This document shows, in pieces, positions 1-47,826 of a stretch of 47,826 nucleotides of DNA (its first letter is position 1; each line of letters starts with the position of its first letter). The translations under genes were made by a program, and so were the position numbers. Below the pieces are notes generated by a model that worked only from the letters and a program-made list of their open reading frames with translations, had not been told where the DNA came from and ran no database searches. The stretch comes from Tissierellia bacterium (GTDB lineage: Bacteria > Bacillota > Clostridia > Tissierellales > Tepidimicrobiaceae). Location: the NCBI GenBank assembly GCA_012735215.1, contig JAAYHX010000001.1:1-47826 (forward strand), in the 5' to 3' direction.

Positions 1-1
1 A

Positions 2-193
2 CTATATAATGACAAAATCACTGAATTATTAATACATGACATTATCACTCATGGTTATGTAGCTTCTGCACATGGTAAGGTAATAGGAACCAATGAATAT
101 ATTCATTTCTGTCATGTATTTAAATTTACCGGTGCTAGTAAGAGTGCAAAGATAAAGAAGATAACATCATATATAATTTCTGTAACATTTTAA
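2..193 (+). CDS. NTF2/SnoaL-like protein, C-terminal fragment cut by window edge
   Basis: An open frame enters from the left edge and ends at TAA 191-193, giving 63 C-terminal residues. It contains the stretch DIITHGYVASAHGK, then an FCHVF strand and a final KKITSYII. This pattern of alternating strands ending in ITSYII is what I know from small SnoaL-like/NTF2-fold proteins of Firmicutes. Those are single-domain alpha+beta cone proteins that often bind small hydrophobic ligands or act as small isomerases or hydrolases. The active-site half lies outside the window, so no reaction can be assigned. The family call is from recall of the pattern and is moderate. Confidence 0.5.
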   Translation, partial: LYNDKITELLIHDIITHGYVASAHGKVIGTNEYIHFCHVFKFTGASKSAKIKKITSYIISVTF

Positions 194-284
194 AACTTGC
201 TCGAATATATTTTTATTTTCACTTTATGATATAATGAAAATCTTAATTGGCACATTGAGCGTTTTTTGTATGAGAAGTGAGTAT

Positions 285-656
285 ATGAGCCTAAGCAAAT
301 TGAATAGTGAAATGACAGCATTTTTAGATAGTTTGAAAAATCCCTTAAGAGATGAGATTGAATGTTTAAGAAAAATAGTAATGAGCGTAGACTATGAGTT
401 AACTGAGGGAGTTAAGTGGAAGGGGCCAAACTACAGTATTAATAGAAAAGGCCAAATTAAAACAAAAGTAAATCCGCAAAAGTAGCTTTAAGTTATATAT
501 CATCGTGGAGCGAAGGTTAAGGAGCCACTAGAGGAAAGATTACTAAGTGGGGAGTATAATATTTTAATATGGAAGGAAAACGACTGATGGGCAGTATAGG
601 CTTATGATGATGTAATTTATGTATAGCATATATGGAATAAAGGTAAACGGATTTGA
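285..656 (+). pseudogene. DUF1801 (frataxin-like/YdhG fold) pseudogene with five in-frame stops
   Basis: The frame starts at ATG 285 (MSLSKLNSEMTAFLDSL) and reads a normal DUF1801 N-terminus including EGVKWKGPNYS. The same frame then continues past TAG 483, TAA 489, TGA 585, TAG 597 and TAG 624. The residues between these stops are still recognisable as the family C-terminus (VIYHRGAKVKEPLEERLL and ILIWKEND). No frameshift is needed anywhere. The expected glutamine or arginine codons at several stops differ by one C-to-T change. DUF1801 proteins are small single-domain proteins; the Bacillus member Fra/YdhG is an iron chaperone. An intact relative lies at 12234-12602. There is no strong ribosome binding site. 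Confidence 0.8.
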
Positions 657-731
657 TAAGCGTATTTAGGCTGGGTTAATTATAATGATGATAGGGATGT
701 ATATTACTGTTAGTGGGGAAGGAGGCTCCAT

Positions 732-2445
732 ATGGACTTGAGGGAAAAGTTGATGCATAAATATGAAAACTTATTAGTGATGAGACACTATTATCGTTAT
801 AAGAGTTGAATGAAGGATGTTCTCTATTTCGGAGTAAATTTAATCCCAATTTTCTAAAAAGCATAGATGGGGAACTGTTAATAGAAACCATGTTTAACAT
901 TAACAATCGAGATAGTCTTATTTATTGGCTTGAGTTTAAAAACGACGATGTATTTAAGACTAATACATATGGCAACATTTCTGGGGGAAGTTCTTTTAAG
1001 TACGTAATGTTTAAAAGAAAATCTGGCAAGTGGGTAACCGGAAATCCCCAAAATCCAACGATATTGACCACAGATGAAGCAGTTCAGTTGGGAAGGAGAT
1101 TGAGGGATTCTTTAGTTGCAGGGGCTGAGCTGATAGAAAACATCGATTCAAATATTTCAATAAAGGAGTATATAAAGCTTCAGGAGGACTTGGATAGAGT
1201 CCTCATTGAAAATATGAGCAACTTAGGGTGGGTACATAAATACTACCATATGCTCTATCCTGAGAAAATAGACGCTTTTCATAGCACAAAGTGGCAAAAA
1301 CATACCCTTATCTGCTGCCATATTAAGCCTATAGATGACAGTAAATTATACATAATGTCGGGACAATATATGGAGATAGTGAAGGAATTAGGCTTACCAG
1401 CAGCTCATGCTATGAAGACCTTGGCTATTTTTTTGGGCCACCTAGGGAGTATTTTAGGATTGATGTTTCGGGCAGTATTAGAAATCATTGGGATATTATG
1501 AAGGAAGGCGGTTATATTTCAATAGGCTGGCCAGAATTAGGGGATCTAAGGGAGTATGGGGAAATCAAAAAGACTAAAATGAGGGAGAGGATAAAGGATA
1601 TTATTAAGTTAAAACCTACTATTAATTCTAAAGATATTGGGAAAATAACCAGCTGCATTTTAACCTTTTATTATAATATAAAACCTGGAGATATTGTAGT
1701 AGCAATTGATAAAGAAAAGGTATTGGGAATTGGTAAGGTAGTCGGAGGTTATGAATATATAGATACTTTAAAGTGGTCTCACTGTATATCCACAGAATGG
1801 TTATATATAGACGATAAAGGTATTAGGCTACCTAAACTCAAGGAAGGTTCAAATACTTTTATATATAGATATAAGGATTTAGATAATATTATATCTATTG
1901 AAAAATTAAAGAATAAAAAACCGCCTTCAACTAGAACAGAAGTTGGAGCAATACCAAAACTATCAGGAATTATTGGAGATATCCAAAATATATTAAATAG
2001 GAAAAAACAAGTTATACTATATGGACCACCAGGTACAGGAAAGACATATTATGCTGAGAAATCTTGTAGGGAGATTGCAGCTAGGAAAATGTTTAAAAAG
2101 TCTTTTGAAATGTTAACAGATTTAGAAAAGCAATCCATAGTTGGGAATGGTAGAACTAAAGGGGTAGTTCGAATTTGTTGCTTTCATCCAACCTGTGGCT
2201 ATGAAGATTTCATTGAGGGAATTAAACCTATTGTAGTAAATAATATAGTACTAGTAGGGGGACCTGCGATTTGGGCTTCTGTTATCGCAATTGCTGATGT
2301 AATTGTTGCGAGAGGTTTAGATCGTGAATACTATATTAAAATAACTTATTATGATGATACACTACATCTGCCTAGGCCTAAAATGTGGTCTAAGTATTAC
2401 TTCTATTCAGATCCAAGAAGAACAGACTTCATAGGAGCAATTTAA
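732..2445 (+). pseudogene. Decayed EVE-McrB-type restriction ATPase, 3' end replaced by unrelated sequence
   Basis: Ribosome binding site GGAAGGAGG (718-726) precedes ATG 732 (MDLREKLMHKYENLL). The family reading then needs a one-base loss repaired near 775, a TAA ignored at 800, and a second one-base loss repaired near 1423, where TLGYFFGPP continues in the other frame. Domains in order are: an N-terminal region with LIYWLEF, GGGSSFKYV-like and NLGWVHKYYHMLYPEKID motifs; an EVE-like modified-base reader (about 1500-1900, GYISIGWPELGDL and IKPGDIVVAI); then an AAA+ start with Walker A GPPGTGKT (about 2023-2046). In type IV systems such proteins cut modified DNA together with McrC. Here the AAA+ domain stops near residue GIKPIVV (about 2235) and runs into about 65 unrelated residues. 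Walker B and McrC are absent. The gene is clearly non-functional. Confidence 0.8.
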
Positions 2446-2478
2446 ATTTAATAGATTAATATATATGGATGTGAAAAT

Positions 2479-2727
2479 ATGAGAAATAAGATAATAACAA
2501 CTATTTCTTGGATAACTGCTATATTGATTATTATACTAATACCTTTAAATAAATTACTATTAATACCTAAAGGAATTTTTAATATCATTATGGGCATTGG
2601 TCTCATTTTGGTATCTGTAATTCTTTTACTAAAAGAATATTTCTCTAATAGGAAGCTCACTATAGTGTCATTGATAGGGCCAATAGTATTTTTATTAATT
2701 TCTTTATATTATTTGCTTATATTGTAA
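2479..2727 (+). CDS. Small membrane protein, 82 aa, three predicted membrane segments
   Basis: ATG 2479 follows a weak GGATG box 6-10 bases upstream. The protein is almost wholly hydrophobic. Three segments can be seen at about residues 5-28, 30-52 and 60-82, with a short charged loop KEYFSNRK between the last two. No family is recognised. It directly follows the foreign tail of the broken McrB gene (34 bases) and ends before the terminator at 2798. It may therefore have come in with that tail. Small three-helix proteins next to secreted-toxin remnants are sometimes immunity proteins, but nothing here proves that. Codon use is like the neighbours. Confidence 0.55.
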   Translation: MRNKIITTISWITAILIIILIPLNKLLLIPKGIFNIIMGIGLILVSVILLLKEYFSNRKLTIVSLIGPIVFLLISLYYLLIL

Positions 2728-2797
2728 AAAAACAACTTAATTAAAAGTTCTATCTATAAAAAGATAGATAATGATGATTATTGAACAGGATAATAAG

Positions 2798-2825
2798 TCC
2801 CCCATTTATTCCTGGGGGATTTTTT
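2798..2825 (+). terminator. Rho-independent terminator
   Basis: TCCCCC (2798-2803) pairs with GGGGGA (2814-2819) across a 10-base loop and is followed by six T. It closes the small membrane protein gene. Confidence 0.85.
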
Positions 2826-2993
2826 ATGGCTCTTTTAGCAACAGAATAGAGCCTGGGTCTGCACTAGGCTTGTTTGTTTTAAGAGGAAAGAGAACAATCT
2901 GTGGACAAGCTACCCCGATAGTCCAAATTATTTGGAGAAAAATAGGATGAGGTACAGCAGTTTAGAGATATCAAATGAAGGAGTGCTTTTATT

Positions 2994-4010
2994 ATGGTAT
3001 TAGAGAAAAGAAAGAAAAAGTTAAGAATAAGTATGTTTGTAATAATTTTAGTAATTATTGTTATTGCTGTTTTTGCTTTCAGAACAATTAGGGCTTCAGA
3101 AAGCAATCAAATATCTGAGAAAAACGATGGTGATAAGACAAAACCGGTTTTTAGTTCAACAGAACTTGATTTTGATATTTCCATATCTACTGATAAATTA
3201 TATAGTTCTAATGGGATTTTAATCCGATTAAAAGATAATGAAGTTTTGATGCAAAAAAATAGTGATGAAGTAATCTATCCTGCTTCTCTGACCAAAATGA
3301 TGACAGCTATTGTTGCCATAGAAAATTTACCTAATCTTAATGAAAAAATTAAACTTACAACGTCTATGTTTGAGGGATTATATGAAGCCCATGCATCCAT
3401 GGCTGGTTTTCAACCGGATGAAGAGATAAAGGCAATAGATCTGTTATATGGTGCAATGCTTCCAAGCGGTGCAGAGAGCTGTATTGCACTTGCTGTTCAT
3501 ATAGCGGGTTCTGAGCAGAACTTTGTAAAGTTAATGAATCAAAAGGCGCAAGAGCTTGGAATGAAAAATACCCATTTTGAAAATACTACTGGCCTTCATC
3601 ATGAAAGCCATTATACAACAGTTAAAGATCTGTCTGTCCTTTTAAACTATGCTTTGAAAAATGATACTTTTAGAGAAATTTTCACTACATTTATTTATCC
3701 CATACCAAATACTAATAAGCATCTTGAAGGGATAACCCTTTACAGTACCTTGTATATAAGGCTTTGTGAGCTTAGTGATAAAAATATTATGTATGGGAAA
3801 ATTTTAGGAGGTAAAACTGGATATACTGAGGAAGCAGGCCTTTGTCTGGCAAGTCTTGCTAAGGTAGGAAATCAAGAATACATTCTTATTACAACTGGTG
3901 CAAAGGGAGATCCTCGTACGGAACAGTATAATGTTATAGATGCTTTAGTTGTATACAATAGTATAGGGCAACAATGGTTTCGTCATAAGAATTTATTTAA
4001 ATTTAGATAA
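2994..4010 (+). CDS. D-alanyl-D-alanine carboxypeptidase, peptidase family S11
   Basis: This penicillin-binding enzyme trims the terminal D-Ala from peptidoglycan stem peptides outside the membrane. The ribosome binding site AAGGAG (2978-2983) lies 10 bases before ATG 2994. The N-terminus has a basic stretch and then a single membrane helix (residues 14-30), so it is a signal anchor. Active-site motifs are all present: S98-L-T-K101 (SxxK nucleophile), S158-G-A in place of the usual SGN, and K274-T-G-Y (KTG). The catalytic domain covers about residues 65-310. At 338 residues it is shorter than many DacA proteins and lacks a clear C-terminal amphipathic anchor, matching the short VanY/DacF-like members. 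It stands alone on its transcript. A D-Ala-D-Ala ligase-like gene lies far away at 36338. Confidence 0.9.
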   Translation: MVLEKRKKKLRISMFVIILVIIVIAVFAFRTIRASESNQISEKNDGDKTKPVFSSTELDFDISISTDKLYSSNGILIRLKDNEVLMQKNSDEVIYPASLTKMMTAIVAIENLPNLNEKIKLTTSMFEGLYEAHASMAGFQPDEEIKAIDLLYGAMLPSGAESCIALAVHIAGSEQNFVKLMNQKAQELGMKNTHFENTTGLHHESHYTTVKDLSVLLNYALKNDTFREIFTTFIYPIPNTNKHLEGITLYSTLYIRLCELSDKNIMYGKILGGKTGYTEEAGLCLASLAKVGNQEYILITTGAKGDPRTEQYNVIDALVVYNSIGQQWFRHKNLFKFR

Positions 4011-4263
4011 GATAAATCTCTAATATTGCCTCTCTGATTTTAAGGATGGATTATTCTAATCGGCAGGTTTTAATTTTCCTAAGGAGATGATAGCATGAAT
4101 AGGAGAAAGATATAACTATCGTCTATGTGTTTGATATAAAATTGTTTGAAAGTATATCCTTAAAACTATATCTATTATATTACAAGTATGGATATCATAT
4201 TTCTCATAATTGTAACCTAATGGTATACTAGATATAAGCTATTTTTTACTAGAGGTGAAAATG

Positions 4264-5367
4264 ATGGATCCTAATCTAATATACATTATTTATGGAGATA
4301 ATCCAAAATTCATGGTGAAAAGGATATTAAATGAGATAGATTTAGAAAAGGAAATACCCAGTAGGGATTCTTTAATAGGCATTAAGCCAAATTTAGTCCT
4401 TGCTAAGCCCTCGACTTCTGGAGCTACAACCTGTCCCAAATTGGTTGAAGGGTTGGTAGAGTATCTAAAATCAAAGGGCTATAATAACATAGCCATATTG
4501 GAAGGATCTTGGGTAGGGGACAAAACCCAATTGGCCTTTAAGGTGTGTGGATACGAGGATTTATCTAAAAAGTATAATATACTCTTAATAGATTTACAAA
4601 AGGATAGCTATAGTGATTATGAGGTAGATGGCATAACCATTTCAGTTTGCGATAGTATAATGGAAGTTGATTATCTAATCAACATGCCTGTACTCAAGGG
4701 ACATTGTCAAACTAACATAACCTGTGCTTTAAAGAATATGAAAGGTTGTATTCCAAACAAAGAAAAAAGGCGTTTTCATACTATGGGATTACATAAGCCT
4801 ATTGCTTACCTGAACAAGGTAATAAAGCAGGACTTAATAATAGTAGATGGAATAATAGGGGATTTAAACTTTGAGGAAGGCGGAAATCCTGTTCAGATGA
4901 ACAGGGTAATAGTTGGTAAAGATCCGGTGCTTATTGATAGCTATGTTGCTCAATTATTAGGCTATGATATAGAGGATATTCCATATATAGGGATGTCGGA
5001 AGAAATGGGAGTGGGAAGGACAATTTCATCAGATGATGACATAAAGGAATTAAATAAGGATTCAACTCCAATGATTATTCCAAAAACTAGATTAGTAGAA
5101 GAGCTTACAAAAAATGTGGTGGAAAACATGGCTTGTTCAGCTTGCTATGGAAGTTTAGTTCATGCATTGGATAGATTGAGTGATTTAGGAGCTCTTTATG
5201 ATTACGATGGAAAGATATATATTGGACAGGGTTTTAAAGATAAAAAGGGAAAAGGCATAGGAATAGGTAGTTGTACTAAAGGCTTTGAAAAGAGTCTACC
5301 AGGCTGTCCCCCTAAAGCTAAGGATATAATAGAATTTTTGAAAGACTCTTTTCAATGGTTCAAATAA
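4264..5367 (+). CDS. DUF362 domain protein
   Basis: 367 residues. I place the start at ATG 4264 because AGAGGTG (4251-4257) sits six bases before it; ATG 4261 and GTG 4255 are alternatives. DUF362 features are visible: IKPNLVLAKPSTSGATTCP near the N-terminus, LINMPVLKGHCQTNITCALKNMKGCIPN in the middle, and VDGIIGDLNFEEGGNPVQMNRVIVGKDPVLID. A C-terminal part has spaced cysteines (ACSACYGSL, GSCTKGF, PGCPP). DUF362 proteins are often fused to or encoded beside ferredoxin domains and are presumed redox or metal proteins, but the reaction is unknown. The canonical CxxCxxC repeats of a [4Fe-4S] ferredoxin are not seen. It is monocistronic, followed 104 bases later by the CBS gene. Confidence 0.8.
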   Translation: MDPNLIYIIYGDNPKFMVKRILNEIDLEKEIPSRDSLIGIKPNLVLAKPSTSGATTCPKLVEGLVEYLKSKGYNNIAILEGSWVGDKTQLAFKVCGYEDLSKKYNILLIDLQKDSYSDYEVDGITISVCDSIMEVDYLINMPVLKGHCQTNITCALKNMKGCIPNKEKRRFHTMGLHKPIAYLNKVIKQDLIIVDGIIGDLNFEEGGNPVQMNRVIVGKDPVLIDSYVAQLLGYDIEDIPYIGMSEEMGVGRTISSDDDIKELNKDSTPMIIPKTRLVEELTKNVVENMACSACYGSLVHALDRLSDLGALYDYDGKIYIGQGFKDKKGKGIGIGSCTKGFEKSLPGCPPKAKDIIEFLKDSFQWFK

Positions 5368-5471
5368 TATGGCTTGACCTTCCAAATAATAAGCTTATTT
5401 TTTAACTAGAGATAAGAATATTCCTTTGGATTGGGTATAAGATAGGTAGGAAAAAATAAGGGGGATGGTTT

Positions 5472-5852
5472 ATGGAGATCAGAGATATTATGAAGTCGCC
5501 AGTAATTGCAGTGACTCCAGAGGAAACAGTAGGTAAAGCCCTTGATATTATGTATAGAGAAAACATCAATGGGATGCCTGTACTTGATAAAGATGGGAAT
5601 TTACTAGGTATAGTAGTTAAGGCAGACATATATAGGTTTTTAATTGATCCTGGCCATTATAAGTCTTGTCCTGTGGAGTGGGTTATGACGAAGGAGGTAG
5701 TCAAGGCATATGCCCATGAGGATATTAAAGTTGTAGCCAAAAGGCTTAGGGAAAAGGATGTTATTGCCTTGCCTGTAATAGAAGGGGACAAGGTTGTTGG
5801 GATTGTTTCCATTGAAGATTTTGTAGACTTATTTATTGAGACATGCCAATAA
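5472..5852 (+). CDS. CBS-pair (Bateman) protein
   Basis: 126 residues made of two CBS motifs: about residues 1-58 (MKSPVIAVTPEETVGKALDIM ... GMPVLDKDGNLLGIV) and 66-126 (VMTKEVVKAYAHEDIKVVA ... ALPVIEGDKVVGIVSIEDF). CBS pairs bind adenine nucleotides and act as energy or ligand sensors, here without any fused effector. The ribosome binding site AAGGGGGA (about 5458-5465) precedes ATG 5472. The partner it controls cannot be read from the context; DUF362 upstream is the closest same-strand gene. It ends before the two-way hairpin at 5938. Confidence 0.9.
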   Translation: MEIRDIMKSPVIAVTPEETVGKALDIMYRENINGMPVLDKDGNLLGIVVKADIYRFLIDPGHYKSCPVEWVMTKEVVKAYAHEDIKVVAKRLREKDVIALPVIEGDKVVGIVSIEDFVDLFIETCQ

Positions 5853-5937
5853 CATAATATTGTGAACTTGCAAGAAAGTGCTGAGAGTAATCAATTAGGG
5901 TAAATTTAATATAAACATGAGGGAAATGGCACAAAAG

Positions 5938-5970
5938 AAGGCATATTTGCCAAAAGGGCAAATATGCCTT
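5938..5970. terminator. Bidirectional terminator between convergent genes
   Basis: A 14-bp perfect stem (5938-5951 with 5957-5970) and a five-base loop lie between the CBS gene and the convergent gene 5974-6504. Read on the minus strand it is followed by a T-rich run, so it mainly serves that gene. Confidence 0.8.
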
Positions 5971-5973
5971 TAA

Positions 5974-6504
5974 TTATTCTCCTCTTTCCCAAGCATCTAG
6001 TTTTTCCATAACCCTATTATAGGTTTCTTTTGAGATTTCTGGCAGACCACCTAGCATCTTTTCTGCAGCCTTAAACCCATCGTCTATGGCTTTTCTAAGG
6101 GTGTCCAGCTTTGACTTGTCTCCTCCAGATATGGCTATAGCAAAGTCTACAATTCTTTGGCTGACAGCTTCAATCCCTAAGATTCCATCAGGTCCAATTA
6201 ATTCTTGAGCCTCTAGCCGAGCCTGTTCATCAACAATTACTTGATCTCCTTCTTTTAGTAGGTGAAAGGCTTTTCCCTGCCGAGCTAGTAAGTCCTCAAC
6301 AATTCTCCTTAAAGAGGAATATGCTCTTTCGCTATCCTTCTTAAGCTTGTCTACAGTCATCTTGTCATATATATGGCCTTTATCTTTATTGGATGTTTTT
6401 TCATAGACAGCTGCTGGCAATTCCTTCCCTCTTTTTTTCTTCTCGGTCACCACTTTTTCTGTTCTTGCAACTGGTAGGCCTGGATGAACTTTTTGGATTC
6501 TCAT
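5974..6504 (-). CDS. Conserved hypothetical protein of clostridia (176 aa)
   Basis: The start is ATG 6504 (MRIQKVHPGLPVAR) because AGAGGTG lies six bases upstream; the GTG at 6513 would overlap that site. The N-terminal 50 residues are basic and probably disordered. The rest is helical. The C-terminal half carries IGPDGILGIEAVSQRIVDFAIAISGGD, then MLGGLPEISKETYNRVMEKLD, a pattern I recall from uncharacterised Firmicute proteins with GPDGYWGVEQTSQRI-like stretches. No signal peptide or membrane helix is seen. The function is unknown. Upstream, GCCGATAT (6526-6533, minus strand) resembles a sigma-D type -10, but the matching -35 is poor. Confidence 0.7.
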   Translation of the reverse strand: MRIQKVHPGLPVARTEKVVTEKKKRGKELPAAVYEKTSNKDKGHIYDKMTVDKLKKDSERAYSSLRRIVEDLLARQGKAFHLLKEGDQVIVDEQARLEAQELIGPDGILGIEAVSQRIVDFAIAISGGDKSKLDTLRKAIDDGFKAAEKMLGGLPEISKETYNRVMEKLDAWERGE

Positions 6505-6764
6505 ATTCATCACCTCTCATCATATATATCGGCAAAAAAAGGAAAAAGATGATAAGAAAACTAATGCAATATAAAAATCATGGAAATTTTTTGCAATGTA
6601 ATGTAAAATTATAATATAAAACTGAATGAGAAAACAATATATGTGGTAGTTTCAGAAGTACTTAATAGATATGTTGGCAGGACAGATAAGGACATAATAG
6701 ATTCAAATTAATTAAGTTTTTTAAAAATATTTGGAGGGTTAAGAAACCTTCTGGGGGTTCATTT

Positions 6765-8318
6765 ATGAACACATCGAAAATAGTTCTTAGTCTTTATTTG
6801 GTTCTTGCAGTTATATTAGCTCAATTTTTTGCTGCTTATCTCTTTTCTAAGGGTAAAACTAGTTATCGAAAAGCATTCTCAGCCTTGGTATTGTGCATAA
6901 GTTTGTATTTGTTAGGTTACTTAATGATTATTAATAGTAACAATTTGGAAGAAATGATTTTTTGGAATCAGATTCAATATTTGGGACTGCCCTTTATTTC
7001 CGTACTATGGCTTATGGTGGCTCTTCTATACACAAAAACAATTTCTTCCCTAAAAATCCAGTTGTCAATTTTACTCTTTGCTATACCCATTACAACCTTC
7101 TTTATTAGGCTCACCAATTCCTGGCATCATCTTATGTATACAAGATGGGAAGTGAGGCAGTTTTCTGAATGGTATTCCTTGTATATGGAAAGAGGTATAT
7201 GGTACTATGTTAACATTTCTTATACCATATCCTGCATGTTTCTTACAGTTATCGTCTACTTAATAGGCTACCTGAAACATAAGGATGGCTATATCAGATC
7301 TCACTTTTTAGTTTTCTTATTTGCTTCTTTACTGCCTTTTATTGGAATACTCCTAGTAATTTTTACTTTTGGAGATTGGTGCATTGATTATTCTGCTTTA
7401 ATAATGCCTGTTTCCTTACTTATTATTAGTTTTGGTATTGTTAGATATGATTTTTTGGAAATAAGAACTTTGGCTAGGGAAACAATCTTTGAGAACAATT
7501 CCGTTGGTATGCTGGTATTGGGACCAGGAAAGAAAGTAATAGACTATAATAGGGCTGCTGAGAAATTTTTTGAATCAATGAACATATCATTGAATAATTA
7601 CTCCATAGAAGAAATATATGCTCGGGAGCCAAGACTGTTGGAAATATTCCAAAGTGACAGCAGCTGTGGTTTTTCTTTGCTAATAGATGGGGAAGAACGG
7701 TTTTTTGAGATTGATGTAGTACCGTTGGGATATTCCCATGATAGCAATACCAGAATGCTTAAATCCATCCGTGATGTTACAGATGAAAGAAAAATTAAAG
7801 AGGAACTAAAGATCTTAGCTACCATAGATTCTCTAAGCGGCCTCAACAATCGGGCAGAATTTATGAATTTGGCCAGGAGGGAATTTGATTGGGTTAAAAG
7901 GAATAATGAGGGAATATCATTTTTGATTATGGATTTGGACAATTTTAAGATAATCAACGATACCTTTGGACATGCAGCGGGAGATGAAATTATTCGCGAA
8001 GTTGGGCGTATTATAAAGAGTAGTTTCCGAAAAACTGATATTGCTGGTCGTTTAGGAGGAGAAGAGTTTGCAGTGGTTTTAAAGAACACTTCTTTGGAAG
8101 AAGCAAGAAAGATAGCGGAAAAGTTTCGAGAGACTGTAGCCAATAGAAAAGTAATTTACAGGGGACAGGAAATTTCTTTTACCCTAAGTATTGGAGTTGC
8201 GGCAATAAGAGGTTACACTGATGAAATCAAGGATATTGAAGATATTTTTAAAATGGCAGATGATGCCCTATATGAGGCGAAAGCTAATGGACGAAACCGT
8301 GTTGTAGCTTATCACTAA
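6765..8318 (+). CDS. Membrane diguanylate cyclase: 7TM - PAS - GGDEF
   Basis: 517 residues. GGGGG (6750-6757 region) precedes ATG 6765. Residues 1-230 hold about seven hydrophobic helices of the type found at the N-terminus of some histidine kinases. A PAS-like domain follows (about 238-340, ENNSVGMLVLGPGKKVIDYNRAAEKFF). The GGDEF domain is about 350-515. Its catalytic motif is G431-G-E-E-F435, and a product-inhibition I-site R422-x-x-D425 lies five residues before it. It should therefore make cyclic di-GMP from two GTP and be feedback controlled. The inducing signal is unknown. It is monocistronic. Two more GGDEF genes lie at 16232 (broken) and 17653. Confidence 0.93.
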   Translation: MNTSKIVLSLYLVLAVILAQFFAAYLFSKGKTSYRKAFSALVLCISLYLLGYLMIINSNNLEEMIFWNQIQYLGLPFISVLWLMVALLYTKTISSLKIQLSILLFAIPITTFFIRLTNSWHHLMYTRWEVRQFSEWYSLYMERGIWYYVNISYTISCMFLTVIVYLIGYLKHKDGYIRSHFLVFLFASLLPFIGILLVIFTFGDWCIDYSALIMPVSLLIISFGIVRYDFLEIRTLARETIFENNSVGMLVLGPGKKVIDYNRAAEKFFESMNISLNNYSIEEIYAREPRLLEIFQSDSSCGFSLLIDGEERFFEIDVVPLGYSHDSNTRMLKSIRDVTDERKIKEELKILATIDSLSGLNNRAEFMNLARREFDWVKRNNEGISFLIMDLDNFKIINDTFGHAAGDEIIREVGRIIKSSFRKTDIAGRLGGEEFAVVLKNTSLEEARKIAEKFRETVANRKVIYRGQEISFTLSIGVAAIRGYTDEIKDIEDIFKMADDALYEAKANGRNRVVAYH

Positions 8319-8421
8319 GCAAGTCCTTGTTAAAGTTCAACCTTTTTCCTGGAATTGGCACAGATATTATTATAATAACACCTACTAATAGAATAATAGA
8401 GTTAGTAGCTTTTACTTTCAT
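8284..8421 (-). pseudogene. Remnant of membrane protein partnered with Xre regulator
   Basis: ATG 8421 overlaps the TAA of the broken Xre gene (TAATGA), as in coupled operons. The frame reads MKVKATNSIILLVGVIIIISVPIPGK, one membrane helix, and then runs into the tail of the convergent cyclase gene and stops at 8284. Small Xre regulators of the YozG type are commonly followed by a small multi-helix membrane protein. This looks like the first helix of such a partner, the rest deleted. The family of the partner is not certain. Confidence 0.5.
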
Positions 8422-8634
8422 TACATTAATCTTTTACCTCTCATAAATAAAGATGTCTTCATTTTATTATTAAAGTATTTTGCAATTCCAAATGATAAAG
8501 CAAGGGATGAATTATATGGCCTATTTTCAAATGAACTAATGGTTTGCCTAGATACCTTTAATTCTTTTGCTAGTTCATCTTGCTTTAGACCTTGTTCTTT
8601 TTTAATATTTCTATATTATTATTCACAATCTCAT
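8421..8634 (-). pseudogene. Xre-family (YozG-like) regulator, frameshifted
   Basis: On the minus strand AAGGAGG (8639-8645) precedes ATG 8634. The reading frame is lost almost at once. From about 8600 on, another frame gives a full helix-turn-helix: EQGLKQDELAKELKVSRQTISSFENRPYNSSLALSFGIAKYF, ending at TAA 8421. Restoring one base in the run of six T at 8598-8603 joins the helix-turn-helix to an upstream NNNIEILKK stretch; the very first codons still do not fit, so a second lesion near the start is likely. Members are about 65-70 residues and repress their own operon. The operators in front of it at 8653 and 8699 are intact. Confidence 0.75.
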
Positions 8635-8652
8635 GTAACCTCCTTTATGAAA

Positions 8653-8670
8653 TGTAAAGCTACCTTTACA
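8653..8670. promoter_or_regulatory. Palindromic operator, copy 1
   Basis: TGTAAAG-CTAC-CTTTACA is a perfect inverted repeat with seven-base arms and a four-base centre. It sits 19 bases upstream of the start of the broken Xre gene and matches copy 2 in both arms. Confidence 0.8.
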
Positions 8671-8698
8671 CTTATATCATTGTATTTGCATCATAATA

Positions 8699-8716
8699 TG
8701 TAAAGCATACTTTACA
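8699..8716. promoter_or_regulatory. Palindromic operator, copy 2
   Basis: TGTAAAG-CATA-CTTTACA has the same arms as copy 1. The two centres are 46 bp apart. The pair probably bound the dimeric Xre regulator encoded next to it; the centre differs while the arms are conserved, which is typical of a protein site. Confidence 0.8.
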
Positions 8717-8992
8717 TTTACTTTGACATTCACAAAATCACTAAATATAATTAGTTTAACAGCAATGTTGTATCCAAAATAGATCCTATTTAGATCTTGA
8801 GGTAATGAGGATGAGAAATGATTTAAATGTACCTTGTTAACCTGGTATATAAAACTGTAGGGGTGCAACAAATTGACATAGCAAGTAAAGATTAGTATAA
8901 TGGTAGGGTGTGCTTAAGAAGGTTATTAATATTCATGTAATAAAGAATTAAAGCTTATTGCCATAATAATGTTGATAAGGAGATAGACTGCT

Positions 8993-9505
8993 ATGATAGA
9001 AAGACTGAGAAATGAAGATTTTGACAAGATATATAACATTATGGAAATGAGTTTTCCAAGTGAAGAATATAGACCCTATGATAAACAAAAAGCACTCCTT
9101 AATAAACCTGAATATTCTATTTACGCTATGTATAGTGAATACAAAGACATTAAGGCCTTTATTGCCCTTTGGGATTTCAGTGAATTTGCTTTTATTGAAC
9201 ATTTGGCTGTACATCCTGAATATAGAAATTGTGGTATTGGAGCATATATACTTAATGAATTGGTAGAAAGGTTTAGTAAAACTGTTTGCTTGGAAGTTGA
9301 ACTGCCAGAAACAGAAATAGCCAGCAGGCGTATAGGCTTTTACAAGCGAAACAACTTTTGCTTGAACCAATATCCTTATATGCAACCTTCTATATCTGAG
9401 GGAATGAAACCTGTTCCTATGTTTATCATGACTTCGCCTACAGAAGTGGATAAAGACTTTTTTGAGCATATAAAGGGTACTTTATATACTAAGGTGTATA
9501 TATAA
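8993..9505 (+). CDS. GNAT family N-acetyltransferase
   Basis: 170 residues. AAGGAG lies about 11 bases before ATG 8993. The GNAT fold is seen in order: N-terminal IERLRNEDFDKIYNIMEMSFPSEEYR, beta strand AFIALWDFSEFAFIEHLAVHPEYRNCGIGAYILNEL (motif A, acetyl-CoA pyrophosphate loop R-N-x-G-I-G), then ASRRIGFYKRNNFCLNQYPYMQPS (motif B, typical tyrosine-rich end). It transfers acetyl from acetyl-CoA to an amine; the substrate is unknown. The monocistronic gene is followed by a long inverted repeat at 9629. Confidence 0.9.
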   Translation: MIERLRNEDFDKIYNIMEMSFPSEEYRPYDKQKALLNKPEYSIYAMYSEYKDIKAFIALWDFSEFAFIEHLAVHPEYRNCGIGAYILNELVERFSKTVCLEVELPETEIASRRIGFYKRNNFCLNQYPYMQPSISEGMKPVPMFIMTSPTEVDKDFFEHIKGTLYTKVYI

Positions 9506-9628
9506 TTTCATGTATATATTTTTAAAAAGATTTGGTTATATAACTGGTCAAATATATTCTTATGAAATTTGGCTCTCTTATTTTGCTTAATCATACATAA
9601 AATAGTAGGATATAAATAGTTTGATTGT

Positions 9629-9679
9629 ACATAAAAGAAAGAACTTTTGGTAGTATGACAAAAGTTCTTTCTTTTATGT
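9629..9679. terminator. 21-bp perfect hairpin, likely terminator
   Basis: The left arm (9629-9649) and right arm (9659-9679) pair perfectly over 21 bases with a nine-base loop. The arms are A-rich then T-rich, so a U-rich 3' end is part of the stem. It lies 123 bases after the acetyltransferase and could serve either strand. The length and perfection are unusual for an ordinary terminator. Confidence 0.65.
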
Positions 9680-9740
9680 TGGTATTGTGGATATATAAGC
9701 TGATAGGGTTTTATAGAGTAGTTTTTATACAATTAGATGT

Positions 9741-9938
9741 TTAGCAGTCCCAATCCTGTGCTATGGGAGTTTGCTTCCTTTGTTGTGTAAAACCTTTTAA
9801 TATTAATGGCAATTCGTACTTTTTAATGCCTAATCCATAATCTATTGTTCTGATTATTGATTTATTATTCTCTTGCCTTAAGGAGACTTTAACTTCACCG
9901 TCTTCCTTGGGGATTTCAAGAAGTTGAATTACTATTTG
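9741..9938 (-). pseudogene. Start-less open frame after nitrilase (gene remnant)
   Basis: Immediately behind the nitrilase on the minus strand an open frame of about 64 codons ends at TAA 9741. It includes VIQLLEIPKEDGEVKVSL and IIRTIDYGLGIKKYELPL, with protein-like composition. It has no ATG, GTG or TTG at its beginning and is bounded upstream by a TGA. It looks like the tail of a lost gene, perhaps once co-transcribed with the nitrilase. I do not recognise the family. Confidence 0.4.
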
Positions 9939-10852
9939 TTTTCATGTATTTCAAACCTGAAGATTTCTGGTCGATTGTAGTGACCAACAGGATCCCAATC
10001 GAATTTTGACTGTACAATTTGACCCAAATCAATTTCAGCAGTCAAAATACCCGCTTCATCAAATAATGGACCAGCTACATATTCTCCATAGGGATTAATT
10101 ATACAGCTTCCCCCTCTGCACATAACTTCAGGATGACTTTCCAGATCCTTATAATATTCTAAATCAGTTGGATACATGGATTTTTCAACATACTGATTAC
10201 TCATGATTACGAAACATCTTCCTTCAAAGGCTATATGCCTTAGAGTAGCTTGATATATTTCTCTTTGATCAGCTGTTGGTACGATGTACAGATTTACACC
10301 CTTCATGTACATTGCCATTCTTGCAAGGGGCATGTAGTTTTCCCAGCAAATTAATGACCCCATCTTTCCATAGGGGGTATCTATTACAGTTATGGTTGAA
10401 CCGTCATCTTCGCCCCATATAACTCTTTCAGCAGCTGTTGGTTTCAGTTTTCTATGTTTTCCTAAATATCCTTCAGGACCAAAGAATAGATTGGTGCAAT
10501 ACAGGGTACCATCAAGACCATGGCCATTTTTTTCAGTAACTCCTATTGATAAGTAAACATCTAACTCTTTTGCAAGCTCTGCCAATCTATCTACTTCTGG
10601 ACCAGGTACTGCTACTGAATTGTCATAATATCTCTGGTAGTCTTTTCTCCCTTCCGGTGTCCTGCTTCCTATTCTAGCACCAAAGGTTAATCCCCTTGGA
10701 TAACATGGTATAAAACTTTCAGGAAAGACTATAAGCTTTGAACCGTTAGCGGCTGCTTTCTTTGCAAGCTCTACAGTCTTGTCCATAGTTTTTTCTAAAT
10801 CAAATATTACTGGAGAATCTTGAATAACAGAAACCTTTAACCTTCTATTCAT
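9932..10852 (-). CDS. Nitrilase-family C-N hydrolase
   Basis: 306 residues from ATG 10852 (MNRRLKVSVIQDSPVIF), chosen because AAGGGGTG sits just upstream. The catalytic triad of the superfamily is visible: E45 (FPESFIPCYPRG), K135 (KHRKLKPT) and C169 (SLICWENYMPL). The residues around them (PCYPRG, CWENYMPLARMAMY, PTADQREIYQATLRHIAFEGRCFV) are those of branch-1 nitrilases, aliphatic or aromatic, rather than of amidases or carbamoylases. It would hydrolyse a nitrile to the carboxylic acid and ammonia in the cytoplasm. The substrate is unknown. It is transcribed divergently from exoA (about 240 bases between). A start-less tail lies behind it. Confidence 0.9.
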   Translation of the reverse strand: MNRRLKVSVIQDSPVIFDLEKTMDKTVELAKKAAANGSKLIVFPESFIPCYPRGLTFGARIGSRTPEGRKDYQRYYDNSVAVPGPEVDRLAELAKELDVYLSIGVTEKNGHGLDGTLYCTNLFFGPEGYLGKHRKLKPTAAERVIWGEDDGSTITVIDTPYGKMGSLICWENYMPLARMAMYMKGVNLYIVPTADQREIYQATLRHIAFEGRCFVIMSNQYVEKSMYPTDLEYYKDLESHPEVMCRGGSCIINPYGEYVAGPLFDEAGILTAEIDLGQIVQSKFDWDPVGHYNRPEIFRFEIHENK

Positions 10853-11094
10853 TTTAACACCCCTTTTATCTTTATGGCTATACTTTAATTGTAGCATATC
10901 GGCATGAATAATGGAGGCTTATTTGTAGGATAGAAATTTTCTTATGAGACAATTAAGAATGCATTTACAATGATTGAGATGAACTTGATAATGAGGTATA
11001 ATGTAAGAACAAATATTTTAATATCACTTTTGTATATAGGGCGTAACAGCTTATTATATTTTGAAGCAGAAGAATATAAAAAGGGGGAAGATAA

Positions 11095-11922
11095 TTGAAA
11101 TTCATTTCATGGAATATTGATTCGCTTAATGCGGCATTAACAGGCACTTCAGAAAGAGCCATATTATCCCGAAAGGTTTTAGAAACTATAGTAGAGCATA
11201 ATCCAGAGGTTATTGCATTACAGGAAACAAAGCTGCCAAGCACTGGTCCTACTAAAAAACACATGGAAATACTTAAGGATATATTTCCTGACTATGAAAT
11301 TGTTTGGAATAGCTCAATAGAGCCAGCCCGTAAAGGGTATGCTGGTACCATGTTTTTGTACAAAAATGATCTATCACCAAGGGCAACCTTCCCTAAAATT
11401 GGGGCACCAGATACCATGGACTATGAGGGTAGAATTATTACTTTAGAATTTGACAATTTTTACTTAACACAAGTTTATACCCCAAATGCCGGGGAGGGCT
11501 TAAATCGTTTAAAAGAACGTCAAATATGGGATATAAAATATGCTGACTACCTAGTAGAGCTGGACAAGAAGAAGCCTGTTATTGCTGCAGGAGATTTTAA
11601 TGTAGCTCATAAGGAAATAGACCTGGCTCATCCTGATAGCAATCGTCAATCTGCTGGTTTCACCGATGAAGAACGTGAGGGCTTTACAAACCTATTGGCA
11701 AAGGGCTTTACAGATACCTTTAGATATCTTCACGGTGATGTAACTGGGGTTTATACCTGGTGGGCTCAAAGGGCTAGAACTAGTAAAATTAACAATTCTG
11801 GCTGGAGAATAGATTACTGGTTGGTAAGTGATCGTATTGCCCATAAGGTTATAAGATCAGAAATGATTGATTCTGGGCCAAGACAAGACCATACACCAAT
11901 CTTACTTGAAATCGAAATATAA
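11095..11922 (+). CDS. exoA: Exodeoxyribonuclease III / AP endonuclease
   Basis: 275 residues, TTG start at 11095 with AAGGGGGAAG just upstream. This is the EEP-fold Mg-dependent enzyme of base-excision repair, cutting DNA 5' to abasic sites and degrading 3' ends. Motifs: ISWNID (N7 region), LQETKL (metal-binding E), GYAGTMFLYK, VYTPNAG, AAGDFNVAH (catalytic D and N), RIDYWLVS and QDHTPI (final D-H). The length and the ending SGPRQDHTPILLEIEI fit the family. It is monocistronic, closed by the hairpin at 11950. Confidence 0.95.
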   Translation: MKFISWNIDSLNAALTGTSERAILSRKVLETIVEHNPEVIALQETKLPSTGPTKKHMEILKDIFPDYEIVWNSSIEPARKGYAGTMFLYKNDLSPRATFPKIGAPDTMDYEGRIITLEFDNFYLTQVYTPNAGEGLNRLKERQIWDIKYADYLVELDKKKPVIAAGDFNVAHKEIDLAHPDSNRQSAGFTDEEREGFTNLLAKGFTDTFRYLHGDVTGVYTWWAQRARTSKINNSGWRIDYWLVSDRIAHKVIRSEMIDSGPRQDHTPILLEIEI

Positions 11923-11949
11923 TGGTAGCAGCTTGTGCAGGTCGTTTAG

Positions 11950-11983
11950 GCCAGTTAGGAGCAGAAGTATAGTCCTAACTGGC
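11950..11983 (+). terminator. Terminator of exoA
   Basis: GCCAGTTAGGA (11950-11960) pairs perfectly with TCCTAACTGGC (11973-11983), followed by TTTACTT. Confidence 0.8.
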
Positions 11984-12155
11984 TTTACTTATGATGTTAA
12001 AAATAGGTTAGCTATATTCATGGTAAGGGTTGAGGAGTAGAGATTAGAAGTCTAGGCTACTTTAACCATATTGTTTGGGGGGTTAAAATATGGATATAGA
12101 ATATATATATTTTATATACATATAGGATTTTCACTTGCCATATAAGATGAAAATA

Positions 12156-12180
12156 ACAATGTTTATAGAATTAACATTGT
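12156..12180. repeat. 8-bp inverted repeat in the 250-base gap before the frataxin-like gene
   Basis: ACAATGTT (12156-12163) and AACATTGT (12173-12180) form a perfect inverted repeat about 54 bases before the next start codon. It may be an operator or an mRNA hairpin. The rest of 11984-12233 holds nothing I can identify. Confidence 0.4.
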
Positions 12181-12233
12181 AGACATAAGAGATAGAAGCA
12201 GGTCATAGATAAAAGTTAGAAATGGGGGATAAG

Positions 12234-12602
12234 ATGGATGTTTTACAAGGGTATTTAAATAGTATTGAGGATCAGGATAAAAGAGAACGAATGGAAAGCA
12301 TCTTAAATTTTATTAAGAATACCTTTCCACAACTAAAGGCAGAAATTAAGTGGAATCAACCAATGTTTACTGATCATGGAACATATATCATTGGTTTTAG
12401 TATCGCAAAGAATCACATAGCTGTAGCACCTGAAGCTTTTGCATTGAGCCACTTTGAAAAAGAAATTCAGGAAGCTGGATATTCTCATACAAAAGGGATG
12501 TTTAGAATCAAGTGGACCGATCAAGTGGATTATGATTTGCTAGGTAAAATAGTTGCCTTTAACATAGAGGATAAAAAAGACATAGCAAAGTTTTGGAGAT
12601 AG
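12234..12602 (+). CDS. DUF1801 protein, YdhG/Fra-like (frataxin fold)
   Basis: 122 residues from ATG 12234 (MDVLQGYLNSIEDQDK), chosen because GGGGGA lies directly upstream of it; ATG 12222 has no site. The sequence follows DUF1801 in order: an N-terminal helix pair, KAEIKWNQPMFTDHGTYIIGFSIAKNHIAVAPEA, then HTKGMFRIKWTDQVDYDLLGKIVAFNIEDK. The Bacillus subtilis relative YdhG (Fra) donates iron to Fe-S assembly and ferrochelatase; whether this protein does the same is inference. The gene is monocistronic with its own terminator. A second DUF1801 gene at 285 in this window is dead. Confidence 0.85.
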   Translation: MDVLQGYLNSIEDQDKRERMESILNFIKNTFPQLKAEIKWNQPMFTDHGTYIIGFSIAKNHIAVAPEAFALSHFEKEIQEAGYSHTKGMFRIKWTDQVDYDLLGKIVAFNIEDKKDIAKFWR

Positions 12603-12625
12603 GATCTGATACCTGTAAGCTTTAT

Positions 12626-12656
12626 AAACCATAGAGTATTTTGGACTCTATGGTTT
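12626..12656 (+). terminator. Terminator of DUF1801 gene
   Basis: AAACCATAGAGT (12626-12637) pairs with ACTCTATGGTTT (12645-12656), 12 bp, with three more T directly following (12657-12659). Confidence 0.85.
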
Positions 12657-12678
12657 TTTATTTGATCAATATGTGCTT

Positions 12679-12713
12679 TACATTTCAGGCAGAAATCCAC
12701 TACATTTCAGGCA
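12679..12713. repeat. 13-bp direct repeat with 22-bp period
   Basis: TACATTTCAGGCA occurs at 12679-12691 and again at 12701-12713. The AGGCAAA/AGGCAGAAAT pattern resembles the short terminal repeats inside the ends of IS21-family elements, which would make this a scar. No transposase is nearby. Confidence 0.5.
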
Positions 12714-12846
12714 AATATAAATCCTTTTTCATAAAATCCAGTATACTTACAATTAGAGCAGTGGTTGACAGGCTTAGGCTCTTTTTCATCTTAATTAAAT
12801 TAAAAAAACTGTGACACAAATATAGTTGTCCTTAGGAGGTGCATAA

Positions 12847-13788
12847 ATGAGAAAAAAATTCTTGTTAATAAGAAGCATAAAATTGGTGTTATAACGATGG
12901 CATTCATGCTGATTACTATGTTATCTGCAACTGTTTGGTCTGCCGAGGGTAAGACCTATAGGGTAACTGGTATTGGGACAAGTGCTTTCAATAATTGCAG
13001 TGGATTAACAGGGGATTTAACAGTAGAATTAGGTGGAGTGAATAAGGATAATTTTATGCTATCAACAAGAAGTATTAGAAGTCTTGATGTATCAGGTAAA
13101 GATAGTTTTACAGTAGTACCCAAAGCTGGTCTTGGGGCAGGGACTTATACTGTTAGAGTTACTGTAAAGGGGGACAAAGGAATTCTAGTAAGTTTTGAAG
13201 TTTCATTTAGTGTTTCTAAGAAATCAGAGGGTAGTATTAGTAATCCTTTTACAGATATAAAGAAAAGTGATTGGTTCTATAATACTGTGTTACAAGTTTA
13301 TGATAGGGGAATATTCATAGGAAGTAGTTCTACTAACTTTAACCCAAATTCTCCTATGACCCGTGGGATGTTTGTTACAGCACTTGCTAGGATGGATGGA
13401 ATTGATTTGTCCAGTTTTACGAGTTGTAAGTTTAAAGATGTTGATATGAGTAAATACTATGGACCTGCCACAGCATGGGCATACAAGAATGGAATAGTTG
13501 GTGGGTATGGTAACAGTTTGTTCGGCCCTGAAGATAGTATTACCAGAGAACAGATGGCGGTAATACTGGCCAATTATATAAGAATAAAACATATTAAAAT
13601 ATCAATAGTTAGTCCAAAAACTGCAAAATACGCTGATGATAGTCAAATCAGTCTTTGGGCTAAGGATTCCATTTATACTATGAAGGCCTATGGCTTGATG
13701 ATAGGTAGATCTGGATACAAAGGGTATAGCTACTAGAGCAGAAGCCGCCCAGGCAATTTTTAACTTAATTAATGCTATCAGAAAATAG
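12847..13788 (+). pseudogene. S-layer-homology surface protein, frameshifted and internally collapsed
   Basis: A perfect AGGAGG (about 12834-12839) precedes ATG 12847, but the frame stops after 15 codons. Adding one A to the run of seven at 12852-12858 restores a signal peptide (HKIGVITMAFMLITMLSATVWS) leading into the long frame from 12897. The mature part has a single BspA-type leucine-rich fragment (GIGTSAFNNCSGLTGDL), an X2-like strand repeat (FTVVPKAGLGAGTYTVRVTVKG), then SLH modules from about 13243 (NPFTDIKKSDWFYNTV, CKFKDVDMSKYY, AVILANYIRI). A second frame change near 13710 hides the last SLH end ATRAEAAQAIFNLINAIRK, which ends at TAG 13786. Such proteins bind the cell wall through SLH. 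The lone leucine-rich repeat suggests that a large repeat array was lost. Confidence 0.8.
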
Positions 13789-13805
13789 TCTTGTATTAAA
13801 AACAG

Positions 13806-13831
13806 GAGGCAGGGGATTAATCCCCTGCCTC
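13806..13831 (-). terminator. Terminator of two-component operon
   Basis: A 26-base perfect palindrome (GAGGCAGGGGATT and its complement). Read on the minus strand it is followed by CTGTTTTT. It touches the kinase stop codon. Confidence 0.85.
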
Positions 13832-15147
13832 TACTTGATATTATAGTTCTCTACCATTAATGGCAGCACAATTCTTATGGCAAACTTTCCATTTTGGGCC
13901 TGAAAAGAGCAATAGCCCTTATACTTCTCAACAATCATATTCATGCTTTTTACTCCTAAACCATGGCCATCACGTCTGTTTAGGGGGAAGCCTTTATCCA
14001 TTTCCACATTTCCTTGGTAATTGTTTTCTATCAAAATTAAAATATTATCTTTATGGACATTGCAGCTTATGAATACTGTTTTAGATTCTTCAGTCTCTAC
14101 TTGAGAGGCGGCCACAATGGCGTTTTCCAGTCCGTTAGACAGAAGGGCACAAAGCTCTGTTTCAGAAATAGGAAGAGTTTTTGGCAGATCAGCCCTTACC
14201 AAAAGAGTAACCCCCATGCTCTTGGCCTTTGCTGCAAAGGAGGATAAAATTAAGTTGACTGTTTTGTTATTACAATAATAGTTAGGAGTGATATCATCGA
14301 TATCCGCCTGGGCAAGCTTTATATATTCTATAGCTTTCCCAATGTCTCCATCGGAAAGATACCCGCCAATTAGGGCAAGATGATGCCTCATATCATGGCG
14401 GTAGATGGCAGAATGTTCTTGGCTGGACTGTAATGAAGACAGCTGATGTTCTGCACTTATTAGCAACTTTGATAAGGCCATTTTTGCCTCCTGTAAGCCT
14501 TCTTTTTCTCGAGTGGTTTTAGCAATGTCTAAGATCAAAACATAAGCTATCAGGGTGATTATGAAAACAAGAACTCGCAACAAAAAGACTCCTGTAGATT
14601 TGATGGTGGAATAATTATATAATCCCAGCCAATAGTTAGCTATATAATAGGCTAAGGGAAGTAGGCATAGCTTTATTAGACTAAGGTTATTTGAGATTTT
14701 GATTAAATAGTTGAAATCTGTTTTTAGATGCTTATATATTATGAACAATATAAACAAACAAACTGCCACGTATGAAAGATAATAGCCTAATGGATAAAGT
14801 CCTTTAGCAACTTTTGAGATAATGGTCAACACTGCATTAGCCGGATAAATCAGAAAAACTGCTGTAAACAATGCAAACATAATCTTTACAGCTGAGGTTT
14901 GGGTTGTAAACAAAAAAATAAAGAATATAGGAAGATGAACCACTAGTACATAAAATTTCATGTACAGGTCTACTGGCAATATCAAGGGAATAACCATGTT
15001 TAACAATAGAACAAGCAGATTGCAAATCAAGAACAATCTGCCTTGAGTTCCTTTAAGGTAATTGATATTAATATCTAAAAGCAGCATTTGGGTACTAATT
15101 CCAAACAGGATAGTCATACCTATTAATAGACTTGAGAATACAGCCAC
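13831..15147 (-). CDS. AgrC/NatK-like sensor histidine kinase (GHKL)
   Basis: 438 residues, GTG start at 15147 with AAAAGGAGTG upstream. The N-terminal 215 residues carry about six membrane helices. The cytoplasmic part has a coiled linker (TTREKEGLQEAKMALSKLL), the H-box YRHDMRHHLALIGGYL, the N-box LLSNGLENAIVAA and the G-box GHGLGVKSMNMIVEKY. This is the HPK10-type kinase family that in many Firmicutes reads cyclic or linear peptides. No AgrB/AgrD or peptide gene is adjacent. It is translated right after the LytTR regulator (4 bases between), forming one operon. The target genes are unknown. Confidence 0.9.
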   Translation of the reverse strand: MAVFSSLLIGMTILFGISTQMLLLDININYLKGTQGRLFLICNLLVLLLNMVIPLILPVDLYMKFYVLVVHLPIFFIFLFTTQTSAVKIMFALFTAVFLIYPANAVLTIISKVAKGLYPLGYYLSYVAVCLFILFIIYKHLKTDFNYLIKISNNLSLIKLCLLPLAYYIANYWLGLYNYSTIKSTGVFLLRVLVFIITLIAYVLILDIAKTTREKEGLQEAKMALSKLLISAEHQLSSLQSSQEHSAIYRHDMRHHLALIGGYLSDGDIGKAIEYIKLAQADIDDITPNYYCNNKTVNLILSSFAAKAKSMGVTLLVRADLPKTLPISETELCALLSNGLENAIVAASQVETEESKTVFISCNVHKDNILILIENNYQGNVEMDKGFPLNRRDGHGLGVKSMNMIVEKYKGYCSFQAQNGKFAIRIVLPLMVENYNIK

Positions 15148-15151
15148 TATT

Positions 15152-15868
15152 TCACTCCTTTTCTATAAAGAGGTGCTCCATGTATGCCTTTCGCACCTTT
15201 CCATAAAGTAGCCGAGAAACGGGCAAGGTTTTTCCAGTTGATGTAATAAGCTCCTTAGAGCTTATTTCACTTACATGCCAAAGGTTAACCAGATAAGACC
15301 GATGAATCTTCACAAACTCTGGTCGGCAAAGTAACATATCTTCAATGGACGAAAGGGAAGCATTTATCTCTCGCACGCTACCATCAGTAAGATGGAAGTA
15401 CAATTTTTTCTGAATGACCTCAACAAAGACAATACGGGAAAACAAGATGAATGAAATGGTTTTCTGAGTTTTAACCCTTAGACCTTCCTGAGGTTTTTGA
15501 TCTTCCATTATTAGTTGATCAAGTAGGTGGAAAAGCTTTTCTTTTGAGACAGGTTTTAGAAGATAGTTGTAGGCCTTGACTTGGTAACTTTCCACAGCAA
15601 ATTCTGGTGAAGAGGAAAGAAAGATTATTTTTACTAGCTCATTAAATTCTCTAATTTCATTAGCGGCCTGTATTCCACTTATGCCAGGCATTAGAATATC
15701 TAATAACAAAACATCATACTCTCTGCTCTTCATAGTTGAAATTAGCTCTGTGGTACTCTGATAAGCACTGTATATGAGCAATACCTTCCTCTCCCTTACA
15801 TAGGTATCGATCAAAGAAGAGATTTTGGCAAGCTCTTTATAATCATCATCACAAATGGCAATTTTCAG
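15152..15868 (-). CDS. LytTR response regulator, CTG start
   Basis: The first TTG in frame (15814) would cut off the receiver N-terminus. Extending 18 codons upstream to CTG 15868 gives MKIAICDDDYKELAKISS, the standard receiver opening with the acidic pair D8/D9. A good site TAGGGGTG (15876-15883) lies seven bases before this CTG. No ATG, GTG or TTG is available in frame there. The phospho-acceptor is D57 (VLLLDILMPG) and the switch lysine is in LLKPVSKEKL. The C-terminal LytTR domain (about 130-235) includes ISFILFSRIVFVEV, then KIHRSYLVNLWHV. It binds DNA as a dimer at paired sites and is phosphorylated by the kinase encoded downstream. 238 residues. Confidence 0.88.
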   Translation of the reverse strand: MKIAICDDDYKELAKISSLIDTYVRERKVLLIYSAYQSTTELISTMKSREYDVLLLDILMPGISGIQAANEIREFNELVKIIFLSSSPEFAVESYQVKAYNYLLKPVSKEKLFHLLDQLIMEDQKPQEGLRVKTQKTISFILFSRIVFVEVIQKKLYFHLTDGSVREINASLSSIEDMLLCRPEFVKIHRSYLVNLWHVSEISSKELITSTGKTLPVSRLLYGKVRKAYMEHLFIEKE

Positions 15869-16070
15869 ATCAATTCACCCCTATTTATCAACAGTTTACT
15901 TAATATTTTTTTATTATATCATTAAATATTTTGCTTTTCTAGATTTAAGTGCATTTTAGGACAATACTTCATACATATCATGCAAAGGCGATAAAATCCA
16001 TAGAGAAATAAAATAATCGGTAGTATACATTTTGGGAATATTGCTATGGCTTTGAATGTTTTACTTGTTT

Positions 16071-16099
16071 TTGACATTACCTCATGGTAAAATTAGTAT
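16071..16099 (+). promoter_or_regulatory. SigA-type promoter
   Basis: TTGACA (16071-16076), 17-base spacer, TAGTAT (16094-16099). It lies 132 bases upstream of the broken GGDEF gene. The rest of 15884-16231 holds no gene I can see, including no short peptide gene for the neighbouring kinase. Confidence 0.6.
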
Positions 16100-16231
16100 A
16101 AGAAAATTGGGAAAAATCAAGGGATTTGACATCTTCAAAATATACACACCTAGGATTTCCAGTTAATCTTGATATGTGCTTTTTGATTGAGAAGAAAGTG
16201 CTGGATCTAGCCAGCTATTGGAGGGTTATAA

Positions 16232-17163
16232 ATGAAATATGATAAAAACGTCTCTATAAGGCACCGAGTGTTTAATGTGGTTTTTCTAGTAGGTATATTC
16301 ATGTCATTTTCTTGCAGTTTGATCAATTATATTTTAGATTTAGGAACAGTAGAAACAGTAATAACCTTTGCTTGCGGTGTTATTACTGTAGCTTTATATG
16401 TGGTATTCAAAAAAACTAAGGATTATGAGCGACTGTCATTGATAGTTGTTGTTTTTTTGAGCTTTGTTTTTTTCCGACCTTGTGGTTGGTGGCAGGAGGG
16501 ACTTATACCAGCATTCCTTACTATATGATTATTAATGCAAGCATTATCGCCTTATTGCTTGTTGGATTGCAAAGAAAGATAATACTATCCCTTTTTGCTT
16601 TAGTTATTGGCATTCTAATGGTTATGGAATATAAGAGACCATCTATTGTAGTAAGCTATGATTCCCAGTTAATTAGATATATAGATTTATCTTTGGGTTT
16701 ATATATTTGCCTGTTCTCAATTACAGTTTTGATTGCAGTTCTTATAGATAGCTATATGAAGGAATTTTAAAAATCTGAGAAGTATTTAGCCACCCTTGAG
16801 GAGAAGAAAGCAGAAATAGAAGCAAAGAACAGGATGCTGGAAAAGGCTAAAGAAGAGGCAGAACAATTGAATAAGCTACTGTATGAAGAAAAACAAAAGC
16901 TGCAAGAACTGTCAATAACCGATGATTTAACAGGAGCTTATAATAAGAGGTATATTACTTCCTGCTTAAGCGAAGAGATTGCAACGTACCACAAAAAACA
17001 TAAAAAGCTAACAGTAGCCATGATTGATATTGATAATTTTAAGAGCATAAATGATACATATGGACATTTATATGGAGATTATATATTAAAGAGGGTAGAC
17101 CAGTTATTATATAAGGCTAAACATAAAAGCAAAAACCTAATAGAAAAGGAGCTTATCGACTAA
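16232..17163 (+). pseudogene. Broken GGDEF protein lacking its active site
   Basis: Three lesions are visible. (1) Adding one T to the run of seven at 16467-16473 joins the first frame (ATG 16232, three membrane helices) to the second (VAGGTYTSIPYYMIINASII, further helices). (2) TAA at 16768-16770 interrupts the same frame between SYMKEF and KSEKYLATLEEKK, the coiled linker. (3) The GGDEF domain begins normally (LSITDDLTGAYNKRYI, MIDIDNFKSINDTYGHLYGDYILK) but jumps straight to VDQLLYKAKHKSKN, so about 80 residues including the GGDEF motif are deleted. It was a membrane diguanylate cyclase of the six-helix type. GGAGGG sits before ATG 16232. Confidence 0.88.
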
Positions 17164-17227
17164 TGAAAATTTAAGTATGTAGTAATTTGGCTTATCTATA
17201 GACTTATTAAATAACAGTACTAAAGAT

Positions 17228-17269
17228 ATCGGATAATAAGCATTTCAATAAGCTTATATCCGATTTTTT
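17228..17269 (+). terminator. Terminator after broken GGDEF gene
   Basis: ATCGGATAATAAGC (17228-17241) pairs with GCTTATATCCGAT (17252-17264) with one bulge, then TTTTT. Confidence 0.75.
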
Positions 17270-17277
17270 ATGTCAAT

Positions 17278-17445
17278 TTGGCTGGCCTATTCGCTATAAA
17301 GAGAGGTGGAGCACAGACTATTGGTCAAGATGAGACCTCATCTGTAGTTTATGGCATGCCAAAGGTAGCGTATAATATTGGTGCAGTTACCAAACAATTT
17401 CCATTAGATAAGATTGGGCCAGCAATATTAAATATAATAAAATAA
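17278..17445 (+). pseudogene. cheB: CheB methylesterase C-terminal remnant
   Basis: 55 codons ending at TAA 17443 read LFAIKRGGAQTIGQDETSSVVYGMPKVAYNIGAVTKQFPLDKI. This is the well-conserved end of the chemotaxis receptor methylesterase CheB (family form: AGGYTIAQDEESSVVYGMPK). The receiver domain and the catalytic Ser/His are missing, and no start or ribosome site precedes it. A terminator lies between it and the upstream gene, so it is a stranded tail, not a read-through part. No other chemotaxis gene is in the window. Confidence 0.8.
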
Positions 17446-17652
17446 TTTAGTTCAGTGATATTTTCTGTTTGGTGGCAAAGGTTGTAAGATGATATAATAA
17501 CACTATATAGTAAAATTGAAATATACAATCAAGCTTGAAAGCTAGGGAAAGAAGAATAAATATAGCCAATATAATGTGTTTAGCCTTAATACTGATTTAG
17601 AAGGGATGCCACTTTTCTTGGCTAATCTTTTGGCATGGGGGATTATAATTAT

Positions 17653-18759
17653 ATGTACTTTGCTACTTATATCATAGATGTAGTTGCACTTTTTTACTTA
17701 ATTGTTTTGTTGTATTCCAGCACTACTTTGAATGCTCGTCGGAAAAAACCATTTTTGATTGCTATTATTCTTACTTTAATCATAATTCTGTCTGAAGTAT
17801 TTACTATACTATTTGACAATGGGATTATAAATTTACGCAGCATAAATATACTATGCAATGTTCTAGGTTTTGCACTTGCTCCAATGATACCTATAGCTAT
17901 AACCTTGATCTTCGATATGGATATTCTAAAACATCGCAAATATTTACTAGTTCCAACCTTAGTAAATATGGTTGCTGTAGTATTATCTCCAATATATAGA
18001 TTTATTTTTTATGTAGATGCAAGAAATCTTTATACTAGAGGAGATTATTTTTTTCTTTTTGTAATTGTATATATGATAAATTTATTAATACTCGTTTTTC
18101 TAACTTTAGAAATAGGTTTGAAGAACAACTATGCAATTACAGGGAAGATGGTATTCTTATCTTTTTTTACCATTCTTGGGACAAGCATTCAAGTTATACA
18201 TCCTTATGCTTATACATCTTGGCATTGTGTGACTTTATCCCTATTTCTATATTTTCTTTTGATATCTGAATTTGATAGCAGCTTTGACACGCTGACAAAT
18301 CTTTATAACCGGGCAGCCTTTGACAAGGCAGTAAAGAATATTGAAGAGACAGAGGCCTTTTCGCTAATCGTTCTAGATATAAACGATTTCAAGGTGATAA
18401 ATGATACCTATGGCCATGATTACGGGGATAGTGCTATAAAACAAGTTGCAGCAGTCATTAGAAAATCCTTTAGTAAACAATATATCTGCTATCGTATTGG
18501 TGGAGATGAGTTCTATATTATTGGCAACGGTACTACTAAAGAAGACATTGAATATCATTTAAGGATTATGACAAACAGCCTTACTGAGCTACGAGAAAAT
18601 GGAAACATCATACCAACTGTTGCTTATGGGTATAGTATATTTTCTGGAGGAGAAAAGGGAGATTTCAATAAGATGCTCAAAGAAGCCGATGATCAGATGT
18701 ATTATTATAAAAAGATTCATAAAACTAATGTAACACAAAAGACAACGGATATCACTTAA
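17653..18759 (+). CDS. Membrane diguanylate cyclase without I-site
   Basis: 368 residues from ATG 17653; GGGGGA (17637-17642) is its likely ribosome site, though ATG 17635 is an in-frame alternative. Residues 1-205 contain about six membrane helices. The GGDEF domain follows (about 210-365): DTLTNLYNRAAFD, LIVLDINDFKVINDTYGHDYGD and RIGGDEFYII with G283-G-D-E-F287 intact. The residues five places before the motif are SKQY, not RxxD, so product inhibition through the classical I-site is absent. It makes cyclic di-GMP at the membrane. It sits 200 bases after the CheB tail and near a dead relative. Confidence 0.92.
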   Translation: MYFATYIIDVVALFYLIVLLYSSTTLNARRKKPFLIAIILTLIIILSEVFTILFDNGIINLRSINILCNVLGFALAPMIPIAITLIFDMDILKHRKYLLVPTLVNMVAVVLSPIYRFIFYVDARNLYTRGDYFFLFVIVYMINLLILVFLTLEIGLKNNYAITGKMVFLSFFTILGTSIQVIHPYAYTSWHCVTLSLFLYFLLISEFDSSFDTLTNLYNRAAFDKAVKNIEETEAFSLIVLDINDFKVINDTYGHDYGDSAIKQVAAVIRKSFSKQYICYRIGGDEFYIIGNGTTKEDIEYHLRIMTNSLTELRENGNIIPTVAYGYSIFSGGEKGDFNKMLKEADDQMYYYKKIHKTNVTQKTTDIT

Positions 18760-18804
18760 TCTATTGAGTTTTGATATTGTTTCTTTGTGTCATCTCATAT
18801 ATAA

Positions 18805-18832
18805 CCCGCTTCAAATGAAGGGGGCTTTTATT
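18805..18832 (+). terminator. Terminator of cyclase gene
   Basis: CCC-g-CTTC with loop AAAT pairs with GAAG-g-GGG (one G-G mismatch), followed by CTTTTATTT. Confidence 0.55.
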
Positions 18833-18904
18833 TATACATTTCTATTTATGAAAAGACTAAAATAGCTATATACAGTTTATCAGTAGTGAGAAAAAGGGGA
18901 ATTT

Positions 18905-19462
18905 ATGATGAATAACATATTAATTACCAAACCTACAAAGAAAGATATAAAATCAGTATATGATGTTTTTGAAATAACTATTATTGATGCTTTTGAGAAA
19001 GAGGGCCTAGGGCATTTAAAAGAAGATATGTTAAAAGAGATTGAGTATAAAAAGAATTTAATAACTTATTCACTGGAGAATAAGGATTCAAATATTTTCT
19101 TTCTTGTTGCAAAAGTTGACCATAATGTTATTGGGACCATTTCCTTCGGGCCTTGTGGTAATGATATTAAAAAATGTACAAATAACCAACTTGATATAAT
19201 AGGCGAGCTTGGCAGCCTTTATGTATTGCCACATTTTCAAGGCAAAGGTGTAGGTTCAGCTTTGATTAATTCTATGATAAAGTATCTTCATGAATTAGGA
19301 GTTGATCAATTTTGTTTAGATAGTGGCTATAAACATGCCCAAAGAAAATGGTTAAGAAAATTTGGCAAACCTTATAAAATAGTAAAAGATTATTGGGGAA
19401 AAGATTTTGACCATATGGTATGGCTATGCAAGGTAACTGATTATGTTAGAGAAGGTTATTAA
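18905..19462 (+). CDS. GNAT family N-acetyltransferase
   Basis: 185 residues; AAGGGGA precedes ATG 18905 (a second ATG follows at once). Motifs: ITKPTKKDIKSVYDVFE at the N-terminus, IFFLVAKVDHNVIGTISFGP, then LGSLYVLPHFQGKGVGSALINSMI (acetyl-CoA loop Q-G-K-G-V-G) and HAQRKWLRKFGKPYKIVKDYW at the C-terminus. It transfers an acetyl group from acetyl-CoA to an unknown acceptor. It is monocistronic and convergent with the ABC-2 operon, with a shared hairpin between them. Confidence 0.88.
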   Translation: MMNNILITKPTKKDIKSVYDVFEITIIDAFEKEGLGHLKEDMLKEIEYKKNLITYSLENKDSNIFFLVAKVDHNVIGTISFGPCGNDIKKCTNNQLDIIGELGSLYVLPHFQGKGVGSALINSMIKYLHELGVDQFCLDSGYKHAQRKWLRKFGKPYKIVKDYWGKDFDHMVWLCKVTDYVREGY

Positions 19463-19471
19463 TTCAAAGAT

Positions 19472-19508
19472 ACAGAGGATTTGATTAAGTACATATCATA
19501 TCCTCTGT
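19472..19508. terminator. Bidirectional terminator
   Basis: ACAGAGGAT (19472-19480) pairs with ATCCTCTGT (19500-19508), followed by CCTTTTT on the plus strand. It lies between convergent genes. Confidence 0.7.
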
Positions 19509-19518
19509 CCTTTTTATA

Positions 19519-20163
19519 CTATAAATCAACCTGTTGAAATCTATTTGCTGATACTCTATAAGCAACTAACATACTAAATATATAGAATACTATTCCAATT
19601 ACTAGTATTGGGAGTTGCTTCAACATTATAGCTGGTTCAATGCTGTCAAGCCATTGGAATCTTGGAATATGAACGATTACTTCCATTATAATTACTCCAA
19701 TAGCAGCAGGTATAATTGCAAGTATAAATGCCTTGCCTACTTTATAGGCAGTTTTGAAAAATTGTGTTAGAAGTATTAAATTAAATATTGCGCAAATTAT
19801 AAATCCAAAACCATAGTAAGCTATGTTCGCTTCAATACCAGCAGGATTGCCATTTGGCAATATACTAAGCCTTAATACAGCAAAAGGCAAAGAAATGAGT
19901 AGTTGAGTCATTTGTGCTAAAACTATAAGCAGGCATTTGGCTTTTACAGTATCACTCTTTTTTACTGGCAGCAAGGAAGTATAGTAAATGTCATTGGTTT
20001 CTCGTCCGTACATAAAGGTAATATATGGCCCAAGACAACCAAATAAAAACACCATGCCATAAGGATATGCAGGAACAATTACTAAGGCACCAAGCAATGT
20101 GAATATAAATAAATTAGGATGTGCAGCCAGTCTCAGTTCTTTGTATAAAAGATTAAACATCAT
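19519..20163 (-). CDS. ABC-2 type exporter membrane subunit
   Basis: 214 residues from ATG 20163 (MMFNLLYKELRLAAHPNLFIF); AAAGGAG lies five bases upstream, inside the end of the ATPase gene, and the two genes overlap by 11 bases. Six hydrophobic helices are visible, beginning with the ABC-2 type opening LYKELRL. GRETNDIYYTSLLPVKKSDTVKAK is the conserved cytoplasmic stretch seen in Gram-positive ABC-2 permeases that sit with Xre or GntR regulators. Together with the ATPase it should form an exporter, possibly of an antimicrobial or lipid. The substrate is unknown. Confidence 0.85.
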   Translation of the reverse strand: MMFNLLYKELRLAAHPNLFIFTLLGALVIVPAYPYGMVFLFGCLGPYITFMYGRETNDIYYTSLLPVKKSDTVKAKCLLIVLAQMTQLLISLPFAVLRLSILPNGNPAGIEANIAYYGFGFIICAIFNLILLTQFFKTAYKVGKAFILAIIPAAIGVIIMEVIVHIPRFQWLDSIEPAIMLKQLPILVIGIVFYIFSMLVAYRVSANRFQQVDL

Positions 20164-20899
20164 ATCTACTCCTTTCAGTCCGAACCATAATTTCTTCCAA
20201 AGATAACTCAGATTTATCACCTGGCTCTTTTAAATGTTGGAAGGATTTAATAAAAGATGATTTTTCAGCACTTCTTAAGAGTTTACCATCTTTAATATAG
20301 GTAATATAATCAGCACATTTTTCTAAATCAGATGTAATATGAGTAGAAAATAGAATACTTACTTCTTTACTTTTAACCAGTTGGCGAAATAACTCTAGTA
20401 TGTCGTCACGAGATACTGGATCTAGACCACTTGTAGGTTCATCTAAAATCAATAGTTTAGCTTTATGAGACAGGGCCAATGCTAACATATATTTAACTTT
20501 CATTCCTGAGGAAAGCTCTTTTACCTTTTTATGAGGTGATATAGAGAAAGCTTTAATATATTTATGGTATGCTTTATCATCCCAGTTCTTATAAAATCGT
20601 TTTGTAACAGCTGTAATATCCCTCAGTTTTTTATGATTATAAAAATCAATTCCTCCTAAGACTACACCAATATCTTGCTTACAGATTTCTTCATTTTTTA
20701 TAAAATCCTTACCAAACATTTCAATTGTACCACTATCTGGATTAACTAAATTTAGGATAGATTTTAAAGTTGTGCTCTTTCCTACACCGTTTTTCCCAAT
20801 TAGACCCATAATTTTACCCTGTGGTAGGTCAAAGTAAATATCTTGTAATAAGAAGTTTGGATAACGTTTAGTAAGCCCTTTCACAGACAATACATTCAT
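20153..20899 (-). CDS. ABC-2 exporter ATPase
   Basis: 248 residues, ATG 20899. Walker A GLIGKNGVGKSTT (about residue 35), signature LSSGMKVKYMLALAL, Walker B KLLILDEPTSGLDP, H-loop FSTHITSDLEKCADY. The signature LSSGM rather than LSGGQ is common in the YtrB/EcsA/Bcr-type exporters. It is the middle gene of a three-gene operon: Xre-AbrB regulator, ATPase, membrane subunit. The gap to the regulator gene is 15 bases. Confidence 0.93.
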   Translation of the reverse strand: MNVLSVKGLTKRYPNFLLQDIYFDLPQGKIMGLIGKNGVGKSTTLKSILNLVNPDSGTIEMFGKDFIKNEEICKQDIGVVLGGIDFYNHKKLRDITAVTKRFYKNWDDKAYHKYIKAFSISPHKKVKELSSGMKVKYMLALALSHKAKLLILDEPTSGLDPVSRDDILELFRQLVKSKEVSILFSTHITSDLEKCADYITYIKDGKLLRSAEKSSFIKSFQHLKEPGDKSELSLEEIMVRTERSRYDV

Positions 20900-20914
20900 G
20901 TTTATCTACCCCCT

Positions 20915-21367
20915 TTATTCTTTGAGAAAATTATCTATTACCTGTCCAGTCATTAGGAGAAATGTTTGGCTATCTATAAGTGCAATTCCAGTATTTCCAG
21001 GTGTCGTATCTCCTAAAACTATAAATCTGTCTCCAGGTTTAAGCTTTAAAGTGTCCCTAGCAATTTTAGGCAATACAATTTGACCTCTCTCTCCTAAAGT
21101 TACTACACCAAAGATGTGCTTATTCTTTGGAGGGATAGGCAAACCTTCTTTTTCAGGGTCATAACGTACCAGATCATTTAAAGACACATCATATAAATCT
21201 GCTAAAGATTCACATTTTAAGATATCAGGTAGAGAATCTCCATTTTCCCATTTTGCAACAGATTGACGGCTAACTCCGATTTTTTCTGCCACTTCTTCTT
21301 GTGATAAACCAAGACGATTTCTTAAGTAGCGGAGATTAGCAGCAATATTCTTCTTTGGATTATTCAT
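20915..21367 (-). CDS. Xre helix-turn-helix plus AbrB-type regulator
   Basis: 150 residues. I choose ATG 21367 (MNNPKKNIAANLRYLR), ten bases after AGGAGG; the ATG at 21376 abuts that site. Residues 8-62 form an Xre helix-turn-helix (RLGLSQEEVAEKIGVSRQSVAKWENGDSLPD). Residues about 87-130 form a SpoVT-AbrB swapped-hairpin domain (VTLGERGQIVLPKIARDTLKLKPGDRFIVLGD). The fusion is found in Clostridia next to ABC-2 transporters and is taken to control the operon it heads. The small molecule sensed is unknown. Confidence 0.88.
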   Translation of the reverse strand: MNNPKKNIAANLRYLRNRLGLSQEEVAEKIGVSRQSVAKWENGDSLPDILKCESLADLYDVSLNDLVRYDPEKEGLPIPPKNKHIFGVVTLGERGQIVLPKIARDTLKLKPGDRFIVLGDTTPGNTGIALIDSQTFLLMTGQVIDNFLKE

Positions 21368-21534
21368 ACTTTTCATACCTCCTAAATATATAATACATCA
21401 CAAATATTAAAAAATAAACCAACTAAAATTTACAAGTTATGTTATCTTTAGTTGCGTATATTGAAACGATTTAGAATATCTTAGAGTAATCCAAAATATA
21501 AATTTCTTAACAAAAATTAAATTAGCTATTGCAT

Positions 21535-21549
21535 ATTACGTTACGTAAT
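21535..21549. promoter_or_regulatory. Palindrome, candidate TetR operator
   Basis: ATTACGT-T-ACGTAAT is a perfect palindrome with seven-base arms; with one mismatch it extends to ten-base arms (21532-21552). It lies about 30 bases upstream of the dead mini-gene at 21580 and 200 bases upstream of the TetR gene. Confidence 0.65.
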
Positions 21550-21579
21550 GTGATTTGATTAAATTAAGGAGGAATTAGC

Positions 21580-21741
21580 ATGCAAAATGAAAAATGATTC
21601 TACAAATGTTTTACGAGGACAGTTGGACATCTTCTATCACAAGTTTTTTATGGAAAAACAATTGACAAAATAGAATAATTATTATATTCTAAGCATAAAC
21701 CACATGGTCTAGACTGGATGGTCTATAAAAAGAAAGGTTGA
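21580..21741 (+). pseudogene. Dead small gene with perfect ribosome site
   Basis: AAGGAGG (about 21567-21573) precedes ATG 21580 by six bases, yet the frame stops at TGA 21595 after five codons. The same frame goes on as FYKCFTRTVGHLLSQVFYGKTIDKIE, then TAA, then LLYSKHKPHGLDWMVYKKKG and TGA 21739. The length of about 53 residues and two internal stops without frameshift mark it as a decayed gene. The basic, aromatic C-terminus is not assigned to a family. It lies between the palindrome and the TetR gene, so it was probably the first gene of that operon. Confidence 0.55.
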
Positions 21742-21748
21742 ATGAAAA

Positions 21749-22366
21749 GTGAAGAGAAAAGCATTTGAAAAAGAAGATGAACTATTCAAAGCTGCATTAG
21801 AGGAGTTTTCTACAAACAGCTATGAGGAAGCGTCATTAAATAAGATAGTCAAAAATGCAGGTATAAGTAAAGGAACTTTTTATTATCATTTTCAAGATAA
21901 ACAGGCCTTATATATATACATATTGGAGCAATCAGTAAAAGCTAAATGGGATTTTATAAATGAAAGAATTAAGGATTTTGATGATTTGGATAATAATAGG
22001 GATATTTTTGAAATTTTTAAGTTGCAAGCAAGAATAGGTATGGAATTTGCCAAGAAATATCCCAAGTTTCATATGTTAGGTAAAATGTTTAGTAAAGAAA
22101 GAGGAAAGGAAATTTATCAAATTGCCAAAGGTACTTTAGGTAAAGGTAGTGATGATTTACTTGAAACTATGGTTTCAAGAGCTATAGAAAAAGGAGATCT
22201 TAGAAAGGATCTTCCAAAGAAATTTATACTTAAAATCATCAGCCATTTATTAATGAATTTTGATGAAATATTTAATGAGGATGAAGATTTTGAATTGGAA
22301 AAGATAATTGAGAATCTAGATAATTACGTTAGTTTTATGAAATATGGATTAGGAAGTTGTACTTAG
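21749..22366 (+). CDS. TetR-family transcriptional regulator
   Basis: 205 residues, GTG start 21749 with GAAAGG about 12 bases upstream. The N-terminal helix-turn-helix is typical: DELFKAALEEFSTNSYEEASLNKIVKNAGISKGTFYYHFQDKQALYIYIL. The C-terminal ligand domain is variable. It is followed 16 bases later by a membrane protein gene, the usual arrangement for a regulator with the gene it represses. The palindrome at 21535 is the best operator candidate. Confidence 0.93.
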   Translation: MKRKAFEKEDELFKAALEEFSTNSYEEASLNKIVKNAGISKGTFYYHFQDKQALYIYILEQSVKAKWDFINERIKDFDDLDNNRDIFEIFKLQARIGMEFAKKYPKFHMLGKMFSKERGKEIYQIAKGTLGKGSDDLLETMVSRAIEKGDLRKDLPKKFILKIISHLLMNFDEIFNEDEDFELEKIIENLDNYVSFMKYGLGSCT

Positions 22367-22382
22367 AGAGGGAGATTATATT

Positions 22383-22967
22383 ATGGTAAAAGACAAATTA
22401 AGAGCTTACGATAAGGTATTAGCGTGGATCTTCGGACTATTTATATTATTCTTTTTAATTCTAGCATTTACAAATGAAGCTTTTTTCAATTGGGCTTATG
22501 ACAGACATCAAAATCAATTAAGTTGGTATATTAGACCATTGTTTTTAATACCATATTGTTATTTTGCATATAGGAGAAGCTGGGCAGGTATAATAGGAAC
22601 TATGTTTGTACTGTTAACTAGTATGTTTTGGTTTCCTAAACCTGAAGTTGTAAGTGAACAAGTTCAGCAATTTTTAGATATGGAAAAGGAATATTTAACC
22701 GGCTATTGGAACATAGGAAAAATCATGCTCTCATCTTTAGTACCCCTTTCCCTTGCAGCCTTGGCCATGGCATTTTGGAAGCGAAGTATATGGATTGGAG
22801 TATCGGTGCTTATATTTATAGCTGTGGCTAAAATGACTTGGGGCGTAGTATTTGGAGGAGAAGCTGGTAAATCTATTTTTGTACCTGCTATATTAGGTTT
22901 AATCGTATGTATTGCTTTTATATTCATTGGATATAAAAAGCTGGAGAAGAAAAAAGGAAATCTTTAA
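22383..22967 (+). CDS. Membrane protein in TetR operon (194 aa)
   Basis: ATG 22383 follows GAGAGGGAG. Five or six hydrophobic segments are visible (about residues 14-32, 49-64, 66-82, 113-131, 136-155, 163-181), with tryptophans at the membrane edges and a loop FPKPEVVSEQVQQFLDMEKEYL. No transporter signature is recognised. Co-transcription with TetR suggests that it is induced by the regulator's ligand, perhaps for resistance or membrane stress. That is inference from position only. Confidence 0.75.
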   Translation: MVKDKLRAYDKVLAWIFGLFILFFLILAFTNEAFFNWAYDRHQNQLSWYIRPLFLIPYCYFAYRRSWAGIIGTMFVLLTSMFWFPKPEVVSEQVQQFLDMEKEYLTGYWNIGKIMLSSLVPLSLAALAMAFWKRSIWIGVSVLIFIAVAKMTWGVVFGGEAGKSIFVPAILGLIVCIAFIFIGYKKLEKKKGNL

Positions 22968-23060
22968 CTCAATACTGATTTTAAGGAGCAATAAGGTGGT
23001 GTAATTGGAAATACATGGCCCTAATATGAAGCATATAATTGAATGGGGAAGCTTATATAG

Positions 23061-23104
23061 AAGCCTGCTGGGAAGAGAGATTGTAATCCTAACAGGCTTT
23101 TTAT
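23061..23104 (+). terminator. Terminator of TetR operon
   Basis: AAGCCTG (23061-23067) pairs with CAGGCTT (23093-23099), with an inner GGA/TCC, followed by TTTTA. Confidence 0.7.
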
Positions 23105-23197
23105 GTTTTTAAGTTAATTTCAGGGTGATAAAAAAGATTTGGATATTTATTGAGGACTAAAGTTGTCATAACAATGACTAATATCTAAATACAAAAA

Positions 23198-23323
23198 AAT
23201 GGAAAGGCAAAAGCTATTAGATTTTCAACCATAGATGCAATCTGTAAAGCTTTAGATTGTCAATCCGGAAATATTCTGGAATATAGAAGTGTTAAGATCA
23301 CTAGCCCAAAATGCTATCTATAA
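23198..23323 (+). pseudogene. Xre (YozG-like) regulator C-terminal remnant
   Basis: The frame reads NGKAKAIRFSTIDAICKALDCQSGNILEY, the well-known second half of small Cro/YozG-type regulators (family form: IRFSTLDAICKALDCQPGDILEY). The recognition helix and start are missing; an upstream TAA closes the frame. The tail after EYRS is not family-like, so the end is damaged too. It is the second dead YozG-type regulator of the window (see 8421). Confidence 0.65.
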
Positions 23324-23379
23324 TAGGCTTGTCACCAAGATAAATTTAAAGAATATATTATTATTGAACAAGCCTATTA
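23321..23379. repeat. 12-bp inverted repeat before beta-helix gene
   Basis: TAATAGGCTTGT (23321-23332) and ACAAGCCTATTA (23368-23379) are perfectly complementary across 35 bases. The right arm ends seven bases before the AAGGGAAGTG ribosome site region, so the fold could close the leader of the beta-helix gene. Confidence 0.6.
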
Positions 23380-23401
23380 ATTCTTGAAGGGAAGTGATTT
23401 T

Positions 23402-24430
23402 ATGTCGGTTATTAATGTAACACCAATTATTGATATAACAGAACTAATAGCTTCTGATAATGTGAATGAAGGGGATGTAATACTTCTGGAAGAAGGCATA
23501 TATTTTCAAACTGTAAATGTTCTTAAGAATAATATTAGAATTGTAGCTAAGGGCCCAGGAGTTATCTTCGATGGTAGAAGTACCCTTTTAACTGCTTTTA
23601 CACTGCCGGAGGTAAGTGGAGTAGTAATAGAAGGAATTAATATAAGATATTATCGTGGTGATGGTATATTAATTGAATTTGGTTCAGGTAATAGAATTAT
23701 AAACAATACAATCAATAATATGATAGAACATGGGGTGGAAGTAATTAGCTCTAGCAGCAATTTAATTTGGAAAAACGAAATCAGCAACTGTTACGATGGA
23801 GTATTATTAATTTCAGGCAGTACCAATAACTGGGTTATAGAGAATGTGGCTAGGGAATGCTATGGAGATGGCTATGAAGCTTTCTTAGATCCAGATAGCA
23901 ACAATGCCTTTATATCAAATACAGCCATAGGAAATAGAAACAATGGATTAGAAATATATGGCGGCAACAACTTGTTATTGGATAATGTATTAATAGACAA
24001 TGGCCAAGGAGTAATTATAAATCAAGGGAATAGTTCTATTGCCATTGGAAATATGATAAAAGGAACTAAGGAAGGCACTTACGTTATTTTTGACAGTTAT
24101 TTCAACCATTTTGTAAGTGAAAACCATATAGTATGCAATCGTAGGGAAGGCATAGAGAACAATGGCCAATTTAACATGATTGTTAACAATGAAATATCAA
24201 ATAATGGAGATACAGGAATTCTTCTTGTTGAAACTTCTATATTAAATCTTGTAATGGATAATAAACTAGTATGTAATATTCCCCAGAATATTGAAGACAG
24301 GGGTATAGATAACTATCTAATAAATAATATGGAAAAGCCCTGTGAACCTTGTAAATCACCCACTGATGTTTGTGTAGAGAGGAAAGATGGAGAAGATAAT
24401 ACCACAGATGGATCAAAGGAGGGTGCTTAG
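23402..24430 (+). CDS. Right-handed parallel beta-helix protein
   Basis: 342 residues from ATG 23402 (MSVINVTPIIDI); AAGGGAAGTG sits five bases upstream, while the TTG at 23384 lies before that site. From about residue 45 to 300 the sequence is a chain of roughly 22-residue coils rich in N, G and I (NRIINNTINNMIEHGVEVIS, SNLIWKNEISNCYDGVLLIS, NNLLLDNVLIDNGQGVIINQ), as in NosD/pectate-lyase-like repeats. No signal peptide is visible, so it is cytoplasmic or exported by another route. The C-terminus is cysteine-bearing and charged (EKPCEPCKSPTDVC). Possible roles are spore or surface coat or glycan binding; none is proven. It is coupled to the 67-residue gene that follows (two bases between). 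Confidence 0.85.
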   Translation: MSVINVTPIIDITELIASDNVNEGDVILLEEGIYFQTVNVLKNNIRIVAKGPGVIFDGRSTLLTAFTLPEVSGVVIEGINIRYYRGDGILIEFGSGNRIINNTINNMIEHGVEVISSSSNLIWKNEISNCYDGVLLISGSTNNWVIENVARECYGDGYEAFLDPDSNNAFISNTAIGNRNNGLEIYGGNNLLLDNVLIDNGQGVIINQGNSSIAIGNMIKGTKEGTYVIFDSYFNHFVSENHIVCNRREGIENNGQFNMIVNNEISNNGDTGILLVETSILNLVMDNKLVCNIPQNIEDRGIDNYLINNMEKPCEPCKSPTDVCVERKDGEDNTTDGSKEGA

Positions 24431-24432
24431 TG

Positions 24433-24636
24433 ATGGATATTAAAAGTAAAATAGAAAAAGAAATATCTAGAATGAAACAATTAATCCAAGATGGTGAGAA
24501 TATAATGGGACAAGTTCCTAAGCATTTAAGACATAATCAGGAATTTGTATTAGAAATTTATAAGAAAAAACTAGCAGCTCTTGAACAGGAGTTAATAAGA
24601 TTAGAAGATCTTGATTCAAAGAAGATAAGAATATGA
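24433..24636 (+). CDS. Small coiled-coil protein (67 aa)
   Basis: ATG 24433 is two bases after the beta-helix stop, with AAGGAGGGTG in the end of that gene, so the two are translationally linked. The protein is highly charged and helical, with heptad-like spacing (KSKIEKEISRMKQLIQDGENIMG, LEIYKKKLAALEQELIRLEDL). No cysteine or motif is present. The tight link suggests a partner or assembly role for the beta-helix protein. No family is recognised. Confidence 0.75.
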   Translation: MDIKSKIEKEISRMKQLIQDGENIMGQVPKHLRHNQEFVLEIYKKKLAALEQELIRLEDLDSKKIRI

Positions 24637-24650
24637 TGTTTTATACTATT

Positions 24651-24690
24651 ATAAAACCAAGCTTTAATATAATTTGTGGCTTGGTTTTAT
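24651..24690 (+). terminator. Terminator of beta-helix operon
   Basis: ATAAAACCAAGC (24651-24662) pairs perfectly with GCTTGGTTTTAT (24679-24690). Confidence 0.8.
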
Positions 24691-24796
24691 AGTGTCCATT
24701 ATTGAAACACATAACATAGTCAATTAGATAGTTGATAAAGTCAAATATGTTATATAATACTTGCTTTAAGCTACCCTAATGAAAGGATTATGTTAT

Positions 24797-25182
24797 ATGG
24801 TAAGAAGTAAACTTGATAATAAAGTTGACCAAATGCGGAAATTCAATCGGTTTTTACTCGCAAAATAGTTGTTTTATGTAAAGGATTATTGCACAGTTCA
24901 TATTCACTAACGGAAATGAGAATCTTGTTTGAGATTGCTAATAGTGATACTTCTACTGCTGCAAAGCTGAGTCGTGAGCTGGGGCTTGGAAGACGTTTGG
25001 TACAAGAGTGCATTACCTTTGCAAGGCGTGCTGGTTATCAGAAGCTTGTTTTATGGACTTATAGCCAACTTAAAGTAGCACGAAACATTTATGGAAAAGC
25101 TAGGTTTAAGCTGGTGGAACAGGAAGCATATCATAGCTTTGGTAAAGACTGGGTTGGGGAAACATGGGGATTGGTTCTTTAA
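24797..25182 (+). pseudogene. MarR-GNAT regulator/acetyltransferase, frameshifted and internally deleted
   Basis: ATG 24797 follows GAAAGGA. The frame MVRSKLDNKVDQMRKFNRF breaks at a run of five T (24851-24855); with six T it continues TRKIVVLCKGLLHSSYSLTEMRILFEIANSDTSTAAKLSRELGLG. At that point the MarR domain stops and the sequence is the last part of a GNAT domain, RRLVQECITFARRAGYQKLVLWTYSQLKVARNIYGKA, ending in EQEAYHSFGKDWVGETW. Intact relatives are about 300 residues with MarR and full GNAT halves, so roughly 150 residues are lost in frame. The stop overlaps the next ATG (TAATG), so the two were coupled. Confidence 0.8.
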
Positions 25183-25852
25183 TGAATATAGACTATAGCA
25201 GTACAAAAGATGAAAGATATGAAAATATTAAAGAAATCATTGGCCCCATCACTTATATCCAACTGATATATTGCCTTCTTGCAAAACAGTAGTTTCTTTT
25301 TTCGTTCCTTTTACAAAAAAGGTAGTAGAAAGCAACAGATATGATAAAGAAGTTTCATATATATGGGCAAAAACTTATTATGAATGTAACAAAATGATAA
25401 ATAATCTAACTGGTGAGTTAGTTGAATATTTAAAGGATTTTAATGCTACGGCAGCTACAGTACAAGCTACTCACGGTTTTGATGAACAACTATTGAAGGG
25501 TCAATGGTCTCATAAATCAGCAGCTTATATAGCTGGTCTTGGAGAGCTTGGAGTCCATTCTTTATTAATTACTGAAAAAGGATGTGCAGGAAGATTAGGG
25601 ACTGTATTTTTAGATATAAATATAGAAGCAAGCAAAAAACAGATTTCGGAGAAATCACCTTGTTTATACTATCTAAATGGTTCATGTTTAGAGTGTGTAG
25701 ATAATTGTCCTACAAATGCTTTATCTATTGACGATCTAAATAGAGCCCTTTGTTATGAAAAATGTTTACTTGCTGATAATATCTATACAGATTTAGGACC
25801 TTGTGATTCATGCGGAAAATGTTCTATAGGTCCATGTGCTTACTTTGAATAG
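25182..25852 (+). pseudogene. QueG-like 4Fe-4S protein, single one-base frameshift
   Basis: ATG 25182 overlaps the stop of the gene before. The frame reads NIDYSSTKDERYENIKEIIG and breaks at a run of four C (25244-25247). With five C it continues PHHLYPTDILPSCKTVVSFFVPFTKKVVESNR and stays open to 25852. The body resembles the ferredoxin-like epoxyqueuosine reductase relatives: HKSAAYIAGLGELGVHSLLITEKGCAGRLGTVFLD. Cysteine clusters follow: PCLYYLNGSCLECVDNCPTNAL and LGPCDSCGKCSIGPC, enough for two clusters. The C-terminal HEAT repeats of true QueG are lacking. Only one lesion is visible, so an assembly error or reversible slippage is possible. Confidence 0.75.
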
Positions 25853-25886
25853 GATGGTAAAGGTGCATCAAAAACTCTTTCTTTAT

Positions 25887-25914
25887 AAAAGGCATTCCAA
25901 AAGGGATGCTTTTT
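25887..25914 (+). terminator. Terminator of QueG-like gene
   Basis: A twelve-pair stem (25887-25898 with 25903-25914, including G-T pairs), four-base loop, and T-rich end. Confidence 0.7.
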
Positions 25915-26032
25915 ATTAGTGCCATATCATGTATAGGTTAAAATAATTGAAAAGATTCCCAAAAGTTGATATAATGAAGTACTGAATCATTGATGTTAAG
26001 GCTGTTTTATTTATTGGGAGGATACTATTATT

Positions 26033-26659
26033 ATGAAAAAAATCGAGAACATATATAGTGGATTCCTATCCATATTTAACTACCCATATATTCCAAAAGA
26101 ATTACTAAAAAGAATCAAGGGGCCAATATTACTTCATATAAGTGATACCCCCATAGGTATTTATGATTATATTTTCAGGATAATTGATATAATAAAACCT
26201 CAATTTATTGTGCACACAGGTGATCTGGTAGATAACATAAAATTAGCTAATTATACAAACAAAATTGATCTATACAACAAGGGAGTTGCAAGACTCATTG
26301 AAGGATTAGAGAAAAATAAGCAAGTCAAAATTTATTATACACTGGGGAACCATGACAATTATGAAACGGTTAGCAAGCTGAATAGGAAAGGGATAATCCT
26401 TCAGGAGGGCATTATAACAATAGAAAATTATAAGTTTGCAATTAATCATTATTATAAGGAACATACCTGTGATGTAGATTTTAATCTCTATGGACATAGT
26501 TTTGTTCCTGGACATTATAAAAACAATGAAACTATAAACTTAAATGGGGTATTAAATATTAATATAATAGATCTATCAACTAAGGAGATATTTCATTTAG
26601 ATTATCCAATAGGAACAAATAGATTGAGATTAATGGAATTTAGAAGAATTCATTTTTAA
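26033..26659 (+). CDS. Calcineurin-like metallophosphoesterase
   Basis: 208 residues; GGGAGG precedes ATG 26033. Metal-binding motifs of the family are in order: LLHISDTPIG (D-x-H/T position, residue about 38), HTGDLVDN, YTLGNHDNYE and LYGHSFVPGHY. The first motif has T in place of the usual H (DxH), which may change metal binding. It could hydrolyse phosphomonoesters or diesters; the substrate is unknown. No signal peptide is present. It is followed 16 bases later by a protein of unknown function, so the two probably form an operon. Confidence 0.85.
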   Translation: MKKIENIYSGFLSIFNYPYIPKELLKRIKGPILLHISDTPIGIYDYIFRIIDIIKPQFIVHTGDLVDNIKLANYTNKIDLYNKGVARLIEGLEKNKQVKIYYTLGNHDNYETVSKLNRKGIILQEGIITIENYKFAINHYYKEHTCDVDFNLYGHSFVPGHYKNNETINLNGVLNINIIDLSTKEIFHLDYPIGTNRLRLMEFRRIHF

Positions 26660-26675
26660 ATTAAGGGGGATAGGT

Positions 26676-27677
26676 ATGCTTCTATTTAGGATGGGACCAC
26701 GGTATTTGTTTATTAGAACTAATGATACAGATGAAGTTACCAGATTTTTAGAGGAAAAACTTAGTGGAGAAGTAACAGATTTTTGGAAGGGATTTGAAAA
26801 GGCAACAGACGACAGCACTCTATGTTTTATAACAGACGCTAATTATGAAAAAACTAATGTGGAGGATGCTAAAGAAATAGTCCTTGTAAATAATGCTTCC
26901 ACAGTTATATTGTCTTCAATAATTAATAGTAATGTATCCCACCTTTTGAATAGGGTTGACTTGGGGCCAGCTTCAGTTGTTATGAGAGTAGCTGGTAACG
27001 AGAATAAGCTTATTGATAAAGTTAAAGAAAGGCTATCTGGAGAAGAAGTTGACTTAATAGAAGGGATAAACTTGGGTGATAAAGATGATACTATTATAGC
27101 CTTTACAAACAAGGTAATCCATGGTCCTGTTGCTCCAGCTGATTTTTTGGAAAGAAAATTATTAATTCCAAAGCCTATTAGAGAAGTTCAGGGAATACTC
27201 AGATTAGAAGCATTGAGGCTTATAACTCAATGTCTAAGCGACAGTCAGTGGTATGAGCTTAGAATTAATATATATGATTCAAATGGCAAATACGAGCAAA
27301 ATTATGAAAGGCTCATGTATGTTTTATCAAAGCTGGAAATAGGAATGAATTTAGGAGAGAGCTGGACTAAGGACTTTGCTTTGTCTCTGTTTTCAGTACT
27401 GACTTACCAGGTGAGGTTGTTTACATTTACTCCACCTCATGAGGTAAAAAAGATCTTAATTGCCCTAGAGTATACAATGGATGGTAATAGATTGGTAGAC
27501 TTTGATTTATATTATAAGAATAAGAAAATTCAGTGGCGAGAGGTAGATAAGACAAAAGAAAGGAAAACTAAGGCAGAAAAGGCTGTAGAGTATAGGAAGA
27601 GTTTATATGAAAAACTTAAACCAGAGGATATTGAATACTTGGAGAATATGGAAAAGAACCTAATTGAAGACAAGTAA
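26676..27677 (+). CDS. Uncharacterised protein with internal duplication (333 aa)
   Basis: AAGGGGGA lies seven bases before ATG 26676. I do not recognise the family. Within the N-terminal half two stretches look like copies: about residues 11-55 (LFIRTNDTDEVTRFLEEKLSGE ... TLCFITD) and about 98-145 (VVMRVAGNENKLIDKVKERLSGE ... TIIAFTN), each beta-alpha-beta like. The C-terminal 150 residues are different (LRLEALRLITQCLSDSQWYELRINIYD, then LLIAL-like helices) and end in a basic, helical tail. It is soluble, with no membrane helix. It is co-directional with the phosphoesterase before it and separated by a terminator from the hydrogenase genes. Confidence 0.75.
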   Translation: MLLFRMGPRYLFIRTNDTDEVTRFLEEKLSGEVTDFWKGFEKATDDSTLCFITDANYEKTNVEDAKEIVLVNNASTVILSSIINSNVSHLLNRVDLGPASVVMRVAGNENKLIDKVKERLSGEEVDLIEGINLGDKDDTIIAFTNKVIHGPVAPADFLERKLLIPKPIREVQGILRLEALRLITQCLSDSQWYELRINIYDSNGKYEQNYERLMYVLSKLEIGMNLGESWTKDFALSLFSVLTYQVRLFTFTPPHEVKKILIALEYTMDGNRLVDFDLYYKNKKIQWREVDKTKERKTKAEKAVEYRKSLYEKLKPEDIEYLENMEKNLIEDK

Positions 27678-27718
27678 TTAATAAGTGTATTTTATAAAAT
27701 GAAAAATGCAAACAATGT

Positions 27719-27768
27719 GCAAACTCTTAAAACAGACTAACCATGCTGTTTTCAAGGGTTTGCTTTTT
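27719..27768 (+). terminator. Terminator of phosphoesterase operon
   Basis: GCAAACTCTTAAAACAG (27719-27735) pairs with CTGTTTTCAAGGGTTTGC (27746-27763) with a few mismatches, then TTTTTC. Confidence 0.75.
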
Positions 27769-27902
27769 CTTTGTCTTAATATTAAAACTATATGTAAAAT
27801 ATCCTTTTAGTAGCAAAGATAATCAAGAATATTATATAATAGAAATGGTGACATGCAGATTACATATGGACAAGGGATTAAATCTATGATAGGGGGAGAG
27901 TT

Positions 27903-28166
27903 ATGAAGGTAAAAGTGTGTATGGGATCTAATTGTACTTTATTGGGTGCCATGGATCTTTTAGATCAGATTGAGGATTTAAAGAAGCTAACTAGTGAAGA
28001 TGATAATTACAGTGATGATTTTGATATTGAAGTTGTTAAATGCCTAGGTTTTTGTAAAAAATCCAAGGATAACGTTGCACCTGTTGTGGTTATAGATGAT
28101 GAAATACTATTTAATGCAACTGGTCAAATAGTAATGGAGAAGATAATGAGCAAAAAGAAGAAATAA
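27903..28166 (+). CDS. Thioredoxin-fold [2Fe-2S] ferredoxin, NuoE/HydC-like
   Basis: 87 residues; GGGGGAG precedes ATG 27903. Four cysteines in the family spacing bind one [2Fe-2S] cluster: C6-x4-C11 and C47-x3-C51 (KVCMGSNCTLLG and VKCLGFCKKS). Proteins of this kind pass electrons between NAD(P)H dehydrogenase-type subunits and hydrogenases. Here it is encoded 22 bases before the [FeFe]-hydrogenase gene, so it is most likely its electron partner or small subunit. The C-terminus ends in a lysine tail. Confidence 0.88.
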   Translation: MKVKVCMGSNCTLLGAMDLLDQIEDLKKLTSEDDNYSDDFDIEVVKCLGFCKKSKDNVAPVVVIDDEILFNATGQIVMEKIMSKKKK

Positions 28167-28188
28167 TGGATGTGGAGGAAACTAAGTA

Positions 28189-29691
28189 ATGAAAGAAAGC
28201 TATGTTGATCTTGTAAACATAAGAAGAATGGTTTTTGCTGAAATTGCTAGGATAGCTTATAATGATGTAGATCTTAATGAATTAGAAAGATCTCCATATA
28301 ATATAATACCTGGAGAAGTAGCTAAATATAGGGAAAATATATTTAGAGAAAGGGCTATTGTGGAAGAGAGATTGAGATTAACTATGGGGCTTGATGCAAG
28401 ACACTTAAGTGAATTTGCAAGGGTAACTGATGGAATTGAAGAGGTTAATGTAAATGAAATGATGTTTATTCCACCCTTGGTAAATGTTATTACCTTTGCT
28501 TGCGAGGCTTGTCCAGTAAGGGCCTTTGTGGTAACAGATAATTGTAGAAAATGTCTGGCTCACCCTTGTACTAATGTATGTCCTGTAAATGCTGTATCCA
28601 TTGGTAGGGATAGGGCTATTATAGATAAGGAAAAATGCATTAAGTGTGGAAAATGCAAAGAAACTTGTCCATATAATGCAATTGTTGAATACGATAGACC
28701 TTGTGCACAGGTCTGCGGTGTCAATGCAATAGAAAGCGATGAGCTTGGAAGAGCTAAAATTAATGAAGAAAAATGTGTTTCATGTGGTCGTTGTATTACC
28801 CAATGTCCATTTGGAGCCATTGCTGATAAATCACAAATATATCAATTAGTACAAGCTTTAAAATCAAAAGAACATATGTATGCGATTATTGCCCCATCCT
28901 TTATAGGCCAATTTGGGGTACTGGCAAACCCTATGCAAATATTTGAAGGGATTAAGCAGCTTGGTTTTAAAGATGTAGTAGAAGTAAGCCTTGGTGCGGA
29001 TATAACTACACTAAATGAAGCAAAAGAATTCTTAGAAAAAGTTCCTAAAGAACATCCTTTTATGGGAACTAGCTGCTGTAACTCTTGGACTATGATGGTA
29101 CAAAAAATGTTTCCAGAACAATATAAGTATATATCGGATTCGGCTTCTCCAATGGTTGAAACTGCTAAGTATATTAAGGAGAAGGATCCTGAGGCTATCA
29201 TTACATTTATTGGACCCTGTATATCCAAAAAACTAGAAGCTCTAAGGGATGATGTTAAAGATTATGTACACTTTGTTATAACTTTTGAAGAACTCATGGG
29301 CATGTTTGTTGCTAAGAACATAGAGTTATCTGAAATAGTTATTGATAAGGATGTTCAGGATGCTTCTAGTCTAGGCAGGGGATATGCTGTAGCAGGTGGA
29401 GTTGCTGAAGCTGTAAAGAAAACAGCTCAAAGGCTTGACCCATCTAGGGAAATTCAAATAGAGTCAGCATCCAACCTTCATGATTGCGTCAAATTGATGA
29501 GACTTGCTAAGGCTGGAAAGAAAGATGGATACCTACTTGAAGGAATGGCATGCCCTAATGGATGTGTAGCAGGACCTGGAACATTAGCATCGTACAACAG
29601 AGTTAAGAAGGCTATAGCAGAATTCAAAAATCAATCAGCATATAGCACGCCTTTTGAAAATGAAAAAATAAGGGAAGACTTAAAACGCTAG
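28189..29691 (+). CDS. [FeFe]-hydrogenase, group-B-like, with ferredoxin domains
   Basis: 500 residues; GTGGAGGAA precedes ATG 28189. The N-terminus (about 90-220) carries three or more cysteine clusters: CEACPVRAFVVTDNCRKCLAHPCTNVCPV, CIKCGKCKETCPYN, CAQVCG and CVSCGRCITQCPF. The H-cluster domain follows. L1 reads TSCCNSW (about residue 294, usually TSCCPxW), L2 reads GPCISKKLE (about 341, usually MPCxxKxxE) and L3 reads EGMACPNGCVAGPG (about 451, usually ExMxCxxGCxxGGG). All cluster cysteines are kept. These changes resemble the less studied group B enzymes, which may evolve or sense hydrogen. No maturation genes (hydE/F/G) are nearby. Confidence 0.9.
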   Translation: MKESYVDLVNIRRMVFAEIARIAYNDVDLNELERSPYNIIPGEVAKYRENIFRERAIVEERLRLTMGLDARHLSEFARVTDGIEEVNVNEMMFIPPLVNVITFACEACPVRAFVVTDNCRKCLAHPCTNVCPVNAVSIGRDRAIIDKEKCIKCGKCKETCPYNAIVEYDRPCAQVCGVNAIESDELGRAKINEEKCVSCGRCITQCPFGAIADKSQIYQLVQALKSKEHMYAIIAPSFIGQFGVLANPMQIFEGIKQLGFKDVVEVSLGADITTLNEAKEFLEKVPKEHPFMGTSCCNSWTMMVQKMFPEQYKYISDSASPMVETAKYIKEKDPEAIITFIGPCISKKLEALRDDVKDYVHFVITFEELMGMFVAKNIELSEIVIDKDVQDASSLGRGYAVAGGVAEAVKKTAQRLDPSREIQIESASNLHDCVKLMRLAKAGKKDGYLLEGMACPNGCVAGPGTLASYNRVKKAIAEFKNQSAYSTPFENEKIREDLKR

Positions 29692-29711
29692 GCAGTGATG
29701 CCTAGCGTTTT
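29682..29711. terminator. Shared terminator, hydrogenase and ABC operon
   Basis: A twelve-bp perfect stem (29682-29693 with 29700-29711) overlaps the hydrogenase stop codon. It is followed by T on the plus strand and preceded by A, so it works for the convergent ABC operon too. Confidence 0.88.
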
Positions 29712-30731
29712 TTAATCAAAGTATAATATTTTTTCTAAACTTATATTCAAGTAGACTTTTTGTCCTATACTGAAGTTGGATATGTTATCAATTAAGGCAT
29801 CTACATTTAGTTTTACACCTTCAATTAATATAATAAATCTAACTATATTGCCCTGAGGGATATAGTCATCAATTACACCTTCAAATTGATAGAATTTATT
29901 TTCGTCTACTCTAACTTTACTTAAAAGGATTTCTATAGTCTCAGGCCTTAAAACTACTGATTTACTATCCATGTATTTGCCTTTTGTCAATCTAGAAAAT
30001 TCTTCTCCACTTAGGATATTATAATTTCCCATAAAGGAAGCCACATATTGAGTTTTTGGTTGCAGGTATAAATCAGTCGGTGAACCTGATTGTTCAACAT
30101 TTCCATCCTTCATCAAATGTATGGTATCTGACATAAACATTGCTTCATCCTGATCATGAGTGACCATTATTGATGTCATTCCATATTCTTTATGCAATTC
30201 CTTGAATTTTATCTGTAGTGATCTTCTCAGTTTAGCATCAATTGCACTAAAGGGTTCATCTAGCAGCAAAACTTTAGGCTTCATAACTATAGATCTTGCA
30301 AGGGCTACTCTCTGTTTTTCCCCACCGGATAGTTGTGATGGATAGCTCTTTACTTTATCACCTAGTCCAACAGATTCTAATGTATTTAGTACTTCCTTTT
30401 CTATAGTTTCTTCATCTGTCTTTTTTATTTTTAGGCCATATGCTACATTGTTAAATACATTCATTGTAGGGAATAATGCGTAGGATTGAAAGATCATACC
30501 TAAATTTCTATCCCTTGGGTTCTTATAAGTAATATCCTCGCCATCAAGTATTATTTTTCCGCTGTCTATAGTTTCAAGACCGGCAAGACACCTTAATAAG
30601 GTGGTCTTGCCACAGCCTGAAGATCCTAGAAGGGTTACAAAATCATTTTTCTCGATAGATAAATTAATATTTTTAAGAACTTTGTTGTTACCATAAGATT
30701 TGTTTACATCAACAAATTCAATATATGCCAT
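29712..30731 (-). CDS. ABC transporter ATPase with C-terminal OB (TOBE-like) domain
   Basis: 339 residues from ATG 30731 (MAYIEFVDVNKSYG), six bases after AGGTG; the GTG at 30740 overlaps that site. Walker A LGSSGCGKTT, Q-loop MIFQSYALF, signature LSGGEKQRVALARS, Walker B VLLLDEPFSAIDAKLR, H-loop MVTHDQDEA. Residues about 235-339 form an OB-like regulatory part, as in PotA/CysA. NitT/TauT systems usually have shorter ATPases, so this long form is a small oddity. It is the last gene of the four-gene operon and energises the permease 31811-32623. Confidence 0.93.
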   Translation of the reverse strand: MAYIEFVDVNKSYGNNKVLKNINLSIEKNDFVTLLGSSGCGKTTLLRCLAGLETIDSGKIILDGEDITYKNPRDRNLGMIFQSYALFPTMNVFNNVAYGLKIKKTDEETIEKEVLNTLESVGLGDKVKSYPSQLSGGEKQRVALARSIVMKPKVLLLDEPFSAIDAKLRRSLQIKFKELHKEYGMTSIMVTHDQDEAMFMSDTIHLMKDGNVEQSGSPTDLYLQPKTQYVASFMGNYNILSGEEFSRLTKGKYMDSKSVVLRPETIEILLSKVRVDENKFYQFEGVIDDYIPQGNIVRFIILIEGVKLNVDALIDNISNFSIGQKVYLNISLEKILYFD

Positions 30732-30748
30732 TTCGAACACCTATCTAG

Positions 30749-31786
30749 TTAATTTTGTTTAGCTTTTTCTACAAAACTCATATCGATTATATTTTCATAA
30801 CCAACTGGGTTTTCTATTATTCCAGCTTTTAAACAGAATCCTTCCATAGCTGCATATCCTTCTTCTGTAATAAATCCATCTGGTGAGTATGCAATTCTAG
30901 TTAATTGTATTTGCTCAATAAGAGTCTCCATTGGAGTACCATCGTACATTGGTGCTAATAACTCTGCTACTTCTTCATCACTATGATTTTGTATCCATTC
31001 ACATCCCCTAACAGTTGCATTAACAAACTTTTGGATGATTTCAGGATTTTCTTGTGCATATTTTTTTGTTGTAGTTATTATTGAAGCTTCATATCTATCT
31101 GAACCAAAGATTTCTTTTCTAGTTTCTGGATCTGCACAGTCTACTAAGAAGTTTGCCCCTATTTCTTTAAATCTATTTCTATTGGCATTGTCCATGTAGG
31201 AGGCATCAATTGTTCCTTGATTAAGAGCTGAAATAGAAGCACCATATTGGGTTTGAACAAAAGTTACATCTTTTTCAGGGTCTAATCCAGCATTTTCTAA
31301 TATACTCCAAACAAAAGTATATGGAGCAGAACCAGGAGCACCAGCAAAGATAGCCTTACCTTTCAATTGGGATAGATCAGTTATATCTTTTGAACCAACA
31401 AATCCATATAATCTAATAGTATCAACAGCAGCTACAACTGTAGACTCAAGTCCCTGATCAAATGCTTTAAGAACTGGATCAATTGATAGCATACAGAACT
31501 GAGAATCACCTGCATGCATTCCTTGGAAAGCTACTGGTCCATCGCCATATACTGCGAACTCAACATTTAGACCTTCTTCCTCAAAGTATCCATTTAGATA
31601 TGCAACATGAACAGGTGCATAGTTAGTACTTCTAAACTCTGATACAACTACTTTTGTTAATTCATTTTTCTCTGTATTATCGCCTGTACTATCATTTGTT
31701 TCGTTTTTTGTACATCCAACAACAAATGCTGCTGCAATAATTATTAACATAAATAAACTTATTAACTTCTTTGTATTCTTTTTCAT
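30749..31786 (-). CDS. NitT/TauT-type substrate-binding lipoprotein (NMT1/THI5-like)
   Basis: 345 residues; TAGGAG precedes ATG 31786. A lipoprotein signal is clear: MKKNTKKLISLFMLIIIAAA, then VVGC with the lipidated C25. The mature part has the periplasmic-binding fold type II pattern of SsuA/ThiY proteins: STNYAPVHVAYLNGYFEEEGLNVEF, then GMHAGDSQFCML, LKGKAIFAGAPGSAPYTFVWSILENAGLDPEKDV and GTIDASYMDN. Such proteins bind sulfonates, nitrate, thiamine pyrimidines or aromatic acids. The ligand here cannot be read from sequence. It is held at the outer membrane face and feeds the permease encoded just before it. Confidence 0.9.
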   Translation of the reverse strand: MKKNTKKLISLFMLIIIAAAFVVGCTKNETNDSTGDNTEKNELTKVVVSEFRSTNYAPVHVAYLNGYFEEEGLNVEFAVYGDGPVAFQGMHAGDSQFCMLSIDPVLKAFDQGLESTVVAAVDTIRLYGFVGSKDITDLSQLKGKAIFAGAPGSAPYTFVWSILENAGLDPEKDVTFVQTQYGASISALNQGTIDASYMDNANRNRFKEIGANFLVDCADPETRKEIFGSDRYEASIITTTKKYAQENPEIIQKFVNATVRGCEWIQNHSDEEVAELLAPMYDGTPMETLIEQIQLTRIAYSPDGFITEEGYAAMEGFCLKAGIIENPVGYENIIDMSFVEKAKQN

Positions 31787-31810
31787 ATTTTCACTCCTAT
31801 GTCTAATTTT

Positions 31811-32623
31811 TTAGTTTTTATTTCTTGAATTATTCAAGGATAGGGTTGTTTCACTTCTCCAAATTAATATTTTGCTTTCTAGAATATCTAAAATTTTATT
31901 TAAAGACATTCCTACTATTAGCAATATAACAATGCAGGACATAACTCTAGTAGTATTGAAATAAGAAGTTGAATAGGTTATCATCCATCCAAAACCACCT
32001 TTTGCTCCAATGTACTCACCAATAATTGCACCTACTAATGCAGCACCTATTCCTCCTCTAAAACCTGATAATACCCATGGCATACAAGCAGGAAGAATTA
32101 CTGTTCTTAAAGTTTGGATATTATTTGCTCCAAGTAGATTTGCAGATTCAATAATTTGCTTATCAATACCCTTTATAGCACCATAGGTTGAGGAGAATAC
32201 ATTGAAAAAAACTGATAGTCCTGCTAAGAAAGCTTTTGAGCTTAATCCTAAACCAAACCATAACACATAAATAGGCGCCAAAGCTAACTGAGGTATACAG
32301 CTAATGGCAGAAATAATTGGGGTAATAATATCCCCTAAAAAGGAAAAATACCCGAATATAATAGCTAATACTATTCCAATTATGCTTCCAAAGAATAAAC
32401 CCAGAAATGCTTCTGTTAATGTAATAGAAGCATGATAGGCTAATTCTCCGCTAGTCAAAAAGTTTACTAAATCTTTGAGGATTGCCATTGGATGGCTGGT
32501 AAAAATGGGATTGTATGAGCCTTTCTGAGCATATACTTCCCAAGCAAGTAATCCTCCCACGACTATTACAGTCCTAATTAGTAAAGCTAGATTATTGTTT
32601 GTTATTTTTCTACTACTTTCCAT
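31811..32623 (-). CDS. NitT/TauT-type ABC permease
   Basis: 270 residues from ATG 32623 (MESSRKITNNNLALLIRTVIVVGG), with AAAGGAAAG about eight bases upstream inside the end of the DUF169 gene and one base after its stop. Six membrane helices are visible. The EAA loop that contacts the ATPase is ESANLLGANNIQTLRTVILPACMPWVLSG. The final GGFGWMITYSTSYFNTTRVMSC is typical of SsuC/TauC. A start at 32659 would overlap DUF169 by 35 bases and has no ribosome site. It forms the channel of the four-gene transporter. Confidence 0.93.
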   Translation of the reverse strand: MESSRKITNNNLALLIRTVIVVGGLLAWEVYAQKGSYNPIFTSHPMAILKDLVNFLTSGELAYHASITLTEAFLGLFFGSIIGIVLAIIFGYFSFLGDIITPIISAISCIPQLALAPIYVLWFGLGLSSKAFLAGLSVFFNVFSSTYGAIKGIDKQIIESANLLGANNIQTLRTVILPACMPWVLSGFRGGIGAALVGAIIGEYIGAKGGFGWMITYSTSYFNTTRVMSCIVILLIVGMSLNKILDILESKILIWRSETTLSLNNSRNKN

Positions 32624-32624
32624 T

Positions 32625-33434
32625 TTATCTACTTTCCTTTTTTTCTTTTTCTTCCACAATATAGTAAGGTTCGCTATCCATATTTATTTGGGCAAGATTA
32701 GATTCTAAAAGTTTTTGGTTTATCCTTTGTTTATTATCTTCCATTTCAACTGACCTTACTGTGTTATAGATTCCATCTATTACATTTGAGAAAATTGAAT
32801 AAGGCATCCCAATAGCAACTTCATCTTCAGACCAATTAGCTAAGTATCTAGTTCCTGAACACAAAAAGGAGACATTTATGGTGTTGTTTAGATATGGATA
32901 TACAGTTGATTCTGCACATATAGCCTGATTTCCACTTAGGCTAAAATTCTTTGAAATCCCATAATGGTATGTATATCCTTGTATAACCCTCATCATCTCC
33001 CTTGGTTGTCCAATTATTATTACTACATCTGGATATAAGCCATCACCATATTTTTCAATAGGCTGTACAAGCACTCCATATGTGCTTTTAAAATTGTTAG
33101 CAGTTTGACTAGCACAACTCATGGCTATAGCTTGATCTTTAAACAACCCTAGCACATTATAACCTTCAGAACCATTGAAGTAATCATAACTAGGTACTTC
33201 AAAGCCTAAAGCTCTTGTACTTCCCCAGCAACCGGATGTTTTCCTATTCATTTTTATGCTATGTCCTAGAGTTGCAGATTTTACAGTCACACAATAGGAA
33301 ATTGGTCTAGTGAGTTCAATAGCCTCATAGTTAGCGTACTCTTCTTCTGAATTAATAAATTTGACACCAACTATTTTTCTTGATAAGTCTAATACTGCAT
33401 AAGCTTTACAAGAATCTTCTCTAATATTTGCCAC
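32625..33434 (-). CDS. DUF169 protein heading an ABC transporter operon
   Basis: 269 residues, GTG 33434 (MANIREDSCKAYAV), eight bases after AGGAGG; GTG 33443 overlaps that site. DUF169 landmarks: ISYCVTVKSATLGHSIKMN, TSGCWGSTRALGFE, GLFKDQAIAMSCAS, QPREMMRVIQGYTYHYG and the strongly conserved SGNQAICAESTVYPYL, then LCSGTRYLANWSEDEVAIGMPYS. Several cysteines are conserved (SYC, SGCW, AICAE, FLCSG), which hints at a metal or cofactor, but the function of DUF169 is not known. It is the first gene of the operon and translationally linked to the permease, so it should act on, sense or process the transported compound. The C-terminus is a charged helix. Confidence 0.88.
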   Translation of the reverse strand: MANIREDSCKAYAVLDLSRKIVGVKFINSEEEYANYEAIELTRPISYCVTVKSATLGHSIKMNRKTSGCWGSTRALGFEVPSYDYFNGSEGYNVLGLFKDQAIAMSCASQTANNFKSTYGVLVQPIEKYGDGLYPDVVIIIGQPREMMRVIQGYTYHYGISKNFSLSGNQAICAESTVYPYLNNTINVSFLCSGTRYLANWSEDEVAIGMPYSIFSNVIDGIYNTVRSVEMEDNKQRINQKLLESNLAQINMDSEPYYIVEEKEKKESR

Positions 33435-33542
33435 TTTTGTCACCTCCTATGTACATTAATCGATTAAAAGTATACAGATTATATAGGACCTTGTCTAATC
33501 AATAATATTTATAGGAATTGAATCATCAATAGATATTATAAA

Positions 33543-33570
33543 TTGACATATTATGGACAAATGGGATAAT
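33543..33570 (+). promoter_or_regulatory. Promoter of HpcH/HpaI aldolase gene
   Basis: TTGACA (33543-33548), 16-base spacer, GATAAT (33565-33570), about 60 bases before ATG 33631. The earlier in-frame ATG at 33553 falls inside this promoter, which supports the later start. Confidence 0.65.
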
Positions 33571-33630
33571 ATGAATTCAGTAGATATAGATATTTTAGCT
33601 TTATCAACTTATCTGAAAGGGGGATTTGTA

Positions 33631-34407
33631 ATGGAAAATAGGATGAAGGAGAAGATGGTAAATGGGGGATCGGTTCTAGGAACTTTTTTTGAACTTGGCA
33701 GTAGTGCAGCAGTAGAGTGTTTGGGTATTGCTGGATTAGATTTTCTAATAATAGATACTGAGCATGGACCCTTTGATGTAGAGAGTTCTTTGGACTTCAT
33801 TCGTGCTGCAGAAGTAAGGGACATTACACCACTAGTTAGGGTAAAGGATACTACTAGACCATCCATACTTAAAATGTTAGATATAGGAGCAAAAGGACTA
33901 GTTATACCTTGTATTGAAACTGTTGATCAAGTAAAACAGATAGTAGAATATGGGAAATATTATCCAATTGGTAGACGTGGGTTCTTTTATGCTAGGCCAG
34001 CAGGCTATGGATTTAAAAGTTTTGCAAAGGATATGGATCAGTATTTTAAAGTGTGTAATGAAAACACCTTGATTATTCCTCAGTGTGAAACTAAAGGTTG
34101 CTTGGATTCCATAGAAGAGATTGTAAATATAGAGGGAGTAGATGGAATTTTTATAGGCCCTTATGATCTTTCCATAGGAATGGGAATACCTGGACAATTT
34201 AATAATAATGATTTTAAGAAGGCCATAGATAGAATATTGAAAGCATGTAAGGCTGCTGGAAAGTTTGCTCTTATATTTGCTGGAAATACTGAAGCAGCAA
34301 AAAGATACTTGGATGATGGATTTAATGGAGTTGCCATAAATATGGATGCTGCAATATACATAAATGCATTCAAATCTATTATTCGAGAAGTAAGGGGTAT
34401 AGAATAA
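33631..34407 (+). CDS. HpcH/HpaI family aldolase
   Basis: 258 residues from ATG 33631 (MENRMKEKMVNGGSVLGTFFELGS); AAAGGGGG is seven bases upstream. It is a class II (metal-dependent) aldolase of the HpaI/YfaU/GarL group, which split 4-hydroxy-2-oxo acids into pyruvate or an analogue and an aldehyde. Motifs: IIDTEHGPFDVES, RVKDTTRPSILKMLDIGAKGLVIPCIETV, GRRGFFYARPAGYG, IIPQCETKG (metal E), GIFIGPYDLSIGMGIPGQF (metal D). It is divergent from the DUF169/ABC operon across only about 195 bases, suggesting a common pathway: uptake, then retro-aldol cleavage. The substrate is unknown. Confidence 0.9.
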   Translation: MENRMKEKMVNGGSVLGTFFELGSSAAVECLGIAGLDFLIIDTEHGPFDVESSLDFIRAAEVRDITPLVRVKDTTRPSILKMLDIGAKGLVIPCIETVDQVKQIVEYGKYYPIGRRGFFYARPAGYGFKSFAKDMDQYFKVCNENTLIIPQCETKGCLDSIEEIVNIEGVDGIFIGPYDLSIGMGIPGQFNNNDFKKAIDRILKACKAAGKFALIFAGNTEAAKRYLDDGFNGVAINMDAAIYINAFKSIIREVRGIE

Positions 34408-34432
34408 TAATTCATATATGGGCATTCTCAGA

Positions 34433-34607
34433 ATGGTAAAGGCTTGTACCAATTACAACAATTTGGGATGAGCTAAATAAAGATGATCTTGATATAATAT
34501 TTGCTTACCTTACATCTGGGAATTTGGGTGTTCAGGAAATGTGGAAAGCCTTGTCCTTATATAACAATGTGGCTGGTGCTTATACTGAAAAGTTAGAAAC
34601 AGCTTGA
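34433..34607 (+). pseudogene. Unidentified gene tail
   Basis: ATG 34433 opens MVKA and is soon shifted; a neighbouring frame then reads VPITTIWDELNKDDLDIIFAYLTSGNLGVQEMWKALSLYNNVAGAYTEKLETA and stops at TGA 34605. One base added near 34443 would join them. The helical, acidic composition is protein-like. I do not recognise the family. No ribosome site precedes it. It lies just behind the aldolase gene on the same strand. Confidence 0.4.
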
Positions 34608-34734
34608 GCATTTTAGTATGTATAAAACTATTTGCAACACATAAGTGTAGCTTACTAAGAAGTTTTCCTAAAGATAGATTTAGAACTGACATCTTATCTG
34701 GATTATATAAATGAGGATCACTGCAATGGAAATT

Positions 34735-34768
34735 ATAAGGGGTAGGTAAATTTTTACCTACCCCTTAT
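34735..34768 (-). terminator. Terminator of proline iminopeptidase gene
   Basis: A 16-bp perfect stem (34735-34750 with 34753-34768) with a two-base centre, so effectively a long palindrome. It lies eight bases after the stop of the minus-strand gene. Confidence 0.75.
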
Positions 34769-34775
34769 AGATTAA

Positions 34776-35660
34776 TTAATCATGTTTATTTAACCATTTA
34801 ATTAGCACGTCTATGTACTTGTCTGTTTCTTCTACGAAGGGCATATGGCGGCTGAATTCAAATAATTCCCATTCAGAATTAGGAATTTTATCATACATTG
34901 TCTTTGCAATAAATGGTGAGCAAAGGTCATCTATACCACTTGTTATCAAACAAGGTTCTTGAATGTCCTCTATTTCATCCATGAAATCAAAATCTTTTAA
35001 TGTACCAGTTGGAGTAAATTCATTTGGTCCCCACCCAGTTATATAGGCTTCAGTTCCAGCTACCTTTGGACGTTTTAAGCATTCTGGTGAATCCTCGGTT
35101 ATCTCTCCTGCACAGTGACGAAGCATGAATTCTGCTTCTGCTGCTTTATATTCTTCAGATGAATAGTCTCCAGTTGCTTCAGCTTTTGCAATGGCCTCTT
35201 GCATTTCTTGTGGAAGGTATTTTATCCTTCTGCGTTGTTCTTTTTCCCACAATTTAGCTGATGGCAAAGTACTAGATAGGATGTAGCTCTTTATACCTTC
35301 TGGTTTGTATTGACAAGCGTATTGAATAGCTAGCATTCCTCCCCAGGATTGTCCTAATAAATGGATTTCGTCTAAACCTAAGTGTTTACGCAACTGAATT
35401 AATTCTTCGATCCAAGTTTTTGCATGCCATAAGTCAGGACGGGAAGGAGTAGAAGATAATCCACAGCCTATTTGGTCATACATAATAAGGGCTCTTCCAT
35501 CCATCTCAGCAAGTTTATCTAGAACCTCGAAATAGTTGTGGGTTGAGCCTGGTCCTCCATGAACCAATACTAAGGGCTTCTTATTTCCTGTGCATTCTCC
35601 TACAATTCGATAATAAGTTTTGTATTCCAGATATGGCATATATCCTTCAGTAATTTTCAT
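34776..35660 (-). CDS. pip: Proline iminopeptidase-like alpha/beta hydrolase
   Basis: 294 residues; AAGGAGAG precedes ATG 35660. Family S33 features: the oxyanion loop HGGPGSTHNYF (residues 34-44), DQIGCGLSS, the nucleophile elbow G103-Q-S105-W-G-G, an acid in SGIDDLCSP (about 245) and the histidine in SRHMPF (about 272). The cap domain (130-200) has the family stretch RRIKYLPQEMQEAIAKAEATGDY and ends in PECLKRP. These are the features of the tricorn-interacting-factor F1/Pip group, which removes N-terminal proline or other small residues from peptides in the cytoplasm. It is monocistronic with its own consensus promoter and terminator. Confidence 0.92.
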   Translation of the reverse strand: MKITEGYMPYLEYKTYYRIVGECTGNKKPLVLVHGGPGSTHNYFEVLDKLAEMDGRALIMYDQIGCGLSSTPSRPDLWHAKTWIEELIQLRKHLGLDEIHLLGQSWGGMLAIQYACQYKPEGIKSYILSSTLPSAKLWEKEQRRRIKYLPQEMQEAIAKAEATGDYSSEEYKAAEAEFMLRHCAGEITEDSPECLKRPKVAGTEAYITGWGPNEFTPTGTLKDFDFMDEIEDIQEPCLITSGIDDLCSPFIAKTMYDKIPNSEWELFEFSRHMPFVEETDKYIDVLIKWLNKHD

Positions 35661-35763
35661 AAGCTATCTCTCCTTGTTTTTATTTTGTTGACTAGTGCAT
35701 GAAATCCTATGTTAATTTCCATATTAATAGGCATGCAGTAAGTTTGTTACAAAATATACAATC

Positions 35764-35792
35764 ATTATAATACTATTGTCTATGTATGTCAA
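35764..35792 (-). promoter_or_regulatory. Consensus SigA promoter of the iminopeptidase gene
   Basis: On the minus strand TTGACA (35787-35792), exactly 17 bases, TATAAT (35764-35769). Both hexamers are perfect. The -10 lies about 100 bases before ATG 35660, so the leader is about 95 bases long. Confidence 0.85.
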
Positions 35793-36134
35793 CAGCTAAA
35801 AAGAATTATGAGCCAAGTTAAAGGTAACTGTTCTATTCGGTCTAATCAATATTTCTAATGTTTTTTTATGATATTCTATACATTTGTAGAAACTATAATG
35901 TATAATCAGATACTTGAATTTTTGCAGCTAAATATGTTAATATATGTATATACATAAGTATATATCACATCCGGTATATTAATAGAAAGTATATCCTTAT
36001 AGCAAAGGCCTTCTTTGCTTCAATTATTCTTTTCGAGTTTACAAATTTAATCAACTTTCCAAGACTACCTTAAAGATTTGAGAGAGTAAGACTAAAGGAC
36101 ATTTTATAGAGCCACAGGCTTCAAAGAGGTAATG

Positions 36135-36164
36135 CAAATATGTTTCAAAGGATTAACATATTTG
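36135..36164. repeat. 10-bp inverted repeat in a 540-base gene-free gap
   Basis: CAAATATGTT (36135-36144) and AACATATTTG (36155-36164) are perfect complements across ten bases, about one helical turn apart from centre to centre of each arm, so a dimeric regulator could bind. The region 35793-36337 otherwise holds no gene I can support; it is AT-rich with scattered stops in every frame. Confidence 0.5.
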
Positions 36165-36337
36165 ATGGATATTAACTGGAGTTATTAAGGTAAAATAACT
36201 CAATATGCTTAATAGTGAAGGTAAGTTCAAGTGTACTAGATGCATTAGGTCTATTTATGCTAAGTTCACTAGCTTTCTTGTGCCCAAATTTTGTTTGAGA
36301 AATTAATAATTATTTTAATAGAAGGGGATGATCTTTA

Positions 36338-37345
36338 ATGAAAATAGCAATTGTAACTGACCAATCTAGAACAAAGTACTTACCTAATGAAGAAGGTTTG
36401 TTTGAAGATAAACAAAAGAGGAAAACTGTTAAAGAAATCAAAGAAGTACTTTCTGAGAGATTTACTTGTATTGACCTAGTATTTGATGACAATATACTTC
36501 TTAAGTTAAAAAAGGAAAAGGTTGATTTGGTATTCAACCTATGTAATGGTATTAATGGCAACTCAAGAATTTCTCAATTTCCAGCCATGCTTGAGTATGC
36601 AGGTATTCCATACACTGGCTCTTCTCCTTTAGGCCATGCATTAGCTTACAACAAGATATTTTCCTGTAAGCTATTTAAGGAAAGCAATATAAATACACCT
36701 AAATTTGCATATGTGAATGATTTAGAGGAAGTAGAACATGTTGATATTGATTTTCCAGCCATAGTAAAGCCAAAGGACGAAGGTTCCAGTAGAGGCATTC
36801 GGCAAAACAGTTTGGTATTTAATAAAGATGATCTGTTAAGCAAGGTCAAAGAATGCTTAAACACTTATGATCCACCAGCCATGATCACTGAATATATAGA
36901 AGGTAGAGAGTTTACTGTGGGGATTATAGGTAACGGCACCAATATATCTGTCCTTCCCATATTAGAAGTTGATTTTTCCAATCTTCCCAAACATTTGTAC
37001 AAGTTTTATAGTTTCGAAGTAAAAGTCCATTATTCAGATCAAACTACCTATCATGTTCCAGCAAAACTTGAAAAAGAGATTCAAGAAAGAATTGAAGACG
37101 TAGCAGTTAGGGCATACAAGGCTTTAGACTTAAAAGACTATGCAAGGGTTGACATTAGATTAAAAGATGATAAAATACCTTATGTATTAGAAGTAAATTC
37201 ATTACCAGGACTTATGAGAGGACATAGTGATATAACTAAAATGGCAGAAGCTAGTGGCTTAGGTTATAAGGGTCTTATTATGAATATTGTTGATAATGCC
37301 ATAAGAAGATATAGCTTGGATAGAAAACTAAAGTTTGTTAGATAA
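36338..37345 (+). CDS. D-alanine-D-alanine ligase-like ATP-grasp enzyme
   Basis: 335 residues; AAGGGGA precedes ATG 36338. The ligase fold is in order: DLVFNLCNGINGNSRISQFPAMLEYAGIPYTGSSPLGHALAYNK (acceptor and ATP-binding start), FPAIVKPKDEGSSRGI (P-loop-like GSS), MITEYIEGREFTVGIIG, DYARVDIRLKDDKIPYVLEVNSLPGL (metal-binding D and E-x-N). The core matches Ddl (EGR, RxD, ExN), but the N-terminus lacks the usual GGxSxEHEVS opening, having MKIAIVTDQSRTKYLPNEEG instead. It may therefore join other amino acids or peptides. It is monocistronic. A housekeeping ddl is presumably elsewhere. Confidence 0.85.
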   Translation: MKIAIVTDQSRTKYLPNEEGLFEDKQKRKTVKEIKEVLSERFTCIDLVFDDNILLKLKKEKVDLVFNLCNGINGNSRISQFPAMLEYAGIPYTGSSPLGHALAYNKIFSCKLFKESNINTPKFAYVNDLEEVEHVDIDFPAIVKPKDEGSSRGIRQNSLVFNKDDLLSKVKECLNTYDPPAMITEYIEGREFTVGIIGNGTNISVLPILEVDFSNLPKHLYKFYSFEVKVHYSDQTTYHVPAKLEKEIQERIEDVAVRAYKALDLKDYARVDIRLKDDKIPYVLEVNSLPGLMRGHSDITKMAEASGLGYKGLIMNIVDNAIRRYSLDRKLKFVR

Positions 37346-37377
37346 GAGATTTATAGATAGATTCTAGAACTTATATC

Positions 37378-37422
37378 CAATAATAGTGGGTAGGTAATCT
37401 ATTTGCCTACCCACTATTATTG
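37378..37422. terminator. 17-bp hairpin between ligase and aminotransferase
   Basis: Left arm 37378-37394 and right arm 37406-37422 pair perfectly. It is not followed by a T run on either side, so it may be a weak terminator, a processing site or an attenuator. Confidence 0.6.
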
Positions 37423-37602
37423 ATTAAGTATAAAGCATAGAACATCATAAAACTATAGGTAAGCAACTAAAAATTGTGAATAATATAACAATTCTAACAA
37501 ATAATATTAAACAAACAAAAAATTGTATATAATATGTGTATAATAGTAGTATGTTCCAAAATATATTTATATACAAAAGATTACATATAAAGGAGGATTT
37601 TA

Positions 37603-38919
37603 ATGGACAAGCCTATATTATCAGCCCATTTTCAATCAAGGGAGCCGTCAGATGTACGCCTATCCCAAATGAAATTTGCTGAGCGTAAAACAAAACCAGA
37701 AGCAGTAATAAATGTTGGAATTGGAAATGTTTCTCTACCAACAAATCCAGCTATGCAAAAGAGAATGTTTGCCCTTAGCTCACCTGAAAGTCCCTTTTCA
37801 AATGGAGTTATTAGGTATACCCAAACATCAGGAACAGAAGAAGCTCAGCTTGCTTTTAAGAACATACTAAAGAGTGAAGGATTTGACACAAGCAAGCTTC
37901 ACGTTTTGGTAACTGATGGAGGTTCATCAGGTATGGAATTATTGCTTCTAGGAGTATGTGGACCAGCTGGTAGCGATGAAAGACCTCTAATGATGATCGA
38001 TCCAGCCTATACAAACTATATTTCCTTTGCTGAAAGAATAGGGCGAAAAATTATAACTATTAAGCGCTACATGGGTGAAGATGGTAAGTTCAACTTACCA
38101 GATATGGATAAGGTTGAGGAAATGATAAAGAAGCACAATCCAGGGGCCCTTTTAGTAATCCCCTATGACAACCCTACTGGACAGCTATATACTTATGATC
38201 TGCTAAAGGATCTTGCTAGCCTATGTGTCAAGTACAATATGTGGTTGGTAAGCGATGAGGCTTATCGTGAGTTATACTATACTGATGATGAAAGGCTAGT
38301 AAGCATTTGGGGATTAACAGATGATATAGTTCCAGGAATCGAGGGCAGAAGGATTAGCATAGAGACAGCTTCAAAGGTGTGGAATGCCTGTGGTTTAAGA
38401 ATAGGGGCAGTAATTACAGACAATGAAGACTTCTATAGGGGTGCTGTTGCAGAATATACAGCCAATCTTTGTGCTAATGCAATTGGCCAGTATGTATTTG
38501 GAGCCTTAGCCCATGAAAGCAAAGATAGCATTCTTGGATGGTGTAAACAACAGAGAGATTACTACAAGGATCTAATAGTAAAGGTATATAATGAACTTAA
38601 GAGATTGGAACCGGGCCTTATTGTTTCAAGTCCAGCTGCATCCATTTATTCAGTGATAGATGTAAGAAATGTAGTTAAGCCGGGCTTTGATTCCATAGAT
38701 TTTGTTCTATACTGTGCAGAAGAAGGATCTGTTGAAATAGATGGAGTTGAGACCACACTTCTTGTAGCACCTATGAAAGGTTTTTATAATGTAGATAAGG
38801 ATGAAGAGAACCCAGGAAAAACTCAATTTAGAATTTCCTTTGTAGAGTCTCCTGAGAATATGGCTAAAGTACCTGAGCTATTCGTAAAACTTTTAAGAAA
38901 ATATGAATCCCAAAGATAG
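37603..38919 (+). CDS. Class I/II aminotransferase (PLP)
   Basis: 438 residues; AAAGGAGGA lies six bases before ATG 37603. The PLP lysine is K258 in IETASKVWNACGLRIGAV. Other landmarks are GGSSGMELLLLGVCGPAG, MMIDPAYTNYISFAERIGRKI, VIPYDNPTGQLYTYDLL (N-P-T-G) and WLVSDEAYRELYY (D that contacts the ring nitrogen), with the substrate carboxylate arginine in TQFRISFVES. Fold type I. It moves amino groups between an amino acid and a 2-oxo acid; the closest type is aspartate/aromatic aminotransferase. It is monocistronic. Confidence 0.9.
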   Translation: MDKPILSAHFQSREPSDVRLSQMKFAERKTKPEAVINVGIGNVSLPTNPAMQKRMFALSSPESPFSNGVIRYTQTSGTEEAQLAFKNILKSEGFDTSKLHVLVTDGGSSGMELLLLGVCGPAGSDERPLMMIDPAYTNYISFAERIGRKIITIKRYMGEDGKFNLPDMDKVEEMIKKHNPGALLVIPYDNPTGQLYTYDLLKDLASLCVKYNMWLVSDEAYRELYYTDDERLVSIWGLTDDIVPGIEGRRISIETASKVWNACGLRIGAVITDNEDFYRGAVAEYTANLCANAIGQYVFGALAHESKDSILGWCKQQRDYYKDLIVKVYNELKRLEPGLIVSSPAASIYSVIDVRNVVKPGFDSIDFVLYCAEEGSVEIDGVETTLLVAPMKGFYNVDKDEENPGKTQFRISFVESPENMAKVPELFVKLLRKYESQR

Positions 38920-38940
38920 AATATAAAAGCATGTAATTTA

Positions 38941-38990
38941 AGTGTATCTAGAAGGTTATGCAGAAAATCAAACCTCTGGATACACTTTTT
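38941..38990 (+). terminator. Terminator of aminotransferase gene
   Basis: AGTGTATC (38941-38948) pairs with GATACACT (38979-38986), extended by AGGTT/AACCT inside, followed by TTTT. Confidence 0.8.
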
Positions 38991-39061
38991 ATATGCAATA
39001 AAATTGCTATTTCTACATATTAATGGTAATATGAAGTAAATATATGTTGGGGATGGTATTT

Positions 39062-39997
39062 ATGAAGGATATAAATGATAGGCTGTTAAGGATAAAGGCT
39101 GATTTGAAAGAAAAGGAAAGATTACATAAAATGCTTAATAATGCAATCAAACAGAAAGAGGAATTGAAAGTAAAGAAAGCTGAACTGTATAAAGGCTTGC
39201 AAAAGGAGGAAAGGGATGTAAAAAGGCTTGAAGGAATTTCCCTATCTAATTTTATCAATACCCTACTTGGAACTAAATGGGAAAAGTTGGATAAAGAGCA
39301 AAAGGAAGCTATTGCTGCAAAGCTTAAATATGATACTGTATGCCAAGAACTAGATGAGATCATTAAGGATATTGAGCGAATAAAGGCTAGCATAAGTAAA
39401 TTTGACAATCTAGAGAAGGAATACATAAGAATAATTAAGGAAAAAGAAGAATTGCTTAAGTCTGTAGATAAGAATATGGCAGCTAGATTAGAAAGAATTA
39501 CCGAAGAAGAATCAATGCTTATAGATAGAAAGAAGGAACTTAAGGAAGCAATTTCTGCTGGCAATGAGCTATTATCTTCCCTTCAAGGTATAGGCCAAAA
39601 TTTGAAATCTGCAGGGAATTGGGGAGTATGGGATATGTTTGGGGGAGATATGATTGCAACTATGGCAAAACATTCTAAACTAAATAGAGCTGAGGCTGAA
39701 ATTTCAAGAACACAAACTCTTTTAAGAAGATTTCATAGAGAGCTAGAGGATGTTGGAGGCTATGTGGATATTGATATTAATATAGGTAACTTTTTAACTT
39801 TTGCAGATTTCTTTTTTGATGGTCTGATTTCAGATCTAGCTGTTCAGTCAAGAATAAGGGATGCAGAAAACAGGGTTATGGATGCTATAGGCAAGGTGAG
39901 AAGCATAATTATAAGGCTTAATGGTGAGCTAGACATAACTCTTAGCAAAATAGAAGAACTTAACAGAGAAAGGTTAAGAATTATTGAGCAGGCATAA
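39062..39997 (+). CDS. Coiled-coil protein of unknown function (311 aa)
   Basis: I start at ATG 39062 (MKDINDRLLRIKADLKEKERLHK), since GGGGATGG lies just upstream; ATG 39044 has no site. Residues 1-60 and 95-180 are long charged coiled coils (KEKERLHKMLNNAIKQKEEL, KEKEELLKSVDKNMAARLE). A short conserved-looking stretch follows, SAGNWGVWDMFGGDMIATMAKHSKL (about 190-215), and then more helix. The GNWG-WDMFGG-IA-MAKHSK pattern recurs in uncharacterised Firmicute proteins. No membrane helix is seen. The function is unknown. Confidence 0.75.
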   Translation: MKDINDRLLRIKADLKEKERLHKMLNNAIKQKEELKVKKAELYKGLQKEERDVKRLEGISLSNFINTLLGTKWEKLDKEQKEAIAAKLKYDTVCQELDEIIKDIERIKASISKFDNLEKEYIRIIKEKEELLKSVDKNMAARLERITEEESMLIDRKKELKEAISAGNELLSSLQGIGQNLKSAGNWGVWDMFGGDMIATMAKHSKLNRAEAEISRTQTLLRRFHRELEDVGGYVDIDINIGNFLTFADFFFDGLISDLAVQSRIRDAENRVMDAIGKVRSIIIRLNGELDITLSKIEELNRERLRIIEQA

Positions 39998-40052
39998 GAG
40001 GTAGATATGGAGTACCATACATAAAAATATTAAGAAAAAAATAAAAAAACTC

Positions 40053-40081
40053 TTGACAAATTACAAAAATAATTTTAATAT
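40053..40081 (+). promoter_or_regulatory. Promoter of T-box-controlled transporter operon
   Basis: TTGACA (40053-40058), 17 bases, TAATAT (40076-40081). It lies about 50 bases before the first T-box and 617 bases before the first coding start, so the long leader is transcribed. Confidence 0.82.
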
Positions 40082-40127
40082 TAAATACATTATAATTATT
40101 TTTCAATTAAACACGGGGAATGTTTTA

Positions 40128-40377
40128 GAGGCAGAGGAGTAATTATGACGAGTACATCTTACAGAGAACCTGGGTTAGGTGGGAGCCAGGAGATGGAAAG
40201 CTTAATGAAAAGAGCTGCTGAAATGGATAGGACAAAGCTTTTGAGGCGAGTATCTTATCCCGCATTGATGCGTTATCTAAGTAGAGCTGGTATTTTTGCT
40301 AAGTTAACTAGCAAAAATACAATGAGAGTGGCACCGCGAGTATAACTCGTCTCTTAAGTTAGAGACGAGTTTTTTGT
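40128..40377 (+). promoter_or_regulatory. T-box riboswitch 1, AGA (Arg) specifier
   Basis: Stem I: base GCAG/CTGC, S-turn AGTA opposite GAA, then AGA (40211-40213) after GAA plus one base, followed by G. The apical part has the usual ACAGAGA and GGTTAGGTGGGAGCCAGG pattern. Stem II is GGATA/TATCC. The T-box sequence is AGAGTGGCACCGCG (40325-40338). The terminator is CTCGTCTCT/AGAGACGAG (40347-40369 region) with a T run. Uncharged tRNA pairing at the specifier and at the T-box prevents termination. An AGA codon implies tRNA-Arg(UCU). Confidence 0.9.
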
Positions 40378-40408
40378 TACAAAAAATTAAATAAATAATA
40401 TAGTCTAT

Positions 40409-40650
40409 GAAACAGAGAGTAGTTATATTAGTAGATTCTACAGAGAGCTGGGGTAGGTGAGAGCCAGTGAATTGAAAATATAATGAAGAGAGCTGTTGAG
40501 ACAAACAGGACAAAGCCAGCTTGGTAAGTATCCTGTTTCGCATTCAAGGCGTTATCTGATTTGAGGTGGGTTTTGTAAAAAACCAATAAGAGTGGCACCG
40601 CGAGATTATCTCGTCTCTTGTATTTTAGTATAAGAGACGAGTTTTTTTAT
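40409..40650 (+). promoter_or_regulatory. T-box riboswitch 2, AGA (Arg) specifier, in tandem
   Basis: Same build as copy 1: base ACAG/CTGT, AGTA opposite GAA, stem TTATATT/AATATAA, specifier AGA at 40489-40491 after GAA plus one base. Apical GGGGTAGGTGAGAGCCAG. Stem II AACAGGA/TCCTGTT. T-box AGAGTGGCACCGCG (about 40590-40603). Terminator TCTCGTCTCTT/AAGAGACGAG with seven T. It lies between copy 1 and the SBP gene. Both must read through for expression. Confidence 0.9.
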
Positions 40651-40697
40651 AACTAAAAAGAAAATAATAAAAGAAAGGAAAAGGAGAGGTGTATCAA

Positions 40698-41528
40698 ATG
40701 AAAAAGATGATCAGTTTATTAATGATAGTAGTTGTATTAGCAAGCTTACTTGTGGCTTGCGGAAATGGGGAAAAGGAGGGGTCACAAGAGAATAATTCAA
40801 AGGTAGAAAGCTATACTCTAGAAGGTATCAAAAATAAGGGGAAAATAATACTTGGAACCAGTGCAGATTATCCACCCTTTGAGTTCCACAAGGTAATAGA
40901 TGGAAAGGATGAAATAGTTGGGTTTGATATTGAAATTGCAAAATATATAGCAGATCAACTAGGTGTAGAATTGGAGATAAAGGATATGGATTTTGATAAA
41001 CTATTAGGTGGTCTATCTACTGGCATGTTAGATATTGTAATTGCTGGTATGAATCCAGATCCAGAAAGGGAAAAGGAAGCTAACTTTACAGATATTTATT
41101 ACGAATCTGCCCATAGTGTGTTAATCCATAAGGAAAATGCAGATAAAATTGTTAAAGTAGAGGATTTAAATGGCAAAAGCATAGGAGTTCAAATTGGTAC
41201 AACTCAAGAGGAGTTAGCCAAAACTACTATAGAAAATGCAGATGTACTAAGCTTAAGTTCAAATCCAGATATAGTTATGAATCTAAAAACTAAGAAAATT
41301 GACTGTGCTATTATGGAAGAGCCAGTTGCAAAATCCTTTGCTGCTGCAAATGATGACTTAATGGTTGTTGAAGGAATAAGTCTAAGTGCTGGTTCTGAAG
41401 GTGTTGCAATAGCTGTAAAGAAGGGTAATGATCAGCTAACAGAGAAACTGAATGAAATCTTAGCGGACGCTAAAGCTAAAGGCCTATTGGAAAAATGGTT
41501 TGTTGAAGCAAGTGAGCTTGCTGAGTAG
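40698..41528 (+). CDS. Polar amino acid (predicted arginine) binding lipoprotein
   Basis: 276 residues from ATG 40698, eight bases after AAGGAGAGGTG. Lipoprotein signal: MKKMISLLMIVVVLASLLVA then C21. The mature part is a family-3 amino acid binding protein: GKIILGTSADYPPFEF (binding cleft), VGFDIEIAKYIADQLGVELEIKDMDFDKLLGGLSTGMLDIVIAGM and LNGKSIGVQIGTTQEELAK. It captures a polar amino acid outside the membrane. The upstream AGA T-boxes point to arginine. It is the first gene of the three-gene operon. Confidence 0.93.
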   Translation: MKKMISLLMIVVVLASLLVACGNGEKEGSQENNSKVESYTLEGIKNKGKIILGTSADYPPFEFHKVIDGKDEIVGFDIEIAKYIADQLGVELEIKDMDFDKLLGGLSTGMLDIVIAGMNPDPEREKEANFTDIYYESAHSVLIHKENADKIVKVEDLNGKSIGVQIGTTQEELAKTTIENADVLSLSSNPDIVMNLKTKKIDCAIMEEPVAKSFAAANDDLMVVEGISLSAGSEGVAIAVKKGNDQLTEKLNEILADAKAKGLLEKWFVEASELAE

Positions 41529-41539
41529 GAGGAGTCAAT

Positions 41540-42196
41540 TTGAATGTTTTAGATTTGTTCATAGAATATAAACACTATTATATAATAGGAATAAAAATAA
41601 CCATACTGCTATCCTTTTTATCCCTCATTGCAGGTGTCATATTGGGAACTATATTGTGCCTATTGAAGATGTCAAAGTATAAACTGTTGAGCATTCTTTC
41701 AACTGTATATATTGAAATAGTCAGAGGAACCCCAATGATGGTTCAAATAGCAATAGTATATTTTGGTAGCTATGTGATGATGGGAGTAAACGTGGACGGC
41801 TTTATAGCTGCATTAATAGCTGTTTCCTTAAATAGTGCCGCCTATGTGGCAGAAATAATTAGATCAGGTATACAGTCAATTGATAAGGGGCAATGGGAAG
41901 CCAGCAGAAGCTTAGGCTTGTCCAATAAGCAAACTATGAGACATATAATATTGCCTCAAGCCATAAAGAATATATTGCCTGCCTTGGGAAATGAGTTTGT
42001 AACCTTAATCAAGGAAACAGCCGTAGCCTCTACTATAGGGGTGGCAGATTTGATGTATGCTTCAAAAATAGTCCAAAGCAGTAGTTATCAACCTTTCAAT
42101 CCATTGGTAATAGTGGCAGTAATATACTTCCTATTGACATTTACCCTATCTCAGTTAATAGGAATATTTGAAAGGAGATTATCACACAGTGATTAG
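41540..42196 (+). CDS. Amino acid ABC permease, HisM/ArtQ type
   Basis: 218 residues, TTG start at 41540 with AGGAGGAG about six bases upstream. Membrane helices are visible at about 15-40, 50-72, 80-105 and 185-208. Family features: [18 protein letters not shown], then [51 protein letters not shown] (the EAA loop that docks with the ATPase). It forms the channel, probably as a homodimer, since only one permease gene is present. The stop overlaps the ATPase start by eight bases. Confidence 0.93.
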
Positions 42197-42917
42197 AATA
42201 GAAAACCTAAATAAGTATTTTGGAGACAAACATGTTTTAAAGAACATAAATCTGGAAATTAAAAAGGGTGAAGTTGTGGCCCTTATAGGACCTTCTGGAT
42301 CTGGGAAAAGCACCCTGATAAGGTGTATTGATTATTTGGAAGAACCTACATCTGGAAGTATTTTCATTAAAGGAGAAAACATAGCTAAAGCAGGCAAGGG
42401 CATAGACAGGATAAGACAGAGCATAGGAATGGTTTTCCAGCATTTTAACCTATTTCCCCATAAAACAGTTATGGAGAATATAACCTTAGCTCCAGTCTTA
42501 ACAGGAAAACTTACAAAAAAAGAAGCAGAAAACAAGGCATTAGAGCTATTAAAAATAATGGATCTTGTGGATAAGAAGGACGTGTATCCAAACTCCCTCT
42601 CAGGAGGGCAAAAACAGAGGATTGCCATTGCCAGATCTCTAGCTATGGACCCAGAAATTATGTTGTTTGATGAAGCTACATCAGCCCTAGATCCAGAAAT
42701 GGTTGGTGAGGTATTAAGCGTTATGAAATATCTAGCTGAAACAGGTATGACTATGATAGTGGTAACCCATGAAATGGCTTTTGCTAAACAGGTAGCTGAT
42801 AGGGTTATATTCATGGCTGATGGAGAAATTATAGAAGAAAATAGTGCAGTAGAGTTATTTGAAAACCCACAAAACCCAAGAACAAAAGATTTTTTATCAA
42901 AGGTGCTGCAATATTAA
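42189..42917 (+). CDS. Amino acid ABC ATPase, GlnQ/ArtP type
   Basis: 242 residues. I start at GTG 42189 ([24 protein letters not shown]), after AAAGGAGA inside the permease end; an upstream in-frame ATG (42168) would add seven residues lacking similarity to the family. Walker [12 protein letters not shown]-loop [11 protein letters not shown], signature [15 protein letters not shown], Walker [17 protein letters not shown]-loop VVTHEMAFA. It powers uptake by the permease 41540-42196 in the cytoplasm. Confidence 0.93.
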
Positions 42918-42921
42918 ACGA

Positions 42922-42966
42922 AAGGGTCAGGTTCTATTATCCCTTGATGGATTCAATCTGACCCTT
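42922..42966. terminator. Shared terminator of transporter operon and convergent gene
   Basis: AAGGGTCAG (42922-42930) pairs with CTGACCCTT (42958-42966); the loop is 27 bases. It overlaps the stop of the minus-strand gene. Confidence 0.65.
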
Positions 42967-43243
42967 ACTTATTTATAAATGGCTTTACTTTAAACACTTT
43001 AACCACATAATCATCCATACCAGCTTTAGCAAAGACCAATATAGGTCCTTCTTTACCTTTTGTAAATTCAATTCTATAAGCTTCCAGGTCATCTTTATCT
43101 GATCCTTCATCCCTCTTTACTATTACTTCATTTCTATTTGCAACTCTATAATCTTCAAATATATTTACAATTCTTTCTTCTAATTCTCCTGTTGGGCATT
43201 CAAGTACCTTGATTCTATCGATAGCCTTGTCTAAGTTAGTCAT
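42965..43243 (-). CDS. Small conserved hypothetical protein (92 aa)
   Basis: GCAGGAGGA about nine bases before ATG 43243 is a strong site. The protein has an N-terminal helix (MTNLDKAIDRIKVLECPTGELEERIVNIFEDY) and then strands (NEVIVKRDEGSD, YRIEFTKGKEGPILVFAKAG, DYVVKVFKVKPFI). It is acidic and soluble. I do not recognise the family. It is monocistronic and convergent with the arginine transporter. Confidence 0.75.
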   Translation of the reverse strand: MTNLDKAIDRIKVLECPTGELEERIVNIFEDYRVANRNEVIVKRDEGSDKDDLEAYRIEFTKGKEGPILVFAKAGMDDYVVKVFKVKPFINK

Positions 43244-43367
43244 AGTCTTATCCTCCTGCCTATATGATTAAGTACAACTATTATTATTAGCTATATTTAA
43301 ATAAATATTAGATTTTAAGCAAGAAGTTCTATTTTAATAATCTGCTGAAATTTAAAGATGTAATAGG

Positions 43368-43388
43368 GAAGACGGAGCCTCCGGCTTC
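43368..43388. other. GC-rich mini-hairpin in AT-rich intergenic DNA
   Basis: GAAG-a-CGGA-GCC-TCCG-g-CTTC folds into a tight hairpin with one A-G mismatch. It is the only GC-rich patch in 43244-43582, which otherwise holds nothing I can identify. It might be a member of a dispersed palindrome family; only one copy is in the window. Confidence 0.4.
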
Positions 43389-43582
43389 AGGATATGACAA
43401 GTACTATACTATTATGTCTTAATAGATATAATAAATAACATTCACAAATTATGGTGCTGCATAGATTTTCCCAGCAAGAGTTTAAGTGATATTTATTTCT
43501 TGAATAAATTAAGGAAATGTGGAAAAATAATAAGGGACTTGTATATATAGGGTACTGTAAGCTTAAATCAATAAGGGGTGAC

Positions 43583-45040
43583 ATGGTGAAATATATAATA
43601 CCAGTATTAGTAGGTGCAGTAATTGGATATATAACTAATTGGGTTGCAATAAAGATGTTGTTTAGGCCACATGAAGAAAAGAGAATTCTTGGATTTCACA
43701 TTCCTTTTACTCCAGGACTTATTCCCAAGGAAAGGAACAGAATAGCTAGAAATTTAGGGGAAGTGGTAGGAGGGCACCTTTTATCTCCTCAGGTAATTAA
43801 AAACTGGTTGTACAGCAACAACCTAGAAGTCCACCTAAGAAGATGGGTGGAATCCAGTATAGATAGTTTAAAAGGAGATGAAAGATCCTTAAGGGCCATT
43901 ATTACTAAAGACTGTGATGAAATAGTAAATAGGATAAAAGAGAAAATAACAGAATTAATCTGTATAGAAATAAAAAAGAATTCCTTTAAAGAAGCTGTAG
44001 TAAAATTTATCAGGGAACACTTTCTAACTGAGTCTATGGATAGCCTATCTGAAATAATAGATGAAGAGCTGGAAAGATATCTATTTGAAATAGTTACTTC
44101 TCCGGGGATAGAAAGTTTATTAAGAGCTTCCATGAATCATGGACTCAGTAAGCTAACCAAAGATGAAAGAAGTCTAAAGGATGTTATTCCTGATAATTTA
44201 ATCCATGCTATAAAGGCCTATATAAAGGATCAAGAGGAACGAATAGTTAGTACCTTGAAGACTACACTTAATGATCCAGGAGTAGAAATAAAGATAAGAA
44301 AATCTATTGCTAGCTTAGCATCTCAGCAGATGAATAGACTAGTATCTTTCTTTATTAGTCCTGAAGCTATATCCAATACAGTATATGCAAAGTTTAAGGA
44401 GTATATGGATAAACCTGATTTCAAACAAAATATAATCCATGTACTTATAGGGCTAATTGATAGATTGATGGAAAACAAGGTAAGGATTGTAGCTGAAGAA
44501 GTTATGTCCACCCTTGGTGAGGAAGAAGTAGAAAAGATTACATCTAGGATAATTGGAATTATTTCCAATAGGGACAACTTGAGGAAGTTGGTGGATGTAA
44601 TTGGTGCAAGTGTAAGAGCACAGAAAAATGAAGTAGAAAGTTCTCTGTTGAGGATTATTTCTCGGGCAATAGAAAGAACATTGAAATCTCAAGATTTATA
44701 TAGCAGGGTTAATAATATAGTGGATAGGATGGTAGAAAGTATTATCAATAGGCCTATTTCATCAATTGCCATATACATGAATGAATCCTTTGTCAATAAG
44801 ATTATAGATTTGAGTATGGATTTTCTTAATAGATTTATTGAAAACAAGCTACCCAAATTATTAGAGTTTTTTAACATTTCCAAGGTGGTGGAAGAGGAGA
44901 TCAATAGATATGATGTTGCTTTTACAGAAGAACTCATACTGCAAATAGCCCATAGAGAATTAAAGGCCATAACCTGGCTTGGCGGATTGCTAGGGGGAAT
45001 AATTGGATTATTAACACCACTTTTACAGATGATTAGTTAA
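43583..45040 (+). CDS. DUF445 family membrane protein (YheB-like)
   Basis: 485 residues from ATG 43583 (MVKYIIPVLVGAVIGYITNWVAIKMLFRPHEEK); AAGGGG lies just upstream. GTG 43586 has slightly better spacing and is nearly equal. Earlier in-frame starts lie before that site. Family landmarks: the N-terminal helix GAVIGYITNWVAIKMLFRP, FTPGLIPKERNRIARNLGEVVGGHLLS, long amphipathic helices, then a C-terminal membrane helix WLGGLLGGIIGLLTPLLQ. DUF445 members span the membrane at both ends with a helical cytoplasmic body. The biochemical role is unknown; some are linked to sporulation and envelope genes. It is monocistronic with a terminator at 45062. Confidence 0.9.
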   Translation: MVKYIIPVLVGAVIGYITNWVAIKMLFRPHEEKRILGFHIPFTPGLIPKERNRIARNLGEVVGGHLLSPQVIKNWLYSNNLEVHLRRWVESSIDSLKGDERSLRAIITKDCDEIVNRIKEKITELICIEIKKNSFKEAVVKFIREHFLTESMDSLSEIIDEELERYLFEIVTSPGIESLLRASMNHGLSKLTKDERSLKDVIPDNLIHAIKAYIKDQEERIVSTLKTTLNDPGVEIKIRKSIASLASQQMNRLVSFFISPEAISNTVYAKFKEYMDKPDFKQNIIHVLIGLIDRLMENKVRIVAEEVMSTLGEEEVEKITSRIIGIISNRDNLRKLVDVIGASVRAQKNEVESSLLRIISRAIERTLKSQDLYSRVNNIVDRMVESIINRPISSIAIYMNESFVNKIIDLSMDFLNRFIENKLPKLLEFFNISKVVEEEINRYDVAFTEELILQIAHRELKAITWLGGLLGGIIGLLTPLLQMIS

Positions 45041-45061
45041 TTATAATTATATCTAACTCTT

Positions 45062-45101
45062 AACCACAGGTTGTTGAATTTGCAAACAGCTTGTGGTTTT
45101 T
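45062..45101 (+). terminator. Terminator of DUF445 gene
   Basis: AACCACA (45062-45068) pairs with TGTGGTT (45092-45098), extended by a second helix (GTTGTT/AACAGC), then TTT. Confidence 0.8.
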
Positions 45102-45184
45102 ATTTATAGATAAATAGAGAAAAAGAAAGATTTTAAGAAATTCTTAAGCTTTTTTTAATCAGTTTTTTAGATTCATCTAATATA

Positions 45185-45213
45185 TTTATGGTTAAATAAA
45201 GGATATATATAAT
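45185..45213 (+). promoter_or_regulatory. Candidate promoter of the DedA-GT4-acyltransferase operon
   Basis: TTTATG (45185-45190), 17 bases, TATAAT (45208-45213). The -10 is perfect but the -35 is weak, so it may need an activator. Confidence 0.45.
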
Positions 45214-45245
45214 AGAATTGACAAGCAGAAAGGGGTATAGAATAA

Positions 45246-45755
45246 ATGAATATTCAAATGGTAAGTGATTACTTTTACCGATATGGATCTATAGCCATAT
45301 TTGTAATCGTATTTTTAGAATATTTAAATATACCGGGACTACCATCTGGAATCATAATGCCTTCAGCTGGCATATGGGCTTCAAAAGGTAGTATTGGTTT
45401 TGGTACTGTACTCCTTTTATCAGTAGCTGCAGGAATTTGTGGAAGTTGGGTCTTATATTGTATAGGAAGGTGGGGAGGTCAATTATTATTAAGCAAATAT
45501 ATTCAAAAGTTTCCTAAGCATAAAGCCTTCCTTGATCAAGCCATAGAGAAAATAAGCACCAAAGGATATATAGGTCTTTTCCTTGGGAAGTTACTGCCAA
45601 TGATAAGAACAATAATTTCCATACCAGCAGGAGCTATAAAGATGAACTTTTTAGGGTATACCATCTTTTCTACCTTAGGAATTTTAGTATGGAATCTTAC
45701 CCTTGTGGGTGCTGGGTATCTCTTTGGAGAATCAGTTCTACAGATTTTGGGATAG
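45246..45755 (+). CDS. DedA family membrane protein
   Basis: 169 residues; AAAGGGG precedes ATG 45246. Conserved DedA features: E-Y-LNIPGLPSGIIMPSAG (the re-entrant loop), VLLLSVAAGICGSWVLYCIGRWGG, LGKLLPMIRTIISIPAGAIKMNFLGYTIFSTLGILVWN (the F/R-xxPxxR-type motif) and a final hydrophobic helix. DedA proteins are flippases or transporters, some for undecaprenyl phosphate or phosphatidylethanolamine. It begins a cluster with a GT4 glycosyltransferase and a DUF374 acyltransferase. Confidence 0.88.
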   Translation: MNIQMVSDYFYRYGSIAIFVIVFLEYLNIPGLPSGIIMPSAGIWASKGSIGFGTVLLLSVAAGICGSWVLYCIGRWGGQLLLSKYIQKFPKHKAFLDQAIEKISTKGYIGLFLGKLLPMIRTIISIPAGAIKMNFLGYTIFSTLGILVWNLTLVGAGYLFGESVLQILG

Positions 45756-45773
45756 GAAAGTGAGGGAGTCAAA

Positions 45774-47021
45774 GTGCGTATTGCTATGTTGACTAATAAC
45801 TACAAGCCTTTTGTGGGAGGAGTACCTATATCTATAGAAAGATTAGCCAATGAATTAAGAGAATTAGGTCATGAAGTATATATATTCGCTCCTAGCTATG
45901 GAAGTGATGAGGAGGACCCTTATGTAATTCGTTACCGTTCAATTAAAAAGAAAATGAAAGGAGTAATTACTGTTCCTTATATTTTAGATTCTACTATAGA
46001 AGAGAAATTTTCTAGCCTTTCTTTTGACTTGATTCATGTTCACCATCCAATGTTAATTGGATATGTAGCCCAGTACTTAAAGTTAAAATACAAAGTCCCT
46101 ATAGTATTTACCTACCACACACGATATGAACAATACCTTCATTATATTAGACCCTATGATGTCATACAGCAGCACAGCAACAGGGTCAAAAATCCCATAA
46201 TTAGCTTGTTTGAAAAAAAAGTAGTTTGCAGGGGTATAGAAAAACTAGTTACTTTTCATAATCGCATTTTTTCAAATCATTGCCAGCTGGTTTTCGCTCC
46301 ATCTTATAGCATGAAGAATTTTCTGGAGGAACAGGGGACTATAACAGATGTAAAAGTAGTTCCTACAGGAATTGAAGAAGATGATTTTAAATGTGATTTG
46401 AACAAGGTAAAGGATATAAGAAAAAAATATTTGAAAGACAAGGATTACATATTTTGTACTGTGTCTAGGTTAGGGAAGGAAAAGAATATCTCTTTTATTT
46501 TAAAAGGACTAAAGATATTTAAAGAAAGGAAGGGAGATTGCTTCAGATTTTTGATTGTTGGAGATGGAGATCAGCGAGAGGAACTGGAAAAAGAAGTAGA
46601 GAGTCTTGGAATTGAGGATAATGTAGTATTCTGTGGAAATATTGAGCACAAGGAAATTCGCAATTATTATCATGCTTGTGATCTATTCTTGTTTGCTTCC
46701 CAATCGGAAACTCAGGGAATTGTATTGTTGGAAGCAATGGCAGCAGGTTTACCAGTCGTTGCAGTCTATGGAAGTGGTGTCTGTGATGTAATAGAGAATG
46801 GGGTAAATGGATTTATGACCCATATGGATGTAAATGCATGGGAGGAAAAGATTGAACGGATTGTAGAAAATGAGCCCATGAGGAGGCAGATGGAAAGAAA
46901 TGCAATTTCAAAAGCAGAACAGTACCTGTCCTGTAATATTGCAAAAACCGTAGTAGGATACTACAGGGATCTTTTATTCTATATAAGCGGGGAGCAAGTA
47001 TATGAAAAAAAGGTTATTTAA
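45774..47021 (+). CDS. GT4 glycosyltransferase, diacylglycerol-glucosyltransferase type
   Basis: 415 residues, GTG start at 45774 after GAGGGAG. Two Rossmann halves are present. N-terminal: MRIAMLTNNYKPFVGGVPISIERLANELRELGHEVYIFAPSY and IHVHHPMLIGYVAQYLKLKYKVPIVFTYHTRYEQYLHYI. C-terminal: VSRLGKEKNISFILKGL, LIVGDGDQREELEKEV and LFLFASQSETQGIVLLEAMAAGLPVVAV (the E-x7-E motif of the donor site). It is a retaining glycosyltransferase like those that make monoglucosyl-diacylglycerol or related lipid-linked sugars. Neighbours DedA and DUF374 fit lipid work. It overlaps the acyltransferase start by 20 bases. Confidence 0.9.
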   Translation: MRIAMLTNNYKPFVGGVPISIERLANELRELGHEVYIFAPSYGSDEEDPYVIRYRSIKKKMKGVITVPYILDSTIEEKFSSLSFDLIHVHHPMLIGYVAQYLKLKYKVPIVFTYHTRYEQYLHYIRPYDVIQQHSNRVKNPIISLFEKKVVCRGIEKLVTFHNRIFSNHCQLVFAPSYSMKNFLEEQGTITDVKVVPTGIEEDDFKCDLNKVKDIRKKYLKDKDYIFCTVSRLGKEKNISFILKGLKIFKERKGDCFRFLIVGDGDQREELEKEVESLGIEDNVVFCGNIEHKEIRNYYHACDLFLFASQSETQGIVLLEAMAAGLPVVAVYGSGVCDVIENGVNGFMTHMDVNAWEEKIERIVENEPMRRQMERNAISKAEQYLSCNIAKTVVGYYRDLLFYISGEQVYEKKVI

Positions 47022-47604
47022 TCTATTTTCAGCATTTGCCCATGCATATTTAAAACTTGTTGATGTAACTGGAAGGTTTGAAATAATAAATCAGGATGCA
47101 ATTAGAGAAAATACTATGCTGGGATACTGGCATGGAGACAGTTACTGTATGAAGTTACTATTAAGGAATATTTCCAATAGAAAGCATAGTATTATTGTAA
47201 TTGTTACTGCAGATAGTAGGGGAGATGTAATTGAAAAAATAATTGCAAACTATGGGGCAAGAGCTATTCGTCTGCCTGATGGCTTAAGCATTCGACATCA
47301 CTTACGAGATTTAAAGGAAATGTGCAAGACATCAGGAGACATTTTCGCTTTAGCCTTAGATGGACCCTTAGGACCACTCCATGAGCCAAAAAAACTGATC
47401 TTCCTCCTAGCCTCTGAGGCTGAGAAGAAGATGGCCTATATTCACTTTAAGTATAAGAATGTAATACGATTAAAGCATCGTTGGGATAGGTATGTAATTC
47501 CTCTGCCTTTTTCTAAAATAACCGCTTATGTAGAGGAGTTGGGATATATAAGCAAGGAAGATTTAAGAAACTTTGCAGACTATAGGGAGAAATTGATTTG
47601 CTGA
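47002..47604 (+). CDS. DUF374 lysophospholipid acyltransferase-like protein
   Basis: 200 residues, starting within the end of the GT4 gene (ATG 47002, after GCGGGGAGC), so the two are translationally coupled. The DUF374/LpxL-like pattern is seen: TMLGYWHGDSYCMKLL (H-x-D-type acyltransferase box, HGDS), IVTADSRGDVIEKIIANYGARAIRLPDG, then ALALDGPLGPLHEPKKLIFLLASEAEKK. It should place an acyl chain on a glycolipid or lipid intermediate at the membrane. The third gene of the DedA-GT4-DUF374 operon; terminator at 47628. Confidence 0.85.
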   Translation: MKKRLFNLFSAFAHAYLKLVDVTGRFEIINQDAIRENTMLGYWHGDSYCMKLLLRNISNRKHSIIVIVTADSRGDVIEKIIANYGARAIRLPDGLSIRHHLRDLKEMCKTSGDIFALALDGPLGPLHEPKKLIFLLASEAEKKMAYIHFKYKNVIRLKHRWDRYVIPLPFSKITAYVEELGYISKEDLRNFADYREKLIC

Positions 47605-47627
47605 TGTAAATGGAGTAAAAAAACAAA

Positions 47628-47654
47628 AGCACAGAGGGGTCTCTGTGCTATTTT
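47628..47654 (+). terminator. Terminator of glycolipid operon
   Basis: AGCACAGAG (47628-47636), loop GGGT, CTCTGTGCT (47641-47649), then ATTTTTATT. Confidence 0.82.
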
Positions 47655-47826
47655 TATTCTATTATGTAGCTGTCTAATACTTCACCAAAATATAATATAT
47701 GATAGTCATGATTAGGATAATTCTTCTCCTTAATACTTTTCTCTACCAGGCCTGGTTCCATTGCCTGTTGATAGACAACCTTGCATTCAAAGTGCAAATC
47801 ACAGTTTTCGATTACAGGTGTGGAAA
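47654..47826 (-). CDS. Flavin reductase-like protein (flavoredoxin type), C-terminal part
   Basis: The frame enters from the right edge on the minus strand and ends at TAA 47654-47656. The 56 residues include TPVIENCDLHFECKVVYQQAMEPGLV and YPNHDYHILYFGEVLDSYI. This is the family end of FMN-binding split-barrel flavoredoxins and flavin reductases, with the typical ending HILYFGEVLDSY. The FMN-binding N-terminal half is outside the window. It would use NAD(P)H or reduced ferredoxin to reduce flavin in the cytoplasm. Confidence 0.8.
   Translation of the reverse strand, partial: STPVIENCDLHFECKVVYQQAMEPGLVEKSIKEKNYPNHDYHILYFGEVLDSYIIE

Follow-up and report, generated by a model that had tools for sequence, protein, structure and literature searches.

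A DUF169 protein in an ABC importer operon of a Tissierellia bacterium, a possible counterpart of TudS-related desulfidases

The importer locus and its described relatives

Among the closest described relatives of the importer discussed here are the NitT/TauT systems SsuABC, TauABC and ThiXYZ, with which it shares an NMT1-type solute-binding protein (SBP) and a TauC/SsuC-type permease, whereas its ATPase is of the long PotA/CysA type and its components score below the SsuA, TauA, TauC and SsuC cut-offs. For the DUF169 family, of which a member is encoded with this importer, no function is named in the available excerpts of the open-access literature that mentions it. A second group for comparison is that of the TudS [4Fe-4S] thiouracil desulfidases (DUF523, PF04463). 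According to the excerpted text of PMC10611767, these act on thiouracil and 4-thio-UMP and bind their cluster with three cysteines, and the cluster-binding residues, which are also proposed to be catalytic, are found in a Cys, Cys-x-Glu, Ser-x-Ser-Cys set. A third known group, the HpcH/HpaI aldolases (HpaI, GarL, YfaU), belongs to the same superfamily as the enzyme encoded divergently from the operon.

The locus lies in a 47,826-nucleotide stretch of contig JAAYHX010000001.1 (hereafter the window) and has the following features:

29712-30740, minus strand: ABC ATPase of the PotA/CysA type with a weak C-terminal TOBE domain (Pfam ABC_tran, 128.5 bits)
30749-31786, minus strand: solute-binding lipoprotein, NMT1/THI5-like, PF09084 (Pfam NMT1, 90.5 bits; SBP alignment A2)
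31811-32623, minus strand: ABC permease of the TauC/SsuC type, PF00528 (BPD_transp_1, 94.0 bits; ATG start at 32623)
32625-33443, minus strand: DUF169 protein, PF02596, 272 amino acids, first gene of the operon (conserved C51, C72, C176, C195 and R199)
33444-33630 (187 bases), no strand assigned: candidate divergent promoter region (consensus matches only)
33631-34407, plus strand: HpcH/HpaI class II aldolase (HpcH_HpaI, 121.4 bits), judged to lie outside the system

Coordinates and Pfam matches bear out the original prediction of four linked minus-strand genes, with DUF169 as the operon leader at one base from the permease, provided that the latter starts at ATG 32623. In Pfam profile searches DUF169 belongs to PF02596 (177.4 bits, cut-off 27, residues 17-223) and the aldolase to PF03328 (121.4 bits, cut-off 25). 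The predicted longer ATPase type also agrees with the profile matches, of which the top NCBIfam ones are PhnT2/PotA-like and all under their cut-offs; its TOBE_2 tail is matched weakly, at 20.0 bits against a cut-off of 21. The binding protein, expected to be of the SsuA/THI5 type, is indeed NMT1/THI5-like by its Pfam score, but its SsuA_fam score of 84.1 is well below the cut-off of 163.5. Other sulfonate and taurine models are likewise missed by the importer (TIGR01729, 27.3 vs 304.25; TauC, 105.8 vs 342; SsuC, 99.2 vs 347).

SaoP is the top NCBIfam match of the permease (127.3 bits against a cut-off of 295), and there is a weak match of the SBP to SaoX (38.0 bits, cut-off 300). Combined with the Cys-rich site of DUF169 and with the pairing of DUF169 genes elsewhere with ECF YkoE-type ('ABC_cobalt') and SLAC1 proteins, this could indicate that the four cysteines bind or transfer a soft metal or metalloid, and that what is imported is a metal chelate or an organometallic, as has been suggested for Sao systems. 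We consider this unlikely, since every Sao match, including that to SaoA (200.4 vs 360), is far under its cut-off, no Sao enzyme was seen among the neighbours annotated, and the TudS-related partner of related transporters, described below, favours C–S chemistry.

Recurrence of the operon and the neighbouring aldolase

The order DUF169-permease-SBP-ATPase recurs in four other loci: L132 of Acetoanaerobium pronyense, L051, L052 and L057, the contig of the last ending before the ATPase, so that DUF169, permease and SBP are seen there. The survey of DUF169 neighbourhoods that had been suggested thus yields a recurring cluster, and recurrence across genera is solid. Because the same block is found in other genera, the linkage of the four genes exceeds chance, and because DUF169 forms a recurring operon with this ABC importer, a direct role in handling the imported compound, as originally suggested, is likely. 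The window permease is 71% identical to that of L132. A scan of named genomes with the SBP alignment gave at least 80 loci; among the matches listed, L132 was the only close one (65%) and the only one with DUF169. No further such operons occurred in 22 genomes of the order of G073.

The aldolase behaves differently. It had been proposed that DUF169, the importer and the aldolase form a single uptake-and-cleavage pathway, for instance for a sugar acid, and in this genome the aldolase and the operon do share a divergent intergenic region; furthermore, a distantly similar ABC importer set lies within a few genes of three of the 16 aldolase relatives inspected (L302, L305, L310). However, the aldolase is absent from the four other DUF169-type loci (L057 and L051 having only 0.2 and 1.9 kb of upstream sequence) and from all 12 TudS-type loci treated below. 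Among 41 DUF169 neighbourhoods it is present in that of the window alone, and none of the 16 neighbourhoods of aldolase relatives contains DUF169 or a TudS-related gene. With no co-occurrence in any other locus sampled, an outcome named at the outset as counting against the proposal, the aldolase was rejected as a pathway member and is judged an unrelated neighbour of the importer operon, which leaves the single-pathway view very improbable. The enzyme has relatives in the PDB and differs from the described aldolases in scoring below four NCBIfam equivalog cut-offs (HpaI, 169.1 vs 368.8; GarL, 157.5 vs 406.75; NF007849, 160.8 vs 393; 2-keto-3-deoxy-L-rhamnonate aldolase, 143.1 vs 441).

The shared region is close in size to the 195 bases first proposed, at 187, but the aldolase start has moved from 33553 to 33631. 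The latter ATG is most likely the true start because it is preceded by a strong ribosome-binding site, because the HpaI model begins at residue 29 of the long open reading frame, and because the best plus-strand promoter match (TTGACA-16-GATAAT, 11 of 12 consensus positions, 33543-33570) overlaps the upstream ATG. On the minus strand TAGACA-17-TATACT (33497-33469) is a promoter candidate. Counted as consensus matches only, there are five promoter-like sites in 33300-33750, where shuffled sequence gives 2.5 on average (sd 1.6), and 25 over 29600-34900 against an average of 25.8, which equals chance.

TudS-related partners of related transporters

In 12 loci of 12 other genomes a related transporter occurs without DUF169, and in each of these a TudS-related putative desulfidase, which could be a partner for a cleavage step, is encoded alongside. 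All 12 proteins at this operon place exceed the cut-off (130 bits) of the CD3072-family model NF045597, with 134.8-210 bits, the lowest being cut by a contig end; two scanned individually scored 207.5 and 205.6 bits. Their scores with PF04463 are below the gathering score of 34.7 (23.7-26.2 bits for five that were scanned). The set Cys, Cys-Pro-Glu, Ser-Pro-Ser-Cys, which corresponds to the TudS cluster and catalytic residues, is kept in the seven of the 12 proteins that were compared (six aligned ones and that of L217). In 11 loci of the same order as the window (L119-L129) the permease is 55-61%, the SBP 48-50% and the ATPase 57-60% identical to the window proteins, and in L217 the permease is 50% and the SBP 40% identical, with a different ATPase. 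The CD3072-family operons thus resemble that of the window in their permease and SBP, in 11 of 12 cases also in the ATPase, and in having a small soluble protein with conserved cysteines within the operon; they differ in that this protein is TudS-related and encoded at the 3' end, whereas DUF169 is at the 5' end. Among the papers listed on TudS and transporters, none concerned such an operon.

At the level of the locus the two partners did not meet: DUF169 is in none of loci L119-L131 and the TudS-related gene in none of 41 DUF169 neighbourhoods. They are not mutually exclusive genome-wide: DUF169 is encoded at another place in 10 of the 12 TudS-type genomes, and A. pronyense and G073, both of the DUF169 type, have a TudS-related gene away from the operon. 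Neither partner accompanies the more distant transporters L130 and L131 (SBP 32-33% identical) or, L132 aside, 79 further loci among the matches listed (24-30%), which confines the pairing to one transporter subfamily. Transporter trees, with 63-69% support and a disagreeing SBP-only tree, are compatible with either direction of the exchange.

Elsewhere, TudS-related genes directly adjoin ECF S components in six of nine loci examined, three of these components being named by Pfam and the remainder recognised because they are 58-80% identical to these three. The idea that DUF169 and TudS-related genes are exchanged at ECF transporters as well was considered and dropped, as the S component next to DUF169 in L073 bears only a faint similarity to those beside TudS-related genes (best E 0.004). 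A selenoprotein TudS in L120 was also rejected: the in-frame TGA aligns with Trp of relatives, not Cys, and is therefore attributed to a nonsense mutation or faulty assembly, not to selenocysteine.

A nucleoside hydrolase gene is found alongside the TudS-type operon in three of the four TudS-type loci of genus g18. Together with the substrates of TudS (excerpted text of PMC10611767) and with the similarity of the SBP to a pyrimidine-binding THI5-like protein of solved structure (3ix1, E 7e-9), this could point to an importer specific for thionucleosides or thiopyrimidines, with DUF169 as a thiopyrimidine desulfidase. However, the hydrolases are found in g18 only, are 83-86% identical and lie at varying sides of the operon, and 3qsl, to which the SBP is closest among solved structures, bears no more specific title than 'putative exported protein'. 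This narrower case of the sulfur-compound importer proposed below is quite improbable.

Conservation and proposed role of DUF169

In a 42-sequence alignment of bacterial relatives (A1), C72, C176 and C195 are present in all members and C51 in 41, with one gap; R199 is kept to the same extent (41-42 of 42). Among 28 archaeal relatives, which are 14-28% identical to the window protein, 25 have R199 and 20 have all four cysteines, eight lacking at least one at the aligned column. Lys64, Met151 and Arg152 are the same in every bacterial sequence but are not retained in archaeal members. The window protein gives no match to PF04463 at E up to 0.001, nor is this family among the 18 Pfam families listed when all 42 members are searched with E values as high as 10, a search in which the HMMER filters drop most weak matches; other families give single-member, chance-level matches only. 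There is no detectable homology with TudS and no match to any solved structure, so the analogy with TudS rests on gene context and conserved cysteines. A structure model built from two sequences has a mean pLDDT of 36.3, too low to be informative.

DUF169 genes lie beside transporters in 37 of 42 cases (NMT1, MetQ, OsmF, ECF, SLAC1, MatE and Opp types), and the wide set, with MATE, SLAC1 and Opp, would fit a general sensor too. Association with more than one transporter kind is a trait that DUF169 and TudS-related genes have in common, which favours a parallel between them. There are also hints of sulfur or selenium around other DUF169 genes: URO-D/MtaA-type methyltransferase relatives, a kind known from methyl-sulfur and methyl-selenium gene clusters (excerpted text of PMC10418091), are within four genes of six of the 42, and a TauE-like gene adjoins DUF169 in D. 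alaskensis (excerpted text of PMC4001038). Scans of viral contigs gave no confirmed DUF169. Protein sizes had hinted at a connection with tungsten/molybdenum or aldehyde oxidoreductases, which was dropped: the SBPs scanned were of the MetQ/OsmF type, and the 612-residue neighbour in L055 is a 5'-nucleotidase and the 588-residue one in L050 a glycoside hydrolase (the 612-residue neighbour in L071 was outside the scan).

At least seven transporter kinds are more than one substrate class would suggest, and DUF169 might instead be a ligand- or redox-sensing regulator of the activity or expression of the adjoining transporter. We regard this as fairly unlikely. No DNA-binding family appears beyond chance-level matches in single members (e.g. 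HTH_19, E 0.22, one of 42), and the four cysteines and the arginine kept from archaea to bacteria, as well as the TudS-related protein by a related transporter, argue for chemistry. Moreover, the DUF169 tree requires at least seven changes of transporter kind, close to the six that seven kinds demand in any case, which implies that partners are fairly fixed within clades.

Our preferred explanation, held tentatively and with somewhat less than even confidence, is that the operon serves the uptake of a small compound, probably one that contains sulfur, and that DUF169 is a cytosolic enzyme, dependent on a metal or a [4Fe-4S] cluster, whose action parallels that of the TudS-related desulfidase. 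The NitT/TauT-type lipoprotein, permease and ATPase would take up a small organic compound, probably containing sulfur and possibly selenium, such as a thiopyrimidine or another thiocarbonyl compound. The four-Cys site of DUF169, most likely holding a [4Fe-4S] cluster and possibly another metal, would then remove or handle the sulfur, so that DUF169 would take the place that a TudS-related protein, a putative [4Fe-4S] desulfidase, has in the sister operons. DUF169 has four conserved cysteines, against the three that bind the cluster in TudS. That related importers have a desulfidase relative in place of DUF169 suggests that DUF169 acts on the sulfur of the imported compound; recurrence of the operon, the TudS-related partner of the related transporter and the conserved cysteines are observed, and cluster, substrate class and reaction are what we infer. 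A wider form of this proposal, possible but rather doubtful, is that DUF169 constitutes an unrecognised family of Cys-ligated [4Fe-4S] enzymes in bacteria and archaea, non-homologous to TudS, which removes sulfur (or selenium) from the compounds of many importers, the present operon being one form of a transporter-coupled desulfidase superfamily.

The exchange of DUF169 and TudS-related genes at related transporters, with four cysteines kept into archaea, offers a first concrete and cheap functional test for DUF169. If the proposal is true, it would reveal a new route for drawing sulfur from imported compounds and would offer an entry point to the numerous transporters accompanied by DUF169.

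The operon and its surroundings

According to ORF reading and family models, all five genes named in the original prediction are present and arranged as it described, with a gene for a class II aldolase of the HpcH/HpaI type standing divergently beside a four-gene block. The gaps within this block are 1, 24 and 8 bases in transcription order, the one-base spacing between DUF169 and permease presupposing that the permease begins with the ATG at 32623.

33443-32625, minus strand: DUF169, first in transcription order
32623-31811, minus strand: permease, second
31786-30749, minus strand: NMT1/THI5-type lipoprotein (solute-binding protein, SBP), third
30740-29712, minus strand: long ATPase, fourth
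28189-29691, plus strand: [FeFe] hydrogenase gene, convergent with the operon and abutting the ATPase end

A terminator-like inverted repeat between the ATPase and hydrogenase genes was recognized by direct reading of the sequence and is absent from the element-scan listing. The region 27903-29691 (+) specifies a monomeric group B [FeFe] hydrogenase (TIGR04105, 610 bits), whose gene is preceded by one for an 87-aa NuoE-like 2Fe-2S protein; the two probably form an operon. Elsewhere in the window, two tandem T-box leaders (40117-40621 (+); 116.2 and 131.7 bits) precede the genes for an ABC importer (SBP_bac_3, permease, ATPase; 40689-42917), and the ORFs at 26676-27677 (+; 333 aa) and 39044-39997 (+; 317 aa) have no Pfam match (E up to 1e-4).

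The aldolase most likely starts at the ATG at 33631, since a strong ribosome-binding site precedes this codon, matches to the family models start close to it, and a good promoter match (33543-33570) overlies the upstream ATG, promoter matches around the operon being consensus matches with a frequency in the wider region no higher than in shuffles. The two transcription units do share a divergent region as proposed, but with this start its length would be 187 bases instead of 195.

Recurrence of the operon and the place of the aldolase

The window DUF169 protein was searched against its family (20 genomes, E up to 1e-10), a class draw (391 genomes) and its order (249 genomes; both E up to 1e-45), which yielded 46 genes, the window's counted. 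Of these, 42 were mapped, four order members (G462, G526, G527, G529) being left out, and the 40 stretches fetched (L049-L088) gave 41 neighbourhoods with the window. The order DUF169-permease-SBP-ATPase is repeated in L051 (genome G296) and L052 (G073), as judged by Blast and ORF maps, and L057 (G426) shows DUF169-permease-SBP up to the contig end. A further locus, L132 of Acetoanaerobium pronyense, came from a named-genome scan and SBP alignment, with permease, SBP and ATPase 71, 64 and 69% identical to those of the window. With five loci, the window's included, the expectation that DUF169 and the ABC importer recur as a cluster is borne out, and importer type and operon recurrence are established by sequence comparison. 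Neither DUF169 nor the TudS-related gene discussed below occurs in the 79 other loci listed by the named-genome SBP scan (SBPs 24-30% identical).

The aldolase had been taken as a member of an uptake-and-cleavage system. By phmmer, it is present in one of the 41 DUF169 neighbourhoods, that of the window, and no true aldolase was found in the four other DUF169-type loci or in 12 related loci with a TudS-related gene; three matches (E near 1e-4) land on TudS-related genes and were taken as chance. L057 and L051, with 0.2 and 1.9 kb upstream of DUF169, are weak tests for the aldolase, and L052 and L132 offer more than 6 kb. Within the order, 40 of 249 genomes have an aldolase match, the window's counted (E up to 1e-30), and neighbourhoods with flanks of up to 6 kb were examined for 16 of the 20 best non-window matches. 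None of these 16 contains DUF169 or a TudS-related gene, and the neighbours that they have in common are confined to single genera, except for one unannotated family of about 390 aa in four (two families). What counts against an unlinked aldolase is an ABC importer set a few genes away in three of the 16 (L302, L305, L310), each set bearing a distant resemblance either to MetQ/MetI or to the transporter of the window (MetQ/MetI-like in two, NMT1-like in one). Family models and solved relatives describe the window aldolase as an ordinary HpcH/HpaI enzyme. On this comparative evidence, the aldolase is judged not to belong with the operon, and the finding is worth keeping without it.

A sister operon and probable exchange of the soluble partner

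An SBP search in the order matched 30 of 249 genomes (E up to 1e-30), matches near 30% identity being left out of mapping. Outside the DUF169 type, 11 loci have an SBP about 50% identical to the window's, in the same gene order, with permease, SBP and ATPase 55-61, 48-50 and 57-60% identical. DUF169 is absent from all 11, and a gene of about 183 aa lies 3' of the ATPase instead. Five of its products matched PF04463 (2-thiouracil desulfurase) weakly (23.7-26.2 bits, cut-off 34.7), and the two compared with NCBIfam gave strong matches to NF045597 ('CD3072 family TudS-related putative desulfidase'; cut-off 130), at 205.6 and 207.5 bits. Six of the proteins served to build an HMM, which matches in all 11 loci, including L123, where the gene is truncated by the contig end. 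In L120 the gene (6397-6960, minus strand) has one in-frame TGA at the position of a Trp in its relatives, a nonsense change or an assembly error in an incomplete genome. A more distant twelfth locus from the class draw (L217, G288) reads ATPase-permease-SBP-TudS-related, with a different ATPase; by genome search, NF045597 is above cut-off at all 12 places. The three cluster Cys and the Glu and Ser residues of TudS, as described in PMC10611767, are kept in six aligned proteins and in that of L217. Neither partner was found in L130 and L131 (SBP 32-33% identical); L130 instead encodes a URO-D protein along with a molybdopterin oxidoreductase. An IU-type nucleoside hydrolase adjoins the sister operon, on differing sides, in three loci of a single genus, g18 (L121, L126, L129), a hint of a nucleoside substrate.

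The two partners keep apart at these transporters. No TudS-related gene occurs in the 41 DUF169 neighbourhoods, and genome searches found no NF045597 match in the DUF169-type genomes G000 (the window's), G296 and G426; G073 and A. pronyense have one away from the operon. Conversely, 10 of the 12 TudS-type genomes have DUF169 genes, never at the sister transporter, and G016 and G413 have none. When permease and SBP are combined in one tree, the 11 TudS-type loci from the order group together (support 100), with two other clades made up of the window's locus and L132 (95) and of L051, L052 and L057 (100); the branching order is supported at 63-69 only, and single-gene trees partly differ. On the DUF169 tree the proteins of DUF169-type loci cluster weakly (70/61). 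The simplest account of these distributions and trees would be at least one exchange between DUF169 and the TudS-related partner, in either direction.

The DUF169 protein and its possible role

DUF169 is a companion of transporters generally. A hand count over the 41 neighbourhoods, with Pfam/NCBIfam labels of representatives extended by phmmer, placed beside the 42 genes ABC transporters of NMT1 (4), MetQ (18) and OsmF type (3), ECF (3), SLAC1 (5), MatE (3) and Opp (1), and no recognized transporter beside five (L050, L062, L070, L071, L078). For 26/42 DUF169 genes there is an ABC ATPase no more than three genes off, as against 42/201 of the genes six or more away (P 6e-7 by Fisher's test, with related genomes non-independent). 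The window genome's second DUF169 gene is the last after an ECF YkoE-ATPase-CbiQ transporter (L081, 2150-5768). URO-D/MtaA-type proteins, which PMC10418091 ties to methyl-sulfur and methyl-selenium metabolism, lie within four genes of six DUF169 genes (L058, L059, L060, L067, L069, L077); of three scanned against NCBIfam, one exceeded a curated cut-off. TudS-related genes at other places (11 found, nine fetched) share the transporter-adjacent habit: in six of the nine (L237-L240, L243, L244) the gene directly adjoins an ECF S component, these components being 57-80% identical to one another, and the two likely form a separate importer-desulfidase pair. A PotA-type ABC set accompanies it in L241 and L245 (one genus), and L242 has no recognized transporter beside it.

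In an alignment of 42 bacterial DUF169 proteins (window numbering), C72, C176, C195, K64, R152, R199 and K238 are invariant, and C51 is present in 41, the remaining one having a gap. Of 101 genomes in the phylum to which the Thermoprotei member G622 belongs, 19 contain a DUF169 match. Of 30 fetched archaeal loci, 28 had an alignable ORF and two were dropped; the proteins are 14-28% identical to the window's, and 20 of 28 keep all four Cys and 25 keep R199. Asp139 is the sole further polar column in at least 22 of them, and K64, M151 and R152 are lost as conserved residues. Since four widely spaced Cys are the deepest conserved residues, they constitute a candidate metal or Fe-S site. Beyond PF02596, Pfam gave chance-level, single-member matches only for the 42 proteins, and a search of solved structures found no relative.

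The literature on COG2043 and IPR003748 came down to PMC4001038, and none was found for CD3072; PMC12828279, PMC9163064 and PMC2817789 were set aside, as they concern longer DUF numbers. In PMC4001038, the D. alaskensis DUF169 gene Dde_0597 shares a cluster with a TauE-like gene, and mutants of Dde_0597 are described as fitter in nitrate; in PMC5322559 a DUF169 gene ranks seventh among STRING-linked proteins of YedE, and according to PMC8762117 DUF169 at times adjoins SepRS in archaea. These three are the papers found to contain DUF169 as a whole word, and their passages on it give no function.

We propose that the lipoprotein would bind a small compound with sulfur (or selenium) in it, that permease and ATPase would bring it into the cell, and that DUF169 may free or take over the sulfur at its four-Cys site, comparable to desulfuration by TudS at its cluster. 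The lipoprotein's nearest solved relatives (3qsl, the pyrimidine binder 3ix1, 4nmy and a taurine binder) are too distant for naming the ligand. The importer itself is of a known kind; what is new is its DUF169 partner and the likely exchange of that partner with a TudS-related protein.
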